Below, in pieces: positions 1-64,000 of a DNA stretch of 64,000 bases. Made by a program: the position numbers and the translations under genes. Source of the stretch: Scheffersomyces stipitis CBS 6054 (taxonomy: Eukaryota; Ascomycota; Pichiomycetes; Serinales; Debaryomycetaceae); contig NC_009048.1 in assembly GCF_000209165.1 (NCBI RefSeq), forward strand, positions 248,001 through 312,000, written 5' to 3'. The notes below the pieces were generated by a model that was not told the DNA's origin, searched no databases, and saw only the letters and a program-made list of their open reading frames with translations. Numbering within the stretch: position 1 is the first letter of the stretch; every line of letters starts with the position of its first letter.

Positions 1-102
1 GGGTCGGTGGACATGATAGGTTCTCTAATTGGCTATGACAATCCACGATTTCATAAAGCTAGACAAGCAATCCAGAAAGTTGAAAGCTTAATCATTCATT
101 AG
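1..102 (+). CDS. 3' end of an unidentified protein gene (partial)
   Basis: Frame 1 is open from the window edge to a TAG at 100-102 and encodes 33 residues ending in KVESLIIH. The composition looks like coding sequence (balanced, no low complexity) and the frame is open from its first base, so this is probably the C-terminus of a gene that begins outside the window. No domain can be recognised in so short a piece. It lies about 720 bp upstream of a QutR-like gene on the same strand. A quinate activator partner would be one possibility by analogy with filamentous fungi, but nothing in the residues shows it. Confidence 0.45.
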   Translation, partial: GSVDMIGSLIGYDNPRFHKARQAIQKVESLIIH

Positions 103-822
103 TGCTGGGTCTGTACTAAGCATAGTAATTTTTAGATCCTGTGCACAAGACAACCCCAACTTTTGATACTGCTCGGATCCTTTTTATTACTGAGTACATA
201 CCAACTTGTATCAATCTACAGAATACATCCTGAGAATCGGTAGCTCTTTCTGAGAATGTCTTTGCAACTTGTCAATTATTGCCGATATCATTTTGGGGTG
301 TATCCTTAAGAAGTTTTATAATCTTGCTTACTCATCTATGATAGCAATCTTCGGATATTATATTCCCACCTTTTCTAGGCTACCATCAGGAGAAAGTCCG
401 GCAGTGCCAATTGTTGCACGGAGTTATCACTTGCACGGCATCTGTGCTGTTTAAGCTTATCAGGTTCACTAAATTAGAAGAATCATTCACAACCTTGAGA
501 TCACATGATCTATTGTGAAACTAGGTGAATTCTTATGATATTTATTACGGTTATAGATTTATCCGACTCCCTTGTAGATTCTGTATCAAAATATGTCTAA
601 AACAGTTCTGCGTCATCTAATGAAATGTGGAGGTAATAGATTACTAAGAGAGGCTTATTATTACTTCTGCTGGCTCTGTTAGCGAGTTGTATAGATTTCC
701 GGCTTTTCCTATCCAATCCCGATATGTTGAACTGAAGCAAAATTTTGTGGAAAAAGTAGTCGAGCACATTTTTAAGATTTGAGTTGATTATTCATCTTCT
801 GAAGGTGCTTTGTGGGTCACCA
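103..822. other. Intergenic region upstream of the QutR-like gene
   Basis: About 720 bp of A+T-rich sequence with no convincing gene. A 61-codon open frame at 269-454 starts at a non-ATG codon and has no recognisable features. The region should hold the terminator of the gene at 1-102 and the promoter of the gene at 823. I see no RNA gene here. Confidence 0.5.
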
Positions 823-3363
823 ATGGCGGAATTAGAAGTTGCCAATGTGTCTGGTCAAATAAATTCTCCAATAGGCCCACCTTCCTCGACCTCCAGTTTC
901 GATCTACTGTCTTCTACGTCAATGATATATGAGAGATGTGAGAACCTGCTCCAACATAAGTTTCAATCGGTTGTAATTGTAGGTTTGCGAGGAGTGGGAA
1001 AGTCAACTTTGGCCTTGATGGCTCTGGCTACTTTGGGTCTTGAATATGTAGATCTTGAAAGATGTCTAGTCGACTATACTGGAGTGTCTGATGCAACTTT
1101 TATCAAAAGCGTTTCTAAGGAAGAATTTATACATTTGCAGTACAAGTTGATTGTAAGATCATTTAGAGCTAACAAGAATAAGAGAGCCATTTATGTATTG
1201 CCAGCAAGTTCGATCAACAATTCCGCCGTGATGGAATATTTAAGAAATAATTGCAATTGTCACTGCGTTATCAATATCGAATGTGACGAAGATAGAATAT
1301 TGAAGTATGTCAACTACACTGGTGAATATCAAAAGGGAATCCTGTCAATACAGTCCGGAATATCCCAATATAGATCTGTTGCAAACTATAATTTCTTCAA
1401 CTTGGAATCAAATTTAGATGTTTGGAAAAAGTATTCGTTCTCTAAGGTGGATGATTCCAAGCAAATTGAAGTTACACCACATCTAATATTGAAACCCGTA
1501 GAATTGGAATTCATCAATTTTATGTCATTTATTCTTTGGAATCCAATACCGGAACCCTCTGATGTTCTTTTGAAGCATTATCAGAGAAGCAATTTAAGAA
1601 GCTTTTCTAACTGTTTACAGCTCACATTCCCTTATGATGCCAGAAACATTCACGTGAACAATTTTGGCGACGTCTTGAATGGAGTAGATGCAATCGAAGT
1701 CGGAGTTGATCTTATCCAGTTAATTAGAACAAAAATCATGCATGTCAATTTGCGGCTAGATGAGTATATCGCGAGAATAAGAAGAAGTACTCGAGGATCC
1801 ATACCAATACTTGTTGGTATTAAGAATACTATCCCTGAGCTCAACAACTTCATTATGGAGAGTACTGTTGACTCTGTCATTAGTACATCTCAAATTAAAC
1901 AGGATTTTAGAAGCTTTTACTTCAGTATCTTGTACTCGATTATCAAAGTAGCTGCTGACTATGTGGTTCTCAATTTGGAAATTTTTCTTTTTGATGAAGT
2001 CAATTTCCTAAACGATATTATCGTGAATGATTCTTTCTATATCATGGACCAACTTAGACATATGCAAGGTAACAGTCTGTTTCTAGGAACATATAACTCG
2101 AACTGCGATGAATTCTGGGCCATTCAAAAAACAATAGGCAAAGTACGGTGCCTTGATATTATCGATTTGACGAATGATTTACAGATATCCATGGTAAGAG
2201 TCACTTCTACTGCTCGTTGTGTATCAGATAATTACAAGATACAAACATTCTTGGAATATTGCATGAAGAAATATCCAGAAACTACGGTATCAGCTTATAA
2301 TCAAGGAACAAATGGAAAAATATCCAAGATCTTAAACAAAGTGTTGACACCTGTATGTTCTCCAAGTGCTGATCCTCTGCAAGGTGAGCTCACGTCATAT
2401 GCTCTTAACCAGTCGAGGTTTTCATGTTTTTTGCAGCCAACGCTACGATTTTTTGCTGTGGGCAGAAGTGATTCAAGTATTCTCTATCAATTTGTCTATA
2501 GACTGGTGTTTGAGAAATTGGGACTTTCATATTTTTTCAAAATTCTCGAAGATGTATCAATTGATGAATTATTGAAGTCTCCCGATTTTGGAGGGGCGAT
2601 ATTAGCAACTCCTATAGAAATTAAAGCGAACGAATTTGCTGGTAAATCATCAGCACATGCCGCAGAGATTGGATTAGTGGATTCTATAATTGCAGAAAGA
2701 TCTCTTGATGATCCATCTAAGTTCCTACTTCGAGGGGAAAATGCGGATTGCTTAGCAATCAAGGTCTATATCTCTGACAATGTTGCTCCCATAAATGCTG
2801 TAAGCCACAATAAGAGTGTTCTCGTCATAGGTTCAGGTTTCAAAAGTCGTGCTGCTATTTATTCGTTGATGAAACTTGGCTATAAGAACATTTTATTGTA
2901 TAGCCCTATGTCCATTGCTAGACAGACTGAGAAGGATGTATCTCTATCGCACAATTTGGATTCTTCCAGGAAATTGGATTCCCACAATCTATTGGCTAAG
3001 ATTACAATAATTACTGAAGAACAATTCCAAAATGGTATCCTCCCTGATGATCTTCTATATCCAACAATAATTATTAATTGCATGAGTGATGAGGATGTTC
3101 CTATCGATGGTCAGGTCAAGCTATCTGCAAATTGGCTCAAGAGTCCTTCTGGTGGAATATTCTTGGACACACATATTGCAAACAAAGAAATTACAACCCT
3201 AAATGAGAGCCTGGAATGGGAAAAAGGATGGATCAAGACTAATGGACTTGAATTCTTGCTTGCCAAAACATTGATCCAGTTTGAGTTGTTTGTGGGTAAA
3301 CCAGCACCAAGAGAGCTTATAAAATCCATTCTAATAGAGCATTATCCTAATGAAGTTCAATAG
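823..3363 (+). CDS. QutR/qa-1S-like regulator: AROM-derived shikimate kinase-, dehydroquinase- and shikimate dehydrogenase-like domains
   Basis: The first ATG in frame is at 823, giving 846 aa; the open frame extends 13 codons further upstream but only to a TTG. Domain order matches the C-terminal three-fifths of pentafunctional AROM. A shikimate kinase-like domain carries an intact P-loop GLRGVGKST (about 54-62). A type I dehydroquinase-like domain follows (about 270-490). A shikimate dehydrogenase-like domain containing SPDFGGA ends the protein. Full AROM is about 1,580 aa; the quinate repressors QutR (Aspergillus) and qa-1S (Neurospora) are about 920 aa with this same three-domain build. 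Catalytic positions look lost: the dehydroquinase Schiff-base Lys aligns with Arg in MVRVTSTAR, and the dehydrogenase SHS and PLK motifs read SDS and PIE. A regulatory role in quinate use is inferred from the architecture. A decayed AROM fragment is less likely because the frame is fully open. Confidence 0.75.
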   Translation: MAELEVANVSGQINSPIGPPSSTSSFDLLSSTSMIYERCENLLQHKFQSVVIVGLRGVGKSTLALMALATLGLEYVDLERCLVDYTGVSDATFIKSVSKEEFIHLQYKLIVRSFRANKNKRAIYVLPASSINNSAVMEYLRNNCNCHCVINIECDEDRILKYVNYTGEYQKGILSIQSGISQYRSVANYNFFNLESNLDVWKKYSFSKVDDSKQIEVTPHLILKPVELEFINFMSFILWNPIPEPSDVLLKHYQRSNLRSFSNCLQLTFPYDARNIHVNNFGDVLNGVDAIEVGVDLIQLIRTKIMHVNLRLDEYIARIRRSTRGSIPILVGIKNTIPELNNFIMESTVDSVISTSQIKQDFRSFYFSILYSIIKVAADYVVLNLEIFLFDEVNFLNDIIVNDSFYIMDQLRHMQGNSLFLGTYNSNCDEFWAIQKTIGKVRCLDIIDLTNDLQISMVRVTSTARCVSDNYKIQTFLEYCMKKYPETTVSAYNQGTNGKISKILNKVLTPVCSPSADPLQGELTSYALNQSRFSCFLQPTLRFFAVGRSDSSILYQFVYRLVFEKLGLSYFFKILEDVSIDELLKSPDFGGAILATPIEIKANEFAGKSSAHAAEIGLVDSIIAERSLDDPSKFLLRGENADCLAIKVYISDNVAPINAVSHNKSVLVIGSGFKSRAAIYSLMKLGYKNILLYSPMSIARQTEKDVSLSHNLDSSRKLDSHNLLAKITIITEEQFQNGILPDDLLYPTIIINCMSDEDVPIDGQVKLSANWLKSPSGGIFLDTHIANKEITTLNESLEWEKGWIKTNGLEFLLAKTLIQFELFVGKPAPRELIKSILIEHYPNEVQ

Positions 3364-3401
3364 ATATTTGTATATTTCCAGTAATACTATATTGTGACTA
3401 T

Positions 3402-4295
3402 CTACTCGAGTTTAGATTTAGAGTACTTATCCTTCAAGTATGCGTACACCTTAACCAACTTAAAGTGCCTTATCAAAACAGTCTCAACAAGAAATCTGGG
3501 GAAAATTCCTAAACAGTAGAAACCTAAGAACCTAGCCATTGTCCCCCTGTAAAGGTGCAATTTGCCTCCAACAACGGCCAGTTCGAAATCGTTGGCTACT
3601 TGTCTTGCGTACTCCTTCGGATCCATTGGGTTGTTTCTTACGGCCATTTCTTGTCTTTCTTTCAAAGCAGCAGCCGTATCCGGAGTGGAAAACAAAGAAG
3701 TGCTTGGTAAGCCTCTTTTATCCAGGATGTCCGTGTTAACACCACCGGTTACGAAGTTGAGCACCTTGACACCGAATGGCTTCATTTCAATTCTCAAAGT
3801 TGCAGCATATTGGTGAATCGCTGCCTTGGTGGAAGAATAGGTTGAGGAAAATGGAAATGGAATAACACCGCTGACAGAACCAGTGAATCCAATGGCACCC
3901 TTAGCATTGATGAGCAAAGGACTCAACTCACGAGTCAATCTCATGGGACCAAACACATTGACTTCAAAACACTGTTTGAACCATTCATCGGTCACATCAA
4001 TAGCGGGGAAAGTACACGATTGGCCAGCATTGTTGAAAAGTACATCAAGGTAGTGATCTCCGGTCTGTTCAATAATAAACTGCTTGGCACTCTTGACACT
4101 TTCCAATGAGGACACATCCAACTTGAAGGTAATCACACCATGTTCACGCAATGGCTCCATAGGCTCCAATCTTCTGGCTCCGGCGAATACCTTGTATCCC
4201 CTTTTGGCAAACTCAATGGAGGTAGCATATCCGATCCCAGACGAAGCTCCGGTGATGAGCGCAACCTTTTGTCTCTTTGGTGTTGTAGTTGACAT
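3402..4295 (-). CDS. AYR1: NADPH-dependent 1-acyldihydroxyacetone-phosphate reductase (AYR1-like SDR)
   Basis: 297-aa classical short-chain dehydrogenase, close to the yeast Ayr1 length (297). The Rossmann nucleotide-binding motif TGASSGIG is at 15-22, NNAG at 88-91, the active-site Ser near 140 and YxxxK at Tyr153/Lys157. The stretch NNAGQSCTFPA and the later EMKPFxVxVxNxxTGGVxTDI pattern are characteristic of Ayr1 rather than other SDRs. Ayr1 reduces 1-acyl-dihydroxyacetone phosphate to lysophosphatidic acid in phospholipid and triacylglycerol synthesis, at the ER, lipid droplets and mitochondrial outer membrane. It is also reported as a triacylglycerol lipase. A hydrophobic stretch around residues 252-268 could support membrane association. 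The gene converges with the QutR-like gene with only 38 bp between stop codons. Confidence 0.9.
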   Translation of the reverse strand: MSTTTPKRQKVALITGASSGIGYATSIEFAKRGYKVFAGARRLEPMEPLREHGVITFKLDVSSLESVKSAKQFIIEQTGDHYLDVLFNNAGQSCTFPAIDVTDEWFKQCFEVNVFGPMRLTRELSPLLINAKGAIGFTGSVSGVIPFPFSSTYSSTKAAIHQYAATLRIEMKPFGVKVLNFVTGGVNTDILDKRGLPSTSLFSTPDTAAALKERQEMAVRNNPMDPKEYARQVANDFELAVVGGKLHLYRGTMARFLGFYCLGIFPRFLVETVLIRHFKLVKVYAYLKDKYSKSKLE

Positions 4296-4718
4296 TGTCT
4301 ACTATTGATATCAGATCTACCTTCAATTATTGGAATAGCTAGAACTGAAATAAATAAACGAGAGGAAGACTAATTATACAAAAGTATGGGGGTAGCGGAG
4401 CTACGTATTTTTCAGATGCACCGGAGAATAAGCGTGAAAATGTGTGAACGGGCATGTGAGTCGGCTTCTCGATATTCCTAGGCAGCCGAGATACAAGATG
4501 CAAATAGAGATAGGATCTATGAGCACTATACTACTTGTCGTCCTCTTGTGATGTTCACATTATGGATGTCACTTAAGCTACGGTACATACCTCATTATGA
4601 TACATAGTCTAGTCTTTTATTAACCCCAGGAATGTTATTATATATACGGAAAGGTCCAGGAACAAAAATGCTGGAATAAAGCCAATTCGTGCTTCGAAAT
4701 TCAGAAACCATGAACACT
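4296..4718. other. Spacer between AYR1 and the glutaredoxin-like gene
   Basis: About 420 bp holding the AYR1 promoter (AYR1 reads leftwards) and the 3' flank of the glutaredoxin-like gene. An A+T-rich tract with TATATATA lies near 4638. No ORF, tRNA or repeat is recognised. Confidence 0.5.
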
Positions 4719-5087
4719 TTACTTGGTAAGCTCTTCTACGAGCTTATCCTCGTAAAAATAGTGCATGAACTTGACAGGCTTCTTCTGATCAGGGCGATCC
4801 ACGTGAAGTACTGGAACATCATAGCAGTACTTGTCAAACCATTCAGAGTTTTCCGGCTCCATTATATCAATAACCTTTAAATCTACTTCTTTGGTCTTGA
4901 GAGCATTATTCTCTAATGTAGACGTTAAAACGACTCTGGCATTTGTACATAGCATGCAAGTCTTTTTTGTGAAGAAAGTTAAGGATACCTTCAGCAAAAG
5001 AAAAGAAGTGCTTGAGAAGAGTCTTCTGCTATTTTGCCAGCGATTTTTGGCCATACCTAGGGAAGACCCTCCTGCTTTCCCCAACAT
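4719..5087 (-). CDS. Small glutaredoxin-like (DUF836 / YDR286C-type) thiol protein
   Basis: Starting at the first ATG (5087) this is 122 aa; a second ATG at 5054 would give 111 aa, close to S. cerevisiae Ydr286c (114 aa). The open frame runs a little further upstream but begins at GTG. A thioredoxin-fold core follows: a beta strand LLKVSLTFFTKKTC leads into a CMLC motif (Cys44 and Cys47 from the 5087 start), then helix, strand and the expected cis-proline segment VPVLHV. The N-terminus, rich in Arg and Ser with FSST, resembles a mitochondrial presequence, but this is only inferred. Family members are glutaredoxin-like proteins of uncertain redox role. The gene lies 150 bp from the tRNA-Val gene, on the same strand. 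Confidence 0.8.
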   Translation of the reverse strand: MLGKAGGSSLGMAKNRWQNSRRLFSSTSFLLLKVSLTFFTKKTCMLCTNARVVLTSTLENNALKTKEVDLKVIDIMEPENSEWFDKYCYDVPVLHVDRPDQKKPVKFMHYFYEDKLVEELTK

Positions 5088-5236
5088 TGATGCTTCTCGG
5101 TGTATTAATAAGGAGCTTTTCACTCTACCGTTCTTAAGTAAGAAAAGTACTTGTACAAATTAAATTTCTAGTCTCCACAAGATATTCAAATTAGCGTGCT
5201 GATTGGAACAATTAATGGATCTACGTAGCAAAAAAA

Positions 5237-5310
5237 TGATTCTGCCCAGGATCGAACTGGGGACGTTCTGCGTGTTAAGCAGATGCCATAACCAACTAGA
5301 CCACAGAACC
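5237..5310 (-). tRNA. tRNA-Val (anticodon AAC)
   Basis: The minus strand folds as a complete 74-nt cloverleaf. The acceptor stem is GGTTCTG paired with CAGAATC (one G-T pair), followed by discriminator A. The anticodon stem TCTGC/GCAGA encloses the loop TTAACAC, so the anticodon is AAC, decoding GTT/GTC valine. The T arm is CCCAG TTCGATC CTGGG, and the D arm contains AGTTGGT. There is no intron. Directly downstream on the minus strand is a run of seven T (5230-5236), a normal RNA polymerase III terminator. A LINE begins about 75 bp upstream of the tRNA 5' end. Confidence 0.97.
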
Positions 5311-5387
5311 ATCTCTTGAACGTAGGACATCCCTATTTTGATTCCATTTTTAAAAACAAAAGCCATAAAAGTCACGTAAAAAAAGGA

Positions 5388-8369
5388 ATGGCCGACCTAC
5401 GACCCATCAATCAGCCAGAGGGACCTCTAGGGGTTTTCTCTGGTGAAAGCTCTTCAAATCAAGCCTTAAACGAGCCAAAACCACCGGATATTGACCGAAA
5501 TCCACACGACCATGTCGCACCCCCTGATCTGATGGACCTCGATGGCGAGTCCACAGATGCCGATGAAAACGGCGATTTAGAGCCATCTTTCGAGACAGCA
5601 TTGTCAACTACTTCCGAGGAACCAGCCCAACTACGGGATAATCCCATGGACGGACTGGTTAGTCAGAACCAGACCCAATTAAGCTCCACTATGGACAGTT
5701 TTGAAACTTCGGTTTCGAAAAATTTTCACGATCACGTGATCGGACAGGTACACGACCAGGAAATGGCTGCAAATGATGAAAATGAAATGGTTTCCACTTC
5801 TTTAGAATCTACCAGCAGATCAACTGATTTACCAGAACAAGAAGACTCTCTTCTTATTCACCATCAACATGAAAACGCCAAAACCCAAAAAAACAAAGAA
5901 AATTTACAAAACTCCCAAAAAAATACAGGAAACTTACAAAACTCAAAAAAAAACTCAAAAAACTCAAAAAATTCAAAAACAACTCAACCAAATGTTGATC
6001 AGATCTTCCCTATCTTAGGAACTGCCAGCAAATCAGCCAAAACAGGTTTACGTACCTTCAATATTGCCAAACAAGTACCAATCCCAATACTCAATCCAAA
6101 AAATGGCCCATCTGCTAGCCAACTCCAAAAGGTAATTGTGGACAGAGACTCCTCACCTATTCTTCAAGACGCAAAAACTAGACGTAAGCAATTGACCGAA
6201 CTACACGAAACTACCGGTCACCTTTCAGAAGAACAATACCGTCAATTAGCAAACACCTACTATCTCCAAAAATATGCCAACTCCCTTTCAGATCTCAATT
6301 GGGCGGGACAAGAAGAAAGACTTAAGGCATGGAATGTGCCCCAAGATTTCTGCCTTACCGCACTCGGTGAGATTGCTCGAAATTCAAACGAGAAAAGATA
6401 CGTACGTCTTCAAATAGACGCTTTCTATAACAAAAATGACCATCTCGACCAAAGGCATTCAATGCGGGCCGAGGAAATGGCCAAAATAATTGAAAAACAC
6501 CTTACAGAGACTATCCCAAACAAATGGCCCATGGTCTCCCAAAACAATAACAAAACTTTAAATGAACTCCATAAATCCTTGGAGTTCTTAAAAAGTCAAT
6601 TCGACCCCGGCTCAAATGACGAATTTGAAGCCACTAAGGACATAAAAGACAAAATGCAGCAATTGTCTAGAGAAATAAGTTTCAGCGCTACAATGAGAGA
6701 TGTTAAAGACAAGTTCCATACAATTGTAAGAGATAACACTCATGTGGATTTTCGTTTCGGAAGCATAGTAACTCAGGATCGGATCCCAGAACTGGCTCAA
6801 CAGAAATCAACACCCATGACAACTTGGCTTGAAAGATTTCAACAACTTTTCCACTCACCTTACGTGGGCAGTGAAGACACCTTTGAATTTCAGCTCAGTC
6901 TTGTAAGGCCAAAGCAACTATCCAACATGTATCTAGTTGGCATAAAAGCTTCGTCGGACTTCCCAGATCCGCGAGACATCCTAGACATCATGTTCCACAC
7001 AAAAGATTTTGAAATTCCTCAATACATCGATACATCCTTACCTTCTCGTAAACCCTCGAGACGACAGGACCGAATCCCGTACGAAATTCTACATCAATTC
7101 ATAAGAAAGGCACCAATCTTAAATTACACTGACAAAAAAGCAGACTTTACACACGTCCTGTTCTTCTTGATTGGCAGCAACTCAGACAATATTCCCAACA
7201 GAAAGAGTATCTTCTTGGAAAACGTCCAACTTGACATCATCTCTTCATACCAATTCTGTTTCAGATGCCACAACAACAAGCACACTACCAAAAGATGTCC
7301 AGTTCCCAAATCAACCACATTGTTCCAAAGTCGGCCCTTAACACAATGGCCCACTAAGGTACCATCCCCAAACAAACAGAACCATCCAATAACCCTCACC
7401 ACGGGTCCCAGAACTACAAATCAAGACGGGGATGGCTTTAGTCGACCCACGAAAAGATCTAGACAAAAGACAACCCCCAGTCCACCAACTATCCCACAAC
7501 AACAGAATAGCTTCGAGGTGCTCCCGATAGAGGACCTCACAACACAAGAGGTTACAGCAGAGGAGACCGAAGCCACACGCAACCGGCCAAACACTGTTTC
7601 ATCTACACCACAAGCACCATCACGTCACGAAACCCCGAAAGCCATTAACAAGAACAACGATAAAGCCCCTGAAATTTCAACACAAGACGATGAAATGGTG
7701 TACTACACCGATGACGAAGAACCCTCGACTATAAATGACGAGGACACCCAACTCGCTCCATCTACATTGATTGAGCAACAACAAAAAAATTCAAAAGTGG
7801 ATACCACCCCAAATACTCCACAATACACTACTGACATGCTCCCTCTGAAGCATGCACCTAAATCAAATTCAAGATCTCAACCGGTAACTCCCTCCCGGCC
7901 TACTAGCATGCTCCCTCTGAAGCATGCTCCCATAACTAGTTCCAAATCTCAACCGGTAACCCCTGCCCGGCTTGGATCCAAGGTCCTCAAACCTGCGTCA
8001 ACAGGTAAGAAACCCTGGACACCGACACCCACTCCCAGGAGCACGAATGGCCCTAGTGGGTCCCCCGCAAGGACTCCGACCACGTCAATACGACTACCTT
8101 CTCTCCTAAACAACAGTAGAACAAACTATAGTGAATTAAGGGAATCACAAATGGGATCGACCATTAGTTTTCCTGAGTCTATGAGGACATCCAACCTCAA
8201 CATCCCCGACTCTTCACTAATTCTACAAACTCAAATTGAGGAAGCAACTCAAGTAGATTCTCCAGGCCAACAACAGGCACCAGGTCACAATCCATTAACA
8301 GATGACAACCTGGACCTAAGTATGGACATAGAGGACATCAACGTTCATTCTGATAATACTAATTATTAA
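5388..8369 (+). CDS. LINE ORF1: Gag-like RNA-binding protein with CCHC knuckle
   Basis: 993 aa from the ATG at 5388; the frame is open 24 codons further upstream but only to a TTG. The N-terminal 200 residues are acidic, then there is a Lys/Asn/Gln-rich low-complexity stretch (about 185-215). A globular middle leads to a single retroviral-type zinc knuckle CFRCHNNKHTTKRC (C-X2-C-X4-H-X4-C, residues about 624-637). The C-terminal third is Pro/Thr/Ser-rich and disordered, and contains a tandem duplication of about 22 residues starting MLPLKHAP. The expected role is binding the LINE RNA to form the ribonucleoprotein. The stop codon is followed after one base by the ORF2 ATG, suggesting coupled translation. 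Confidence 0.9.
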   Translation: MADLRPINQPEGPLGVFSGESSSNQALNEPKPPDIDRNPHDHVAPPDLMDLDGESTDADENGDLEPSFETALSTTSEEPAQLRDNPMDGLVSQNQTQLSSTMDSFETSVSKNFHDHVIGQVHDQEMAANDENEMVSTSLESTSRSTDLPEQEDSLLIHHQHENAKTQKNKENLQNSQKNTGNLQNSKKNSKNSKNSKTTQPNVDQIFPILGTASKSAKTGLRTFNIAKQVPIPILNPKNGPSASQLQKVIVDRDSSPILQDAKTRRKQLTELHETTGHLSEEQYRQLANTYYLQKYANSLSDLNWAGQEERLKAWNVPQDFCLTALGEIARNSNEKRYVRLQIDAFYNKNDHLDQRHSMRAEEMAKIIEKHLTETIPNKWPMVSQNNNKTLNELHKSLEFLKSQFDPGSNDEFEATKDIKDKMQQLSREISFSATMRDVKDKFHTIVRDNTHVDFRFGSIVTQDRIPELAQQKSTPMTTWLERFQQLFHSPYVGSEDTFEFQLSLVRPKQLSNMYLVGIKASSDFPDPRDILDIMFHTKDFEIPQYIDTSLPSRKPSRRQDRIPYEILHQFIRKAPILNYTDKKADFTHVLFFLIGSNSDNIPNRKSIFLENVQLDIISSYQFCFRCHNNKHTTKRCPVPKSTTLFQSRPLTQWPTKVPSPNKQNHPITLTTGPRTTNQDGDGFSRPTKRSRQKTTPSPPTIPQQQNSFEVLPIEDLTTQEVTAEETEATRNRPNTVSSTPQAPSRHETPKAINKNNDKAPEISTQDDEMVYYTDDEEPSTINDEDTQLAPSTLIEQQQKNSKVDTTPNTPQYTTDMLPLKHAPKSNSRSQPVTPSRPTSMLPLKHAPITSSKSQPVTPARLGSKVLKPASTGKKPWTPTPTPRSTNGPSGSPARTPTTSIRLPSLLNNSRTNYSELRESQMGSTISFPESMRTSNLNIPDSSLILQTQIEEATQVDSPGQQQAPGHNPLTDDNLDLSMDIEDINVHSDNTNY
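7837..7974 (+). repeat. Internal tandem duplication in LINE ORF1
   Basis: Two consecutive units of roughly 70 bp. Each encodes MLPLKHAP, then Ser/Lys-rich residues and SQPVTP. They differ at several positions, so the duplication is not new. It lies in the disordered C-terminal part of ORF1. In copy 2 of the LINE this part is deleted, so its presence there cannot be compared. Confidence 0.75.
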
Positions 8370-8370
8370 G

Positions 8371-11300
8371 ATGTCTAGATTAGTAAATTTTCGGATAACC
8401 AACCCGCTGTTAACGGAACACCGGGTAGCAAATCCAACTAATCTTCTCAAGATCCGTACTAAAAATATTCAAAAAAACACACAGATCAATAAGTTTCGAG
8501 AACTCGCGACTTACTGTGATGTCTTACTCATTCAAGAAACTGATTTTAATTCAAAACAACCAGCCAACTCCCAGAACAGGCGGGGAGCCAGGAGGGGAGC
8601 AAGACGGGCAATGCAACAACAACCCCCAAACTACTCTCAGGATCCCACCCCAGATTGGATTACCTCATTACAAAAACAATTGAACCAAGCAAATCAAGAG
8701 CTAATCTATACAGATACATTAGCTCGCTCGGGAATCATACTTAATTTTCAACACCAACACTTTGAAAAGATTTCGTCTAATAACCTCCAGCTCGACTCTG
8801 AAATCGCGCGGTATGCGACCGACGTAATCATTCAACTCAAAGAAACAAAAGAATATATCTTAGTTATCTCAGTGTACGGACCGAGTGGGAATCATCGTTC
8901 TCAAGAGCAATTATTCCACTCTCTTTATACTCTGATTAACACACTCATCACAAATTTCGAAATTGACAATAACAATCACAAGCTCCACCTCTGTATAGGG
9001 GGAGACTTCAATATGATACAAAATCCAGAACTAGATTCTACTGCAAGAGAAAGCTCCAGTCGAGAGCACGCCTCCCGACAAGCCTTCAACTCTCTTTGCA
9101 ACGAATTTCAACTACATGACTCTCTTAGAGGATTAGAACCGACTATCAAGGTACCCACAAATACCAACACAAATAATTGCAGAAGACTCGATAGAATCTA
9201 TCTCCCCAGATCCTTCCAAGCAAGAATCTGGAGATATTCTCACCGCTTCAATCACATAGTAACATCAACTCACGCCACGGTAGACGTGGACCTTAGCATC
9301 CTACCGGACGCAACGCTAAAAGTAGCAAGGCCACGCTTTATCATTAAAGACCACTGGGTTGACAACCTAGGATTTCTCAACATCCTCAGTCACACACGCT
9401 TTTCAGACTATTCTGAATTTATCCAACGTGTCCCTAAGATAATAGCATCCCTTAGACAGAGACCTACAGCCAACGCTCACCACAGCGTTAGTGAAAAGTC
9501 TACCATTTTCAGAGATCTCAATGACCGCTTCAAAGGGGCAATCCATGCTGCCAAAATAGTGAAATCACTACAAACAGCAGACAAAAGTAGAACTGCCACC
9601 TCCACGGATCAAATACTCGCTATCCAAAGGGAACACTTTGCCAAGCTCTACCTGGACTCCCAACCCCAGGAAGCGAAGCGAAGCATTCGGACCTATGTTC
9701 AGATGTTCCCGCAAAAAATAGCGGCAAGTGACCAGGCCAAACTAGATGAACCCATTACACTCGAAGAAATAACTGCGGCTTTACAAAGGACCACCAATGA
9801 CTCAACGCCAGGGGAAGATGGTGCAACATTCCTCTTCCTCAAAGCGACTTGGGACACAGCAGGCCCCTTGCTTGTAAAGGACGCCAACAACATCATGCGA
9901 AATGGACTCTTACCATCCTCGATGGCACTAGTACTAATACGCATGATTCCCAAAAGGAAAAAAGCAGACCCCACAGTGGACGATTACCGTCCCATATCCC
10001 TCATCAATACCTCATTGAGGGTGATTTCACAGGTCCTCAATATGCGCCTTCGCACAGTAATCAAGAACCTCATTGGCTATGATCAATGTGGCTTCATGCC
10101 CGAACGCCAAATGGATTTTCAAATCCAACGGTTCCGGGCCATCATTGACAAGGTAGCAGAAGATCCCGAGAAGCTGAAAATTGCAAATGTGATCATCTTA
10201 GATTTAACCAAAGCCTTTGATCGAGTATCACACGACTATTTGTCTGCCGTACTCGACCAAATCGGGTTAGGTCCCAAGTTTAAGCGTATCCTATTACTGG
10301 TGACGACACAACAATTTGCAGCCATTTTTACGAACAATACCAAATCCGAAACGTTTCCACTTACGCAAGGCACGAGACAAGGAAACCCGGTTCTGCCGAT
10401 TCTCTTTAACTTATGTCTTGAACCGCTCCTTTACAGACTCCATAGTAGACTCCAGGGCATTCCTATCCAACTAGATCACCTTCCAGCGCTTACAGCGAAA
10501 TACTCAGCATTTGCTGACGACCTCACTGTTTTCACAAGCTGTAGAAGGGACCACGAAATCTTGAAAGAGGAACTCTCTCTATTTGAGCAAGCCTCAAACT
10601 CCTTGGTGAGCATTTCCAAATCAAGAACAGCATTCTGGGACCAGCCTCCGCACGAAGACATTCAACGGATCCTTGGTTTCGAAGGACTTGCTCTTCGGAC
10701 ATCGGATCACAAATATCTTGGGGTACCGCTAAATGGTTTCAATTGGGAAACTTATACAAAGTCCCTTTCTACTCAACTTGTTCTCCATAGCATTAAAGAA
10801 TTGCCGATTCACCTCAGATGCACAGGTTTTAATACTTATATCTTTTCAAAGGTATATTTCAGGGACCTCCATGACCCCATGCAAATATCCGATATCAAGA
10901 GACTCACCAAAATGGTAAAGGGTCACTTACCTCCAATTGGTGAACAGCATCTATACAATTTGAAAAGCAAAGGAGGCTTCGGTCTCCTCGACATGGAACA
11001 GCAACTAAAGGGTCGTCGGGCCAAAGTGATCTATGAAACCTTGACCAACCTGACAGATTGGAATTTAATAGTGTTCCGCGATAAATTGCAATCATTTATG
11101 GACTACATCTTTCCACCTCGAACGGTAAACCAAACCCAACGGGAAATAGTCCCATGGTATCGGTTCCTAACGGACCTATATGTACGTGAAGGATCTCGAG
11201 CTCGAATTGAATATCTTCATTATGAAAAATTCACCAATGCCGAGAAAGAATGGCTCAAAGCCTGGTTCCAAATTACGAAGGCTAAAAACTTCCACTGGAT

Positions 11301-11955
11301 AAGGGACCGTTTTACGGGACGGACAACTTGGTATCGCAGGGATGTCTACAAACGATTCACTACTGAAGAGAAAGCATATATGGTTAGAAACCCACCAATC
11401 AAAAATGATTGGCAACATTGGATTGATCTGGTTGATCCTAGCACATTCCGAAGTCGCTCGGCCAAACTGGCTCAAGCCAAACCAGTCAGTAGTTCTGCAA
11501 CCTTGAAAGAGAACTTCCAATTAACAGACGATGACTATCAGCAGTTTTGGAAAGCTATAGCTAAAGTACAACGTAGGTATCCAAAAGGGGTGGAGGAAAT
11601 TCACAGGGTTCACCTCGGTCACAGGGACCGACATGGGTCCTCCGAGGCTCTGCCAGAATGCCTGATGTGTTTCAATGAAATACCAAGACCTCAGTTTTTT
11701 CACCATATTTACCAAGATTGTTCAATCAGCCGTACATTATGGGACATACTTCGTCCTACAGAAATCACATTAAATTTAAAGAATCTCATTTGCAATTCTT
11801 CACTTTCACAGGCTGCATATCTCTCGTGGAATCAATACCTTTTAGCTGTTCATCTTTTTAGATGCCGACGGCGAAATCCAATGGACAGGGACATTTTCAC
11901 CTGTTCTATGCTTTCATCTTGGGTATCGATTTTGCAGTCTAGACGTCTTATTTAA
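8371..11955 (+). CDS. LINE ORF2: AP endonuclease + reverse transcriptase
   Basis: 1194 aa. The N-terminal apurinic-type endonuclease shows Asn32, QETDF (Glu56), VYGPSG, GGDFN (Asp212/Asn214), RLDRIY (Asp274) and STH (His301), the full expected set. The reverse transcriptase spans about 490-800, with the fingers motif RPISLINTSLR, palm motif A in LDLTKAFDRVSHDY, a QGTRQGNPVLPILFNL motif and the catalytic box FADD (714-717). A C-terminal Cys/His region CLMCFNEIPRPQFFHHIYQDC-like resembles the zinc finger of L1-type ORF2. No RNase H is evident. The protein would nick target DNA and copy the LINE RNA by target-primed reverse transcription. The start ATG lies one base after the ORF1 stop. Confidence 0.93.
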   Translation: MSRLVNFRITNPLLTEHRVANPTNLLKIRTKNIQKNTQINKFRELATYCDVLLIQETDFNSKQPANSQNRRGARRGARRAMQQQPPNYSQDPTPDWITSLQKQLNQANQELIYTDTLARSGIILNFQHQHFEKISSNNLQLDSEIARYATDVIIQLKETKEYILVISVYGPSGNHRSQEQLFHSLYTLINTLITNFEIDNNNHKLHLCIGGDFNMIQNPELDSTARESSSREHASRQAFNSLCNEFQLHDSLRGLEPTIKVPTNTNTNNCRRLDRIYLPRSFQARIWRYSHRFNHIVTSTHATVDVDLSILPDATLKVARPRFIIKDHWVDNLGFLNILSHTRFSDYSEFIQRVPKIIASLRQRPTANAHHSVSEKSTIFRDLNDRFKGAIHAAKIVKSLQTADKSRTATSTDQILAIQREHFAKLYLDSQPQEAKRSIRTYVQMFPQKIAASDQAKLDEPITLEEITAALQRTTNDSTPGEDGATFLFLKATWDTAGPLLVKDANNIMRNGLLPSSMALVLIRMIPKRKKADPTVDDYRPISLINTSLRVISQVLNMRLRTVIKNLIGYDQCGFMPERQMDFQIQRFRAIIDKVAEDPEKLKIANVIILDLTKAFDRVSHDYLSAVLDQIGLGPKFKRILLLVTTQQFAAIFTNNTKSETFPLTQGTRQGNPVLPILFNLCLEPLLYRLHSRLQGIPIQLDHLPALTAKYSAFADDLTVFTSCRRDHEILKEELSLFEQASNSLVSISKSRTAFWDQPPHEDIQRILGFEGLALRTSDHKYLGVPLNGFNWETYTKSLSTQLVLHSIKELPIHLRCTGFNTYIFSKVYFRDLHDPMQISDIKRLTKMVKGHLPPIGEQHLYNLKSKGGFGLLDMEQQLKGRRAKVIYETLTNLTDWNLIVFRDKLQSFMDYIFPPRTVNQTQREIVPWYRFLTDLYVREGSRARIEYLHYEKFTNAEKEWLKAWFQITKAKNFHWIRDRFTGRTTWYRRDVYKRFTTEEKAYMVRNPPIKNDWQHWIDLVDPSTFRSRSAKLAQAKPVSSSATLKENFQLTDDDYQQFWKAIAKVQRRYPKGVEEIHRVHLGHRDRHGSSEALPECLMCFNEIPRPQFFHHIYQDCSISRTLWDILRPTEITLNLKNLICNSSLSQAAYLSWNQYLLAVHLFRCRRRNPMDRDIFTCSMLSSWVSILQSRRLI

Positions 11956-12151
11956 ACATTTTACAAGTCCGGTAGCTTATACCGTTGTCAAGTTTTTTAC
12001 AGTTTTCTAAGGATATCACCTAGTTTTTAGGTCATATCACCCGGAGGTTTTTATCCTAGGATTTCCTTCACCATTCGGTATGGATTAGAGGAAGATTTAT
12101 ATACTTTGTAGTTGATAGGTTGGACTTTAGTCGTAATACATGCCATTTCGT
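11956..12151 (+). other. LINE 3' UTR with two conserved stem-loops
   Basis: This 3' UTR is nearly identical to that of copy 2 (14931-15127), although the coding bodies have diverged strongly. Two small hairpins are visible. One is CGGTA-GCTTA-TACCG, whose loop differs in copy 2 (GCATA) while the stem is kept. The other is ACCTA-GTTTT-TAGGT, extended by a further pair in copy 2. In LINEs the 3' end is often the site recognised by the reverse transcriptase, so these are candidates for that signal. Confidence 0.6.
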
Positions 12152-12174
12152 AAAAAAAAAAAAGGGCCTGTCCA

Positions 12175-12843
12175 ATGTCAGAACTACGACCAATCAATCA
12201 GCCAGAGGGACCTCTAGGGGTTTTCTCTGGTGAAAGCTCTTCAAATCAAGCCTTAAACGAGCCAAAACCACCGGATATTGACCGAAATCCACACGACCAT
12301 GTCGCACCCCATGATCTGATGGACCTCGATGGCGAGTCCACAGATGCCGATGAAAACGGCAATTTAGAGCCATCCTTCGTGACTGCAGTGTCATCTACCT
12401 CTGAGGAACCGGCCCAACTACGGGATAATCCCACGGACGAGCTGGTTATTCAGAACCAGACCCCATTAAGTCCTACTATGGAAAGTTTTGAAACCTCAGT
12501 TTCGGAAATTTTTCAAAGTCACGTGCTTGACGAGGTACACGACCAGGAAATGGCTGCAAACGATGATAATGAAATGGATCACATTTCTTTAAATTCTACA
12601 ACCAGCCTCTCGAACTTGCCCGAACAAGAAGATTCTCTCCTTGTACACCAACTTAAAGAAAATACAAAAACCCAAAAAAATTCTGAATCCTTACAATACT
12701 TAAATAAAAACCAAAAAAACTCCGAAAATACAAAACTCCCAGAAAAAAATACACAAGACCTTGAAGCAGAGGAATACCCACTCTTAGGAACCTCAAAGAG
12801 TTCTTCTAAGAAAAGGATTCATCCCTCAAACCCCAACTATTAA
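12175..12843 (+). pseudogene. Truncated LINE ORF1 (N-terminal part only)
   Basis: 222 codons starting MSELRPINQPEGPLG, matching the acidic N-terminus and Lys/Asn-rich stretch of copy 1 ORF1. After the deletion junction the frame enters ORF2-derived sequence out of frame and stops at once (12841). It has no zinc knuckle or central domain, so it should not act as a complete RNA-binding protein. The first about 55 codons are nearly identical to copy 1; later codons differ increasingly. Confidence 0.85.
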
Positions 12844-12863
12844 CAAAGGACGCGGAGAATATC

Positions 12864-14930
12864 ATGCAAACGGGAATATTACCAGAGTCAATGGCTCTAG
12901 TTCTCATCCGTTTGATACCCAAGAGAAAACGTAAGGACCTCACGGTCGATGATTTCCGTCCCATCTCCCTTATTAATACTTCTTTAAGGGTGATTTCGCA
13001 GGTCCTTAATATGCGCCTTCAAAAGGTGACCAAGGACCTCATCGGCTATGACCAATGCGGCTTTATGCCCGAACGCCAGATGGACTTTCAAATCCAACGG
13101 TTCCGGGCCCTCATCGACAAAGTATCAAAAGACCCCGAGACTCTGAAAAGTGCAAATGTCATTATATTGGACTTGACTAAAGCATTTGATCGGATATCGC
13201 ACGACTATTTGTCTGCAGTACTCGACCAACTTGGCTTTGGCCCCAGATTCAAGCGGATCTTGCTCCTGGTAACGACACAACAATTTGCAGCCATTTTTAC
13301 CAACAACACAAAGTCAGAGACCTTTCCACTCAAACAGGGAACGAGACAAGGCAACCCAGTGCTGCCTATCCTTTTCAATCTCTGCTTGGAGCCTCTTTTA
13401 CAAAGATTACAGAGTCGGCTCGAGGGAATTCCGATTCAACTCGACCATCTACCACCGCTAACAGCGAAATATTCAGCCTTTGCAGATGATCTCACAGTTT
13501 TTGTGAATGGAACCAGAGATCATGAAATTCTCAAAGAAGAACTTACTTTATTTGAACAAGCATCCAACTCGTTGGTCAGTATTGCCAAGTCCAGGACCTG
13601 CCACTGGGGCCAGTCACCTCCCGAAGAGGTTACCAAGATCCTTGGCTTTGAAGTCCTCGACATTAGCACGACGGACTACAAATACCTCGGAGTTCCGCTT
13701 AACGGCTTCAGATGGGATTCGTATATCTCCTCTCTTTCCACACAGCTACATTTCCATACCATACAAGAATTGCCAATTCATCTCAGATGCACGGGGTTCA
13801 ATACTTACATCTTCTCGAAAATTTACTTCCGAGACCTACATGATCCCATGGCAAATGACAATATCAAGCACATCAAAAAGATGGTAAAGGGACATCTCCC
13901 TCGCATTAGCGACAGAAACCTTAGTAGCTTGAAAAAGAAAGGGGGCTTCGGACTACTCAATGTAAAGCAACAGCTCTTAGGAAGACGGGCAAAAGTCATC
14001 TACGAAACGTTGACGAATCTGGTGGATTGGAATCTCATAGTTCTCCGTGACAAACTTCAATCCTTCATTGATACAATTTACCCTCCGACACGCAATCAAC
14101 TTGATCCCCTGAAATGGGACATCGTACCGTGGTACCTTTTCCTTGTGAACTACGCGGTCCAAAACAAAGATCATGCAATGTCAGCGTACAAGACCTACAA
14201 TCAATTCACCAGAGCCGAAATAGCATGGCTCGAAGCATGGTTTACCATCATTAAGCCGAAAAACCGCTACCATATCCCGGATGAAAGGGGTAGGAGGTTT
14301 TGGATTAATTCATATTTTAAAAAGCCCTTCACGCTTAATGAGAAACAAGAGATGGTGCGTAACCCGCCACTTCAGCTGGATTGGGATAAACACATAACCA
14401 GCCGTGTTGATCGCATGACATTTACCCGTAGATCAGCAAAATATGAGCAACAAGCCCCGGTGTGTAGCTCCAGTACGCTACTTCAAAAGTTTCCCCTGCT
14501 ACAGGACAATTACCCCAAGTTTTGGAAGGCTCTTTATAAAGTACAACTTCTTCATCCCAAAGGGACAGAGGAATTACACAGGGTCCATCTTGGTCACCGC
14601 GAACGCCACGGCAATCCGGAGGCTCTTGAAGATTGTGTAATGTGCCTCAACTCAATTGAAAGACGGAAATACTTTCACCATACCTACCAAGACTGTGAGG
14701 CTAGCCGCACGTTTTGGAATTTGTTAGGGCCTGAAGGTATGAACCTAGATTTAAACAACATCATTGGTAAGTTTGAACTTCCCGTGGCTGCTTTCCTTTC
14801 TCTAAATCGATACTTCCTTACTGTCTACTTATTTCAAGTTCGACGGCGGAACAGTGAAGACAGGGAATCCTTCTCTCTGTCAACACTTTCTACTTGGGTA
14901 TCGATTTTGCAGTCTAGACGTCTTATTTAA
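12864..14930 (+). CDS. Truncated LINE ORF2: reverse transcriptase and C-terminal domain, no endonuclease
   Basis: 688 aa open without interruption, aligned with residues about 507-1194 of copy 1 ORF2. It contains RPISLINTSLR, LDLTKAFDRISHDY, QGTRQGNPVLPILFNL and the catalytic FADD box, then the C-terminal CVMCLNSIERRKYFHHTYQDC-like Cys/His segment and the same terminal QSRRLI. The open frame actually extends upstream of this ATG into the deletion junction, so the ATG is only the first available. The endonuclease and leading RT residues are missing, so autonomous retrotransposition is not expected. Differences from copy 1 are mostly synonymous, showing the parent lineage was under protein-level constraint; whether this copy is translated is unknown. 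Confidence 0.8.
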   Translation: MQTGILPESMALVLIRLIPKRKRKDLTVDDFRPISLINTSLRVISQVLNMRLQKVTKDLIGYDQCGFMPERQMDFQIQRFRALIDKVSKDPETLKSANVIILDLTKAFDRISHDYLSAVLDQLGFGPRFKRILLLVTTQQFAAIFTNNTKSETFPLKQGTRQGNPVLPILFNLCLEPLLQRLQSRLEGIPIQLDHLPPLTAKYSAFADDLTVFVNGTRDHEILKEELTLFEQASNSLVSIAKSRTCHWGQSPPEEVTKILGFEVLDISTTDYKYLGVPLNGFRWDSYISSLSTQLHFHTIQELPIHLRCTGFNTYIFSKIYFRDLHDPMANDNIKHIKKMVKGHLPRISDRNLSSLKKKGGFGLLNVKQQLLGRRAKVIYETLTNLVDWNLIVLRDKLQSFIDTIYPPTRNQLDPLKWDIVPWYLFLVNYAVQNKDHAMSAYKTYNQFTRAEIAWLEAWFTIIKPKNRYHIPDERGRRFWINSYFKKPFTLNEKQEMVRNPPLQLDWDKHITSRVDRMTFTRRSAKYEQQAPVCSSSTLLQKFPLLQDNYPKFWKALYKVQLLHPKGTEELHRVHLGHRERHGNPEALEDCVMCLNSIERRKYFHHTYQDCEASRTFWNLLGPEGMNLDLNNIIGKFELPVAAFLSLNRYFLTVYLFQVRRRNSEDRESFSLSTLSTWVSILQSRRLI

Positions 14931-15160
14931 ACATTTTACAAGTCCGGTAGCATATACCGTTGTCCAGTTTTCTACAGTTTTCTAAGGATATCACCTAGTT
15001 TTTAGGTGATTTCACTCGGAGGTTTTTATCCTAGGATTTCCTCCACCATTCGGTATGGATTAGAGGATGATTTATATACTTTGTAGTAGATAGGTTAGAC
15101 TTTAGTCGTAATACATGCCATTTCGTCAAAAAAAAAATATTGTGTGTGAAAAAAACTGTG

Positions 15161-15410
15161 ATTTCCGAGGTTTATAACCTCGGAATGGATCCGATAAACA
15201 TCCGAAACAGAAGTTCTACATTTATTTTGTTGAATAACCCAAAAACTCACAGAGATGATATGAGGATGAAGAATATGTAAATACCAGAGGATTCCCTCTA
15301 GTTTAAACAGATTTTAAATAGTTCTTCAGTGATTAATACAAGTCCATATCCATTAATCCAAATCTAAGTCCAAAAGGAAAACCGGTCTCTATATATAGGT
15401 TTCCCGTCAT
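15161..15410 (+). repeat. LTR-like dispersed repeat, copy 1 (degenerate)
   Basis: About 250 bp related to 36349-36575 in the same orientation. Shared blocks are ATTTCCGAGG...CCTCGGA at the start, CAGTGATTAATA, AAGTCCAAAAGG, AACCGGTCTC.ATATA.AGG (TATA-like) and the end CCGTCAT/CTGTCAT. The start forms a hairpin whose 10-base arms (TTCCGAGGTT and AACCTCGGAA) enclose 3 bases, at 15163-15185. The size and the late TATA-like block resemble a solo LTR, but clean TG...CA ends and a target duplication are not visible. LINE copy 2 ends just upstream. Confidence 0.5.
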
Positions 15411-16358
15411 AAAAGGTAGATAATCTCTTGATACTAAGTCGGCTCCTAGGCTCGTATAGGCATTGTTATATTTGGCAGATGTTCATGACCAATTAAATGC
15501 CGAAGTAAAGAATTAATATAGTTGTAAATAAAGAATACCAATACGAAATTCTCGGATGATTATTATTGTGAATCTGTTGGACAAGATGCCTTCTATGTCA
15601 TTTTGTCCTCGTTTCGTCAATTTGGTTCCAATCATAGATGTTTCTGATATATCAGCTAACATTAGTACAGGATATGCTGTTATTGTCTTTGCCAGCTTGT
15701 TATAATGAGCATCGTATAAACCTCATTTAGGACATAATGTAAATTCTGTGCATCATTCAATCATAACATCTATAGAGCCGAAGAACCCGTTTTGCCAGTG
15801 CTCATTCCATTTTGCAATTTATGGGAATTCCAGGAACTTGGATTAATTTTATCTAAACCTTATCTACATTTTGCTATGATTACTTCCATATGGGCATCAA
15901 GGGAATGTCAGTTAGTGAAATCGTAAGAGAGTGTAAGAAAATGATAAATTGTTGTGGCCCTTGGAGCACAATTGCAGTAAGAAAACCAATCAATGAAGGA
16001 CGCAAAGGTTCAAAACATCAACAGAAGTTTTAGAATCAGTTCACAATTGTCAAACATCATCGTGCAAATGAAACAATTGAACTATTAATATGGCTATATA
16101 CCTGACGGTCGAAGCTCATAACTGTATGGAGTCAGCTAATAAATTCCTGTTTGGCTGTTGCCCCATACTAAATCACCCGATTCTGAAATAAAATTTGGCG
16201 GTTGCAACCCTTTTGGTAGAATACGCACTCCATGTTTTTCCAGGCTGCAATTTTTCTGTTTTCATTCTTCAAATGGCACCATTCGAAAAGCATCATATAT
16301 ATAGTATGGCTTTCCAGAATTTCTCATTGTTTATTCAAAATTATCAACTATCAAAAAT
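15411..16358. other. Intergenic region upstream of the acetate transporter-family gene
   Basis: About 950 bp without a supported gene. It should contain the promoter of the gene at 16359; a TATATATA-like tract lies near 16298, about 60 bp before the start codon. No tRNA or further repeat copy was recognised. Confidence 0.45.
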
Positions 16359-17183
16359 ATGGCCAACTCTACTATAGTTTCTAGTGAACATCCCGACAAG
16401 AGCGTTGCTAGCCAGGATGAAAACCCTGTAAGCAGAGTACAATTCTCTGGTGATGCAGACGAGTTCGTACTGATTGGGGGCCACAAGTACCACAGACATG
16501 AATTGATGCAAGCCTTCGGAGGAAATTTGAACCCAGGTTTATCTCCTTATCCTAAGAGAACTATCAACCCAGTGCCTGTGGGCCTTGCTGCCTTTTCGTT
16601 GACTTTGTTCGTATTCTGTATGTACACTGCTGAAGCTATGGGCATTAAAATTCCAAACGTTATGATTGGAAGTGCCTGCTTCTATGGTGGTACAGTTCAA
16701 ATGTTATGCGGAATTCTCACTTTCCTTAACGGAAACACTTTTGGAGCAACAGTTATCACTTCTTTTGGAGCTTTCTGGCTCTCCTTTATGGCCATCTTTG
16801 TTGAAGACTTCGGTATTGCTCAAGCTTATACTGATCCAAAGATGTTCTCGAACGCAGTTGGTTTTTTCCTTTTGGGATGGGCTATTTTGATTTGGGTTCT
16901 TACTATTCTCACATTGAAGTCTACTGTTCCAATTTTTGCATTCTTTTTCCTCTTGGCATTGGCATTTACTTTATTGTCCTCTGGATATATGGTCAATAGG
17001 GTAAATGTGAAAAAAGCTGGAGCAATTATTGGAGCTGTGGATTCCTTCATTAGTTGGTATCTTGCCTTTGCAGGTACTTCCAACAGGCAGAACTCGTACA
17101 TCACTTCTTACCACTTGCCAATGCCTACATTTGGCAAGAAGGGTGCCTTTGAACACAAACCTTTCCGGGGACCACAATTATAA
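16359..17183 (+). CDS. Acetate/ammonia transporter of the AceTr (GPR1/FUN34/YaaH; Ady2/Ato) family
   Basis: 274 aa, about the usual length (Ady2 is 283). A hydrophilic N-terminus of 65 residues precedes the family signature NPVPVGL (70-76; consensus NPAPLGL). Six hydrophobic segments follow (about 74-92, 102-122, 129-148, 163-182, 187-207 and 218-236). Residues such as GGTVQMLCGILTFLNGNTFGAT match the family core. Family members are plasma-membrane acetate/proton symporters induced on non-fermentable carbon, or ammonium exporters in colonies. Which paralogue this is cannot be decided. The start is the first ATG of the frame, shortly after a TATA-like tract. Confidence 0.92.
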   Translation: MANSTIVSSEHPDKSVASQDENPVSRVQFSGDADEFVLIGGHKYHRHELMQAFGGNLNPGLSPYPKRTINPVPVGLAAFSLTLFVFCMYTAEAMGIKIPNVMIGSACFYGGTVQMLCGILTFLNGNTFGATVITSFGAFWLSFMAIFVEDFGIAQAYTDPKMFSNAVGFFLLGWAILIWVLTILTLKSTVPIFAFFFLLALAFTLLSSGYMVNRVNVKKAGAIIGAVDSFISWYLAFAGTSNRQNSYITSYHLPMPTFGKKGAFEHKPFRGPQL

Positions 17184-17674
17184 AACGTTACACACCATTA
17201 TTTTCACTAATAACTAATATCATCATTACACTTACCATTGTTTTTTACTTAATATTTAATTCATTACTATATTCTAAAATCGGGAACTTTAGATAATAAA
17301 CTAATAACTTACATTTTATTCAGTTGTATCTTTTCTTTACAGACTAAAAAAGTTGTAGCACATTGTAGATATAATATTTTCTCACTAAATCTCTAAATTC
17401 CACATAAAAGTTTTTTTTTCAAATTCGATATTGTTACAAATGAACGTGTACCATAGTAAATAGAGGGGATTCATGAAAGGGTTATAATCTCTATTTGATA
17501 CAAGTACATAAGAATTAGCGGAAATGGGTCCTTGCATTATTTAGCACGGTAGATTCGGATACTACTTGGTGGGTAAATACTGTACAGAGTGCAGACTAGC
17601 AACGCGAGCTTATTAAGCTTCAATTCGAGTCTTCATCTATCATACAGACTATTACTCTAAAGAAAAGGACCAAA
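17184..17674. other. Intergenic region
   Basis: About 490 bp between two same-strand genes. It is A+T-rich with T-tracts (17408-17418) suitable for 3' end formation or nucleosome exclusion. No ORF or RNA gene is recognised. Confidence 0.45.
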
Positions 17675-18820
17675 ATGAAGTTTGGTCTAGTAATTTTGAC
17701 ACTGTTGAGTGTTTTCAGTAGTTTGGTTAGTTCCTATTCTTCGTCTTCGAATCTCCTCCAGGTGAATGACAAAAATTTCAAAGAGATTGTCATTGACTCC
17801 GGTAAATTCACCTTCGTAGATTTCTATGCTGACTGGTGTCGTCATTGCAAGAACTTGATGCCAACAATTGAAGAACTTGCAGATGTTTTCGAGCCATTCC
17901 AAGACCAAGTCCAAGTTGTGAAAATAAACGGAGACAAGGACGGAAAGAAGATGTCTAAGAAATACGTCTTCAAAGGCTATCCAACCATGTTGCTTTTCCA
18001 CGGCAACGATGAACCAGTTGAATATGACGGTATTAGGGATTTGCAGGCTTTGAGCAATTTTGTTCAACAAATCACAGGAGTCAGATTAGCAAGCATAAAA
18101 CCGGAAGGGGAGGTCGAAGAGTCTAAGGTAGAACAGGAACCAACTGGTTTGATTCGATTGAATGATATCAATTTTGAAGACAAAATTAGAGAGACTCCGT
18201 ATTCAATTGTAGTATTCACTGCCACTTGGTGTCAATTCTGTCAGAAGTTAAAGCCGGTACTTGAAACTCTTGTTGATGTCGTATTCGCCAACGAGAAAGA
18301 AAAAATACAGATAGCAATTGTGGAGCTTGACACGGAACCCGGAGACAAACTAAGTGATAGATACCACATACTGACGTTACCAACAATCCTCTTCTTCAGT
18401 AATGAGTATGATGAACCTAGCATATATGATGGTGAAAAGGAATTATTGCCTTTGCTTGCCCTGATCAATGAATTCACAGACTCACACCGCGACGTTGAAG
18501 GAAGGCTTTCTAATACTGCGGGGAGAATTCAAGAAGTTGACAATTTGATTAGCCAGAAGATTTTACAAGGATTCAAAGGAGATTTGAGTACAGCAGGAAT
18601 AGAGCTTTTAGGCGAAATTTCACATTTATCAAATGAGAATTACGAGATGCTTCCCTATTATAAGAAGTTGGTAAGCAAGATCATAAATAATGAAATGGAC
18701 TTCTTCAAGAATGAGTTTTCCAGATTAGCGACTATATTGGAGAATGACATCTCAAAATTGACGCCAAATACAATCGACTCGATGCAAAAGAGATCTAATA
18801 TTTTATCTTCATTTATCTAG
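17675..18820 (+). CDS. ER protein disulfide isomerase, PDI-D (ERp38-like): two thioredoxin domains plus ERp29c-like tail
   Basis: 381 aa with a clear signal peptide (about 1-20, hydrophobic core LVILTLLSVFSSLV). The first thioredoxin domain has active site WCRHC (Cys55/Cys58) and the GYPT cis-proline loop near 101-104. The second has WCQFC (Cys186/Cys189) and LPT. The C-terminal 110 residues are helical and resemble the ERp29c/D domain of fungal ERp38. Canonical PDI sites are CGHC; both sites here differ (CRHC and CQFC), predicting altered redox potential. The protein ends in SSFI with no HDEL-type ER retrieval signal. Its likely role is oxidative folding in the secretory pathway. It converges with APD1, with 25 bp between the stops. 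Confidence 0.85.
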   Translation: MKFGLVILTLLSVFSSLVSSYSSSSNLLQVNDKNFKEIVIDSGKFTFVDFYADWCRHCKNLMPTIEELADVFEPFQDQVQVVKINGDKDGKKMSKKYVFKGYPTMLLFHGNDEPVEYDGIRDLQALSNFVQQITGVRLASIKPEGEVEESKVEQEPTGLIRLNDINFEDKIRETPYSIVVFTATWCQFCQKLKPVLETLVDVVFANEKEKIQIAIVELDTEPGDKLSDRYHILTLPTILFFSNEYDEPSIYDGEKELLPLLALINEFTDSHRDVEGRLSNTAGRIQEVDNLISQKILQGFKGDLSTAGIELLGEISHLSNENYEMLPYYKKLVSKIINNEMDFFKNEFSRLATILENDISKLTPNTIDSMQKRSNILSSFI

Positions 18821-18845
18821 CTATATCAGTTATATGTACATGGCT

Positions 18846-19754
18846 CTACCATTCTATAGAATCAAATTTTTGAATTAATCTAATCTTTTCCGGCCATACC
18901 TTACCATCATTAACAATACATTCATCGACAATGGGACGAACATTATTGGGTTTGCACCTTGCCAACCAAATATTCTTGCCGGACTTCCTTAAATAGATGA
19001 TTACGTTCGCAGCATACTTGTGACCACCAATATGGTTAATAAACGCAACCTTGACGCCACCTGGGGTATTATCTCCAACATCTCTGTATAAACCAAGATC
19101 ACGTAGGTAAATATCCATCTCCTTCTTCATGATGGGAGCTGTGACACCACAACGCTTGTCTCTTGATTTATGAGAACAAAAGAAGACGTACGATTGATTA
19201 CTGTCCACCTCTATCTTAACACTAGGAAACTGTGGGTATGATAACTGGATTTCTTTGACCGAATTCTTGCGGCTAGCAACTAAGCTGGCTACCACTGCAT
19301 CCAAAACAGGGTTAACTTGGGCTATTGATACGTTTCTTACCCATACAAAAAATGGAAGTAAGAGGACATCGCCTCTTTTCTCATTGCAATATTCATCGTT
19401 GGTGAGAAGATCATCTGAAGAAAGTGACGAGACGGTAACTTTAATCGAGCCTATTTCCGGAAATTTGCCACTGCTATGGCCCCCCCACTCGCTCACTTGT
19501 TTCGAAAATGTACCAGAAACACCACAGGCATCATGGGGCCAGTCTGTTTTGCCTGTTGGAACCACAATATGGAGACCATAAGGTTTTGTTGATTCCCAGA
19601 GATAAGCATCGTTGTCAAACGAAAGAGACTTCGGAAAGTTGGACGTACAACTAGAACATTCAGATGAGCATGAAGATACCTCAAACCCCTTTTCAAGTAC
19701 CAAGGAGTCAATATTCTTTGTCTGCCCGTGGAAGATTTTTTGAAGTAGACCCAT
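18846..19754 (-). CDS. APD1: Apd1-like thioredoxin-fold [2Fe-2S] ferredoxin
   Basis: 302 aa (S. cerevisiae Apd1 is 316). The N-terminus has the Apd1-type CSSECSSC cluster, followed by VPT.K.DWPHDAC (about 65-77). The cluster-binding C-terminal domain has CSHKSRDKRCG (Cys193 and Cys202) and HIGGHKYAANVIIYLR (His241 and His245), the Cys2His2 set reported to hold the [2Fe-2S] centre of Apd1. The end WPEKIRLIQKFDSIEW matches the end of Apd1 better than its relative Aim32. In yeast, loss of Apd1 alters cortical actin patch distribution and sensitivity to some redox compounds; its electron-transfer partner is not settled. Confidence 0.9.
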   Translation of the reverse strand: MGLLQKIFHGQTKNIDSLVLEKGFEVSSCSSECSSCTSNFPKSLSFDNDAYLWESTKPYGLHIVVPTGKTDWPHDACGVSGTFSKQVSEWGGHSSGKFPEIGSIKVTVSSLSSDDLLTNDEYCNEKRGDVLLLPFFVWVRNVSIAQVNPVLDAVVASLVASRKNSVKEIQLSYPQFPSVKIEVDSNQSYVFFCSHKSRDKRCGVTAPIMKKEMDIYLRDLGLYRDVGDNTPGGVKVAFINHIGGHKYAANVIIYLRKSGKNIWLARCKPNNVRPIVDECIVNDGKVWPEKIRLIQKFDSIEW

Positions 19755-20906
19755 TGAATTCTTGTATCAGGCTGAAATGTACTAAGAAGAAATTTTTTTT
19801 TGCTGATAGACCAAAGTCAGTTGCTGGTCTCTTTATACAATCAAATTTTCTTATCTGGGATCTTTTCAGACCAGAAGCTTAGGAATAGGTGGGTTCAAAT
19901 AGTAAAATCTAGGTCCACAGTGATTCTACTTTTTTTGTGTTAGCGCAAAAACTCGGACCGTAGTTCCGAGAATGTAAGGTTTTCGCTTATTCTAACAACA
20001 GTCTGGCTGCAAACCCCATGAGGTAGATATTGATTTGTTCATATCGGAGTTGTGTACTCAGTCCTACAACGGTTTACGACCTCTTAATAGTACTAAAGCT
20101 TTTTGGAAACTGTAATAGGAACCACCGTTTAGTCCATATTTAACCTGATTCCCTTAAACTGCTTCTGGAAAAAGAAAACGCGCATTAGCTGCCCCAATAG
20201 TTCCATCCGTAAATATCTGCAGATTTTCTGATTAGATCGGTGGAATGCGTCAGGCTAACGTCTTACAAACATACGATTCGCCCCAAACACTTCCTATCTT
20301 GCAAACTCATTCGACAGAACCGTGGTCCACGAATGAAGACAGATCTAGATTGAACGTGAATTCGTGCTACTTTGTAAAAGCATTATAAGCATTATTAGCC
20401 TGCCTTTATTGAAGGTAACCGATGGTCTCACGTGATGGAGGAATTTCAGATTGACTTCTATTGATAAGTTTCGCACGACCTGCTTGTTGAAGTTTTTCTG
20501 AAAGGAGACAAAAAGAAAAGGCTGAGACCACAAATGAGATTTCGCTAACGGAACACATCCTCTCATTATTTATAGTCTACATTGTTATAATTACCACGTA
20601 TTTTTCTATCACTGGCCCTTGAGATATACTTTCCCCGATATCACTTGCTGAGTATCGTGTTTGATATTAGACGGCGTGACACTCTGGGACCACATTGAAT
20701 ACCAAATAGAACGGCGCTCACTCATCACACTTCCGACTAGAAGTTTCCGAAAATATCTTTAATAGGCATTCATTTGCTCTCACACCAAAATCTACAAGAA
20801 TTACCACGAATAACATCAGGTACTCAAAGACTGCCTCGTCCTTTCAACCCATTCATTGGTGATAACTGCCAGCAATCGGCTCAGAATAGCTGCCTCTATA
20901 TATGAA
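19755..20906. other. Divergent intergenic region APD1 / MSS4
   Basis: About 1.15 kb between two divergent genes, holding both promoters. A palindrome CTCGGA-N7-TCCGAG lies at 19952-19970, about 200 bp upstream of APD1. CACGTGA occurs at about 20430. A 73-codon minus-strand frame at 20345-20566 begins with ATG but has no family signature and is not called. Confidence 0.45.
19952..19970. promoter_or_regulatory. CTCGGA-N7-TCCGAG palindrome, candidate zinc-cluster factor site
   Basis: A perfect 6-base inverted repeat separated by seven bases. It contains paired CGG/CCG triplets (CGG-N9-CCG), the layout bound by fungal Zn(II)2Cys6 dimers. It lies in the APD1-MSS4 promoter region, 198 bp before the APD1 start. 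The factor is unknown. Confidence 0.3.
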
Positions 20907-22904
20907 ATGTCGGTAGTACAGCTACAATCGTCATCACAAATACATCTCCCACATCCGCCTAAGGATAGGGATGTTTCCCAATTTGTAACTGAGAGTGATG
21001 AAGACAGCAGTAAAGTAATCAAATCCATCATTAAGAGTAGTCTTGAATTTGAATCAGACAACAATCGATCTTCTATAGAATTGCTACCAAATCCCAGTTC
21101 TATGAATTCGAACAACAACTTGATAGTGAACAATGCACCATCTACTCCAACATCATTTAAGGGCTCAAGATCAGATGCTTCTGACGTGACCAATGACACT
21201 ACACCATCGTCTTTCGATGAACAATTGAATGTGCAATTGAATTATCAGTCCCATTCAGATCCAATAATTAGTCAACGTTTAGAAACCGAAGAGGTAAATA
21301 CACTTGGCCCCCATAGTCAAGAAATTGATCCAGTATTGACATTAATTGGAGAGCCATCTGCTGCCAAGGAAGTAGCGTCGTCGTCGGCATCCAACAGAGT
21401 GTTGAATACCATTATTAATGAATCCAATTCTGGATCCTCAAATTCGTCCAGAAGACACACAACTCCACATACCCCAGTATTGTATGAATCCATAGACGTA
21501 TCAAGTAGATTATCATACCAGCATACGCTTGCTCGTGTGCCAATGTCCAGAAATACGTTCCCATCATATAGATCTCTGATGGAGGTTTTCGCTGCTAAAC
21601 CAGACTCTACCAATACGGAAATCTTGCGCATGAGAAATTCGATTCTCGTCAAAAGAAATATCAAGAAGAAGAAGAAAGAATTCTTAGAAGACGAAAAAGT
21701 CTTGGTAGGTAACAAAATTAGCGAGGGACATGAAAACTTTGTGATGGCATACAATATGTTGACAGGAATAAGAGTTGCCGTATCAAGATGTTCAGGAGTA
21801 ATGAAAAAATTAAATGATGATGACTTTAAAACGACAAAAAAGTTGTCATTTAACATGGACGGCAGTGAATTGACACCTTCTTCCAAATATGATTTCAAAT
21901 TTAAGGACTATTGCCCTGAAGTATTCAGAGAGTTAAGATCGTTATTTGGGTTGGATCCTGCTGACTATTTAGTATCGATTACTGGAAAGTATATTCTATC
22001 CGAATTAGGTTCTCCTGGTAAATCAGGTTCTTTTTTCTACTATTCAAGAGATTACAGATTCATTATTAAGACTATTCATCACTCTGAACATAAGCAATTG
22101 AGGAGAATCTTGAAGGACTACTACGAACATGTGAAGGAGAATCCAAACACCTTAATTTCACAGTTTTATGGCTTGCATAGAGTGAAAATGCCCTTCAATA
22201 AAAGCGGCATTAGAAAGGTCCATTTTGTGGTTATGAATAATTTATTTCCTCCTCATAGGGATATACATCGCAAGTTTGACTTGAAGGGCTCAACTTGGGG
22301 AAGAATAACGAAGCTTGACCCAACGAAGGAACAAAATCTTGCTCAATATACTCTAAAGGATGTAAATTTCCTTGATAGACATGAATCTATCAAATTTGGT
22401 CCCCATAAGCGAAAGCTATTCTTTGCACAATTAGAGGCAGATGTTGCTCTATTAAAAAAGATAAATGTTATGGATTATTCATTGTTACTTGGGGTTCATG
22501 ACGTCAAAAAAGGAAATACTTTCGAGCTATCTCAGAAATTGTCCGTTTTTGATCCCAAATCTAATGACAAATCGATATTAATTAATACCAATCCTAGAGA
22601 TATTGATCGTGAATTCGACTTACCTAGCAATGTTTTCCCTGGGCGTTCCAAGTATGTCTTCTATGGACATGATGGTGGTATTAGAGCAACGAATGAAGAT
22701 AATGAACCAATGGGAGAAATATACTATCTTGGAATCATAGATTGCCTTACTAATTACTCAATTAAAAAGCGGTTAGAGACAGTTTGGAGATCCATTGGAC
22801 ATACTCGAAGTACAATATCCGCTCTTCCCGCACATGAATATGGAGATCGATTCTTGAAATTCATCAAAGTTGGAACCAGCAGTTCCAAAAAAAAGTCATC
22901 ATAA
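20907..22904 (+). CDS. MSS4: Phosphatidylinositol-4-phosphate 5-kinase (Mss4)
   Basis: 665 aa from the first ATG of the frame (20907); an upstream extension of 17 codons would need a TTG start. The first about 260 residues are Ser/Thr/Asn-rich and disordered. The PIPK domain follows: [20 protein letters not shown], a [23 protein letters not shown] segment carrying the ATP-site Lys, DLKGS (458-462), [11 protein letters not shown] (522 onward) and [20 protein letters not shown] near the activation loop, ending close to the C-terminus as in yeast Mss4 (779 aa). The enzyme makes PI(4,5)P2 at the plasma membrane and controls actin and cell integrity signalling. A Lys-rich stretch [11 protein letters not shown] just before the kinase domain could be a nuclear localisation or lipid-binding signal. 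Confidence 0.95.
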
Positions 22905-23505
22905 GAAATTTCAACATATACTCCCATTAAAGGGGGCAACACTTAACTTATTTATCTGCTTTCACTTCTCCCTATACATTTTCTATTCATTTTGAATAAT
23001 TTTCAATTGGTCTTTGGTTTATTACGCTATTCAATTTTTTTCCGGACAAAGTGTTGCCTTATACGGAATGTCAATACCATATATATATTGTTAAGTATCA
23101 CAACTAATAAATTTTGGTATTCATTATTTGACTTTCTGTAGTATATTATAATTCTTGTCTTTTTTGGCTGGATTTATGCGAAATTGCTTTACTGCATTAT
23201 ATAGTATTAATAAACCACAACAATGAAAGAAACCTCTCTGAATTTGGAGTACGGGCTTTATTGTTAACCCCTGAGTGACTATGATGTACATCAACCTCTG
23301 ATGCGTATAACTAGACAACCTTATACAATTGAAAGCGAGAGAATCATTTGATATCTGGTATAGCCGTACTTATTTTTTTGAGATTTTCGCAGTCGCATTT
23401 TGAAATTGAAAATTAGTTCTTATCCAATCGAATTCACCCGACTACAACAAGGCTATTTGTAATTTGACAATTACACATTAACACATTAAAACGATACGTT
23501 GCAAT
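22905..23505. other. Intergenic region MSS4 / AIM24
   Basis: About 600 bp of A+T-rich sequence between same-direction genes. It holds TATATATA near 23082 and T-rich tracts, and no supported ORF. The AIM24 promoter must lie in the right half. Confidence 0.45.
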
Positions 23506-24774
23506 ATGAGTAAGTCGTACGTTTCACGTATTGTGAAAGTTGGAAATATAAAAGAATTGAATTTTCGACGGTCTGTGTCCATATCACAGGCTCCAACTGG
23601 AATTCAAGGTGATATTTCAACAACGACTACCTATGAAGAAAATATCAAAAATGCCGAAAATTTAAAGGCCGGCAACGTATTGGAAACTGCTGAATTCAAA
23701 GCATTAGGAACACCGCAATCTGTTTTGTCCATCAATTGTCCTCCTTCAGTACCTGTGTATCTTAGAAGAGGTTCATTATTGTCAATATATGGACTAAACG
23801 ACAGTTCTTCTATAAAGAATGTTAGAAGTTCTATAAATTTCATAAATCCAATTCGAAGACTCTTATTTGGTATCAATACATCGTCTTACCAGAGATTAGA
23901 ATCGACAACACCATTCTCCTTATTGATTTCAGCAACATATAGAAAGTTTTCGATTTTCAAGAAATCTGACAATAAGTCGTTTGTGACTATTTCTTTGGAT
24001 GGTTCTACAGATTGGTCTATTTTGTACAGAGATGCCTTGCAAGTTTATACTGGAAATTCATTAACAGTCTCTCAGTACAGAGTGCCTCGTACAATTTCCA
24101 GAAAATTGTCGAGAACTTTGAATATTCCGAGCAATACTACCACAGGTCTCTTCAAGTGGAACAAATCTGGATTTATTTTCTTGAGTGGAAGAGGTCAAGT
24201 TGGATTGGTTGGTAATGGTGCAATCTACAACATAAACTTAGATGACAAAGAAGAGCTACTTATCAATAGAGACAATTTATTAGGATTAACAGTGAATGGA
24301 CCCTTCGACTTACAAAACTGTGTTGTAGAACACAACTTCACAACACACGAAAAACGCAGCGAATCCTCGTCTGTCGTACAGAAACCTCTCGGTATTTCTG
24401 TCATTTTGAAACAGCAAACAACTGTTAGACACAAGTTCAAACAAATTTGGTCATTGTTTCAGTACCACCTAGAAGCAAGTTTCAGTTTTCTTAGGGGCAG
24501 CAGAAATAAAACGAACAATTTCTTAGTTGGTAATCAGAACTTTGTCAAGATTATAGGTCCACGAAACTTATTGTTGCAGTCAAGTTCAGAAACCAGTCAT
24601 ATCGAAACCCCTACTCCGAAGAGAAAAAATGGTGTAGAAGTAGCCAATGTTACTGGACCTAAACAGACTTCAGCTGATTACTTAAGTTACGTTACTGTAA
24701 CTCCTGGGCAAGGTGTCAAATTTGAGAGCACACCAGACTTTAAGGATACGGTAGATAAAATCGAAAGAAAGTAG
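23506..24774 (+). CDS. AIM24: Mitochondrial inner-membrane protein Aim24
   Basis: 422 aa (yeast Aim24 is 394). The N-terminus is basic with few acids (MSKSYVSRIVKV...FRRSVSIS), as expected of a mitochondrial presequence. The conserved start of the AIM24/TTHA0068 beta-sandwich is recognisable: EFKALGTPQSVLSINCPPSVPVYLRRGSL-type residues at about 64-92. GFIFLSGRGQVGLVGNGAIYNINLDDKEELLINRDNLLGL-type residues at about 225-265 match the second conserved half. Yeast Aim24 is needed for the integrity of the MICOS complex at cristae junctions and for normal respiration. The C-terminal 60 residues are divergent and polar. Confidence 0.85.
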   Translation: MSKSYVSRIVKVGNIKELNFRRSVSISQAPTGIQGDISTTTTYEENIKNAENLKAGNVLETAEFKALGTPQSVLSINCPPSVPVYLRRGSLLSIYGLNDSSSIKNVRSSINFINPIRRLLFGINTSSYQRLESTTPFSLLISATYRKFSIFKKSDNKSFVTISLDGSTDWSILYRDALQVYTGNSLTVSQYRVPRTISRKLSRTLNIPSNTTTGLFKWNKSGFIFLSGRGQVGLVGNGAIYNINLDDKEELLINRDNLLGLTVNGPFDLQNCVVEHNFTTHEKRSESSSVVQKPLGISVILKQQTTVRHKFKQIWSLFQYHLEASFSFLRGSRNKTNNFLVGNQNFVKIIGPRNLLLQSSSETSHIETPTPKRKNGVEVANVTGPKQTSADYLSYVTVTPGQGVKFESTPDFKDTVDKIERK

Positions 24775-24934
24775 ATACATTATAGAAGAAATATGCAATC
24801 TTACATGCAACATAGTCCTAGGGCTCCTCTTAAAATATAACTATGTACACTATCAAATGCCGTCCCGAATGTGATTTTCGCAGCCTTCCTAAATTGTTCT
24901 ATCCTCCGCTTACTTTCAAACCCCGAACCAAAAG

Positions 24935-24942
24935 TATAAATA
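24935..24942 (+). promoter_or_regulatory. TATA box of the nitrilase gene
   Basis: TATAAATA lies 55 bp before the nitrilase ATG at 24997. Yeast transcription normally starts 40-120 bp downstream of TATA, so the 5' leader must be short. An out-of-frame ATG at 24981, 16 bases before the start codon, may or may not be included in the transcript. Confidence 0.55.
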
Positions 24943-24996
24943 GACCCTTGAACACTGCTAGTTTCTTTGCTTTTTATAGTATGACAACATCTACTA

Positions 24997-26022
24997 ATGA
25001 CTCTTCCTGTCACACGGGTGGCTGCTTGCCACTTTGCACCTGTTATGATGAATAAGGAGGCAACGATGGAGAAAGTGTTCAATGGGGTGAGTGAAGCAGC
25101 ATCCAAGGGTGCAAATTTAATTGTATTTCCAGAAACATATGTATCCGCTTTTCCTTTATGGGGAGCATGCAAAGCTCCAATTGACAATCATCACTTATTC
25201 AAACAACTTGTTGAAAGTTCAATTTATATAGATGGACCTGAAATTTCCTCTTTGCAATCACTTTGCAAAGAGTTATCAGTTGTAGTACTATTAGGTTTCA
25301 ATGAAAGATCTCGTGTTAGTGTCGGCTGCCTATGGAACTCATATGTCTTGATTGATGAAAATGGAACTATTGGAGCACATCATAGAAAGCTAGTTCCTAC
25401 CTTTTTTGAGAAGCTCTCTTGGGCCAATGGGGATGGTTCAGGTTTGAATGTTATTGACTCAAAATATGGAAAGATTGGGTGTCTAATATGTGGGGAGAAC
25501 ACCAACTCGCTAGCAAGATTTACACTTCTTAGCCAAGGTGAGCAGATTCATATATCCATTTGGCCCCCTGCAGCAGATATGCACCGTCCTTCAGAAGAGA
25601 CCAAAAGCTTCGACAATATTACCGCTAACAAGATAAGGTGTGGGGCCCAATGTATAGAGGGTAAATGCTTTGGGGTCCTCAGCTCATCATTTGTGGACCA
25701 AGCAATGTTGGACTTTTTGATTAAGGATGACCCATCCAATGCATCCTTTTATAATAACATGTCCCAAGGAATAACTTGCTTCTTGTCACCTTCTGGAAAT
25801 GAAATAGGGGATTCATTAAGATTTCAAGAGGGAATTGCGTATGCGGATTTTGACTTAAATACCACTATCGAGCCTAAACAGTTCCATGATCTTGTTGGTG
25901 GGTACAATCGATTTGACGTATTTAAGCTTCACGTAAATAGATCTCGTAACATTCCGATTTACTTTGACGAAGAAACAAGCGAATCTAGAGAAGGTATTAA
26001 CAATTCGCCACTTTCGCAGTGA
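24997..26022 (+). CDS. Nitrilase (carbon-nitrogen hydrolase, nitrilase branch)
   Basis: 341 aa with the complete catalytic set: Glu46 in FPETY, Lys131 in HHRKLVPT and nucleophile Cys165 in GCLICGENTNSLARF. The CGEN(T)NxLAR motif marks the true nitrilase branch (R-CN to R-COOH + NH3) rather than amidases or Nit2-type omega-amidases. The WPPAADMHRPS region and length agree with bacterial, plant and yeast Nit1-type nitrilases. The substrate cannot be told from sequence. It should be a soluble cytosolic protein. It converges with RMD1, with 54 bp between stops. Patchy distribution of nitrilases in yeasts raises possible bacterial origin, but nothing in base composition here proves it. Confidence 0.9.
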   Translation: MTLPVTRVAACHFAPVMMNKEATMEKVFNGVSEAASKGANLIVFPETYVSAFPLWGACKAPIDNHHLFKQLVESSIYIDGPEISSLQSLCKELSVVVLLGFNERSRVSVGCLWNSYVLIDENGTIGAHHRKLVPTFFEKLSWANGDGSGLNVIDSKYGKIGCLICGENTNSLARFTLLSQGEQIHISIWPPAADMHRPSEETKSFDNITANKIRCGAQCIEGKCFGVLSSSFVDQAMLDFLIKDDPSNASFYNNMSQGITCFLSPSGNEIGDSLRFQEGIAYADFDLNTTIEPKQFHDLVGGYNRFDVFKLHVNRSRNIPIYFDEETSESREGINNSPLSQ

Positions 26023-26076
26023 CCGGTCTATATTGGTTTAATGAACGATGAACAATGATTATATATATACTATTAA

Positions 26077-27393
26077 CTAATACGTTAGAATATCAATAAT
26101 AATATTTATGACGCTGACCAAGACTTCTACACCAACGAGTACGACAACAATGAACTCTAGATTTTCTTCGTGAGAATGACCAAGTTGTTCTTTTAACATT
26201 TGCAAAAGGTCCGAGATAACTTCAAGTCTCTGATTCAATAATTCCACTCTTTGATTGATTTCTAAATAGCCTCGCGTTGCTTGATAAATAGGCTCCAAAT
26301 GAGGTTCAGCCCACATGAGCTCGGGAGAATCAAGAACAGAACCATGCAAATTAATATTGATTCTCAAGATAAACAATTCACCAATGGACTTCATTATTTC
26401 GTCCCTTGTCATTGCGACCTTACCAGTATGTGCAATCTGTTGAGGGATATCCTGAGTATCTTCAATTGTGTTGTCAACCAATTCTTCAAACAAAGAAATC
26501 TTAACTGATTGAGCCAATGCATGAGAAATTGACAATTTTAACATATAATTATTATCATCTCTTAATGTAATAAAATCATTATAGATTCTCGGTTGGTAGG
26601 ACTTTGTAATATAGTAGTTGAATTCTTCTATTTGAATGTCCTCAGAAGAAAGCTTCTCACTTTCAAACTTTGCTAAGTCCTCTAAAAATGCAGCTTCTTC
26701 TTTCGTGGAATATCCCCACATGACCACTACTCCATACTCAAAAATAAATATATCATTCTTCCGACCGATGTCTATTTCACCACCTTCATCAGCCAACCTA
26801 ATGAGTTTATGAGAGTCATTATCTTCACCTCCATTGCTATCACTTCTCCAATCTTTGTATGTGAATGGAGAGTAGAGACATTCATCAAATAGTTTTGGAC
26901 TGGTATTGTGTATTCTCTTTCTGTCCTTGAGCCAACGAAGAAGATCTTTCATTTTATAAGAGCCACAAGTACAATAAGCAGTGACTCTTGGAAGCAAGTC
27001 TCTGTGCAGCTTTCCCAATATTTCTGCATCCTTTCTGGCAGATGTATCCGTTATACGCTTAACTTGAGAATAAACTCTTGTTGTAGGCAAGTCATCATCA
27101 TCGTCATTTGCACTTATACTCGCTGTTGCATGTTCCAAATTTGGAGGGTCTTCAGGCAATAATTTAAGCTTTTGCGTTGTTCTACTCGTTCTTTGCAACC
27201 CTATCTTTGGTGATTGCGCAATCTTGGATGCCGAACGATTAGCCTGTTGACTTTGCTGTCCATGTTGCGATTGACTGAGCTTGGAATTAGACGGTATTCC
27301 AGTAGTCTTTAGGACACTGTCAGGTAATATAATAGGATTCTCATAGGAAGGTTTTGTTAAGAGTGGCGTTCGAGCACTACCTGAAGATGTCAT
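26077..27393 (-). CDS. RMD1: Rmd1/Rmnd1 family (DUF155) membrane-anchored protein
   Basis: 438 aa, near the length of yeast Rmd1 (430). A disordered Ser/Gln-rich N-terminus of about 120 residues precedes the DUF155 core: VTAYCTCGSYKMKDLL, then IFEYGVVVMWGYSTKEEAAFL, NDFITLRDDNNYMLKLSISHALAQSVKISLFEELV and an ending with a coiled coil (EINQRVELLNQRLEVISDLLQML). A C-terminal hydrophobic segment FIVVVLVGVEVLVSVINIIIDI gives a tail anchor. The paralogues Rmd8 (longer) and the mitochondrial Ydr282c/Mrx10 (which would carry a presequence) fit less well. Rmd1 is needed for meiotic division and sporulation in yeast; its molecular role is not established. Confidence 0.8.
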   Translation of the reverse strand: MTSSGSARTPLLTKPSYENPIILPDSVLKTTGIPSNSKLSQSQHGQQSQQANRSASKIAQSPKIGLQRTSRTTQKLKLLPEDPPNLEHATASISANDDDDDLPTTRVYSQVKRITDTSARKDAEILGKLHRDLLPRVTAYCTCGSYKMKDLLRWLKDRKRIHNTSPKLFDECLYSPFTYKDWRSDSNGGEDNDSHKLIRLADEGGEIDIGRKNDIFIFEYGVVVMWGYSTKEEAAFLEDLAKFESEKLSSEDIQIEEFNYYITKSYQPRIYNDFITLRDDNNYMLKLSISHALAQSVKISLFEELVDNTIEDTQDIPQQIAHTGKVAMTRDEIMKSIGELFILRININLHGSVLDSPELMWAEPHLEPIYQATRGYLEINQRVELLNQRLEVISDLLQMLKEQLGHSHEENLEFIVVVLVGVEVLVSVINIIIDILTY

Positions 27394-27616
27394 TTCCGTT
27401 AATGGCAGGAGAATAGAGTATGCTCCCTATCTTCACTTTGCCCAGAGTTAATCATTGCGAGACTTGATATAGATTGAATCGCAACATTAATTAGCGTAAC
27501 CATAGAAAACCATATGTGCAGGATACATATTGCTTAACAAAAAAAAATAGATGAGATGGACCTAAAAATTTAAATCAGAACATTAATATCTCAATTTTGG
27601 CAATTACCACGGTATA
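27394..27616. promoter_or_regulatory. Divergent RMD1/UTP20 promoter with PAC-like and RRPE-like elements
   Basis: Only 223 bp separate the two start codons. On the UTP20 side, GATGAG (27550-27555) matches the core of the PAC element, and AAAAATTT (27564-27571) resembles the RRPE element. This pair marks promoters of ribosome-biogenesis genes in yeasts and fits UTP20. An A-tract (27539-27547) lies just upstream. Confidence 0.45.
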
Positions 27617-30600
27617 ATGGCTAAAACGGCGAAAACCAAGTCTACGGAGTCTTCAAGAAGACATGCGTTTTCTTCGTTTCGTGAGAGAATTGATTCCATT
27701 AAGATTGAGCCCAACTTGAAACTTACCAAACGGGTACATGATTATGTGGAAACTTCTCATTTTTTGGCTACACTCGACCACTGGAAGGAGGTAAACTTAA
27801 GTGGAAACTTCAGTGAATTTGTTGATAAGGTGGAAATTTACTCACAGACTTTGCCGCAGATCTTGCACCACCAAAGCTTCATCTTTGATGCCCTTTGCAC
27901 CCACATAAAAGTGAACGATATTAATTCCATTCAGCCATTATTAGAACTCGTAGCACAGTTTATTCACGATTTAGGAGATGATTTTTTAGTCTACTATTCT
28001 AAGTTTCTACAATTATTGACGGAAATCGCACTTGAGACCATTCCAAATGACAGTCAAAATCAGCGGAACACTTCGAATGTACTTGAGTGGACCTTTAATT
28101 GTTTAGCATTCGCATTCAAATACTTGTCCAGAAGTTTAACATCGGATTTACAGCCAACATTCGAAATTTTCTTGCCCATTCTCCAAATGAAAAAGAAAAC
28201 TTATATTTCTAGATTTTGTGCAGAGTCACTAGCATTCCTTGTCAGAAAGCTGAAGGCAGACGCATTGACTTCAATTATGATGTTCTGCTTTTCAAAAATA
28301 GATTCAATGGAAGAGTCTGATTCATACCCAGAGACTTTGGCTATTTTGTTTGCGGAGTCCATCAAACACACTAAAGGAACATTTCATTCGAAAACTAATT
28401 TGATATTGCTGAAGATCTTGGAAGTTTCTTTCCACAAGTTAAATATCCAGAAGAAGAGTATTTCAATACTTTCCGACATAATTTTGGATTTAATTAATCA
28501 TGGTACTCTGGACACATGCAAGCAAGTCTACAAGGTGACAATGGAGTTTTTATTAGGGGAGTTAAAAAATGAAAATTCTATACCTTCTGTATCACAACTC
28601 TTGACTGTCCTCATTTTTGCTGAATCTGGTAAAAAGATTACTGACTGGATATCGTTCACAGAAATATTAAATGCTTTGTTGGTATATTTGAGCAATTGCC
28701 AAGGTTCTACAGAAAATGATTCACAATTGGCTGAACTAACCTCCTATTTGTTTGTAATTGTTCTTAGAAACGGGGACCTTCAAGTTTTAACAAAGTTGCA
28801 TAGACAAATTTTTATTACAATGTCATCGTTTTGCGATGGTAAATATTTTTTGGCTTTTGCTGAATCTTGCGTTGATTTGACAAGAGAAAGAGCGAAGAAT
28901 TTTGGCCTCCTACATTTCATTCAAAAATATGTAAATCAATTACCTGAAGAGAGCAATGAAATAAAGAAGGTTGCATATCTATTGACCAAATTGAGTAAGA
29001 ATCACTCTGAACTATTACATCAGATAGAGCTTCCCCTACATATTCACAATTACATTCGAAAAGATATCAAGACACAAGCAGATTTGATTAGAAATTCCAA
29101 GGTTCCCCTTGATTTTTACTGGTTATTGCAATTGTCCAAATTTGTTAAAGAAGATGCTGACTGGAACAATGATTTAATTGATCTTTTGTTGCTCCTTACT
29201 GAGAAGTTCGACGTTTTACCTCGAAAGCTTTGTTGTGATTTGATTGCAGCAATTATCATTTCTTTGTATTCTTCCTCAATTCCAAGACACGAGAAACTTG
29301 TAAAGGGAATGAAAACAGTGTTGTCAATGATCCTGAAAATTAAGGAGTCTTCGGATTTGATTCGTGCTTTGCAGACTTATATTCTACGTGAAAGAGATCA
29401 AGCAAAGTTATTTATAGAGGCCGAAGAAAACTTCTTGATGGAAATAGCTCAGAATTTGAGTTTGCCCAGTAGTCAATTACGTTGCATTTCAGCAGAATTT
29501 CTTTTAACAGTTCTTGATACATTGGGTCATGAAAATACTTCGTATGTATCGCAGATTAGGATTATTGAGCAAATTCCATTATCAATTACTACGGGTAGGG
29601 ATATCACATTACGAATTAGGAACTTAGCATCCGATTTTAAGAATGATCAATCTCCCAGTGAATTTGATTGTGTTGTTGTTACAAATTTCCTTTTCGGGAT
29701 GTTGAGCAACAGATTTCAACCTTGTTGGGATGCAGTTTATGAAACTTTACCTTCGTATGTGCCAATTTGTTCGTCTATACTTTGGGATATGGCCAGTAAA
29801 TTTATTCTTACACTGTATTCTTCGACTGAAGATACTTACATGGATTTGGGTTACTCTCCACTTGAAGACAACGAAATTGTCGATTGGCATGCTAGGAACC
29901 CTCGGTTGAGAGATAATTTTGTTAACTACCATGAGAAGTACTTTCTCTCGTACCAGAATATCACAGAATCATTGTACGAATTTGCCAAAGAATCATGGGC
30001 AGACAATTCGTACAATGAGTTCATGAGATCTCATACTTTGAAAGCTCTCTCTTCCATTCCTTCAATCGCAGAGGCTCATTCACAAAGTTTAGTTGACTTG
30101 GTTTTAAGTCTCGAAGATATCGACAATGAAGATGATCCCTTAGCTAAGAAAGAAAGGTGGCAATGGAAAGATCGTAATGACCTTCTTGCCTTGTTCGGTA
30201 AATTCAAAAATTTGAAAAAGGTTCACAAAGCAGACATTTTGTATGATTACTTTTTGAGGCTCCTATGTAGTAATCAGTTACAGGTCCAAAAGATGGCCCT
30301 AGAAGTCTTGCTTCATTGGGGAAAGGGCCCAATTAGAAAATACAGGGACAACCTTCAAAATTTGCTAGATGATAATATTTTCCGCGACGAGCTTTCAAAT
30401 CTTGCTGTCGGCTCGCAGTCTACAATCGAGGACCACGAAAGAGAGGCAATAATGCCGTTTGTCTTGAGAATTCTCTTCGGACGTGTCCAGGGGTCTCCAA
30501 GAAGCAATAGCCAAGTCGGACGGAAATTTGCTATTGTAACAATTCTTCCTAACTTTTCCGATACTCACATCATTGATTTTATACGATTGGGAGCTAATAG

Positions 30601-33600
30601 AATAGGATATGAAAAATTTTTCAGTGGGAAGCAGTTACCGAATTTAGATAGATTTCTTGTTAGAAGATTAACAGGTTTCATAAATCTTTTGAGCGAAATC
30701 TACGATACTTTGGGAACAAAGTATGCGTTTGCGTTAGAATCTACCATAGAGCCATTGATTTATTCATTGGTAGTCACCCAACATTATATTGATACAGGCA
30801 TTAATGAAGTGAATGAAAGGGCTGCTGGTTTAGGAAAGGCTATAAGAAATATTCGACTGAATGCCATGCGATGCTTGGGTAGCTTATTCAAGATTTTGGA
30901 TGAAGAATTTGATTGGGAACCATATGTTGTGATGATTTATGAGAATATCGTGTCCCCAAGAATAGAGAATTTTGTCTCCGAAAATTTGCAGCAGACATCC
31001 TCGTTGTTGAAAGTCATCACCTGTTGGATTGAAAAGAAGAATACTATTCAATTGTTACTTACGGATAACTTGGCCCCAGCCTCAGCGGCTATTTCATTGC
31101 TTAGTCATGAAAAAACAAAGGAAGGTGTATTGCTAACTGTACTTGACTTCGCAAGAAAAGTCTTGAAACAAAAAGGTGTTCAAACAGATGAATACTTTTC
31201 CTTGCTTGCACTTGTGGTGTCTACTTTGTTAGACAATTTGCCTCGCATAATCGACGGAATCACAGACCGTGAACTTGGAAGCATTACGATTGATGTGTTG
31301 ATACTTTTGGTGGAAGGCAACTATATTGACGATTACCAGACGAAAAATTCCATATTGCAATCATTAACTAGTGCAATAGATAAGCCAAGAAGTCAAATAG
31401 AGCTTAAGGACAAGGTTCTTATATTGAGAGTCTTGTCGTCTTTAGTTGACAATTTCGAGTGCTCCTTCGACAATATCAAGCCATTGTATGAAACTGTTTC
31501 CAAACTGTTCAGAGTATATCCCGAGAAAAACGTTCGTCAAATGCTTGTCTCCGTGTTATTGAGCATTGGGAATAGGTTTTCAGAAGTACACGCAATATCA
31601 TTGCTTATTGCAGACTTGAATGCTTTCTCAACAACTAGATTACAGGAACTAGATTTTGAAAAGAGACTTGAGGCCTTTAGGAAAATCAATGAAGAAGAGT
31701 TTTGTTCTTTTGATCCTAATTCATGGTTACCAATATTGTATTGTTGTTTATTCTTCATTAACGATCAGAATGAAATGGCTATCAGAAGTAATGCTTCCTA
31801 TTCTTTAAGGCGGTTTATTGATTGTTTTTCTTCCAAGGATGAAGAGACATCACAAAATTACATTGGGATGCTAAAGAACATAATCCTTCCACAATTAAGA
31901 CTCGGGCTCCGTAAAGATAACGAAGATGTTCAAAATGAATACATTGCTGTCTTGGAACATCTTGTCTGTTCATCGAAACATTACAACGAACTTGATGATA
32001 TGAGGATTCTTACTTTTTCTGATGATGACGAATCTAACTTTTTCAAAAATGTTAATCACATACAACTCCATAGAAGACAAAGAGCAATCAGGAGATTGAT
32101 AGACTATAGAAGTGAACTATCTTCAAACAGTATTGCTCACTATATTTTGCCAATTGTTGAACGTTATGCATTGTCATCGGAAGAAAAGTTCAAAAATATT
32201 GGGCATGAAGCATTTGAAACTATTAGTATCTTAGTAAGGTCAATCTCATGGAATCAGTACAAGGCGTTGTTCAGAAGGTATATTTCAAATTTGAAATCAA
32301 ACAAAGAGGATTTATTAAGAAATCATGTGCATTTGATAATTTCTATTTCTAAAAGTTTAATGTTGTCTCATTTGGAAAGTCAAGAATCAGAGATTCTGGA
32401 TCGTGGGCACCCTTCGGATCAAGAAGCCATAGACGCATACATTCTTCAAGAAGTATTTCCACCTATTTCAAAAGTTTTGGTTGTACGTAATGATGAAACC
32501 ATTGTCGCTCGTGCTCCTTTGGCAGAAGCTCTTTCCTACTTAGTTACTTGCATCACAGAAGAGAGAATTGCGTCTGAGTTACCAGGAATTTTGACAAGTA
32601 CTTGTCAAGTTATGCGTTCTCGTTCCGAGGAGCTTAGAGACGCGGTCAGGAAATCTCTTGGAAATATAGTGAAACTCTTGGGACCAAAATACCTTCGATT
32701 TGTATTGAAAGAGTTGAAGGGAGCGCTATCTAGAGGGTCTCAAATTCATGTGTTGAGTTTTACAACACATTATCTATTGGCATCAATCTCTGATAGTCTA
32801 TCTCATGGAGACTTGGATGACACATTGGATATTGTGGTTGACATTGTTATGGAAGACATATTTGGAGCGGCTGGCCAAGAAAAGGATGCTGAAGGTTATA
32901 ACAGCAAAATGAAAGAAGTAAAGCATAAAAAATGTTTTGACGTTGCCGAATTATTGTCGGCAAATATTAATTTGAAATCATTTGGAACCTTATTAGCCCC
33001 AATTAAACTTTTGCTTCAAGAAGGCATATCCTTGAAAACTCAGAACAAGCTTGATGAATTGTTAAGGAGGTATGCTCTTGGTTTGAATCACAATGACGAA
33101 TCATCAAATAGGGAAATGCTCTTCTTATGTCACGAAATTCATCTGGAATCAGAAAATAGTCCAAATCAAAAGGAAGGAAAATTTCTCACTCAATCTGAAA
33201 AACATTTCATTGTAAATTTGAATGCTAAGAAAACACGGGCTCAGGTAAATAGCACAATTTATGTGCAAACATTTCAGAGATTTTCATTGGAATTGCTCAG
33301 AACAGCTATTTCTCGTCATGATAACCACTTGACTGTTCCAAATATGGTTGCTTTTATTCCTTTGTTGGAACAGGATCTCAAATCAGAGAGCGAGGGAGTT
33401 GTAATCTCATGCTTGAGGATATTGAACACGGTAGTAAGACTTCCATTCAATAATCAGGAGGAAGCTATATTTACAGCGTCTACAAGAAAAGCACTTGCTA
33501 TCATTAAGGAAAACCCAAGCACTAATGCAGAAATCTGCCAAGCTGCTCTAAGATTTCTTGCAACTACAATTAGACACAAGCCGGATATCAAAATAAAAGA

Positions 33601-35140
33601 ATCTGCCATTGCCTACACACTCGAAAGAATTCTTCCAGATTTGCAAGAGCCAAATAAACAGGGTTTGGCGTTCAATTTTTTGAAAGCTGTTGTTTCTCAG
33701 CATATTATGATTCCAGAACTTTACGATGTAATGGATAAAGTGTCCAAGATAATGATTGTAAACCACTCTAAAGATATTAGAGATATGTCAAGAAGCGTAT
33801 ATTTTATGTTTTTGATGGAATATGATCAAGGAAGGGGAAGACTTGAAAGGCAATTCAAATTCTTAGTGGACAACTTATCGTTTCCAACTGAGACTGGTCG
33901 ACAATCCGTTATGGAATTAATTCACTCGATTGTCACCAAGGCTGGACTAGAATTGTTAGATAAATTAGCAACATCCTTCTTTGTTGCCTTAGCAAATGTA
34001 TTAGTATCTGACGAAGAACCCAAATGCCGTGAAATGGCATCTTCGTTGATTGGAAATATAATTAGAAAATTGGGAGCAGGAAATGTTGACAATATTGAGA
34101 AATATTGCTTAGCATGGTCGAAGCAATCGCAGAATCAATTATTGAAACGTTGTGGACTTAACATCTACAAGATTTATGTTGCCGAATTTGGGGTCGAATC
34201 TAATCAAGTCTTAAAGCAAACAGCACTTGATAGCATCAAATTCGCAATTGAAGCAGGGAATAGCAGCGACGGTGCTGTTGAGTGGGAATTATTGTATTCT
34301 GCATTAAGTTTGTTTTCTACCCTTACTTCAAAGTTGAGGGAGTCTATATTGGATGAAGAATATGAGTCGATCTGGAACTCAATCATAAGGGTATTGCTAT
34401 TCCCTCATTCATGGGTGAGATTGATATCTTCGCGTATTATTGAGATTTTATTATCAGGACTTGACACAGTAAAGTTTGAAATTGACAATTACAAAATCCA
34501 AACCATCGCATACAGGCAACTACATCAACTTGCAGCTCCTCAAGTTTCAGAAGATTTAGGAAACCAAATTGTTAAGAATTTGGTTTTGATATCAATGAAG
34601 TGGGAAAAGGAAAACACGAAGTATGAACACGTACAAACAAACAACACCGCTGACCAAAAGTACGATTATGCTAATGACTATCTTGTTGCAAGGATATGCT
34701 CAATTTTGCGCCTGGACATCAATTCCAATGTATCGTTTGAATCAAGGAAAAGTGCAATAAAATTGAGTGCAATGTTATTGCAAATTACGGGTGAAGATAG
34801 ATTGAGCCTGGTTTCGGAAAGTTTATTGCTTGGACTCTTCCAATATACTGAACTCGAACCAAAGAATGGTAACGAGGAATCATTAGTCACACTTTCATTG
34901 GAATGCTTGCAATTGATTGAAAACAAACTTGGTGTCACCCAATATACTACAATTTTCACGAAAGTCAAACAGAAGGTCAATTCAAGAAGAGTGGAAAGGA
35001 AAACGAAGAGAGCACAATTGGCAGTGAATGCCCCCGATGTTGCAGCAAGACGAAAGTTGAGGAAGCACGAAAGAACAAGGGAGAAGAGAAAGCACGAAAA
35101 AGATGAAAACGGATTTTATCACAGTAAGAGAAGAAAATAA
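27617..35140 (+). CDS. UTP20: U3 snoRNP / SSU processome component Utp20
   Basis: 2507 aa with no interruption, matching the unusual length of yeast Utp20 (2493). It is made almost wholly of HEAT-like helical repeats, with the typical Utp20 start (HAFSSFRERIDSIKIEP), the central NERAAGLGKAIRNIRLNAMRCLGSLFKI region (about 1065) and a strongly basic C-terminal tail rich in Lys/Arg (about 2460-2507) that should serve in nucleolar targeting or RNA binding. Utp20 is a scaffold of the small-subunit processome, needed for early cleavages of pre-rRNA at A0, A1 and A2, in the nucleolus. It converges with NHP10, with 96 bp between the stops. Confidence 0.96.
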   Translation: MAKTAKTKSTESSRRHAFSSFRERIDSIKIEPNLKLTKRVHDYVETSHFLATLDHWKEVNLSGNFSEFVDKVEIYSQTLPQILHHQSFIFDALCTHIKVNDINSIQPLLELVAQFIHDLGDDFLVYYSKFLQLLTEIALETIPNDSQNQRNTSNVLEWTFNCLAFAFKYLSRSLTSDLQPTFEIFLPILQMKKKTYISRFCAESLAFLVRKLKADALTSIMMFCFSKIDSMEESDSYPETLAILFAESIKHTKGTFHSKTNLILLKILEVSFHKLNIQKKSISILSDIILDLINHGTLDTCKQVYKVTMEFLLGELKNENSIPSVSQLLTVLIFAESGKKITDWISFTEILNALLVYLSNCQGSTENDSQLAELTSYLFVIVLRNGDLQVLTKLHRQIFITMSSFCDGKYFLAFAESCVDLTRERAKNFGLLHFIQKYVNQLPEESNEIKKVAYLLTKLSKNHSELLHQIELPLHIHNYIRKDIKTQADLIRNSKVPLDFYWLLQLSKFVKEDADWNNDLIDLLLLLTEKFDVLPRKLCCDLIAAIIISLYSSSIPRHEKLVKGMKTVLSMILKIKESSDLIRALQTYILRERDQAKLFIEAEENFLMEIAQNLSLPSSQLRCISAEFLLTVLDTLGHENTSYVSQIRIIEQIPLSITTGRDITLRIRNLASDFKNDQSPSEFDCVVVTNFLFGMLSNRFQPCWDAVYETLPSYVPICSSILWDMASKFILTLYSSTEDTYMDLGYSPLEDNEIVDWHARNPRLRDNFVNYHEKYFLSYQNITESLYEFAKESWADNSYNEFMRSHTLKALSSIPSIAEAHSQSLVDLVLSLEDIDNEDDPLAKKERWQWKDRNDLLALFGKFKNLKKVHKADILYDYFLRLLCSNQLQVQKMALEVLLHWGKGPIRKYRDNLQNLLDDNIFRDELSNLAVGSQSTIEDHEREAIMPFVLRILFGRVQGSPRSNSQVGRKFAIVTILPNFSDTHIIDFIRLGANRIGYEKFFSGKQLPNLDRFLVRRLTGFINLLSEIYDTLGTKYAFALESTIEPLIYSLVVTQHYIDTGINEVNERAAGLGKAIRNIRLNAMRCLGSLFKILDEEFDWEPYVVMIYENIVSPRIENFVSENLQQTSSLLKVITCWIEKKNTIQLLLTDNLAPASAAISLLSHEKTKEGVLLTVLDFARKVLKQKGVQTDEYFSLLALVVSTLLDNLPRIIDGITDRELGSITIDVLILLVEGNYIDDYQTKNSILQSLTSAIDKPRSQIELKDKVLILRVLSSLVDNFECSFDNIKPLYETVSKLFRVYPEKNVRQMLVSVLLSIGNRFSEVHAISLLIADLNAFSTTRLQELDFEKRLEAFRKINEEEFCSFDPNSWLPILYCCLFFINDQNEMAIRSNASYSLRRFIDCFSSKDEETSQNYIGMLKNIILPQLRLGLRKDNEDVQNEYIAVLEHLVCSSKHYNELDDMRILTFSDDDESNFFKNVNHIQLHRRQRAIRRLIDYRSELSSNSIAHYILPIVERYALSSEEKFKNIGHEAFETISILVRSISWNQYKALFRRYISNLKSNKEDLLRNHVHLIISISKSLMLSHLESQESEILDRGHPSDQEAIDAYILQEVFPPISKVLVVRNDETIVARAPLAEALSYLVTCITEERIASELPGILTSTCQVMRSRSEELRDAVRKSLGNIVKLLGPKYLRFVLKELKGALSRGSQIHVLSFTTHYLLASISDSLSHGDLDDTLDIVVDIVMEDIFGAAGQEKDAEGYNSKMKEVKHKKCFDVAELLSANINLKSFGTLLAPIKLLLQEGISLKTQNKLDELLRRYALGLNHNDESSNREMLFLCHEIHLESENSPNQKEGKFLTQSEKHFIVNLNAKKTRAQVNSTIYVQTFQRFSLELLRTAISRHDNHLTVPNMVAFIPLLEQDLKSESEGVVISCLRILNTVVRLPFNNQEEAIFTASTRKALAIIKENPSTNAEICQAALRFLATTIRHKPDIKIKESAIAYTLERILPDLQEPNKQGLAFNFLKAVVSQHIMIPELYDVMDKVSKIMIVNHSKDIRDMSRSVYFMFLMEYDQGRGRLERQFKFLVDNLSFPTETGRQSVMELIHSIVTKAGLELLDKLATSFFVALANVLVSDEEPKCREMASSLIGNIIRKLGAGNVDNIEKYCLAWSKQSQNQLLKRCGLNIYKIYVAEFGVESNQVLKQTALDSIKFAIEAGNSSDGAVEWELLYSALSLFSTLTSKLRESILDEEYESIWNSIIRVLLFPHSWVRLISSRIIEILLSGLDTVKFEIDNYKIQTIAYRQLHQLAAPQVSEDLGNQIVKNLVLISMKWEKENTKYEHVQTNNTADQKYDYANDYLVARICSILRLDINSNVSFESRKSAIKLSAMLLQITGEDRLSLVSESLLLGLFQYTELEPKNGNEESLVTLSLECLQLIENKLGVTQYTTIFTKVKQKVNSRRVERKTKRAQLAVNAPDVAARRKLRKHERTREKRKHEKDENGFYHSKRRK

Positions 35141-35236
35141 TCTACCATTTATATGATTATTCAAATTTTAAATTTATAGACGTTTAGTTAGGAATTAAAT
35201 GAAATAGAACTCACTAGCCTTTTCCTTTGAAGAGGA

Positions 35237-36206
35237 TCAATTATCTTCACTATTATCAAACGGCTGAGAATCGACATCTCTCGATTCTTCCGGAGCCAAG
35301 GATTCGCGATTTTCATGGATGGTTTCTGTATCTTGGTCATAGTCTTCCTGTTCTTCCTGACCTCCTTCGATCTGCTCTGCAGTAGTTAGATCAGCCTCTT
35401 CTTCCTTCACTATGGACACTTCTATAGCAGGAACAATCCCATCATCCACCTTCTCCACTTTCTGTTTTTTATTTGGTCGCTTGTCTTCTGCACTATCTGT
35501 TGTCTGTTTCTTTTTATTGTAGGCTAACATTTCCGTCTGGTACCTAATTCTGTCATCTTCATACAATTTGTAATATGGCTTTCTATCCTCGTCATCTAGA
35601 TTCTTCCATGCTTCAGTCATACTTTTGGACAAGTCAATTGTGCTGCCAGGATTCTTTTCTTCTATTTCTTGCCTAATCCGTTCTTTCTCCATATCGCAAA
35701 ATATTAGATATGCATTAGTAGGTCTCTTTGGCAAATCGGGATCTCGTACTTTCTGGGTCCGAGAATTAACAGAAGATGCATCAGCATTCGAGGAAGTTCC
35801 AGGCTTACTCTTTTTACTACCCTTCTTTGCTAAGCCGTTCCTCAAAAGTTTACCGCCAACACTATTTAGAGACTCATCCAAAACGCTGGGCGTTGGTGGT
35901 GAAGCCATTTCTTCGAATCCACCAATACCACCAGGCAATAGGATAGCTCTCTCTTCCAATCTTTCCAACAAAATAACATATTCGAGTCTTAATCTTCGAA
36001 TTGAAGCCTTTGTCCTTGAAAGCGCAAGAGTCGCAATCTCGTTACTCCCTTCAATTTCAGAAATTCTTCTTTTCAATTCTTTGCATTTCTGTTTATACTT
36101 TTGTTCTACAAAGTGATGTTAGTAATTGTTGGTAACACTATTGTACTTAATTCAAGATAAACTTACCTTCGCTTTCCGAAGATGTATCTTTTATTTGTGG
36201 CTTCAT
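35237..36206 (-). CDS. NHP10: INO80 complex HMG-box subunit Nhp10, spliced: exon 1 36167-36206, exon 2 35237-36105
   Basis: Exon 1 (40 bases) starts at the ATG at 36206 and encodes 13 codons plus one base; splicing to 36105 restores the frame and gives a 302-aa protein. The N-terminal coiled coil SRTKASIRRLRLEYVILLERLEER (about 43-66) and the HMG box starting RDPDLPKRPTNAYLIFCDMEKERIRQ (about 134-211, with WKNLDDEDRKPYYKLYEDDRIRYQ) closely match yeast Nhp10 (203 aa). The C-terminus is longer than in yeast and is Glu/Asp-rich. Nhp10 is a subunit of the INO80 chromatin remodeller that helps bind linker DNA and double-strand-break sites. Without the intron the frame would only begin at an internal ATG (36076), losing 23 residues of the coiled-coil region. 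Confidence 0.92.
36106..36166 (-). other. Spliceosomal intron of NHP10 (61 nt)
   Basis: On the minus strand the 5' splice site is GTAAGT (36166-36161), the branch site is a perfect TACTAAC (36124-36118) and the 3' splice site is TTTGTAG ending at 36106. Removal joins codon 14 across the junction (G|AA) and extends the coiled coil to the true N-terminus. The spacing from branch A to AG is about 13 nt. Confidence 0.92.
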
Positions 36207-36348
36207 CCTCTGGTTGATACCTAGAAGCTAAAGCGAGTCTTCCCTGCTCAACATTAATGAACATTCAATATCTTCATATCAATTTTCTGAAGTAATCACA
36301 TGATTAAAGTCTTAATGTATAATAATATACAGGATTTACCTCAATACC

Positions 36349-36575
36349 ATTTCCGAGGATAGTAACCTCGGATTGGACTAATACCCAATATGGAAATATT
36401 ACTGTTCCTTGAAATGGCCAACAAAATTAGAGAGTAGGAAGATATATAAGTCTCACAGAAACGGTCTAGTAAAAACAGAATCTAAATTCTTTCTCAGTGA
36501 TTAATATAAGCCCAAATTCATTTACCTATTTAAGTCCAAAAGGCAAACCGGTCTCCATATACAGGTTCCTGTCAT
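36349..36575 (+). repeat. LTR-like dispersed repeat, copy 2 (degenerate)
   Basis: About 227 bp related to 15161-15410, same orientation. It starts ATTTCCGAGG and a hairpin with CCTCGGA (arms weaker than in copy 1), followed by shared CAGTGATTAATA, AAGTCCAAAAGG and AACCGGTCTCCATATA, and ends CTGTCAT. It lies just upstream of NHP10, at the edge of the transposon-rich region. It is likely the solo LTR of an old element, but ends and target duplication are not clear. Confidence 0.5.
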
Positions 36576-36939
36576 GTCTTGGGGGCAACGATGGATAACT
36601 TACTATATAAGGATCTTCTTTTACTTACTTAAATAATAAAAGCGAAGTTTATAAAAATAAGTTACATACTGGTCCTTTTGGGAGCTGTTTAGTTCATTGG
36701 TCAGCATGAATTGTTAAAACCTTGCGCCTCATTCTGTTTGCAATGAATGAAGCTAGCTGCTCAAGAAAAATGTGATCCTGCATAACTGCCGTCGGTGAAC
36801 ATGAGAAATTAACTGAGAGACAACAGTACTAATATATATATATATATATTGTGGTCAATATTTGCCTTGACTTCAAAATTTTAACCGGCATGATGTTTAT
36901 AAAAGGTCAGATATACTGCAACTACTACTAAATCAAGGC
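36576..36939. other. A+T-rich spacer with an (AT)9 microsatellite
   Basis: No gene is seen. A pure AT dinucleotide run occupies 36832-36849. The spacer lies between the LTR-like repeat and a Copia integrase relic and is probably decayed transposon sequence. Confidence 0.5.
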
Positions 36940-37345
36940 ATTAGAACAAAAAACTTCATGCGAGTCCAATTCATAAATGGGATTTACACGGTGAACTATA
37001 GAAGACTTCAGTATACAGTAAGACTCAGGGATATATGCACACGCGGCACACCGATAAGGTCTGAGATAATCCATGACGGGAACAAGAAACCAGCCCTTGT
37101 AAGGACACATAAACGAAGCTTGTAGCAGGGGTTGACGATTAGTTACAAAAACAGCACACACAACAGAATAGGGCCCAGACATAGCAAGCACCGAACCATG
37201 TATCAGGAGAGTTCGGGCTGTATTAAGAATGGCACGAATTGCACGTTCAGTGGTGCCATTTTGATGAAAATTGTGAGACACAGCTCTCATAGTTCTCTGA
37301 TGTGAAATCCTTGTCCTGAAGGAATTTGGTCACTAAAGATAACAT
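36940..37345 (-). pseudogene. Relic of a Copia-type integrase
   Basis: A minus-strand frame reads HNFHQNGTTERAIRAILNTARTLL, then CAACAYIPESYCILKSS and NPIYELDSHEVFCSN. This is colinear with element B integrase HNSYQNGTAERSIRSVIDKARTLL ... CAAFAYIPEPLRPLKFS ... SYLIYELHSHKVVSSN. Upstream, similarity continues in other frames, showing frameshifts, and the middle is scrambled. It contains the position of the catalytic Glu of the DDE triad, but nothing functional remains. It represents an older member of the B lineage on the opposite strand to B1. Confidence 0.75.
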
Positions 37346-37450
37346 ACTTATCAACGGAGTTTTCTTACACAACACCCACCGGCTAAGAAACAATGGAAGA
37401 GCTTGATGTGTTGAATCAATTGAGCTGAGAAGTCAGTCTTTTATGAGGAT

Positions 37451-37781
37451 TGTTGAATTGCTTGCTTTGGAAGCTCAGTATTTTGGTAAGTTCAAAGTAA
37501 ATTGATTTGCTTATATAGGATTGTTTTTATGAAAATTTAGAAAGAAGGGGAAGTAAGACCCTTTTAAATAGATTCAGTCTAATCACAGGCTGACGTAATC
37601 AAATGAGATAAGCCGAATTTCAGTTTGGTAATCATAATTGTTTCTCATTGAGGTCGTTATCCATTTTCTCATGTTAAAATCTCGATTAAATGGCTGCAAA
37701 TCCTGCATTAATAAAATTAAGCATTGGATTAGCACAGAAATAATTTTCAGACCTTCATACTCAATATTAATGTATTTAACA
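37451..37781 (-). repeat. 3' LTR of element A1 (diverged, 331 bp)
   Basis: It begins TGTTGAATTGCTTGCTTTGG and ends TTTAACA, followed by the polypurine tract complement TCCCCTTAATCC. It is recognisably the A-family LTR but shorter and far more diverged from the 393-bp LTRs of A2 and A3 than the adjoining pol sequence is. Confidence 0.8.
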
Positions 37782-37806
37782 TCCCCTTAATCCAATGGTC
37801 ATTTAA

Positions 37807-40800
37807 TTATGTTAGTTGCATTCCTGATAGTTGGATTAAGTGTTGGAAGGTTCCTGGAGTTATGTAAACATGTCTGCAACATCGTCAGCAGATTTGATTT
37901 GGCGAAGTTTGACAATACTGTCTATGATTTTGTCACGGATGAAGTGATAGCGAATATCTATGTGTTTCGTACGTTCGTGGTGTACAGGATGTTCGCTGAG
38001 TTTGATACACGAGGTGTTATCTTCCCAAATCATTATTGGTAGTGATATTGGGATTCGAAGTTCTCTGAAGAATGTGATTAGCCAGATAACTTCTTTTATA
38101 ACGGTTGCGAGGGCCATGTACTCAGCTTCAGTGGTTGACAATGCTGTGGTGGTTTGTTTCTTGGATTTCCAAGAGATTAGGCTTCCTCCATACTTGATGG
38201 CATACCCACTGATTGATTTCCTGTCACTGCTATCACTTCCCCAGTCTGAGTCGACAAACACTTGTAGATCGTTTATGTTTGTGTAGTGCTGACCGAGTTT
38301 CTGTGTTCCCTTTAGATAGCGGAGAACATGTTTGGCGGCAGTTAGAGTTACCTCTGTTGGTTCGTTGAAGTACCGACTTAACATTCCAACAATATAAGCA
38401 ATATCACCTCGTATGGTATTGCTAGCATAAAGAAGCTTTCCTACTATGCTTCTGTAAATTGTTGCATCGCAGGGTTTGGATTTCTGGTTTAGATGCTGTC
38501 CCTGAATAATAGGACTTTTCACGCTGTTGAGCTCTTCAAGATTTAGTTCCTCCAACGTTTTCTTGATGTAGTCAGAAAGATTTGCTGTGATCCCTTCAGG
38601 GCCCTGTTCTATGTTGATTCCTAGGAATTTGCGTGCCAATCCAAGATCCTTCATCTTGAACTTGTTCAGGAGAAGTTTCTTGGCTTCGTAGATTTCATTT
38701 TCTCGAGGACTCGCAATAAGTAGGTCATCGACGTAAAGGCCAAGAATCACATTATTTCTTCTGTAGATCCCGAACTCGGATTTCGATCGAATAAAGCCGT
38801 TATTCTCCAAGAATTTATTAATAGTCGAGTTCCAGATCAATGGAGCTTGTTTTCGACCGTAGAGTGATTTGTTCAACTTACAAACCATATGTGGATATTG
38901 TTCATCTATGAAACCTTTAGGCTGCTTAATATAGAGTTCTGTGTCAATCTTCCCATTTAGGAAGGCCGTCGAGACGTCCATCTGATGAATCTTCATCTTA
39001 TGTACAGCCGCTATGGCTAGTAGAAGTTTGATACTTTCACTCCTGATCACAGGCGCAAAGGTTTCTTCATAGTCAATTCCATGTTTTTGTCTAAAACCTA
39101 GAGCAACTAGTCTGGCTTTGTAAGTTCCATCATCTTTGATGGTATAGACCCACTTCATTCCTAGGGCTCGTTTCCCCTTAGGAAGCTCAGCAAGAGTCCA
39201 CGTAGAGTTTTCCATTTGAGCACCAAATTCCTTATTCATAGCTTCAATCCATCGTTCTCGTTGAGGACTGTTAGTGGCTTCCTCATAGGTGCGTGGCACT
39301 TGGGGAGTCATTATGGTGACCATATATGCACTGCTACCCATAATAAGAGGTTGGCCGTGTGTTTCTGTGTAGTCGGGATCGTTGGGATTGTCTGCTTCTG
39401 AAAATGATTCACTATCGGTGGTAATATACTCAATTTGTTGTCTCTGCGGATAGCTGATCAAATTTTGATTGTCCTGTTGTCTCTGTGACCGTGTTGGAGC
39501 AAGTATTGGTCTGTGCGCCCTCTTGAGTGTTTGTGGATGTGTTCCATCACGCGACGGAACCGGGGTGAGTTTATGCTTAACCCCATTCACCGGAGGAGGA
39601 CGCGATACAACAAGATGAGTTAGTTCGTTGTTGGCCTCAGAATTCAGAGGGACCAAGGCACGGTCAGTCAGCGATAGGATGAGTTCCATCCCCCCTGAAG
39701 CAGGCAACTCAATGAGACGAGTAGGAGAAAGACCCGGAGGGAGGAGGAATTGCGGAGGACGAGATTGAAGTGGGGGAGAATCAGGAACCTCAATAATAGG
39801 AGACGATTGAGGAGAGTCGGATTGAACCACCCGAGGCAGTGGTTGAGGAGGAGGTGGAGGTGTAGAGGACACCACAGTCTGCGTAGTAGGAGTATGACGA
39901 GTAAGCGGCAGAGAATAAGTGGTGGAGGTGTCCTCCATTTCCATATTAGAAGTAGGACGAATAAGCGGAAGGGGATCCATGTCGGAGGCATCCTCCATTT
40001 CCGAGTCGTGATAAGAAGAAAGATCATCCGAATCCATCACCACGATGTCCATATAGGTGGACGGATCTGGATATTCTTCCTGATCCAGCAGAACATCCAT
40101 AGAGGAGCGTGTGGAGATCAGAGGTGACGAACGTGGATGAGTACCGTATTACTCAGGAGCATCGAAGAATTCCTGATCAAAGACTACTTCCATGTCATTG
40201 CCATCTTCAGACATAGGCTCAGGCTCAGTATCCGTAGAAACTATTTCCATGGGTATGGCTGATGAAGATCCAGGGATAGTGGGTGGAGCCTCAACCGCAG
40301 GATGAGGAAGACCGAGAGGAGCAGTAGTAAGTAAGGGTACTGTACGAGGTGCTGGAAGTGAAGGTACCGTACGAGTAGAAGGAAGAGATGGCACCTTACG
40401 AGTTGAAGGAAGGGATGGTACCTGACGAGGAGCAGGAAGGGATGGTACCTTACGAGGAGCAGGAATGGATGGTACCTCACGAGAAGCAGGAGCTGTGTAG
40501 GAGTCGTCAGACAGCTCGTAGGGATCATAGGGAGGCAGATCGGACCTCTGAACCGGAACAACTGCACGGGAAGGAGCAGTTTGGACCGCCGAAGTAGAGG
40601 GTACCGGAGCAGAAGAAGATACCGGAGCAGAAGCAGGCGCCGGAGTAGGAGAAGGTACCAGAATAGGAGAAGGCACCAGAATAGGAGAAGGCACCGGTGT
40701 AGGAGTCGACGGAGGCTGCGACAGATGAGTAGTAGATGCAGCAGGAGAGACCGGTGCCGAAGCAGACGACAGAGCTGCAGATGAACCTGGCGATTGAGCA

Positions 40801-42674
40801 ACAGTACTGCCAGATGGCGTGGATGGAGGTGAGGGAGATGGGGCCAGAGATACATGAGGACCCTGAGTGAGGCCTGGAGCGGGTGCCAGAATAGAAGGAA
40901 AACTTCCACCACCACTACCACCACCACCAATGGAGGTAGCCGACACGACAGTTGACGTCAGAGGTCTTGCAAAAGGAAAGACATTTTCCTGGAACCGAAC
41001 ATGAGAAGAGGTAATCACTTGTCTGGTAGCGAGATCATAAACAAGATGAGCTTTCCGAAACGGATCAGATCCAAGATAAACACCCTTGATTGCACGAGCG
41101 ACCAACTTCAGTTGACGGTGATTGGGTGGAACATTCACAAAGGCAGCACACCCAAACACTTTAAGTTGAGATAAGATAGGCCTCGCGCCATGCCAGAGTT
41201 CAAATGGCGAGCGATTTTGGAGAACAGGTGTTGGTAGCCGGTTTAGGAGAAATGCAGCATGTTGGAGTGCATGCGGGTAGAGGGGCGAAGGAAGAGAGCT
41301 CGCAGTAATCATGGTACGCGTTTTGTCAAGAACGGAGCGAATCGCTCTTTCAGCACGTCCATTTTGATGTGAGTTACCAGGCACAGTGAGCTGGGTCTGG
41401 ATACCTTCTGCCGCAAAGAATGAAGTAAGCGTCAGATTGACAAACTCACCTCCATTGTCAGAACGAAAGTTACAGACACGGTAGCCACCACGACTGGAGA
41501 AGTGGTTTGTCCATGCCTTAATAACTTTGATAATGAAGTCCGCAGCATCCGATTTCTTGAGGATAGGGCCAACAGCCTTGAAGCGAGTAAAGTCGTCAAG
41601 AAGAATACAAAAATAAAACAACGAGGAGGGACCACCGGCATGAGGACCGGACAAATCACAGTGAAGAAGTTGCAAGGGAGCAGATGTGACTGGACCGGTG
41701 GTCGTTTTGGGAATAACCCGAGTGCTCTTGGAGCGAAGACATGCTTCACATGAAATCGAGTCGTGAACAGCCGTTCGAGGCATGTTCGGATATTTCAAGG
41801 CCAGACGAACGACAGTCGGAGAAGGGTGGCCAAGGCGAGCATGGACAAGAGCAGAGGCAGAAATAGGTGCCACACCAGGGTCCGCAGCAGGAGTAGCGAC
41901 CGTAACAGGAGCGGGGGCCGAGTAGGCAGAGTGGTTAGCCCGCGAGACAGTCGAGGGGCGGACAATTTCGAGACACAGCAAGTAAAGATTTCTCAGGTCT
42001 CTGGTAGCAAGTTGGCCATACTTAGGGTGAACAATGTCATCATGAGAGATAACAAGCTTGTCGCCCGTAGTAGTAACAGCCAGGATGGAAAGAAGATTCT
42101 GAGTACAGTCAGGAACGTGAAGAACGTTAAAGACACGAATCTTCTGACCATGGAGATCAAACACAAGAGTACCACGACCGGCAATCGAGAGAGGCTCGTG
42201 ACCGGCGTTCATGACAGAACCAGAGTGAGGAACGATGTCATGGAAGAGACTTCTGTCGTTACAAATGTGGGTAGAAGCACCTGAATCAAAAATAAAGCTG
42301 GCAGAGGAAGAAGAAGCCAAGAGAGCATAGTGGGTGTAGTGGGCGAGATGGGCATAGTAAGCACCGGGCTGGTCAAAACCAAAGGTCAGAGCATCATCAG
42401 CGAGAGCATAATGAGCAGCAGGCTTTGGACGAGAGCCGTGCTTCCTGCGGTGCTTTCCTGGACCGCCAGGACCGAAACGAGAAGCCATACGAGGAACTTC
42501 ACCCTCACGATAGGGAGCAGGGCAGTTCTTGGCCATGTGACCACACCCATAGCAGTTGTAGCAATCAAGCTGCCAAATCAGATCCGTACCTTTAGCCTTG
42601 ATCAAGTTCCTGGTGACAGGACCCGAAGGTGAAGACAAGGAGGTAAGGGCATAAGCAGATTGAGACGAGGACAG
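37807..42674 (-). pseudogene. A1 gag-pol pseudogene
   Basis: Reading right to left: the end of gag with the CYNCYGCGHMAKNC knuckle, protease DSGA, integrase (HHCC, DDE), the proline-rich linker, RT with YVDD, and RNase H. The frame is broken by a TAA where A2 has CAA (Gln) in the EQYGTHP segment, and by a 7-bp deletion after VADMFT. It retains the catalytic RT Asp (HQMDVSTAFLNG) that A2 has lost. One other notable change is YGRKQAPLIW instead of YGLKQAPLIW. Confidence 0.88.
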
Positions 42675-42707
42675 TGTTGAAATCCGGTATTAGATAAAGT
42701 TTGATAA
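42675..42707 (+). repeat. Extra 33-bp copy of the start of the B LTR
   Basis: It is identical to the next 33 bp (42708-42740), beginning TGTTGAAATCCGG. It lies exactly at the junction with A1. It may be a remnant of an LTR-LTR exchange or an aberrant integration end. Confidence 0.85.
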
Positions 42708-43627
42708 TGTTGAAATCCGGTATTAGATAAAGTTTGATAATGCATGAATATGCATGATCTAGAAAATATCATAGATACCGGATATTGATAATCTAATAGA
42801 TTTGGCTGCAACTCTTGTGAGAGCAAATCATATATCATAATAAGGATATGGTGGTAATAGAAAACACAATGGCAGGTATACAGAGATGATAGGAGAACCC
42901 CACACGGACATATGGAAACAGATGTGGAGAAAGGTGTTGAGATTGGAAATCTAGAGTAATCCAATAGATTGAAGTTTAGTTATATAACAAGAAACTGAGC
43001 GTGCAAGAAACTGCGAATGCAAGAAATAATATTTCAGATTAGAAGCATTATTCAGAAACGCACAGGTTGCAAATTAAGCCGCACTGATGTGCAGGCAACT
43101 CTGAGGTATAAAAGAAAGCTGAAATCCTCAAAGTCTTGAAAAAGTTTATACGTTTATAATTAATCAATTTACGATTCATTTGAGGGAGGTTATTCTAGAG
43201 ATGTAGAGAATAACATATTGAACAACTGTAGGATACGCTGTATCCATATAGACAAGTTGCGCGCCTTGTTTAAACAGTTGTATCAAGATAAAGAAGAAGA
43301 CAGACAAATTACAACATGGATAGGCAATCAAGAGGTCTACATAAACTAGAGTCCATCATATCAACAATTCACATTTCAATAAAAGGTCTCAACCCCACAG
43401 CTATGAGATGAACGTGATGCAGAGAATAGGATCCATGAGATATTGAACAAGAATCACATGGAGCATGTGAGTGTGAGACAACAACATAAATAAGGGTGGT
43501 ATCCCCTTAGAGTTAGATAGACTTTCTAAATGTTTTAATAACGATAACTAGAACAACTTACAAGTTCTACCTTTACTGTTAACAATTATTACACGTAAGA
43601 CACTATGAATGCTTCTGAACTTCAACA
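42708..43627 (+). repeat. 5' LTR of element B1, interrupted by a solo C LTR
   Basis: It starts TGTTGAAATCC and ends CTTCAACA. Outside the C insertion it matches the downstream LTR over 468 bp with one visible difference (near 42763). The promoter region ATAAATAAG (43486-43494) and the gag ATG (43605) are on the gag side of the insertion. The arms ATCCGGTAT and ATACCGGAT near the LTR start can pair. Confidence 0.9.
42935..43381 (+). repeat. Solo LTR of element C, 447 bp
   Basis: It starts TGTTGAGATTGG and ends TTTCAATA, and is flanked by the target duplication AAAGG (42930-42934 and 43382-43386). It has the same length as both LTRs of the full C element (55317-55763 and 58534-58980), but the opposite orientation. 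It carries TATAAAAG at 43107-43114. It was left by LTR-LTR recombination after a C insertion into B1's LTR. Confidence 0.93.
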
Positions 43628-46600
43628 GGTTATGAGCCGTCACCTGAAGTTCAACTACTCAATCTCGTTTCCTTCAGAACAAATGTTGACTTCCATCAAC
43701 GACTTTTCATTATGGAAAACCAGAATGGATCAACTTTTCGAACCAATTGGAAAAGAATTTGTGGCATATCTTTTGCCTCTGACAAATGTTGACACTGGAT
43801 ACACTTCTGAGGACAGATCCGCATTCAACTCCTATATTGACTTTGTTCTTTCCAAAACCTTGTCTGAGAAAGTTCGTAGTACTCTCAGTCGTGAGCCAGT
43901 CACTGGCAGAGCACGTTGGTTACGGGTTCTTGATCTTTATGGTACCATGGATCACCACGATGTTGCTCACTATGTCAAGTCGTTATTGACAGTGATTAGC
44001 ACTCCATCTTTGACAACTGACGTGGTTAAGCCGGTTTTTGACTCTCTTTATTCCTTGAACGAATCCTATACCTTTGATGAAATTAAGGGTCTTCACCTTC
44101 TAGTTACTCGAAGTTCCCCTAATCTCATGCAAAATTACTTCCACCTGGGCAACGAATCGTTGAAGTATGATGATGTTTTCAAATTTCTAGCAAAAGCAGA
44201 GAATTCTACCGAAACTCCTACTGCTCCATCAGTTCTTGCTGCTACCTTTTCCACTGACACCAGACGTCCTTCTGTTGATGCCAATGATCCGCTTTGGAAC
44301 ACTAAGTGTTACAACTGTGGTGGTCGTGGTCACAGACGTGATGTGTGTTGCTCGCCTATTCGTGTTGGTAAGTATACTGGATGGCTGACCAATACGTCCA
44401 AGAAGCGCTCCTTTAGTGACAATGAGCGCAAGAAGCAATACAAGTCAGGTGCTACTGCAAATGTTGCTGTTAACGAAAGTGCTTTCGTGCTCACTACAAC
44501 CACCGGCACCACGACATCTCAGTCACCGGAGTTCATCTTTGACTCTGGTGCTTCGATTCACATTTGTCATGATCGGTCCTTGTTTTGGACTTTTCAACCG
44601 GAGTCCGGTAGTTTTGTTTCTTGTGCTGGCGGAGTTCGTCTTCCTGTCTTAGGTAGAGGGTCTATCAAGTTTAGGTCTGCTGATGAGACTATAGTCCTTC
44701 AGGAAGTATGCTATGTTCCAGAATGCACTAAGAATCTTATCTCCGTGCATGCTGCTGTTCGTGTCTCTGGTTCGCCCCTTACCACCAAAGTAGACGGAAT
44801 CTATCATCCACGGATTGGTCGTTTTGGTGTCTATAGGGACGATCTTGGACTTTCCGTCCTTGATATGACACCTGTACCACCTTTAGTCTCCGCCTTATCT
44901 GTTCTTCATAACCGTCTTGGTCATCCGCATCAGGCTATTGAACAGCAAGTTCTTCGTGACAATTACTCGCTTGCTGAAATTGAGAAAATTGGTGATGTAA
45001 CGAAGAGTTGTGCCAGCTGTCTGGAATATAAGAAGACACGTAGTATCCCGAAGGTTTCCCATAAATCGGATACAACAACTCCTTTACAAATCCTTCACTC
45101 GGATGTCTCCGGCCCTCATAATACGCCAGGAATCTCTTCTGAAAGTTATTTCTGTGTGCTTGTGGATGATTATAGCAAGTTTAAGTGGGTGTTCCCAATC
45201 GTTAGGAAGTCGGATGCGGCCCACCAGATTATTATCCATATTCGGCTATTACACTCATTTTTCTCTACTCGTGGTGGATATCGTGTTGGTGCCCTTCGTA
45301 CAGATAATGGGGGTGAATTTGTCAACCATAGTCTCAGGAGCTTCCTTGAACAGGAAGGTATAGCACATCAGCGTACGGTTGCTCACAATTCTTATCAGAA
45401 TGGAACCGCAGAGCGTTCGATCCGCTCGGTAATCGATAAGGCCAGGACGCTACTTGGACATGCTTCTGTTCCTCAAGCATTCTGGCCCTACGCTGTTAAA
45501 TGTGCCGCATATTTATTGAATAGGCTCCCCTCCAGGATTATTGCTGACAAGACGCTGTTCGAACTATTGCACCTCGAACCACCGTCGATTGATCATCTTC
45601 GCACGTTTGGGTGTGCTGCATTTGCTTATATTCCTGAACCTCTTCGTCCCCTGAAATTCTCACCTCGGGCCGTTAAAGGCGTGATGTTAGGCTATGATAG
45701 CAACCGCTCCTCATACTTGATATATGAATTACATTCTCATAAAGTAGTTAGCTCCAATCAAGTTTCGTTTGATGAATCGATCTACCCATTTGAAAACTCA
45801 CCTGATCATGCGCCAACTACGTCTGCTTCGACTATTCCTATGGGCGTGTCTGGTGTCCCTCGCTTCTCATCCGACGTTGCCACCACTTCACGAGCTGAAC
45901 ACATCTCGAGTGATGAACATGAAACTTCCTCGAGCGATCACTCACGCGCACAATCACCTGATATGCACAGGGAAGATTCTCCTGCTACCCCTGTATCTAT
46001 TTCGCACAATTTGCAACCATTACATTCGTCCCCTGCTGGGTCTCTTCTGTCCTATGATTCCACGGACTCTGAACTTGCACGCATGCCATCTAATCTCCTC
46101 GCATCCGATTCTACGGGGGGTGAGGTTCTCACCAAACACTCATTGACACCAGTGATAAGTCCTGACCAAAATCAGAGGACAGGAAACAAGAGAAAGAAAG
46201 TGCCATCAACGAAGATGACAAAGAAAGTGAGATATGAATACATTGAAGATGACAATGAGTTTTGGAACGAGACTTTAGAATCGAATAGCGATGATCCGAA
46301 TGATGATACATATGATGAAGCTAATATTTGCATCCAAGGTCATGCTTATCAAATGTCGGTTGAATCTACAGAGAGCAAGAAAGTACCAAACACATACGAA
46401 GAAGCCATTAATTCTTCAGATTCTGAGAAATGGATTGAAGCCATGAATACCGAAATGGCTGCTCATTCTGAAAATGACACATGGACATTAGTGGATCTCC
46501 CGGAAAAGAAAACGAAAGTCCTTGGAGTAAGATGGGTGTACACCATCAAGGATGGAGGAAAATACAAAGCTAGGCTTGTGGTACGAGGATTTCAACAAAG

Positions 46601-47885
46601 ATATGGAGTTGATTACAAAGAGACGTTTGCTCCAGTAATTAGGAGTGAGAGTGTCAAGTTGTTACTTGCACTTGCGGCCATGTATGGAAAGAAGGTACAC
46701 CAGATGGATGTGTCAACTGCATTCTTGAATGGTAAGATTGATCTTAAGATCTACATGAAGCAACCATCTGGGTACCAGGATTGTAGTGCCTTTGAGAAGG
46801 TGTGTCAGCTTAATAAGTCCTTGTACGGATTGAAACAGGCTCCATTGATATGGAATGAAACAATGAATAGTTTCCTTGAGAAGATCGGTTTTAAAAGGTC
46901 TTTGTCAGAGTATGGACTATACACGAGAAGAAGTGTGATCATTGGACTTTATGTCGATGATTTATTGATTGCTGGAGACAATCAGAATGAGATAAAAGAA
47001 ATCAAGGGACAGTTGAGTGCCCAGTTCAAGATGAAAGATCTTGGAATAGCTAGGAAGTTCCTAGGCATTAATATCACTCAAGGGAGTGATGGAATAAAAG
47101 CAGACTTAGGGGATTATATTGATAAGATCCTAGAAGAGTTCGGAATGGAGAACTGTAACCCAGTATCAACACCAGGTTTGCCTGGATTGAAACTTGAAAA
47201 TAACGAGACTGCGTTATTGGAGAATCCTACCTTATACCGATCAATAGTTGGAAAGTTGCTATATGCTAGCAACACGGTAAGAGGAGACATAAGTTTTATT
47301 ACAGGAGTTCTCAGTAGATACTTTAAAGAGCCAAGAGAGGCACATCTTACAGCAGCGAAGCATGTTCTTCGATATCTCAAGGGAACCAGGTCTCTTGGGC
47401 AACGTTACTCAAAGACTGGACAACTTGAAGTATTTGTAGACGCAGATTGGGGATCTTCAACAGACAATAGGAAATCCATCACGGGCTATGCAGTGAAGTT
47501 CGGAGGAGGATTGATTTCTTGGAAATCGAAGAAGCAAGCTATAGTCGCAACTTCTACCACTGAAGCCGAATATATCGCACTAGCAGAAGCCGTGAAAGAA
47601 GTGCTTTGGTTAAGAACCCTATTTGGTGAACTACAGATACCACTAACATTACCTATAGGAATTCATGAGGATAATGTATCCTGTATAAAACTAAGTGAAC
47701 ATCCAACCGTTCATCTGAGGACTAAGCATATCGACATAAGATACCATTTCATCCGTGAAAGGATAAAAGAGGAGACCATAAAATTAATACCTGTCAAATC
47801 TGAATTCAATATAGCCGACATATTCACAAAGGCGCTAGCAAAACCACAACACATAAAATTAAGAGCGTTAGCAGGGATTTCGTGA
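43605..47885 (+). CDS. Element B1 Gag-Pol polyprotein (Ty1/Copia order)
   Basis: 1426 aa in one frame, starting at an ATG inside the LTR (MNASELQQ) and reading through the PBS. Gag ends with a CYNCGGRGHRRDVC knuckle (about 235-248). Protease is FDSGAS (from 312). Integrase has its H-H-C-C finger (HNRLGH ... CASC, about 437-475), HSDVSG, DNGGEF and NGTAERS. RT contains HQMDVSTAFLNG and YVDD (1116-1119). RNase H contains DADWGS and TTEAEY. The order protease-integrase-RT-RNase H is the Ty1/Copia order. There is no Gag/Pol frameshift or stop, as in Ty5. All catalytic residues I can check are present, so this copy may be active. Confidence 0.95.
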   Translation: MNASELQQVMSRHLKFNYSISFPSEQMLTSINDFSLWKTRMDQLFEPIGKEFVAYLLPLTNVDTGYTSEDRSAFNSYIDFVLSKTLSEKVRSTLSREPVTGRARWLRVLDLYGTMDHHDVAHYVKSLLTVISTPSLTTDVVKPVFDSLYSLNESYTFDEIKGLHLLVTRSSPNLMQNYFHLGNESLKYDDVFKFLAKAENSTETPTAPSVLAATFSTDTRRPSVDANDPLWNTKCYNCGGRGHRRDVCCSPIRVGKYTGWLTNTSKKRSFSDNERKKQYKSGATANVAVNESAFVLTTTTGTTTSQSPEFIFDSGASIHICHDRSLFWTFQPESGSFVSCAGGVRLPVLGRGSIKFRSADETIVLQEVCYVPECTKNLISVHAAVRVSGSPLTTKVDGIYHPRIGRFGVYRDDLGLSVLDMTPVPPLVSALSVLHNRLGHPHQAIEQQVLRDNYSLAEIEKIGDVTKSCASCLEYKKTRSIPKVSHKSDTTTPLQILHSDVSGPHNTPGISSESYFCVLVDDYSKFKWVFPIVRKSDAAHQIIIHIRLLHSFFSTRGGYRVGALRTDNGGEFVNHSLRSFLEQEGIAHQRTVAHNSYQNGTAERSIRSVIDKARTLLGHASVPQAFWPYAVKCAAYLLNRLPSRIIADKTLFELLHLEPPSIDHLRTFGCAAFAYIPEPLRPLKFSPRAVKGVMLGYDSNRSSYLIYELHSHKVVSSNQVSFDESIYPFENSPDHAPTTSASTIPMGVSGVPRFSSDVATTSRAEHISSDEHETSSSDHSRAQSPDMHREDSPATPVSISHNLQPLHSSPAGSLLSYDSTDSELARMPSNLLASDSTGGEVLTKHSLTPVISPDQNQRTGNKRKKVPSTKMTKKVRYEYIEDDNEFWNETLESNSDDPNDDTYDEANICIQGHAYQMSVESTESKKVPNTYEEAINSSDSEKWIEAMNTEMAAHSENDTWTLVDLPEKKTKVLGVRWVYTIKDGGKYKARLVVRGFQQRYGVDYKETFAPVIRSESVKLLLALAAMYGKKVHQMDVSTAFLNGKIDLKIYMKQPSGYQDCSAFEKVCQLNKSLYGLKQAPLIWNETMNSFLEKIGFKRSLSEYGLYTRRSVIIGLYVDDLLIAGDNQNEIKEIKGQLSAQFKMKDLGIARKFLGINITQGSDGIKADLGDYIDKILEEFGMENCNPVSTPGLPGLKLENNETALLENPTLYRSIVGKLLYASNTVRGDISFITGVLSRYFKEPREAHLTAAKHVLRYLKGTRSLGQRYSKTGQLEVFVDADWGSSTDNRKSITGYAVKFGGGLISWKSKKQAIVATSTTEAEYIALAEAVKEVLWLRTLFGELQIPLTLPIGIHEDNVSCIKLSEHPTVHLRTKHIDIRYHFIRERIKEETIKLIPVKSEFNIADIFTKALAKPQHIKLRALAGIS
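43628..43638 (+). promoter_or_regulatory. Primer-binding site of element B1 (initiator tRNA-Met anticodon loop)
   Basis: GGTTATGAGCC follows the LTR with no gap. It is the complement of GGCTCATAACC in the anticodon stem-loop of fungal initiator tRNA-Met, the internal half-tRNA priming used by Ty5 and Drosophila copia. The ATG in the PBS pairs with the CAU anticodon and is in the gag frame. Confidence 0.85.
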
Positions 47886-47909
47886 AGAGACTATTAGATT
47901 AAGGGAGGC

Positions 47910-48377
47910 TGTTGAAATCCGGTATTAGATAAAGTTTGATAATGCATGAATATGCATGATCTAGAAAATATCGTAGATACCGGATATTGATAATCTAATA
48001 GATTTGGCTGCAACTCTTGTGAGAGCAAATCATATATCATAATAAGGATATGGTGGTAATAGAAAACACAATGGCAGGTATACAGAGATGATAGGAGAAC
48101 CCCACACGGACATATGGAAACAGATGTGGAGAAAGGTCTCAACCCCACAGCTATGAGATGAACGTGATGCAGAGAATAGGATCCATGAGATATTGAACAA
48201 GAATCACATGGAGCATGTGAGTGTGAGACAACAACATAAATAAGGGTGGTATCCCCTTAGAGTTAGATAGACTTTCTAAATGTTTTAATAACGATAACTA
48301 GAACAACTTACAAGTTCTACCTTTACTGTTAACAATTATTACACGTAAGACACTATGAATGCTTCTGAACTTCAACA
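47910..48377 (+). repeat. B LTR shared by B1 (3') and B2 (5')
   Basis: 468 bp, TGTTGAAATCC...CTTCAACA, preceded by the B1 polypurine tract. On its right, B2 starts immediately with late-gag sequence. Confidence 0.92.
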
Positions 48378-48613
48378 AGAAGCAATCCAAGTCAGGTGCT
48401 ACTGCAAATGTTGCTGTTAACGAAAGTGCTTTCGTGCTCACTACAACCACCGGCACCACGACATCTCAGTCACCGGAGTTCATCTTTGACTCTGGTGCTT
48501 CGATTCACATTTGTCATGATCGGTCCTTGTTTTGGACTTTTAAACCGGAGTCCGGTAGTTTTGTTTCTTGTGCTGGCGGAGTTCGTCTTCCTGTCTTAGG
48601 TAGAGGGTCTATC
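48378..48613 (+). pseudogene. Element B2 fragment 1: end of gag and protease
   Basis: Corresponds to about 44433-44668 of B1 (GAT/protease region with DSGAS). The PBS and almost all of gag are deleted; the junction has a short shared CAA. It ends at the A2 insertion, where CTATC is the target duplication. Confidence 0.9.
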
Positions 48614-49006
48614 TGTTGAACTGTTTGCTTTGGAAGCTCAGTAGATTGAATCGGATTGTTCATAATGTAGGACAGTATATTGATTAACTTATTTAAGATA
48701 GATAATTTCCATATAGAAGAAGAAAAGTTATAGAAAGTTAGAAAGGAGAAGGGGGAGTAAGACCCCCTTATATAGATGCCAAATACAATCACAGGCTGAC
48801 CCCTCATCAGGATGAAATGAAACGACATGACCAGAATTTCAGGTTAGTCGGACATAATTGATTCTCATTGGTAGATGTTATCTTATCACATTACTGTGCA
48901 CAATTATGTCTGAATGGCTGCAAATCCTGCATTCATAAAGTTTACGCATTGGATTAAAAATAGAATATAGAATATGCTTTTAGGTTTGATATCAGCATAT
49001 TCAACA
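48614..49006 (-). repeat. 3' LTR of element A2
   Basis: 393 bp. On the minus strand it reads TGTTGAATATGCTG...AGTTCAACA. It holds TATATAA followed by a hairpin with arms AAGGGGG and CCCCCTT separated by 7 bases. Confidence 0.93.
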
Positions 49007-49030
49007 TCCCCCCTTAATCCAATGGTCATT

Positions 49031-52000
49031 TTATTGGGTTAGTTGCATTCCTGATAGTTGGATTAAGTGTTGGAAGGTTCCTGGAGTTAGTCCTTTTGTA
49101 AACATATCTGCAACGTTGTCGGCAGATTTGATTTGGCGAAGTTTGACAATATTGTCTATGATTTTGTCACGGATAAAGTGATAGCGAATATCTATGTGTT
49201 TCGTACGTTCGTGGTGTACAGGATGTTCGCTGAGTTTGATACACGAGGTGTTATCTTCCCAAATCATTATTGGTAGTGATATTGGGATTCGAAGTTCTCT
49301 GAAGAATGTTATTAGCCAGATAACTTCTTTTATAACGGTTGCGAGGGCCATGTACTCAGCTTCAGTGGTTGACAATGCTGTGGTGGTTTGTTTCTTGGAT
49401 TTCCAAGAGATTAGGCTTCCCCCATACTTGATGGCATACCCACTGATTGATTTCCTGTCACTGCTATCACTTCCCCAGTCTGAGTCAACAAACACTTGTA
49501 GATCGTTTATGTTTGTGTAGTGCTGACCGAGTTTCTGTGTTCCTTTTAGATAGCGGAGAACATGTTTGGCGGCAGTTAGAGTTACCTCTGTTGGTTCGTT
49601 GAAGTACCGACTTAACATTCCAACAATATAAGCAATATCACCTCGTATGGTATTGCTAGCATAAAGAAGCTTTCCTACTATGCTTCTGTAAATTGTTGCA
49701 TCGCAGGGTTTGGATTTCTGGTTTAGATGCTGTCCCTGAATAATAGGACTTTTCACGCTGTTGAGCTCTTCAAGATTTAGTTCCTCCAACGTTTTCTTGA
49801 TGTAGTCAGAAAGATTTGCTGTGATCCCTTCAGGGCCCTGTTCTATGTTGATTCCTAGGAATTTGCGTGCCAATCCAAGATCCTTCATCTTGAACTTGTT
49901 CAGGAGAAGTTTCTTGGCTTCGTAGATTTCATTTTCTCGAGGACTCGCAATAAGTAGGTCATCAACGTAAAGGCCAAGAATCACATTATTTCTTCTGTAG
50001 ATCCCGAACTCGGATTTTGATCGAATAAAGCCGTTATTCTCCAAGAATTTATTAATAGTCGAGTTCCAGATCAATGGAGCTTGTTTTAGACCGTAGAGTG
50101 ATTTGTTCAACTTACAAACCATATGTGGATATTGTTCATCCATGAAACCTTTAGGCTGCTTAATGTAGAGTTCTGTGTCAATCTTCCCATTTAGGAAGGC
50201 CGTCGAGACGTTCATCTGATGAATCTTCATCTTATGTACAGCCGCTATGGCTAGTAGAAGTTTGATACTTTCACTCCTGATCACAGGCGCAAAGGTTTCT
50301 TCATAGTCAATTCCATGTTTTTGTCTAAAACCTAGAGCAACTAGTCTGGCTTTGTAAGTTCCATCATCTTTGATGGTATATACCCACTTCATTCCTAGGG
50401 CTCGTTTTCCCTTAGGAAGCTCAGCAAGAGTCCACGTGGAGTTTTCCATTTGAGCACCAAATTCCTTGTTCATAGCTTCAATCCATCGTTCTCGTTGAGG
50501 ACTGTTAGTGGCTTCCTCATAGGTGCGTGGCACTTGTGGAGTCATTATGGTGACCATAAATGCACTGCTACCCATAATGAGAGGTTGGCCATGTGTTTCA
50601 GTATAGTCGAGATCGTTGGGATTGTCTGCTTCTGAAAACGATTCACTATCGGTGGTGATGTACTCAATTTGTTGTCTCTGTGGATAGTTGATCAAATTTT
50701 GATTGTCCTGTTGTCTCTGTGACCGTGTTGGAACAAGTATTGGTCTGTGTGCCCGCTTGAGTGTTTGTGGATGTGTTCCATCACGCGACGGAACCGGGGT
50801 GAGTTTATGCTTAACCCCATTCACCGGAGGAGGACGCGATACAACAAGATGAGTTAGTTTGTTGTTGGCCTCAGAATTCAGAGGGACCAAGGCACGGTCA
50901 GTCAGCGATAGGATGAGTTCCATCCCCCCTGAAGCAGGCAACTCAATGAGACGAGTAGGAGAAAGACCCGGAGGGAGGAGGAATTGCTGAGGACGAGATT
51001 GAAGTGGGGGAGAATCAGGAACCTCAATAATAGGAGAGGATTGTGGAGAGTCGGATTGAACGACCCGAGGCAGTGGTTGAGGAGGAGGTGGAGGAGTGGA
51101 GGACACCACAGTCTGCGTAGTAGGAGTATGACGAGTGAGCGGCAGAGGATAAGTGGCGGAGGTGTCCTCCATTTCCATATTAGAAGTAGGACGAATAAGC
51201 GGAAGGGGATCCATGTCGGAGGCATCCTCCATTTCCGAGTCATGATAAGAAGAAAGGTCATCCGAATCCATCACCACGATGTCCATATAGGTGGACGGAT
51301 CTGGATATTCTTCCTGATCCAGCAGAACATCCATAGAGGAGCGCGTGGAGATCAAAGGTGACGAACGGGGATGAGTACCGTATTGCTCAGGAGCATCGAA
51401 GAATTCCTGATCAGAGACCACTTCCATGTCATAGCCATCTTCAGACATAGGTTCAGGCTCAGTATCCGTAGAGTCTATTTCCATGGGTATGGCTGATGAA
51501 GATCCAGGGATAGGGGATGGAGCCTCAACCGCAGGATGAGGAAGACCGAGAGGAGCAGTAGGAGCAGATGGTCTATTGCGAGGAACAGGAAGAAGGGAGG
51601 GTACTGTACGAGGTGCTGGAAGTGAAGGTACCGTACGAGTAGAAGGAAGAGATGGCACCTTACGAGTTGAAGGAAGGGAGGGTACCTTACGAGGAGCAGG
51701 AAGGGATGGTACCGTACGAGGAGCAGTAAGAGTTGGTACCTCACGAGAAGCAGGAGCTGTATAGGAGTCGTCAGACAGCTCGTAGGAGTCAGAGGGAGGC
51801 AGATCGGACCTCTGAGCCAGAACAACGGCACGGGATGGTGCAGTTAGGGCCGCAGAAGTAGAAAGTACCAGAGTATCAGAAGGTACCGGAGCAGAAGAAG
51901 GTACCGGAGTAGAAGCAGGAGACGGAGTAGGAGAAGGTACCAGAATAGGAGAAGGCACCGGTGTAGGAGTCGACGGAGGCTGCGACAGAGGAGTAGTGGA

Positions 52001-54592
52001 TGCAGCAGGAGAGACCGGTGCCGAAGCAGACGACAGAGCGGCAGATGAACCTGGCGATTGAACAACAGTACTGCCAGATGGCGTCGATGGAGGCGAGGGA
52101 GATGGGGCCAGAGACACACGAGGACCCTGAGTGAGGCCTGGAGCAGGTGCCAGAATAGAAGGAAAACTGCCACCACCACTACCTCCACCACCAATGGAGG
52201 TAGTCGATACAACAGTAGACGTCAGAGGTCTAGCAAAAGGAAAGACATTTTCTTGGAACCGAACATGAGAAGAGGTAATCACTTGTCTGGTAGCGAGATC
52301 ATAAACAAGATGAGCCTTCCGAAACGGATCAGATCCAAGATAAACACCCTTGATTGCACGAGCGACCAACTTCAGTTGACGGTGATTGGGTGGAACATTC
52401 ACAAAGGCAGCACACCCAAACACTTTAAGTTGAGATAAGATAGGCCTCGCGCCATGCCAGAGTTCAAATGGCGAGCGATTTTGGAGAACAGGTGTTGGTA
52501 GCCGGTTTAGGAGAAATGCAGCATGTTGGAGTGCATGCGGGAAGAGCGGTGAAGGAAGAGAACACGCAGTGATCATGGTACGCGTTTTGTCAAGAACGGA
52601 GCGAATGGCTCTTTCAGCACGTCCATTTTGGTGTGAGTTACCAGGCACAGTGAGCTGGGTCTGGATACCTTCTGCCGCAAAGAATGAAGTAAGCGTCAGA
52701 TTGACAAACTCACCTCCATTGTCAGAACGAAAGTTACAGACACGGTAGCCACCACGACTGGAGAAGTGGTTTGTCCATGCCTTAATAACTTTGATAATGA
52801 AGTCCGCAGCATCCGATTTCTTGAGAATAGGCCCAACAGCCTTGAAGCGAGTAAAGTCGTCAAGAAGAATACAAAAATAAAACAACGAGGAGGGACCACC
52901 GGCATGAGGACCGGATAAGTCACAGTGAAGAAGTTGCAAGGGAGCAGATGTGACTGGACCGGTGGTCGTTTTGGGAATAACCCGAGTGCTCTTGGAGCGA
53001 AGACATGCTTCACATGAAATCGAGTCGTGAACAGCCGTGCGAGGCATGTTCGGATATTTCAAGGCCAGACGAACGACAGTCGGAGAAGGGTGGCCAAGGC
53101 GAGCATGGACAAGAGCAGAGGCAGAAATAGGTGCCACAACAGGGTCCGCAGCAGGAGCAGCGACCGTAACAGGAGCGGGGGCCGAGTAGGCAGAGTGGTC
53201 AGCCCGCGAGACAGTCGAGGGGCGGACAATTTGAAGACACAGCAAGTAAAGATTTCTCAGGTCTCTGGTAGCAAGTTGGCCATACTTGGGGTGAACAATA
53301 TCATCATGAGAGATAACAAGCTTGTCGCCCGTAGTAGTAACAGCCAGGATGGAAAGAAGATTCTGAGTACAGTCAGGAACGTAAAGAACATTGAACACCC
53401 GAATCTTCTGACCATGGAGATCAAACACAAGAGTACCACGACCGGCAATCGAGAGAGGCTCGTGACCGGCGTTCATGACAGAACCAGAGTGAGGAATGAT
53501 GTCATGGAAGAGACTTCTATCGTTACAAATGTGGGTAGAAGCACCTGAATCAAAAATAAAGCTGGCAGAGGAAGAAGAAGCCAAGAGGGCATAGTGGGTG
53601 TAGTGAGCGAGATGAGCATAGTAAGCACCAGGTTGGTCAAAACCAAAAGTCAGAGCATCATCAGTGAGAGCATAATGAGCAGCAGGCTTTGGACGAGAGC
53701 CGTGCTTCCTGCGGTGCTTTCCTGGACCGCCAGGACCGAAGCGTGAGGCCATACGAGGAACTTCACCCTCACGATAAGGAGCAGGGCAGTTCTTGGCCAT
53801 GTGACCACACCCATAGCAGTTGTAGCAATCAAGCTGCCAAATCAGATCCGTACCTTTAGCCTTGATCAAGTTCCTGGTGACAGGACCCGAAGGTGAAGAC
53901 AAGGAGGTAAGGGCATAAGCAGATTGAGACGAGGACAGGACCAGCAAGGCGGAGGACGTGGCAGGAGGAGAAAGTTCATCATGATAAGCAAAGAAATTGA
54001 GAACTTCGTCCGCAGTCACCGTGGGAGTCAGGCGAACTTGAGAAAAGAATAGATCTCTCACCTTGGAGTTTCCCGTACCATAAAGGAAGAGGAGCGCTTT
54101 CATGGAGTCGTTATCGTACTTCGTCATAAACGCAGTCAACTTTTCAGCAATCAAGAACCCAGCTTCAGTCGTAATAGTCGGATCAGCAAGGCGACCAAAT
54201 AAGTACTTGAGATAACCGACCGCATCCCTAGAGCTGGCGATCGCATACTTGGTTTCGACAGCTTTCCAAGTTTCGACACCCAGAGAGTAGTGCGTGAACA
54301 ATGACTGAACGTCAGGCTTCATACACTTGAGGATAAGCTCACGGAGCTTGTGGCTTAACGCCTGCTGGTCCGTAAAGGTGATGGAAAGTTCTTTCTCTGA
54401 AAGATAAGCAGCAATCTCTGTAGCCAAGACACAGCTACTGAACATACCAGTCATCCAGTCTTTCCATTCCAGAAAGTTCTCACGGCCTCTGAGAAGAAGA
54501 GTATCAATGACCATGAGGCCGGAATTTAATTGGCTCATAACCTGTTGAACTGTTTGCTTTGGAAGCTCAGTAGATTGAATCGGATTGTTCAT
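49031..54592 (-). CDS. Element A2 Gag-Pol polyprotein, RT catalytic Asp replaced by Asn
   Basis: 1853 aa from the ATG at 54592, inside the LTR and downstream of its TATA box; the frame is open further upstream but that ATG (54757) precedes the TATA box. Reading order: Gag with CYNCYGCGHMAKNC knuckle (about 255-268), protease FDSGAS (about 347), integrase with HARLGHP ... CEAC finger, HCDLSGP, DNGGEF and NGRAERAI. A long Pro/Ser-rich linker with 8-residue repeats (VPSLPAPR-like) follows, then RT and RNase H (DSDWGS, TTEAEY). RT motif A reads HQMNVSTAFLNG: the catalytic Asp at 1461 is Asn (codon AAC at 50210-50212), although YVDD (1542-1545) is intact. A1 and A3 have Asp here. The enzyme should be inactive as a polymerase. 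Confidence 0.94.
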   Translation of the reverse strand: MNNPIQSTELPKQTVQQVMSQLNSGLMVIDTLLLRGRENFLEWKDWMTGMFSSCVLATEIAAYLSEKELSITFTDQQALSHKLRELILKCMKPDVQSLFTHYSLGVETWKAVETKYAIASSRDAVGYLKYLFGRLADPTITTEAGFLIAEKLTAFMTKYDNDSMKALLFLYGTGNSKVRDLFFSQVRLTPTVTADEVLNFFAYHDELSPPATSSALLVLSSSQSAYALTSLSSPSGPVTRNLIKAKGTDLIWQLDCYNCYGCGHMAKNCPAPYREGEVPRMASRFGPGGPGKHRRKHGSRPKPAAHYALTDDALTFGFDQPGAYYAHLAHYTHYALLASSSSASFIFDSGASTHICNDRSLFHDIIPHSGSVMNAGHEPLSIAGRGTLVFDLHGQKIRVFNVLYVPDCTQNLLSILAVTTTGDKLVISHDDIVHPKYGQLATRDLRNLYLLCLQIVRPSTVSRADHSAYSAPAPVTVAAPAADPVVAPISASALVHARLGHPSPTVVRLALKYPNMPRTAVHDSISCEACLRSKSTRVIPKTTTGPVTSAPLQLLHCDLSGPHAGGPSSLFYFCILLDDFTRFKAVGPILKKSDAADFIIKVIKAWTNHFSSRGGYRVCNFRSDNGGEFVNLTLTSFFAAEGIQTQLTVPGNSHQNGRAERAIRSVLDKTRTMITACSLPSPLFPHALQHAAFLLNRLPTPVLQNRSPFELWHGARPILSQLKVFGCAAFVNVPPNHRQLKLVARAIKGVYLGSDPFRKAHLVYDLATRQVITSSHVRFQENVFPFARPLTSTVVSTTSIGGGGSGGGSFPSILAPAPGLTQGPRVSLAPSPSPPSTPSGSTVVQSPGSSAALSSASAPVSPAASTTPLSQPPSTPTPVPSPILVPSPTPSPASTPVPSSAPVPSDTLVLSTSAALTAPSRAVVLAQRSDLPPSDSYELSDDSYTAPASREVPTLTAPRTVPSLPAPRKVPSLPSTRKVPSLPSTRTVPSLPAPRTVPSLLPVPRNRPSAPTAPLGLPHPAVEAPSPIPGSSSAIPMEIDSTDTEPEPMSEDGYDMEVVSDQEFFDAPEQYGTHPRSSPLISTRSSMDVLLDQEEYPDPSTYMDIVVMDSDDLSSYHDSEMEDASDMDPLPLIRPTSNMEMEDTSATYPLPLTRHTPTTQTVVSSTPPPPPQPLPRVVQSDSPQSSPIIEVPDSPPLQSRPQQFLLPPGLSPTRLIELPASGGMELILSLTDRALVPLNSEANNKLTHLVVSRPPPVNGVKHKLTPVPSRDGTHPQTLKRAHRPILVPTRSQRQQDNQNLINYPQRQQIEYITTDSESFSEADNPNDLDYTETHGQPLIMGSSAFMVTIMTPQVPRTYEEATNSPQRERWIEAMNKEFGAQMENSTWTLAELPKGKRALGMKWVYTIKDDGTYKARLVALGFRQKHGIDYEETFAPVIRSESIKLLLAIAAVHKMKIHQMNVSTAFLNGKIDTELYIKQPKGFMDEQYPHMVCKLNKSLYGLKQAPLIWNSTINKFLENNGFIRSKSEFGIYRRNNVILGLYVDDLLIASPRENEIYEAKKLLLNKFKMKDLGLARKFLGINIEQGPEGITANLSDYIKKTLEELNLEELNSVKSPIIQGQHLNQKSKPCDATIYRSIVGKLLYASNTIRGDIAYIVGMLSRYFNEPTEVTLTAAKHVLRYLKGTQKLGQHYTNINDLQVFVDSDWGSDSSDRKSISGYAIKYGGSLISWKSKKQTTTALSTTEAEYMALATVIKEVIWLITFFRELRIPISLPIMIWEDNTSCIKLSEHPVHHERTKHIDIRYHFIRDKIIDNIVKLRQIKSADNVADMFTKGLTPGTFQHLIQLSGMQLTQ
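54532..54542 (-). promoter_or_regulatory. Primer-binding site of element A2
   Basis: GGTTATGAGCC on the minus strand, directly after the 5' LTR. It is the same initiator tRNA-Met anticodon-loop match as in B1 and C; its ATG is in frame with Gag-Pol. Confidence 0.85.
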
Positions 54593-54935
54593 AATGTAGG
54601 ACAGTATATTGATTAACTTATTTAAGATAGATAATTTCCATATAGAAGAAGAAAAGTTATAGAAAGTTAGAAAGGAGAAGGGGGAGTAAGACCCCCTTAT
54701 ATAGATGCCAAATACAATCACAGGCTGACCCCTCATCAGGATGAAATGAAACGACATGACCAGAATTTCAGGTTAGTCGGACATAATTGATTCTCATTGG
54801 TAGATGTTATCTTATCACATTACTGTGCACAATTATGTCTGAATGGCTGCAAATCCTGCATTCATAAAGTTTACGCATTGGATTAAAAATAGAATATAGA
54901 ATATGCTTTTAGGTTTGATATCAGCATATTCAACA
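54543..54935 (-). repeat. 5' LTR of element A2
   Basis: 393 bp, identical by eye to 48614-49006. It contains the TATA box (54697-54703 on the plus strand as TTATATA) and the gag start codon at 54592. Confidence 0.93.
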
Positions 54936-54940
54936 CTATC

Positions 54941-55316
54941 AAGTTTAGGTCTGCTGATGAGACTATAGTCCTTCAGGAAGTATGCTATGTTCCAGAATGC
55001 ACTAAAAATCTTATCTCCGTGCATGCTGCTGTTCGTGTCTCTGGTTCGCCCCTTACCACCAAAGTAGACGGAATCTATCATCCACGGATTGGTCGTTTTG
55101 GTGTATATAGGGACGATCTTGGACTTTCCGTCCTTGATATGACACCTGTACCACCTTTAGTCTCCGCCTTATCTGTTCTTCATAACCGTCTTGGTCATCC
55201 GCATCAGGCTATTGAACAGCAAGTTCTTCGTGACAATTACTCGCTTGCTGATATTGAGAAAATTGGTGATGTAACGAAGAGTTGTGCCAGCTGTCTGGAA
55301 TATAAGAAGACACGTA
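54941..55316 (+). pseudogene. Element B2 fragment 2: protease to integrase zinc finger
   Basis: Continues B2 after A2, matching about 44669-45048 of B1 and including HNRLGHPHQA and CASCLEYKKTR of the integrase finger. It ends at the insertion of element C (target duplication ACGTA, 55312-55316). A few substitutions relative to B1 are present. Confidence 0.9.
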
Positions 55317-55763
55317 TATTGAAATGTGAATTGTTGATATGATGGACTCTAGTTTATGTAGACCTCTTGATTGCCTATCCATGTTGTAATTTGTCTGTCT
55401 TCTTCTTTATCTTGATACAACTGTTTAAACAAGGCGCGCAACTTGTCTATATGGATACAGCGTATCCTACAGTTGTTCAATATGTTATTCTCTACATCTC
55501 TAGAATAACCTCCCTCAAATGAATCGTAAATTGATTAATTATAAACGTATAAACTTTTTCAAGACTTTGAGGATTTCAGCTTTCTTTTATACCTCAGAGT
55601 TGCCTGCACATCAGTGCGGCTTAATTTGCAACCTGTGCGTTTCTGAATAATGCTTCTAATCTGAAATATTATTTCTTGCATTCGCAGTTTCTTGCACGCT
55701 CAGTTTCTTGTTATATAACTAAACTTCAATCTATTGGATTACTCTAGATTTCCAATCTCAACA
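55317..55763 (-). repeat. 3' LTR of element C
   Basis: 447 bp, matching 58534-58980 and the solo LTR at 42935-43381. On the plus strand it starts TATTGAAATGTG and ends CTCAACA. It contains CTTTTATA, the complement of a TATA box. Confidence 0.93.
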
Positions 55764-55983
55764 TTCCCCCATAATCTAATGGTTATTGAAGTTTGCATCT
55801 GATCCAGCTCTTAGTTCAAATCAGTAGCATCTGTTTTGAAAGTATTTGTGAACTTTCACTCTTTGCACTTCCTGATAGACTGGTAATAATCTTCGTGATG
55901 TATAGTCCTTATTTTCAGATTCCATTTGGAGCATCTTGATCACTAGTGATTATTTCTTAAATTTCCTGTTAAATTTCATCCAG

Positions 55984-57021
55984 GAGTAGTATTCCATCAC
56001 TTACGTGATGGTCATATTGTTGTTGGGTAGGATACCCACATTGTGTTGTGATTATCGAGATCAACATTATATCCGATAACGATGTTAGTATGGTATAATG
56101 TAGATATAAGAATGAGGTTATTTGTGTGTACGGCACACTGTAGACATAACCATATCTAACGATGAATCAATTCAACATTACTATTAGATTAGATCATTTG
56201 ATATTTCCAATGTTCAATACTCCTGCTCTTAATCTAATAGTCGTTCATTTTACTCTTACACATTTTGTAAGGGCAACTGTGTAATCAAGTACTCTTGGAT
56301 TAGAACAGCAATCTATTCACATTCCCCCATAATCTAAAAGTACAACATTCGTAATTCACAGATTTGTAGTTTGCACACGCAATGTTCACTATCATCCTCA
56401 CAGTAAATAAAGGTAGTGATGATAGTTTCAGTCAGAACATAGACTCATGTTTCTTATCAGAACCGGTGAGTACTGCACCGCTTGTGCAGATTTTATAACA
56501 GCGCATACTATTCTATATTCGAGAATAGGGTTGCTATCTTTAGCAGATACTCCTTGAATTTGGAGTAGAAAGTAATTCAGATGATACACGTAGACTGCAT
56601 GGGCCCAACAGACTGACGTGGAATCATATGGTTAATATGGACTCTCGGAGCACCATATTGTAGGTTAAATGGAACGCGACATAAGGTTCCAAATAGCACC
56701 GCAACCATGGAATGACTGCGAGTGTATCATTCTAGGTAAGCGAGAACACAATCAGGTTTCTCGCAGAATACAGAGAATACAGTCACAGTAGACTGTAGCA
56801 ATTAATCGTAAAAGAATTAAGAATGACCGGGTGTCACTTTAAAATACAGAAGGAATACCCAAGTTTGTTGGGTAAGACGAGAGGTAGTCGTAACGGACTA
56901 CAGTAGGGAGCCACGGCAGGCTCAGCAATAAATAATAGGAGAACACTCGGGGATCTCTCATATCAGATGATATAGTTATAGAAGACTAGCATCAATAAAT
57001 AGTGGCAGTCTTCTATAACTA
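55984..57021. repeat. Chain of short inverted repeats (hairpins) in element C
   Basis: At least a dozen perfect stems found by eye: CATCAC/GTGATG (55995-56010), GGGTA/TACCC (56025-56037), GTGTG/CACAC inside GGTTAT/ATAACC (56116-56151), ACTATCATC/GATGATAGT (56388-56426), CTGCAC/GTGCAG (56473-56489), CTATTCT/AGAATAG (56508-56528), TGCTA/TAGCA (56532-56545), TACTCC/GGAGTA (56548-56567), GCGAGAA/TTCTCGC (56740-56764), TACCCAA/TTGGGTA (56856-56874), GTAGTC/GACTAC (56884-56901), GAGCC/GGCTC (56908-56923) and the 15-bp TAGTTATAGAAGACT/AGTCTTCTATAACTA (56973-57021). No ORF accounts for them. Confidence 0.85.
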
Positions 57022-57249
57022 GTCGCAAAGGAATAATAGTAAGTAGTAATAACAGACCGAAAGCAAGTAACCATTATGAGCTTGCAGTAAACAGATGGGA
57101 ACGACCACTGCAAATGGTCACATAGAGCTGACAGGAAGTAATTACTCGTCACCCACAGTAAATGGTCCTACAGTACTAGCAGCATAGTCACAAGTGACTA
57201 ACAATAGCAACTATTCACACAGGACTAACGAGAATCAGTCAGTGGATTG

Positions 57250-58072
57250 TCAAAAACTAGTTACTCAGGACCAGAAGGAATCAGCCAAGATAGTGGGCAG
57301 TAGGTAGTCACTCGGGACCAGAAGGAAGCAGCCTCGGCAGGCTGTTAATAAGTAAGATGTCGTTCGCGACAAATAGAGATCCGCCAAGAGGGCCGTCCAT
57401 AAGAAGTAGTCGCTCGGGACTAGTAGAGAGCAGCCAGAGGGCCGTTCAGAAGTATGATGTCGCTCGGGACTAGTAGAGATCAGGCAAGAGGGCCGTCAAT
57501 AAGAAGTAGTCGTTCGGGACCAGTAGAATCAGCCAGAGGGCTGTTAATAAGTAGGATGTCGCACGGGACAAGTGGAGATCAGCCAGAGGGCTGTCAATAA
57601 GTAAGATGTCGCTCGGGACATGAGGAGATCAGCCAGTGGGCTGTTAATAAGTAAGATGTCGCACGGGACAAGTGGAGATCAGCCAGAGGGCTGTCAATAA
57701 GTAAGATGTCGCTCGGGACAAGTGGAGATCAGCCAGTGGGCTGTTAATAAGTAGGATGTCGCACGGGACAAGTGGAGATCAGCCAGAGGGCTGTCAATAA
57801 GTAAGATGTCGCTCGGGACATGAGGAGATCAGCCAGTGGGCTGTTAATAAGTAGGATGTCGCACGGGACAAGTGGAGATCAGCCAGAGGGCTGTCAATAA
57901 GTAAGATGTCGCTCGGGACATGAGGAGATCAGCCAGAGGGCTGTTAATAAGTAAGATGTCGCACGGGACAAGTGGAGAGCAGCCAAGGGGGCCGTCAATA
58001 AGAAGCAGTCGCTCGGGACAAGTAGATATCAGCCTCGGTAGGCTGTCAATCAGTAGAATGTCACTCGGGACA
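57250..58072. repeat. Tandem array of about 50-bp units, two hairpins per unit
   Basis: Roughly 15-17 units. The central ones recur at exactly 50 bp (the GTC of GTCGC.CGGGAC starts at 57558, 57608, 57658, 57708, 57758 and so on). Alternate units differ (GCACGG versus GCTCGG loops, CAGAGG versus CAGTGG), giving a 100-bp higher-order period. Each unit holds hairpin 1 (TGTC-GCTCGG-GACA and variants) and hairpin 2 (CAGCC-AGAG-GGCTG and variants), joined by TAATAAGTA-like spacers. Edge units are more degenerate. There are no unique spacers and no ORF. Confidence 0.92.
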
Positions 58073-58520
58073 AGTATTAATTGATCTCGTCAAACAAATG
58101 AGAGAACAACAAGCTCGGATTCTTGGTATTCGGCAATATACCTCACCGTAATACTACACAGATTATAATCTCTGTATATATATAAAAACATCGAAAGCAT
58201 CGAAAACAGGACAAAGTGACTAGAACTCTTTTTGGTATTTGACACAGGAATAGGACGAATAGAATTTAACCGGATAGATTCATTCTTACACACAGGACAT
58301 GGGTATCGCACATGAAATCGCACTGGAGATGGAGCAAAATGAGCCACACAGAGAAAGAAAAATTTTCACAAGCAGAAGGGGTGAATGAAACGCCACATGA
58401 TATCAACATGGATAGAAAAACACTTCCACATCAACCGAATTCAGCAAACGGACAGAAAGCCAACGATCTGCTCAAAGACTAGAGCAATATCGAAGGATGA
58501 CAGTAAAAGCAGACACTAAC

Positions 58521-58533
58521 AGGGCTCATAACC
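58521..58533 (-). promoter_or_regulatory. Primer-binding site of element C
   Basis: On the minus strand, GGTTATGAGCCCT lies directly next to the 5' LTR, a 13-base match to the complement of the initiator tRNA-Met anticodon stem-loop. It is two bases longer than the match in A2 and B1. Confidence 0.85.
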
Positions 58534-58980
58534 TATTGAAATGTGAATTGTTGATATGATGGACTCTAGTTTATGTAGACCTCTTGATTGCCTATCCATG
58601 TTGTAATTTGTCTGTCTTCTTCTTTATCTTGATACAACTGTTTAAACAAGGCGCGCAACTTGTCTATATGGATACAGCGTATCCTACAGTTGTTCAATAT
58701 GTTATTCTCTACATCTCTAGAATAACCTCCCTCAAATGAATCGTAAATTGATTAATTATAAACGTATAAACTTTTTCAAGACTTTGAGGATTTCAGCTTT
58801 CTTTTATACCTCAGAGTTGCCTGCACATCAGTGCGGCTTAATTTGCAACCTGTGCGTTTCTGAATAATGCTTCTAATCTGAAATATTATTTCTTGCATTC
58901 GCAGTTTCTTGCACGCTCAGTTTCTTGTTATATAACTAAACTTCAATCTATTGGATTACTCTAGATTTCCAATCTCAACA
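58534..58980 (-). repeat. 5' LTR of element C
   Basis: 447 bp, apparently identical to the left copy. CTTTTATA (58801-58808) is the complement of its TATA box. Confidence 0.93.
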
Positions 58981-58985
58981 ACGTA

Positions 58986-59011
58986 GTATCCCGAAGGTTT
59001 CCCATAAATCG
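58986..59011 (+). pseudogene. Element B2 fragment 3 (26 bp of integrase)
   Basis: Continues B2 after C (GTATCCCGAAGG...AAATCG) and is cut by element A3. The last five bases AATCG (59007-59011) are the expected target duplication; the other side is outside the window. Confidence 0.85.
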
Positions 59012-59404
59012 TGTTGAACTGTTTGCTTTGGAAGCTCAGTAGATTGAATCGGATTGTTCATAATGTAGGACAGTATATTGATTAACTTATTTAAGATAGA
59101 TAATTTCCATATAGAAGAAGAAAAGTTATAGAAAGTTAGAAAGGAGAAGGGGGAGTAAGACCCCCTTATATAGATGCCAAATACAATCACAGGCTGACCC
59201 CTCATCAGGATGAAATGAAACGACATGACCAGAATTTCAGGTTAGTCGGACATAATTGATTCTCATTGGTAGATGTTATCTTATCACATTACTGTGCACA
59301 ATTATGTCTGAATGGCTGCAAATCCTGCATTCATAAAGTTTACGCATTGGATTAAAAATAGAATATAGAATATGCTTTTAGGTTTGATATCAGCATATTC
59401 AACA
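59012..59404 (-). repeat. 3' LTR of element A3
   Basis: 393 bp, apparently identical to the A2 LTRs, followed by the TCCCCCCTTAATCC polypurine-tract complement. Confidence 0.92.
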
Positions 59405-59428
59405 TCCCCCCTTAATCCAATGGTCATT

Positions 59429-62400
59429 TTATTGGGTTAGTTGCATTCCTGATAGTTGGATTAAGTGTTGGAAGGTTCCTGGAGTTAGTCCTTTTGTAAA
59501 CATATCTGCAACGTTGTCGGCAGATTTGATTTGGCGAAGTTTGACAATATTGTCTATGATTTTGTCACGGATAAAGTGATAGCGAATATCTATGTGTTTC
59601 GTACGTTCGTGGTGTACAGGATGTTCGCTGAGTTTGATACACGAGGTGTTATCTTCCCAAATCATTATTGGTAGTGATATTGGGATTCGAAGTTCTCTGA
59701 AGAATGTTATTAGCCAGATAACTTCTTTTATAACGGTTGCGAGGGCCATGTACTCAGCTTCAGTGGTTGACAATGCTGTGGTGGTTTGTTTCTTGGATTT
59801 CCAAGAGATTAGGCTTCCCCCATACTTGATGGCATACCCACTGATTGATTTCCTGTCACTGCTATCACTTCCCCAGTCTGAGTCAACAAACACTTGTAGA
59901 TCGTTTATGTTTGTGTAGTGCTGACCGAGTTTCTGTGTTCCTTTTAGATAGCGGAGAACATGTTTGGCGGCAGTTAGAGTTACCTCTGTTGGTTCGTTGA
60001 AGTACCGACTTAACATTCCAACAATATAAGCAATATCACCTCGTATGGTATTGCTAGCATAAAGAAGCTTTCCTACTATGCTTCTGTAAATTGTTGCATC
60101 GCAGGGTTTGGATTTCTGGTTTAGATGCTGTCCCTGAATAATAGGACTTTTCACGCTGTTGAGCTCTTCAAGATTTAGTTCCTCCAACGTTTTCTTGATG
60201 TAGTCAGAAAGATTTGCTGTGATCCCTTCAGGGCCCTGTTCTATGTTGATTCCTAGGAATTTGCGTGCCAATCCAAGATCCTTCATCTTGAACTTGTTCA
60301 GGAGAAGTTTCTTGGCCTCGTAGATTTCATTTTCTCGAGGACTCGCAATAAGTAGGTCATCAACGTAAAGGCCAAGAATCACATTATTTCTTCTGTAGAT
60401 CCCGAACTCGGATTTTGATCGAATAAAGCCGTTATTCTCCAAGAATTTATTAATAGTCGAGTTCCAGATCAATGGAGCTTGTTTTAGACCGTAGAGTGAT
60501 TTGTTCAACTTACAAACCATATGTGGATATTGTTCATCCATGAAACCTTTAGGCTGCTTAATGTAGAGTTCTGTGTCAATCTTCCCATTTAGGAAGGCCG
60601 TCGAGACGTCCATCTGATGAATCTTCATCTTATGTACAGCCGCTATGGCTAGTAGAAGTTTGATACTTTCACTCCTGATCACAGGCGCAAAGGTTTCTTC
60701 ATAGTCAATTCCATGTTTTTGTCTAAAACCTAGAGCAACTAGTCTGGCTTTGTAAGTTCCATCATCTTTGATGGTATATACCCACTTCATTCCTAGGGCT
60801 CGTTTTCCCTTAGGAAGCTCAGCAAGAGTCCACGTAGAGTTTTCCATTTGAGCACCAAATTCCTTGTTCATAGCTTCAATCCATCGTTCTCGTTGAGGAC
60901 TGTTAGTGGCTTCCTCATAGGTGCGTGGCACTTGTGGAGTCATTATGGTGACCATAAATGCACTGCTACCCATAATGAGAGGTTGGCCATGTGTTTCAGT
61001 ATAGTCGAGATCGTTGGGATTGTCTGCTTCTGAAAACGATTCACTATCGGTGGTGATGTACTCAATTTGTTGTCTCTGTGGATAGTTGATCAAATTTTGA
61101 TTGTTCAGTTGTCTCTGTGACCGTGTTGGAACAAGTATTGGTCTGTGTGCCCTCTTGAGTGTTTGTGGATGTGTTCCATCACGCGACGGAACCGGGGTGA
61201 GTTTATGCTTAACCCCATTCACCGGAGGAGGACGCGACACAACAAGATGAGTTAGTTTGTTGTTGGTCTCAGAATTCAGAGGGACCAAGGCACGGTCAGT
61301 CAGCGATAGGATGAGTTCCATCCCCCCTGAAGCAGGCAACTCAATGAGACGAGTAGGCGAAAGACCCGGAGGGAGGAGGAATTGCTGAGGACGAGATTGA
61401 AGTGGGGGAGAATCAGGAACCTCAATAATAGGAGAGGATTGAGGAGAGTCGGATTGAACGACCCGAGGCAGTGGTTGAGGAGGAGGTGGAGGTGTAGAGG
61501 ACACCACAGTCTGCGTAGTAGGAGTATGACGAGTGAGCGGCAGAGGATAAGTGGCGGAGGCGTCCTCCATGTCCGTATTAGAAGTAGGACGAATAAGCGG
61601 AAGGGGATCCATGTCAGAGGCATCCTCCATTTCCGAGTCATGATAAGAAGAAAGGTCATCCGAATCCATCACCACGATGTCCATATAGGTTGACGGATCT
61701 GGATATTCTTCCTGATCCAGCAGAACATCCATAGAGGAGCGTGTGGAGATCAGAGGTGACGAACGTGGATGAGTACCGTATTGGTCAGGAGCATCGAAGA
61801 ATTCCTGATCAGAGACTACTTCCATGTCATAGCCATCTTCAGACATAGGCTCAGGCTCAGTATCCGTAGAGTCTATTTCCATGGGTATGGCTGATGAAGA
61901 TCCAGGGATAGGGGATGGAGCCTCAACCGCAGGATGAGGAAGACCGAGAGGAGCAGTAGGAGCAGATGGTCTATTGCGAGGAACAGGAAGAAGGGAGGGT
62001 ACTGTACGAGGTGCTGGAAGTGAAGGTACCGTACGAGGTGCTGGAAGAGATGGCACCTTACGAGTTGAAGGAAGGGAGGGTACCTTACGAGGAGCAGGAA
62101 GGGATGGTACCTTACGAGGAGCAGGAAGGGATGGTACCGTACGAGGAGCAGGAAGGGATGGTACCGTACGAGGAGCAGTAAGAGTTGGTACCTCACGAGA
62201 AGAAGCAGGAGCTGTATAGGAGTCGTCGGACAGCTCGTAGGAGTCAGAGGGAGGCAGATCGGACCTCTGAGCCAGAACAACGGCACGGGATGGTGCAGTT
62301 AGGGCCGCAGAAGTAGAAGGTACCAGAGTATCAGAAGGTACCAGAGTAGCAGAAGGTACCGGAGCAGAAGAAGGTACCGGAGCAGAAGAAGGTACCGGAG

Positions 62401-64000
62401 CAGAAGAAGGTACCGGAGTAGAAGCAGGCGCCGGAGTAGGAGAAGATACCAGAATAGGAGAAGGCACCGGTGTAGGAGTCGACGGAGGCTGCGACAGAGG
62501 AGTAGTGGATGCAGCAGGAGAGACCGGTGCCGAAGCAGACGACAGAGCGGCAGATGAACCTGGCGATTGAACAACAGTACTGCCAGATGGCGTCGATGGA
62601 GGCGAGGGAGATGGGGCCAGAGACACACGAGGACCCTGAGTGAGGCCTGGAGCAGGTGCCAGAATAGAAGGAAAACTGCCACCACCACTACCTCCACCAC
62701 CAATGGAGGTAGTCGATACAACAGTAGACGTCAGAGGTCTAGCAAAAGGAAAGACATTTTCTTGGAACCGAACATGAGAAGAGGTAATCACTTGTCTGGT
62801 AGCGAGATCATAAACAAGATGAGCCTTCCGAAACGGATCAGATCCAAGATAAACACCCTTGATTGCACGAGCGACCAACTTCAGTTGACGGTGATTAGGT
62901 GGAACATTCACAAAGGCAGCACACCCAAACACTTTAAGTTGAGATAAGATAGGCCTCGCGCCATGCCAGAGTTCAAATGGCGAGCGATTTTGGAGAACAG
63001 GTGTTGGTAGCCGGTTTAGGAGAAATGCAGCATGTTGGAGTGCATGCGGGAAGAGCGGTGAAGGAAGAGAACACGCAGTGATCATGGTACGCGTTTTGTC
63101 AAGAACGGAGCGAATGGCTCTTTCAGCACGTCCATTTTGGTGTGAGTTACCAGGCACAGTGAGCTGGGTCTGGATACCTTCTGCCGCAAAGAATGAAGTA
63201 AGCGTCAGATTGACAAACTCACCTCCATTGTCAGAACGAAAGTTACAGACACGGTAGCCACCACGACTGGAGAAGTGGTTTGTCCATGCCTTAATAACTT
63301 TGATAATGAAGTCCGCAGCATCCGATTTCTTGAGAATAGGCCCAACAGCCTTGAAGCGAGTAAAGTCGTCAAGAAGAATACAAAAATAAAACAACGAGGA
63401 GGGACCACCGGCATGAGGACCGGATAAGTCACAGTGAAGAAGTTGCAAGGGAGCAGATGTGACTGGACCGGTGGTCGTTTTGGGAATAACCCGAGTGCTC
63501 TTGGAGCGAAGACATGCTTCACATGAAATCGAGTCGTGAACAGCCGTGCGAGGCATGTTCGGATATTTCAAGGCCAGACGAACGACAGTCGGAGAAGGGT
63601 GGCCAAGGCGAGCATGGACAAGAGCAGAGGCAGAAATAGGTGCCACAACAGGGTCCGCAGCAGGAGCAGCGACCGTAACAGGAGCGGGGGCCGAGTAGGC
63701 AGAGTGGTCAGCCCGCGAGACAGTCGAGGGGCGGACAATTTCAAGACACAGCAAGTAAAGATTTCTCAGGTCTCTGGTAGCAAGTTGGCCATACTTGGGG
63801 TGAACAATATCATCATGAGAGATAACAAGCTTGTCGCCCGTAGTAGTAACAGCCAGGATGGAAAGAAGATTCTGAGTACAGTCAGGAACGTAAAGAACAT
63901 TGAACACCCGAATCTTCTGACCATGGAGATCAAACACAAGAGTACCACGACCGGCAATCGAGAGAGGCTCGTGACCGGCGTTCATGACAGAACCAGAGTG
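59429..64000 (-). CDS. Element A3 Gag-Pol polyprotein (N-terminus outside window)
   Basis: Open from the window edge to the stop at 59429 (about 1523 codons visible). The visible part starts just after the protease motif (HSGSVMNAGHE) and includes integrase (HARLGHP, HCDLSGP, DNGGEF, NGRAERAI), the proline-rich linker, RT with HQMDVSTAFLNG and YVDD, and RNase H. The linker has more 8-residue VPSLPAPR-type units and more PVPSSA units than A1 or A2. All catalytic residues visible are intact, so A3 is a better candidate than A2 for an active A copy. Confidence 0.93.
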   Translation of the reverse strand, partial: HSGSVMNAGHEPLSIAGRGTLVFDLHGQKIRVFNVLYVPDCTQNLLSILAVTTTGDKLVISHDDIVHPKYGQLATRDLRNLYLLCLEIVRPSTVSRADHSAYSAPAPVTVAAPAADPVVAPISASALVHARLGHPSPTVVRLALKYPNMPRTAVHDSISCEACLRSKSTRVIPKTTTGPVTSAPLQLLHCDLSGPHAGGPSSLFYFCILLDDFTRFKAVGPILKKSDAADFIIKVIKAWTNHFSSRGGYRVCNFRSDNGGEFVNLTLTSFFAAEGIQTQLTVPGNSHQNGRAERAIRSVLDKTRTMITACSLPSPLFPHALQHAAFLLNRLPTPVLQNRSPFELWHGARPILSQLKVFGCAAFVNVPPNHRQLKLVARAIKGVYLGSDPFRKAHLVYDLATRQVITSSHVRFQENVFPFARPLTSTVVSTTSIGGGGSGGGSFPSILAPAPGLTQGPRVSLAPSPSPPSTPSGSTVVQSPGSSAALSSASAPVSPAASTTPLSQPPSTPTPVPSPILVSSPTPAPASTPVPSSAPVPSSAPVPSSAPVPSATLVPSDTLVPSTSAALTAPSRAVVLAQRSDLPPSDSYELSDDSYTAPASSREVPTLTAPRTVPSLPAPRTVPSLPAPRKVPSLPAPRKVPSLPSTRKVPSLPAPRTVPSLPAPRTVPSLLPVPRNRPSAPTAPLGLPHPAVEAPSPIPGSSSAIPMEIDSTDTEPEPMSEDGYDMEVVSDQEFFDAPDQYGTHPRSSPLISTRSSMDVLLDQEEYPDPSTYMDIVVMDSDDLSSYHDSEMEDASDMDPLPLIRPTSNTDMEDASATYPLPLTRHTPTTQTVVSSTPPPPPQPLPRVVQSDSPQSSPIIEVPDSPPLQSRPQQFLLPPGLSPTRLIELPASGGMELILSLTDRALVPLNSETNNKLTHLVVSRPPPVNGVKHKLTPVPSRDGTHPQTLKRAHRPILVPTRSQRQLNNQNLINYPQRQQIEYITTDSESFSEADNPNDLDYTETHGQPLIMGSSAFMVTIMTPQVPRTYEEATNSPQRERWIEAMNKEFGAQMENSTWTLAELPKGKRALGMKWVYTIKDDGTYKARLVALGFRQKHGIDYEETFAPVIRSESIKLLLAIAAVHKMKIHQMDVSTAFLNGKIDTELYIKQPKGFMDEQYPHMVCKLNKSLYGLKQAPLIWNSTINKFLENNGFIRSKSEFGIYRRNNVILGLYVDDLLIASPRENEIYEAKKLLLNKFKMKDLGLARKFLGINIEQGPEGITANLSDYIKKTLEELNLEELNSVKSPIIQGQHLNQKSKPCDATIYRSIVGKLLYASNTIRGDIAYIVGMLSRYFNEPTEVTLTAAKHVLRYLKGTQKLGQHYTNINDLQVFVDSDWGSDSSDRKSISGYAIKYGGSLISWKSKKQTTTALSTTEAEYMALATVIKEVIWLITFFRELRIPISLPIMIWEDNTSCIKLSEHPVHHERTKHIDIRYHFIRDKIIDNIVKLRQIKSADNVADMFTKGLTPGTFQHLIQLSGMQLTQ

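Follow-up and report, generated by a model that had tools for sequence, protein, structure and literature searches.

How does a retrotransposon that encodes no protein come to move? The question is raised by a 3,664-bp minus-strand LTR element, at positions 55317–58980 of the 64,000-nucleotide stretch of Scheffersomyces stipitis contig C8 that we analysed (the window; NC_009048.1, positions 248,001 to 312,000). The original prediction described paired LTRs, an ACGTA target-site duplication (TSD), a primer-binding site (PBS), a polypurine tract (PPT) and a 2.77-kb interior without gag-pol, all of which were found in place, and it proposed a complete non-coding element that needs the proteins of another family. 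Our analysis supports this reading: the element is very probably one copy of the centromeric LARD of S. stipitis, a protein-less, non-autonomous LTR retrotransposon that would cycle by means of Tps5 proteins and that appears to have been active recently. The features of the locus, in window coordinates, are as follows.

42935–43381, plus strand: solo LARD-family LTR lying within the Tps5a 5′ LTR, TSD AAAGG
43628–47909, plus strand: Tps5a interior (element A) with gag-pol ORF, a possible helper; RVT_2, rve and Pol_BBD above cut-off
49007–54542, minus strand: Tps5b interior (element B) with gag-pol ORF, a possible helper; RVT_2 clears the cut-off by a wide margin, rve narrowly misses it
54936–55316, plus strand: left part of the Tps5a fragment used as target, which resumes at 58986–59011
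55312–55316: left TSD, ACGTA
55317–55763, minus strand: 3′ LTR, 447 bp, identical to the 5′ LTR
55764–57339, minus strand: non-coding 3′ part of the interior, with many short hairpins
55766–55780, minus strand: 3′ PPT region ATTAGATTATGGGGG, which matches the 3′ end of Tps5c at all 15 nt
56228–56242, minus strand: third stretch resembling the PPT, which matches the 3′ end of Tps5a at all 15 nt
56324–56337, minus strand: second, internal PPT copy TTAGATTATGGGGG
57340–58075, minus strand: tandem array, 50-bp unit × 14.7
58076–58519, minus strand: 5′ leader behind the PBS, without similarity to Tps5
58520–58533, minus strand: PBS GGTTATGAGCCCTG, complement of 14 nt of the tRNA-Met(CAT) anticodon arm
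58534–58980, minus strand: 5′ LTR, 447 bp, with a TATA-containing core common to telomere-proximal places
58981–58985: right TSD, ACGTA

The PBS (58533 to 58520) directly adjoins the 5′ LTR (58980 to 58534), and the polypurine tract ATTAGATTATGGGGGAA directly adjoins the 3′ LTR, at 55764. In the 2,770-bp interior no gag-pol was found, the longest stop-to-stop frame wholly inside the element being 91 aa (table 12, CTG read as Ser). When 42 ORFs (≥350 aa, host genes among them) taken from the window and the fetched stretches were compared with the element by tblastn, no protein-level trace of gag-pol emerged; the only two matches to the LARD with E < 0.001 both came from an ORF that extends into a LARD LTR. 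Ty5-type gag-pol was thus absent from the element by ORF scan and by tblastn. Three features of the LARD class are present, namely two LTRs with a TSD, a PBS and a PPT adjoining them, and a long non-coding interior conserved between six full-length copies, and the length of that interior rules out the TRIM class, in which the interior is almost absent and the element very short. We regard the LARD as probably dependent on the Ty5 group and not as one of its autonomous members.

By species, place and description, the element is almost surely the S. stipitis LARD that has already been described. As to species, the xylose reductase encoded on C5 is identical to PDB 5z6t, the S. stipitis enzyme, across 318 residues. 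Passages of PMC8546629, citing Coughlan & Wolfe 2019, describe the centromeres of this species as composed of Tps5a, Tps5b and Tps5c together with "noncoding, non-autonomous LARD" elements. In the genome, a 17-base pattern spanning the Tps5 LTR end and PBS had 41 matches, all of them in clusters, and each of the 8 contigs has a single such cluster. The same passages of PMC8546629 take the Tps5 clusters as centromeres, and on this basis the copy studied here probably lies at a centromere. It was inserted into a Tps5a fragment, near a Tps5a element whose Ty5 Gag match fell just under the cut-off (22.2 versus 23.5 bits).

Evidence that the LARD has moved comes from its copies. A search of the genome (15,441,179 bases, 8 contigs) revealed six full-length copies, on C8, C4 (two), C2, C1 and C7, so that the search for further copies of the interior, suggested in advance, yielded five. 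The six are flanked by six different exact 5-bp TSDs (ACGTA, AAAGC, TGAAA, CTTCA, GTACG and GCTAG; that of the C7 copy was read by eye from its flanks), and the LTR pair is identical within every copy. Pairwise, the five 3,664-bp copies differ at 0–9 positions: C4b (1058992) and the C2 copy are identical yet lie at different sites, and the other pairs differ at 3–9 positions. All three LTR variants are present in both LTRs of the copy bearing them. The C7 copy has 16 substitutions relative to that on C8 (3,532 columns compared) and a 100-bp array deletion corresponding to two units, and both of its LTRs lack the same 16 bp. These shared variants and the C7 deletion show that the two LTRs were regenerated from one template, and the six TSDs together with the paired variants point to mobility by reverse transcription with foreign proteins. 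Removal of the insert left flanks that align to Tps5a without a gap over 407 bp (99.3% identity), and removal of the solo LTR, which is 100% identical to the LARD LTR and has the predicted AAAGG duplication, gave a gapless alignment to Tps5a over 468 bp (99.8%). A TSD was present at the coordinates used in two of the six solo or broken LTRs examined. As read from its copies, the family is recently active. It had been credited with at least two moves; mobility stands, and the six full-length copies with their six TSDs imply far more moves than that.

The 41 LTR matches listed comprise 23 within or next to Tps5 clusters and 18 within ~10 kb of chromosome ends, with none elsewhere; these genome-wide counts are lower bounds, a local search having given at least one further weak match in the C2 stretch. 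No LARD LTR pair directly enclosing gag-pol was found in the fetched stretches as mapped or among the LTR matches listed, and the search for coding copies with the same LTRs, which might have overturned the prediction, left it intact. The proteins that mobilize the LARD are most likely those of Tps5, a standard inference that fits the data. In the cycle that we propose, Pol II would transcribe the element from the right-hand LTR and Tps5 particles would package the RNA. Priming at the 14-nt PBS, for which the anatomy is in place, would then fall to the 5′ half of tRNA-iMet, and the Tps5 reverse transcriptase, with the PPT, would produce DNA with two identical LTRs of the one-template kind observed. 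Tps5 integrase would insert this DNA into the centromeric Tps5 clusters, where the copies and their 5-bp TSDs are indeed found. Any of Tps5a, Tps5b and Tps5c could be the helper, the data singling out none of them.

The LARD shares only its PBS and PPT regions with Tps5. When its LTR was aligned to the LTRs of Tps5a, Tps5b and Tps5c, 105, 34 and 274 of 300 shuffles scored at least as high as the real sequence, and for its leader 287, 108 and 283 did so; the expected dissimilarity from the LTRs of A and B therefore holds, and it extends to Tps5c. Within the interior only the first and last 40 nt exceed shuffle level against Tps5, the score of the last 40 nt being reached by none of 300 shuffles for each of the three elements. 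Here ATTAGATTATGGGGG is common to the LARD and Tps5c (blast E 0.13 by length alone) and lies at the homologous place. The second copy of the tract, TTAGATTATGGGGG, stands 558 nt upstream of the 3′ PPT, and the 15-nt match of the third stretch to the Tps5a 3′ end likewise has a blast E of 0.13 by length alone.

As to origin, the LARD may derive from a separate, lost autonomous Ty5-like family whose LTR relics persist beside telomeres, a possibility that is compatible with the proposed cycle and to which we give somewhat less than even chances. A core of ~115 bp in the LARD LTR, containing GAGGTATAAAAG and a TATA sequence, matches 18 places near 14 of the 16 chromosome ends among the matches listed, and at all 18 the LTR sense runs towards the telomere. 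Aligned to the LARD LTR, these places have a best local identity of 63–73% over 169–279 columns; the first TATAAAAG found by script was that of the core in 16 of them, and L049 and L054 gave another TATAAAAG. An interstitial copy at C2 left aligns over LTR positions 4–447 with a score of 252 (best of 20 shuffles, 164), and two terminal places scored 209 and 219 against 159 and 152 in shuffles. The places look like relic LTRs of the LARD LTR lineage, to judge by these alignments. Against a lost family, no PBS, PPT or gag-pol was recognisable by eye in the flanks of the one relic inspected, and the core could instead be a subtelomeric promoter captured by the LARD. At C1 left, the core matches lie inside a telomere-proximal unit of ~8.7 kb flanked by 24-nt repeats consistent with the telomeric repeats given in PMC8546629; a 2,147-aa subtelomeric ORF matched no Pfam family above cut-off. 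Whatever its source, the core ties the repeats of centromeres to those of telomeres within a single yeast.

A domesticated centromere component, with the array or its RNA needed for centromere function, is a very unlikely account of the LARD, although the full copies all lie in Tps5 clusters and the interior has properties that it would predict. The 50-bp array (57340–58075) consists over most of its length of two alternating unit types, forming a 100-bp higher-order unit, and the RNA is predicted to be structured. Folding z-scores (20 shuffles each; 100 for the leader) were −7.4 for 56550–57299, −4.9 for 55764–56549, −2.95 for the array and +0.4 for the leader (58081–58533). Of the 120-nt windows examined in the LARD, 17 of 52 had z < −2; the corresponding figures were 19 of 236 for the interiors of the three Tps5 elements and 8 of 209 for host DNA within the window. 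In the 3′ part (55764–57339) we counted 21 perfect stems of at least 6 bp (4.8 ± 2.3 in 30 shuffles); Tps5c also exceeded its shuffles (33 versus 13.2 ± 3.9). The array hairpin motif was absent from the three Tps5 interiors and four LTRs scanned, and no Rfam match for the LARD was obtained up to E 1.

Selection on this structure was not supported. The antisense strand folds almost as strongly (12 of 52 windows with z < −2), and the one diverged relative, the relic at C5:667628–668349 (80% identity over 717 columns), had no excess of kept pairs (136 versus 133.8 ± 4.5; 251 sense pairs, 70 set aside for gaps) or of compensated pairs (2 versus 3.4 expected). The antisense fold had 6 compensated pairs there, a count without a null for comparison. 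With its pairs at chance the relic is evidence against selection, of a weak kind because it is decayed. Passages of PMC7215508 state that LARDs specify well-conserved RNA secondary structures. A centromeric role is opposed by the distribution of copies: among the matches listed, which give lower bounds, the C6 cluster had no LARD LTR match and C3, C5 and C6 no full copy, the C3 and C5 clusters holding LARD LTRs and interior fragments only. The LARD is therefore not required at each centromere, and its numbers differ between two strains according to passages of PMC8546629.

Slightly less likely still is that the LARD arose by recent internal deletion from Tps5a, Tps5b or Tps5c. Such an origin would account for the start of the PBS, common over 11 nt, for the same type of PPT at the 3′ end of all three elements and for TTCCTGATAG, a weak 16-nt, one-gap match to the end of pol whose score was reached by 2 of 300 shuffles and which occurred in one of three elements tested. 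This match had been assigned to the pol end of element A; it proved to be to that of element B (Tps5b). The LTR and leader at shuffle level, together with the missing protein-level trace of gag-pol, rule out a recent deletion product, as had been concluded for A and B beforehand. Least credible of all is a spread of copies between centromeres by recombination or segmental duplication and not retrotransposition, an idea to which the rearranged and nested state of the Tps5 clusters lends some colour but which is ruled out by the six different exact TSDs, the variants present in both LTRs of a copy and the gapless empty sites at two of two insertions tested.

The retrotransposition cycle may have left its mark on the PBS itself. 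In the anticodon arm of a tRNA-Met(CAT) with a sequence of the initiator type, which we take to be the initiator tRNA (tRNA-iMet), 14 nt are complementary to GGTTATGAGCCCTG. The genome contains the 14-mer 11 times, in three tRNA-Met(CAT) genes, the six LARDs and two aberrant Tps5c joints, and the reversed 14-mer used as control does not occur at all. In the stretches read, Tps5a, Tps5b and Tps5c carry only GGTTATGAGCC, a PBS of 11 nt as against 14 in the LARD, and their gag-pol frame starts at an ATG inside it; the predicted PBS match to A and B thus holds for 11 nt and fails for the remaining 3. At the C3:1424624 joint GGTTATGAGCCCTG is followed by AAGTC, and since the three other copies have TTCCTAAGTC at this place, at least its G did not come from Tps5c; the extra CTG at C5:656229 could have come from either side. 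A second LARD family with a Tps5c LTR was considered for these two loci and rejected, the sequence downstream being Tps5c plus LTR. In the tRNA the 14-mer is preceded by a G, presumably G26, a position that frequently carries dimethylation and at which reverse transcriptase stops. All eight cases, of which the two joints are a small number, would be accounted for by plus-strand strong-stop DNA that ends 14 nt inside the primer.

We tentatively put forward two linked proposals, which as a pair we consider unlikely. The first is that the LARD PBS would be a direct imprint of the primer: Tps5 plus-strand strong-stop DNA would end 14 nt into tRNA-iMet, and all 14 nt would be inherited by the non-coding LARD, which lacks the start codon of the coding elements' PBS. 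The second is that the LARD LTR lineage would also have seeded nearly all telomeres, with its TATA-containing core kept, pointing to the telomere and possibly acting as a promoter of telomeric transcripts. For Ty1, the title of a 1994 study by Lauermann and Boeke states the contrary of a PBS inherited from the primer. The PBS footprint would offer a sequence-level handle on the end of plus-strand strong-stop DNA in the Ty5 group. The 14- versus 11-nt PBS, the 50-bp array and the telomeric LTR core do not appear in the passages of PMC8546629, PMC12711049, PMC4974528, PMC5371799, PMC7175516 and PMC7215508 available, and we do not claim that they are unreported.

The LARD is a published kind of element in a published genome. 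Plant LARDs such as Sukkula are much larger elements. Like the S. stipitis LARD, they have no coding capacity, keep a core domain and are assumed to be trans-complemented (passages of PMC7215508). The novelty that the original prediction implied for a non-coding yeast element does not hold, since three are in print. Compared by description, and from passages of each source, the S. stipitis LARD of PMC8546629 agrees with our element in species, in its place in centromeric Tps5 clusters and in being a non-coding, non-autonomous LTR element. Ty5.L of Wickerhamomyces anomalus (PMC12711049) belongs to another species and has a non-coding interior of 2.4 kb; it likewise has a Ty5-type PBS, LTRs unlike those of its autonomous neighbours and a location in centromeric regions. 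Tca1 of Candida albicans (PMC7175516), also from a CTG-clade yeast, is a nonautonomous LTR element without ORF sequences, 5.6 kb long as against 3,664 bp, and its description makes no mention of centromeres. Because helpers and passenger lie side by side and the copies are nearly identical, the LARD and Tps5 make a good natural system for the packaging and copying of an RNA that shares little but PBS and PPT with its likely helpers.

Tps5 itself is not wholly confined to the clusters, as a 191-bp piece of Tps5c LTR (98% identical) lies on the C7 arm at 557990. The chromosome arms also carry other copia-type elements, the genome having 62 RVT_2 matches, in Tps5 clusters and on arms.

A core of the LARD LTR (the long terminal repeat of the non-coding LTR retrotransposon), with a TATA box, occurs at at least 18 telomere-proximal places (L026, L027, L028 and L047–L058). 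Among the matches listed, 14 of 16 chromosome ends bear the core, and in 18 of 18 the LTR sense runs towards the telomere. These places look like relic LTRs. At the left end of C1, the core lies inside a Y′-like unit of approximately 8.7 kb flanked by 24-nt repeats, and the following open reading frame in this unit returned no Pfam family above the cut-off:

L026 1748–8188, 2,147-aa ORF (CTG read as Ser)

Within LARD itself, two types of 50-bp unit alternate through most of the interior array (window 57340–58075), forming a 100-bp higher-order repeat, and exactly 100 bp of the array are missing from the C7 copy. The LTR contains a 16-bp repeat in 2.4 copies (window 55672–55710 and 58889–58927); both LTRs of the C7 copy carry a 16-bp deletion at LTR positions 68–83. 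Of the relatives found for the LARD interior, a single one has clearly diverged: an old relic, 73–80% identical, at C5:667628–668349 (L021 7628–8349), next to a worn copy of the Ty5-like coding element Tps5b.

Short tandem repeats were located in Tps5b-type gag-pol, and their number appears to vary from copy to copy:

window 40316–40885, short tandem repeats
window 51592–52149, short tandem repeats
window 61948–62658, short tandem repeats

Two aberrant joints were recorded for the related Tps5c:

C3:1424624 (L023), tRNA-like letters following the primer-binding site
C5:656229 (L020), tRNA-like letters following the primer-binding site

The tRNA-like letters at both may be a trace of the strong-stop DNA end point. 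Away from the cluster, a piece 98% like the Tps5c LTR lies on a chromosome arm of C7 (557990–558180).
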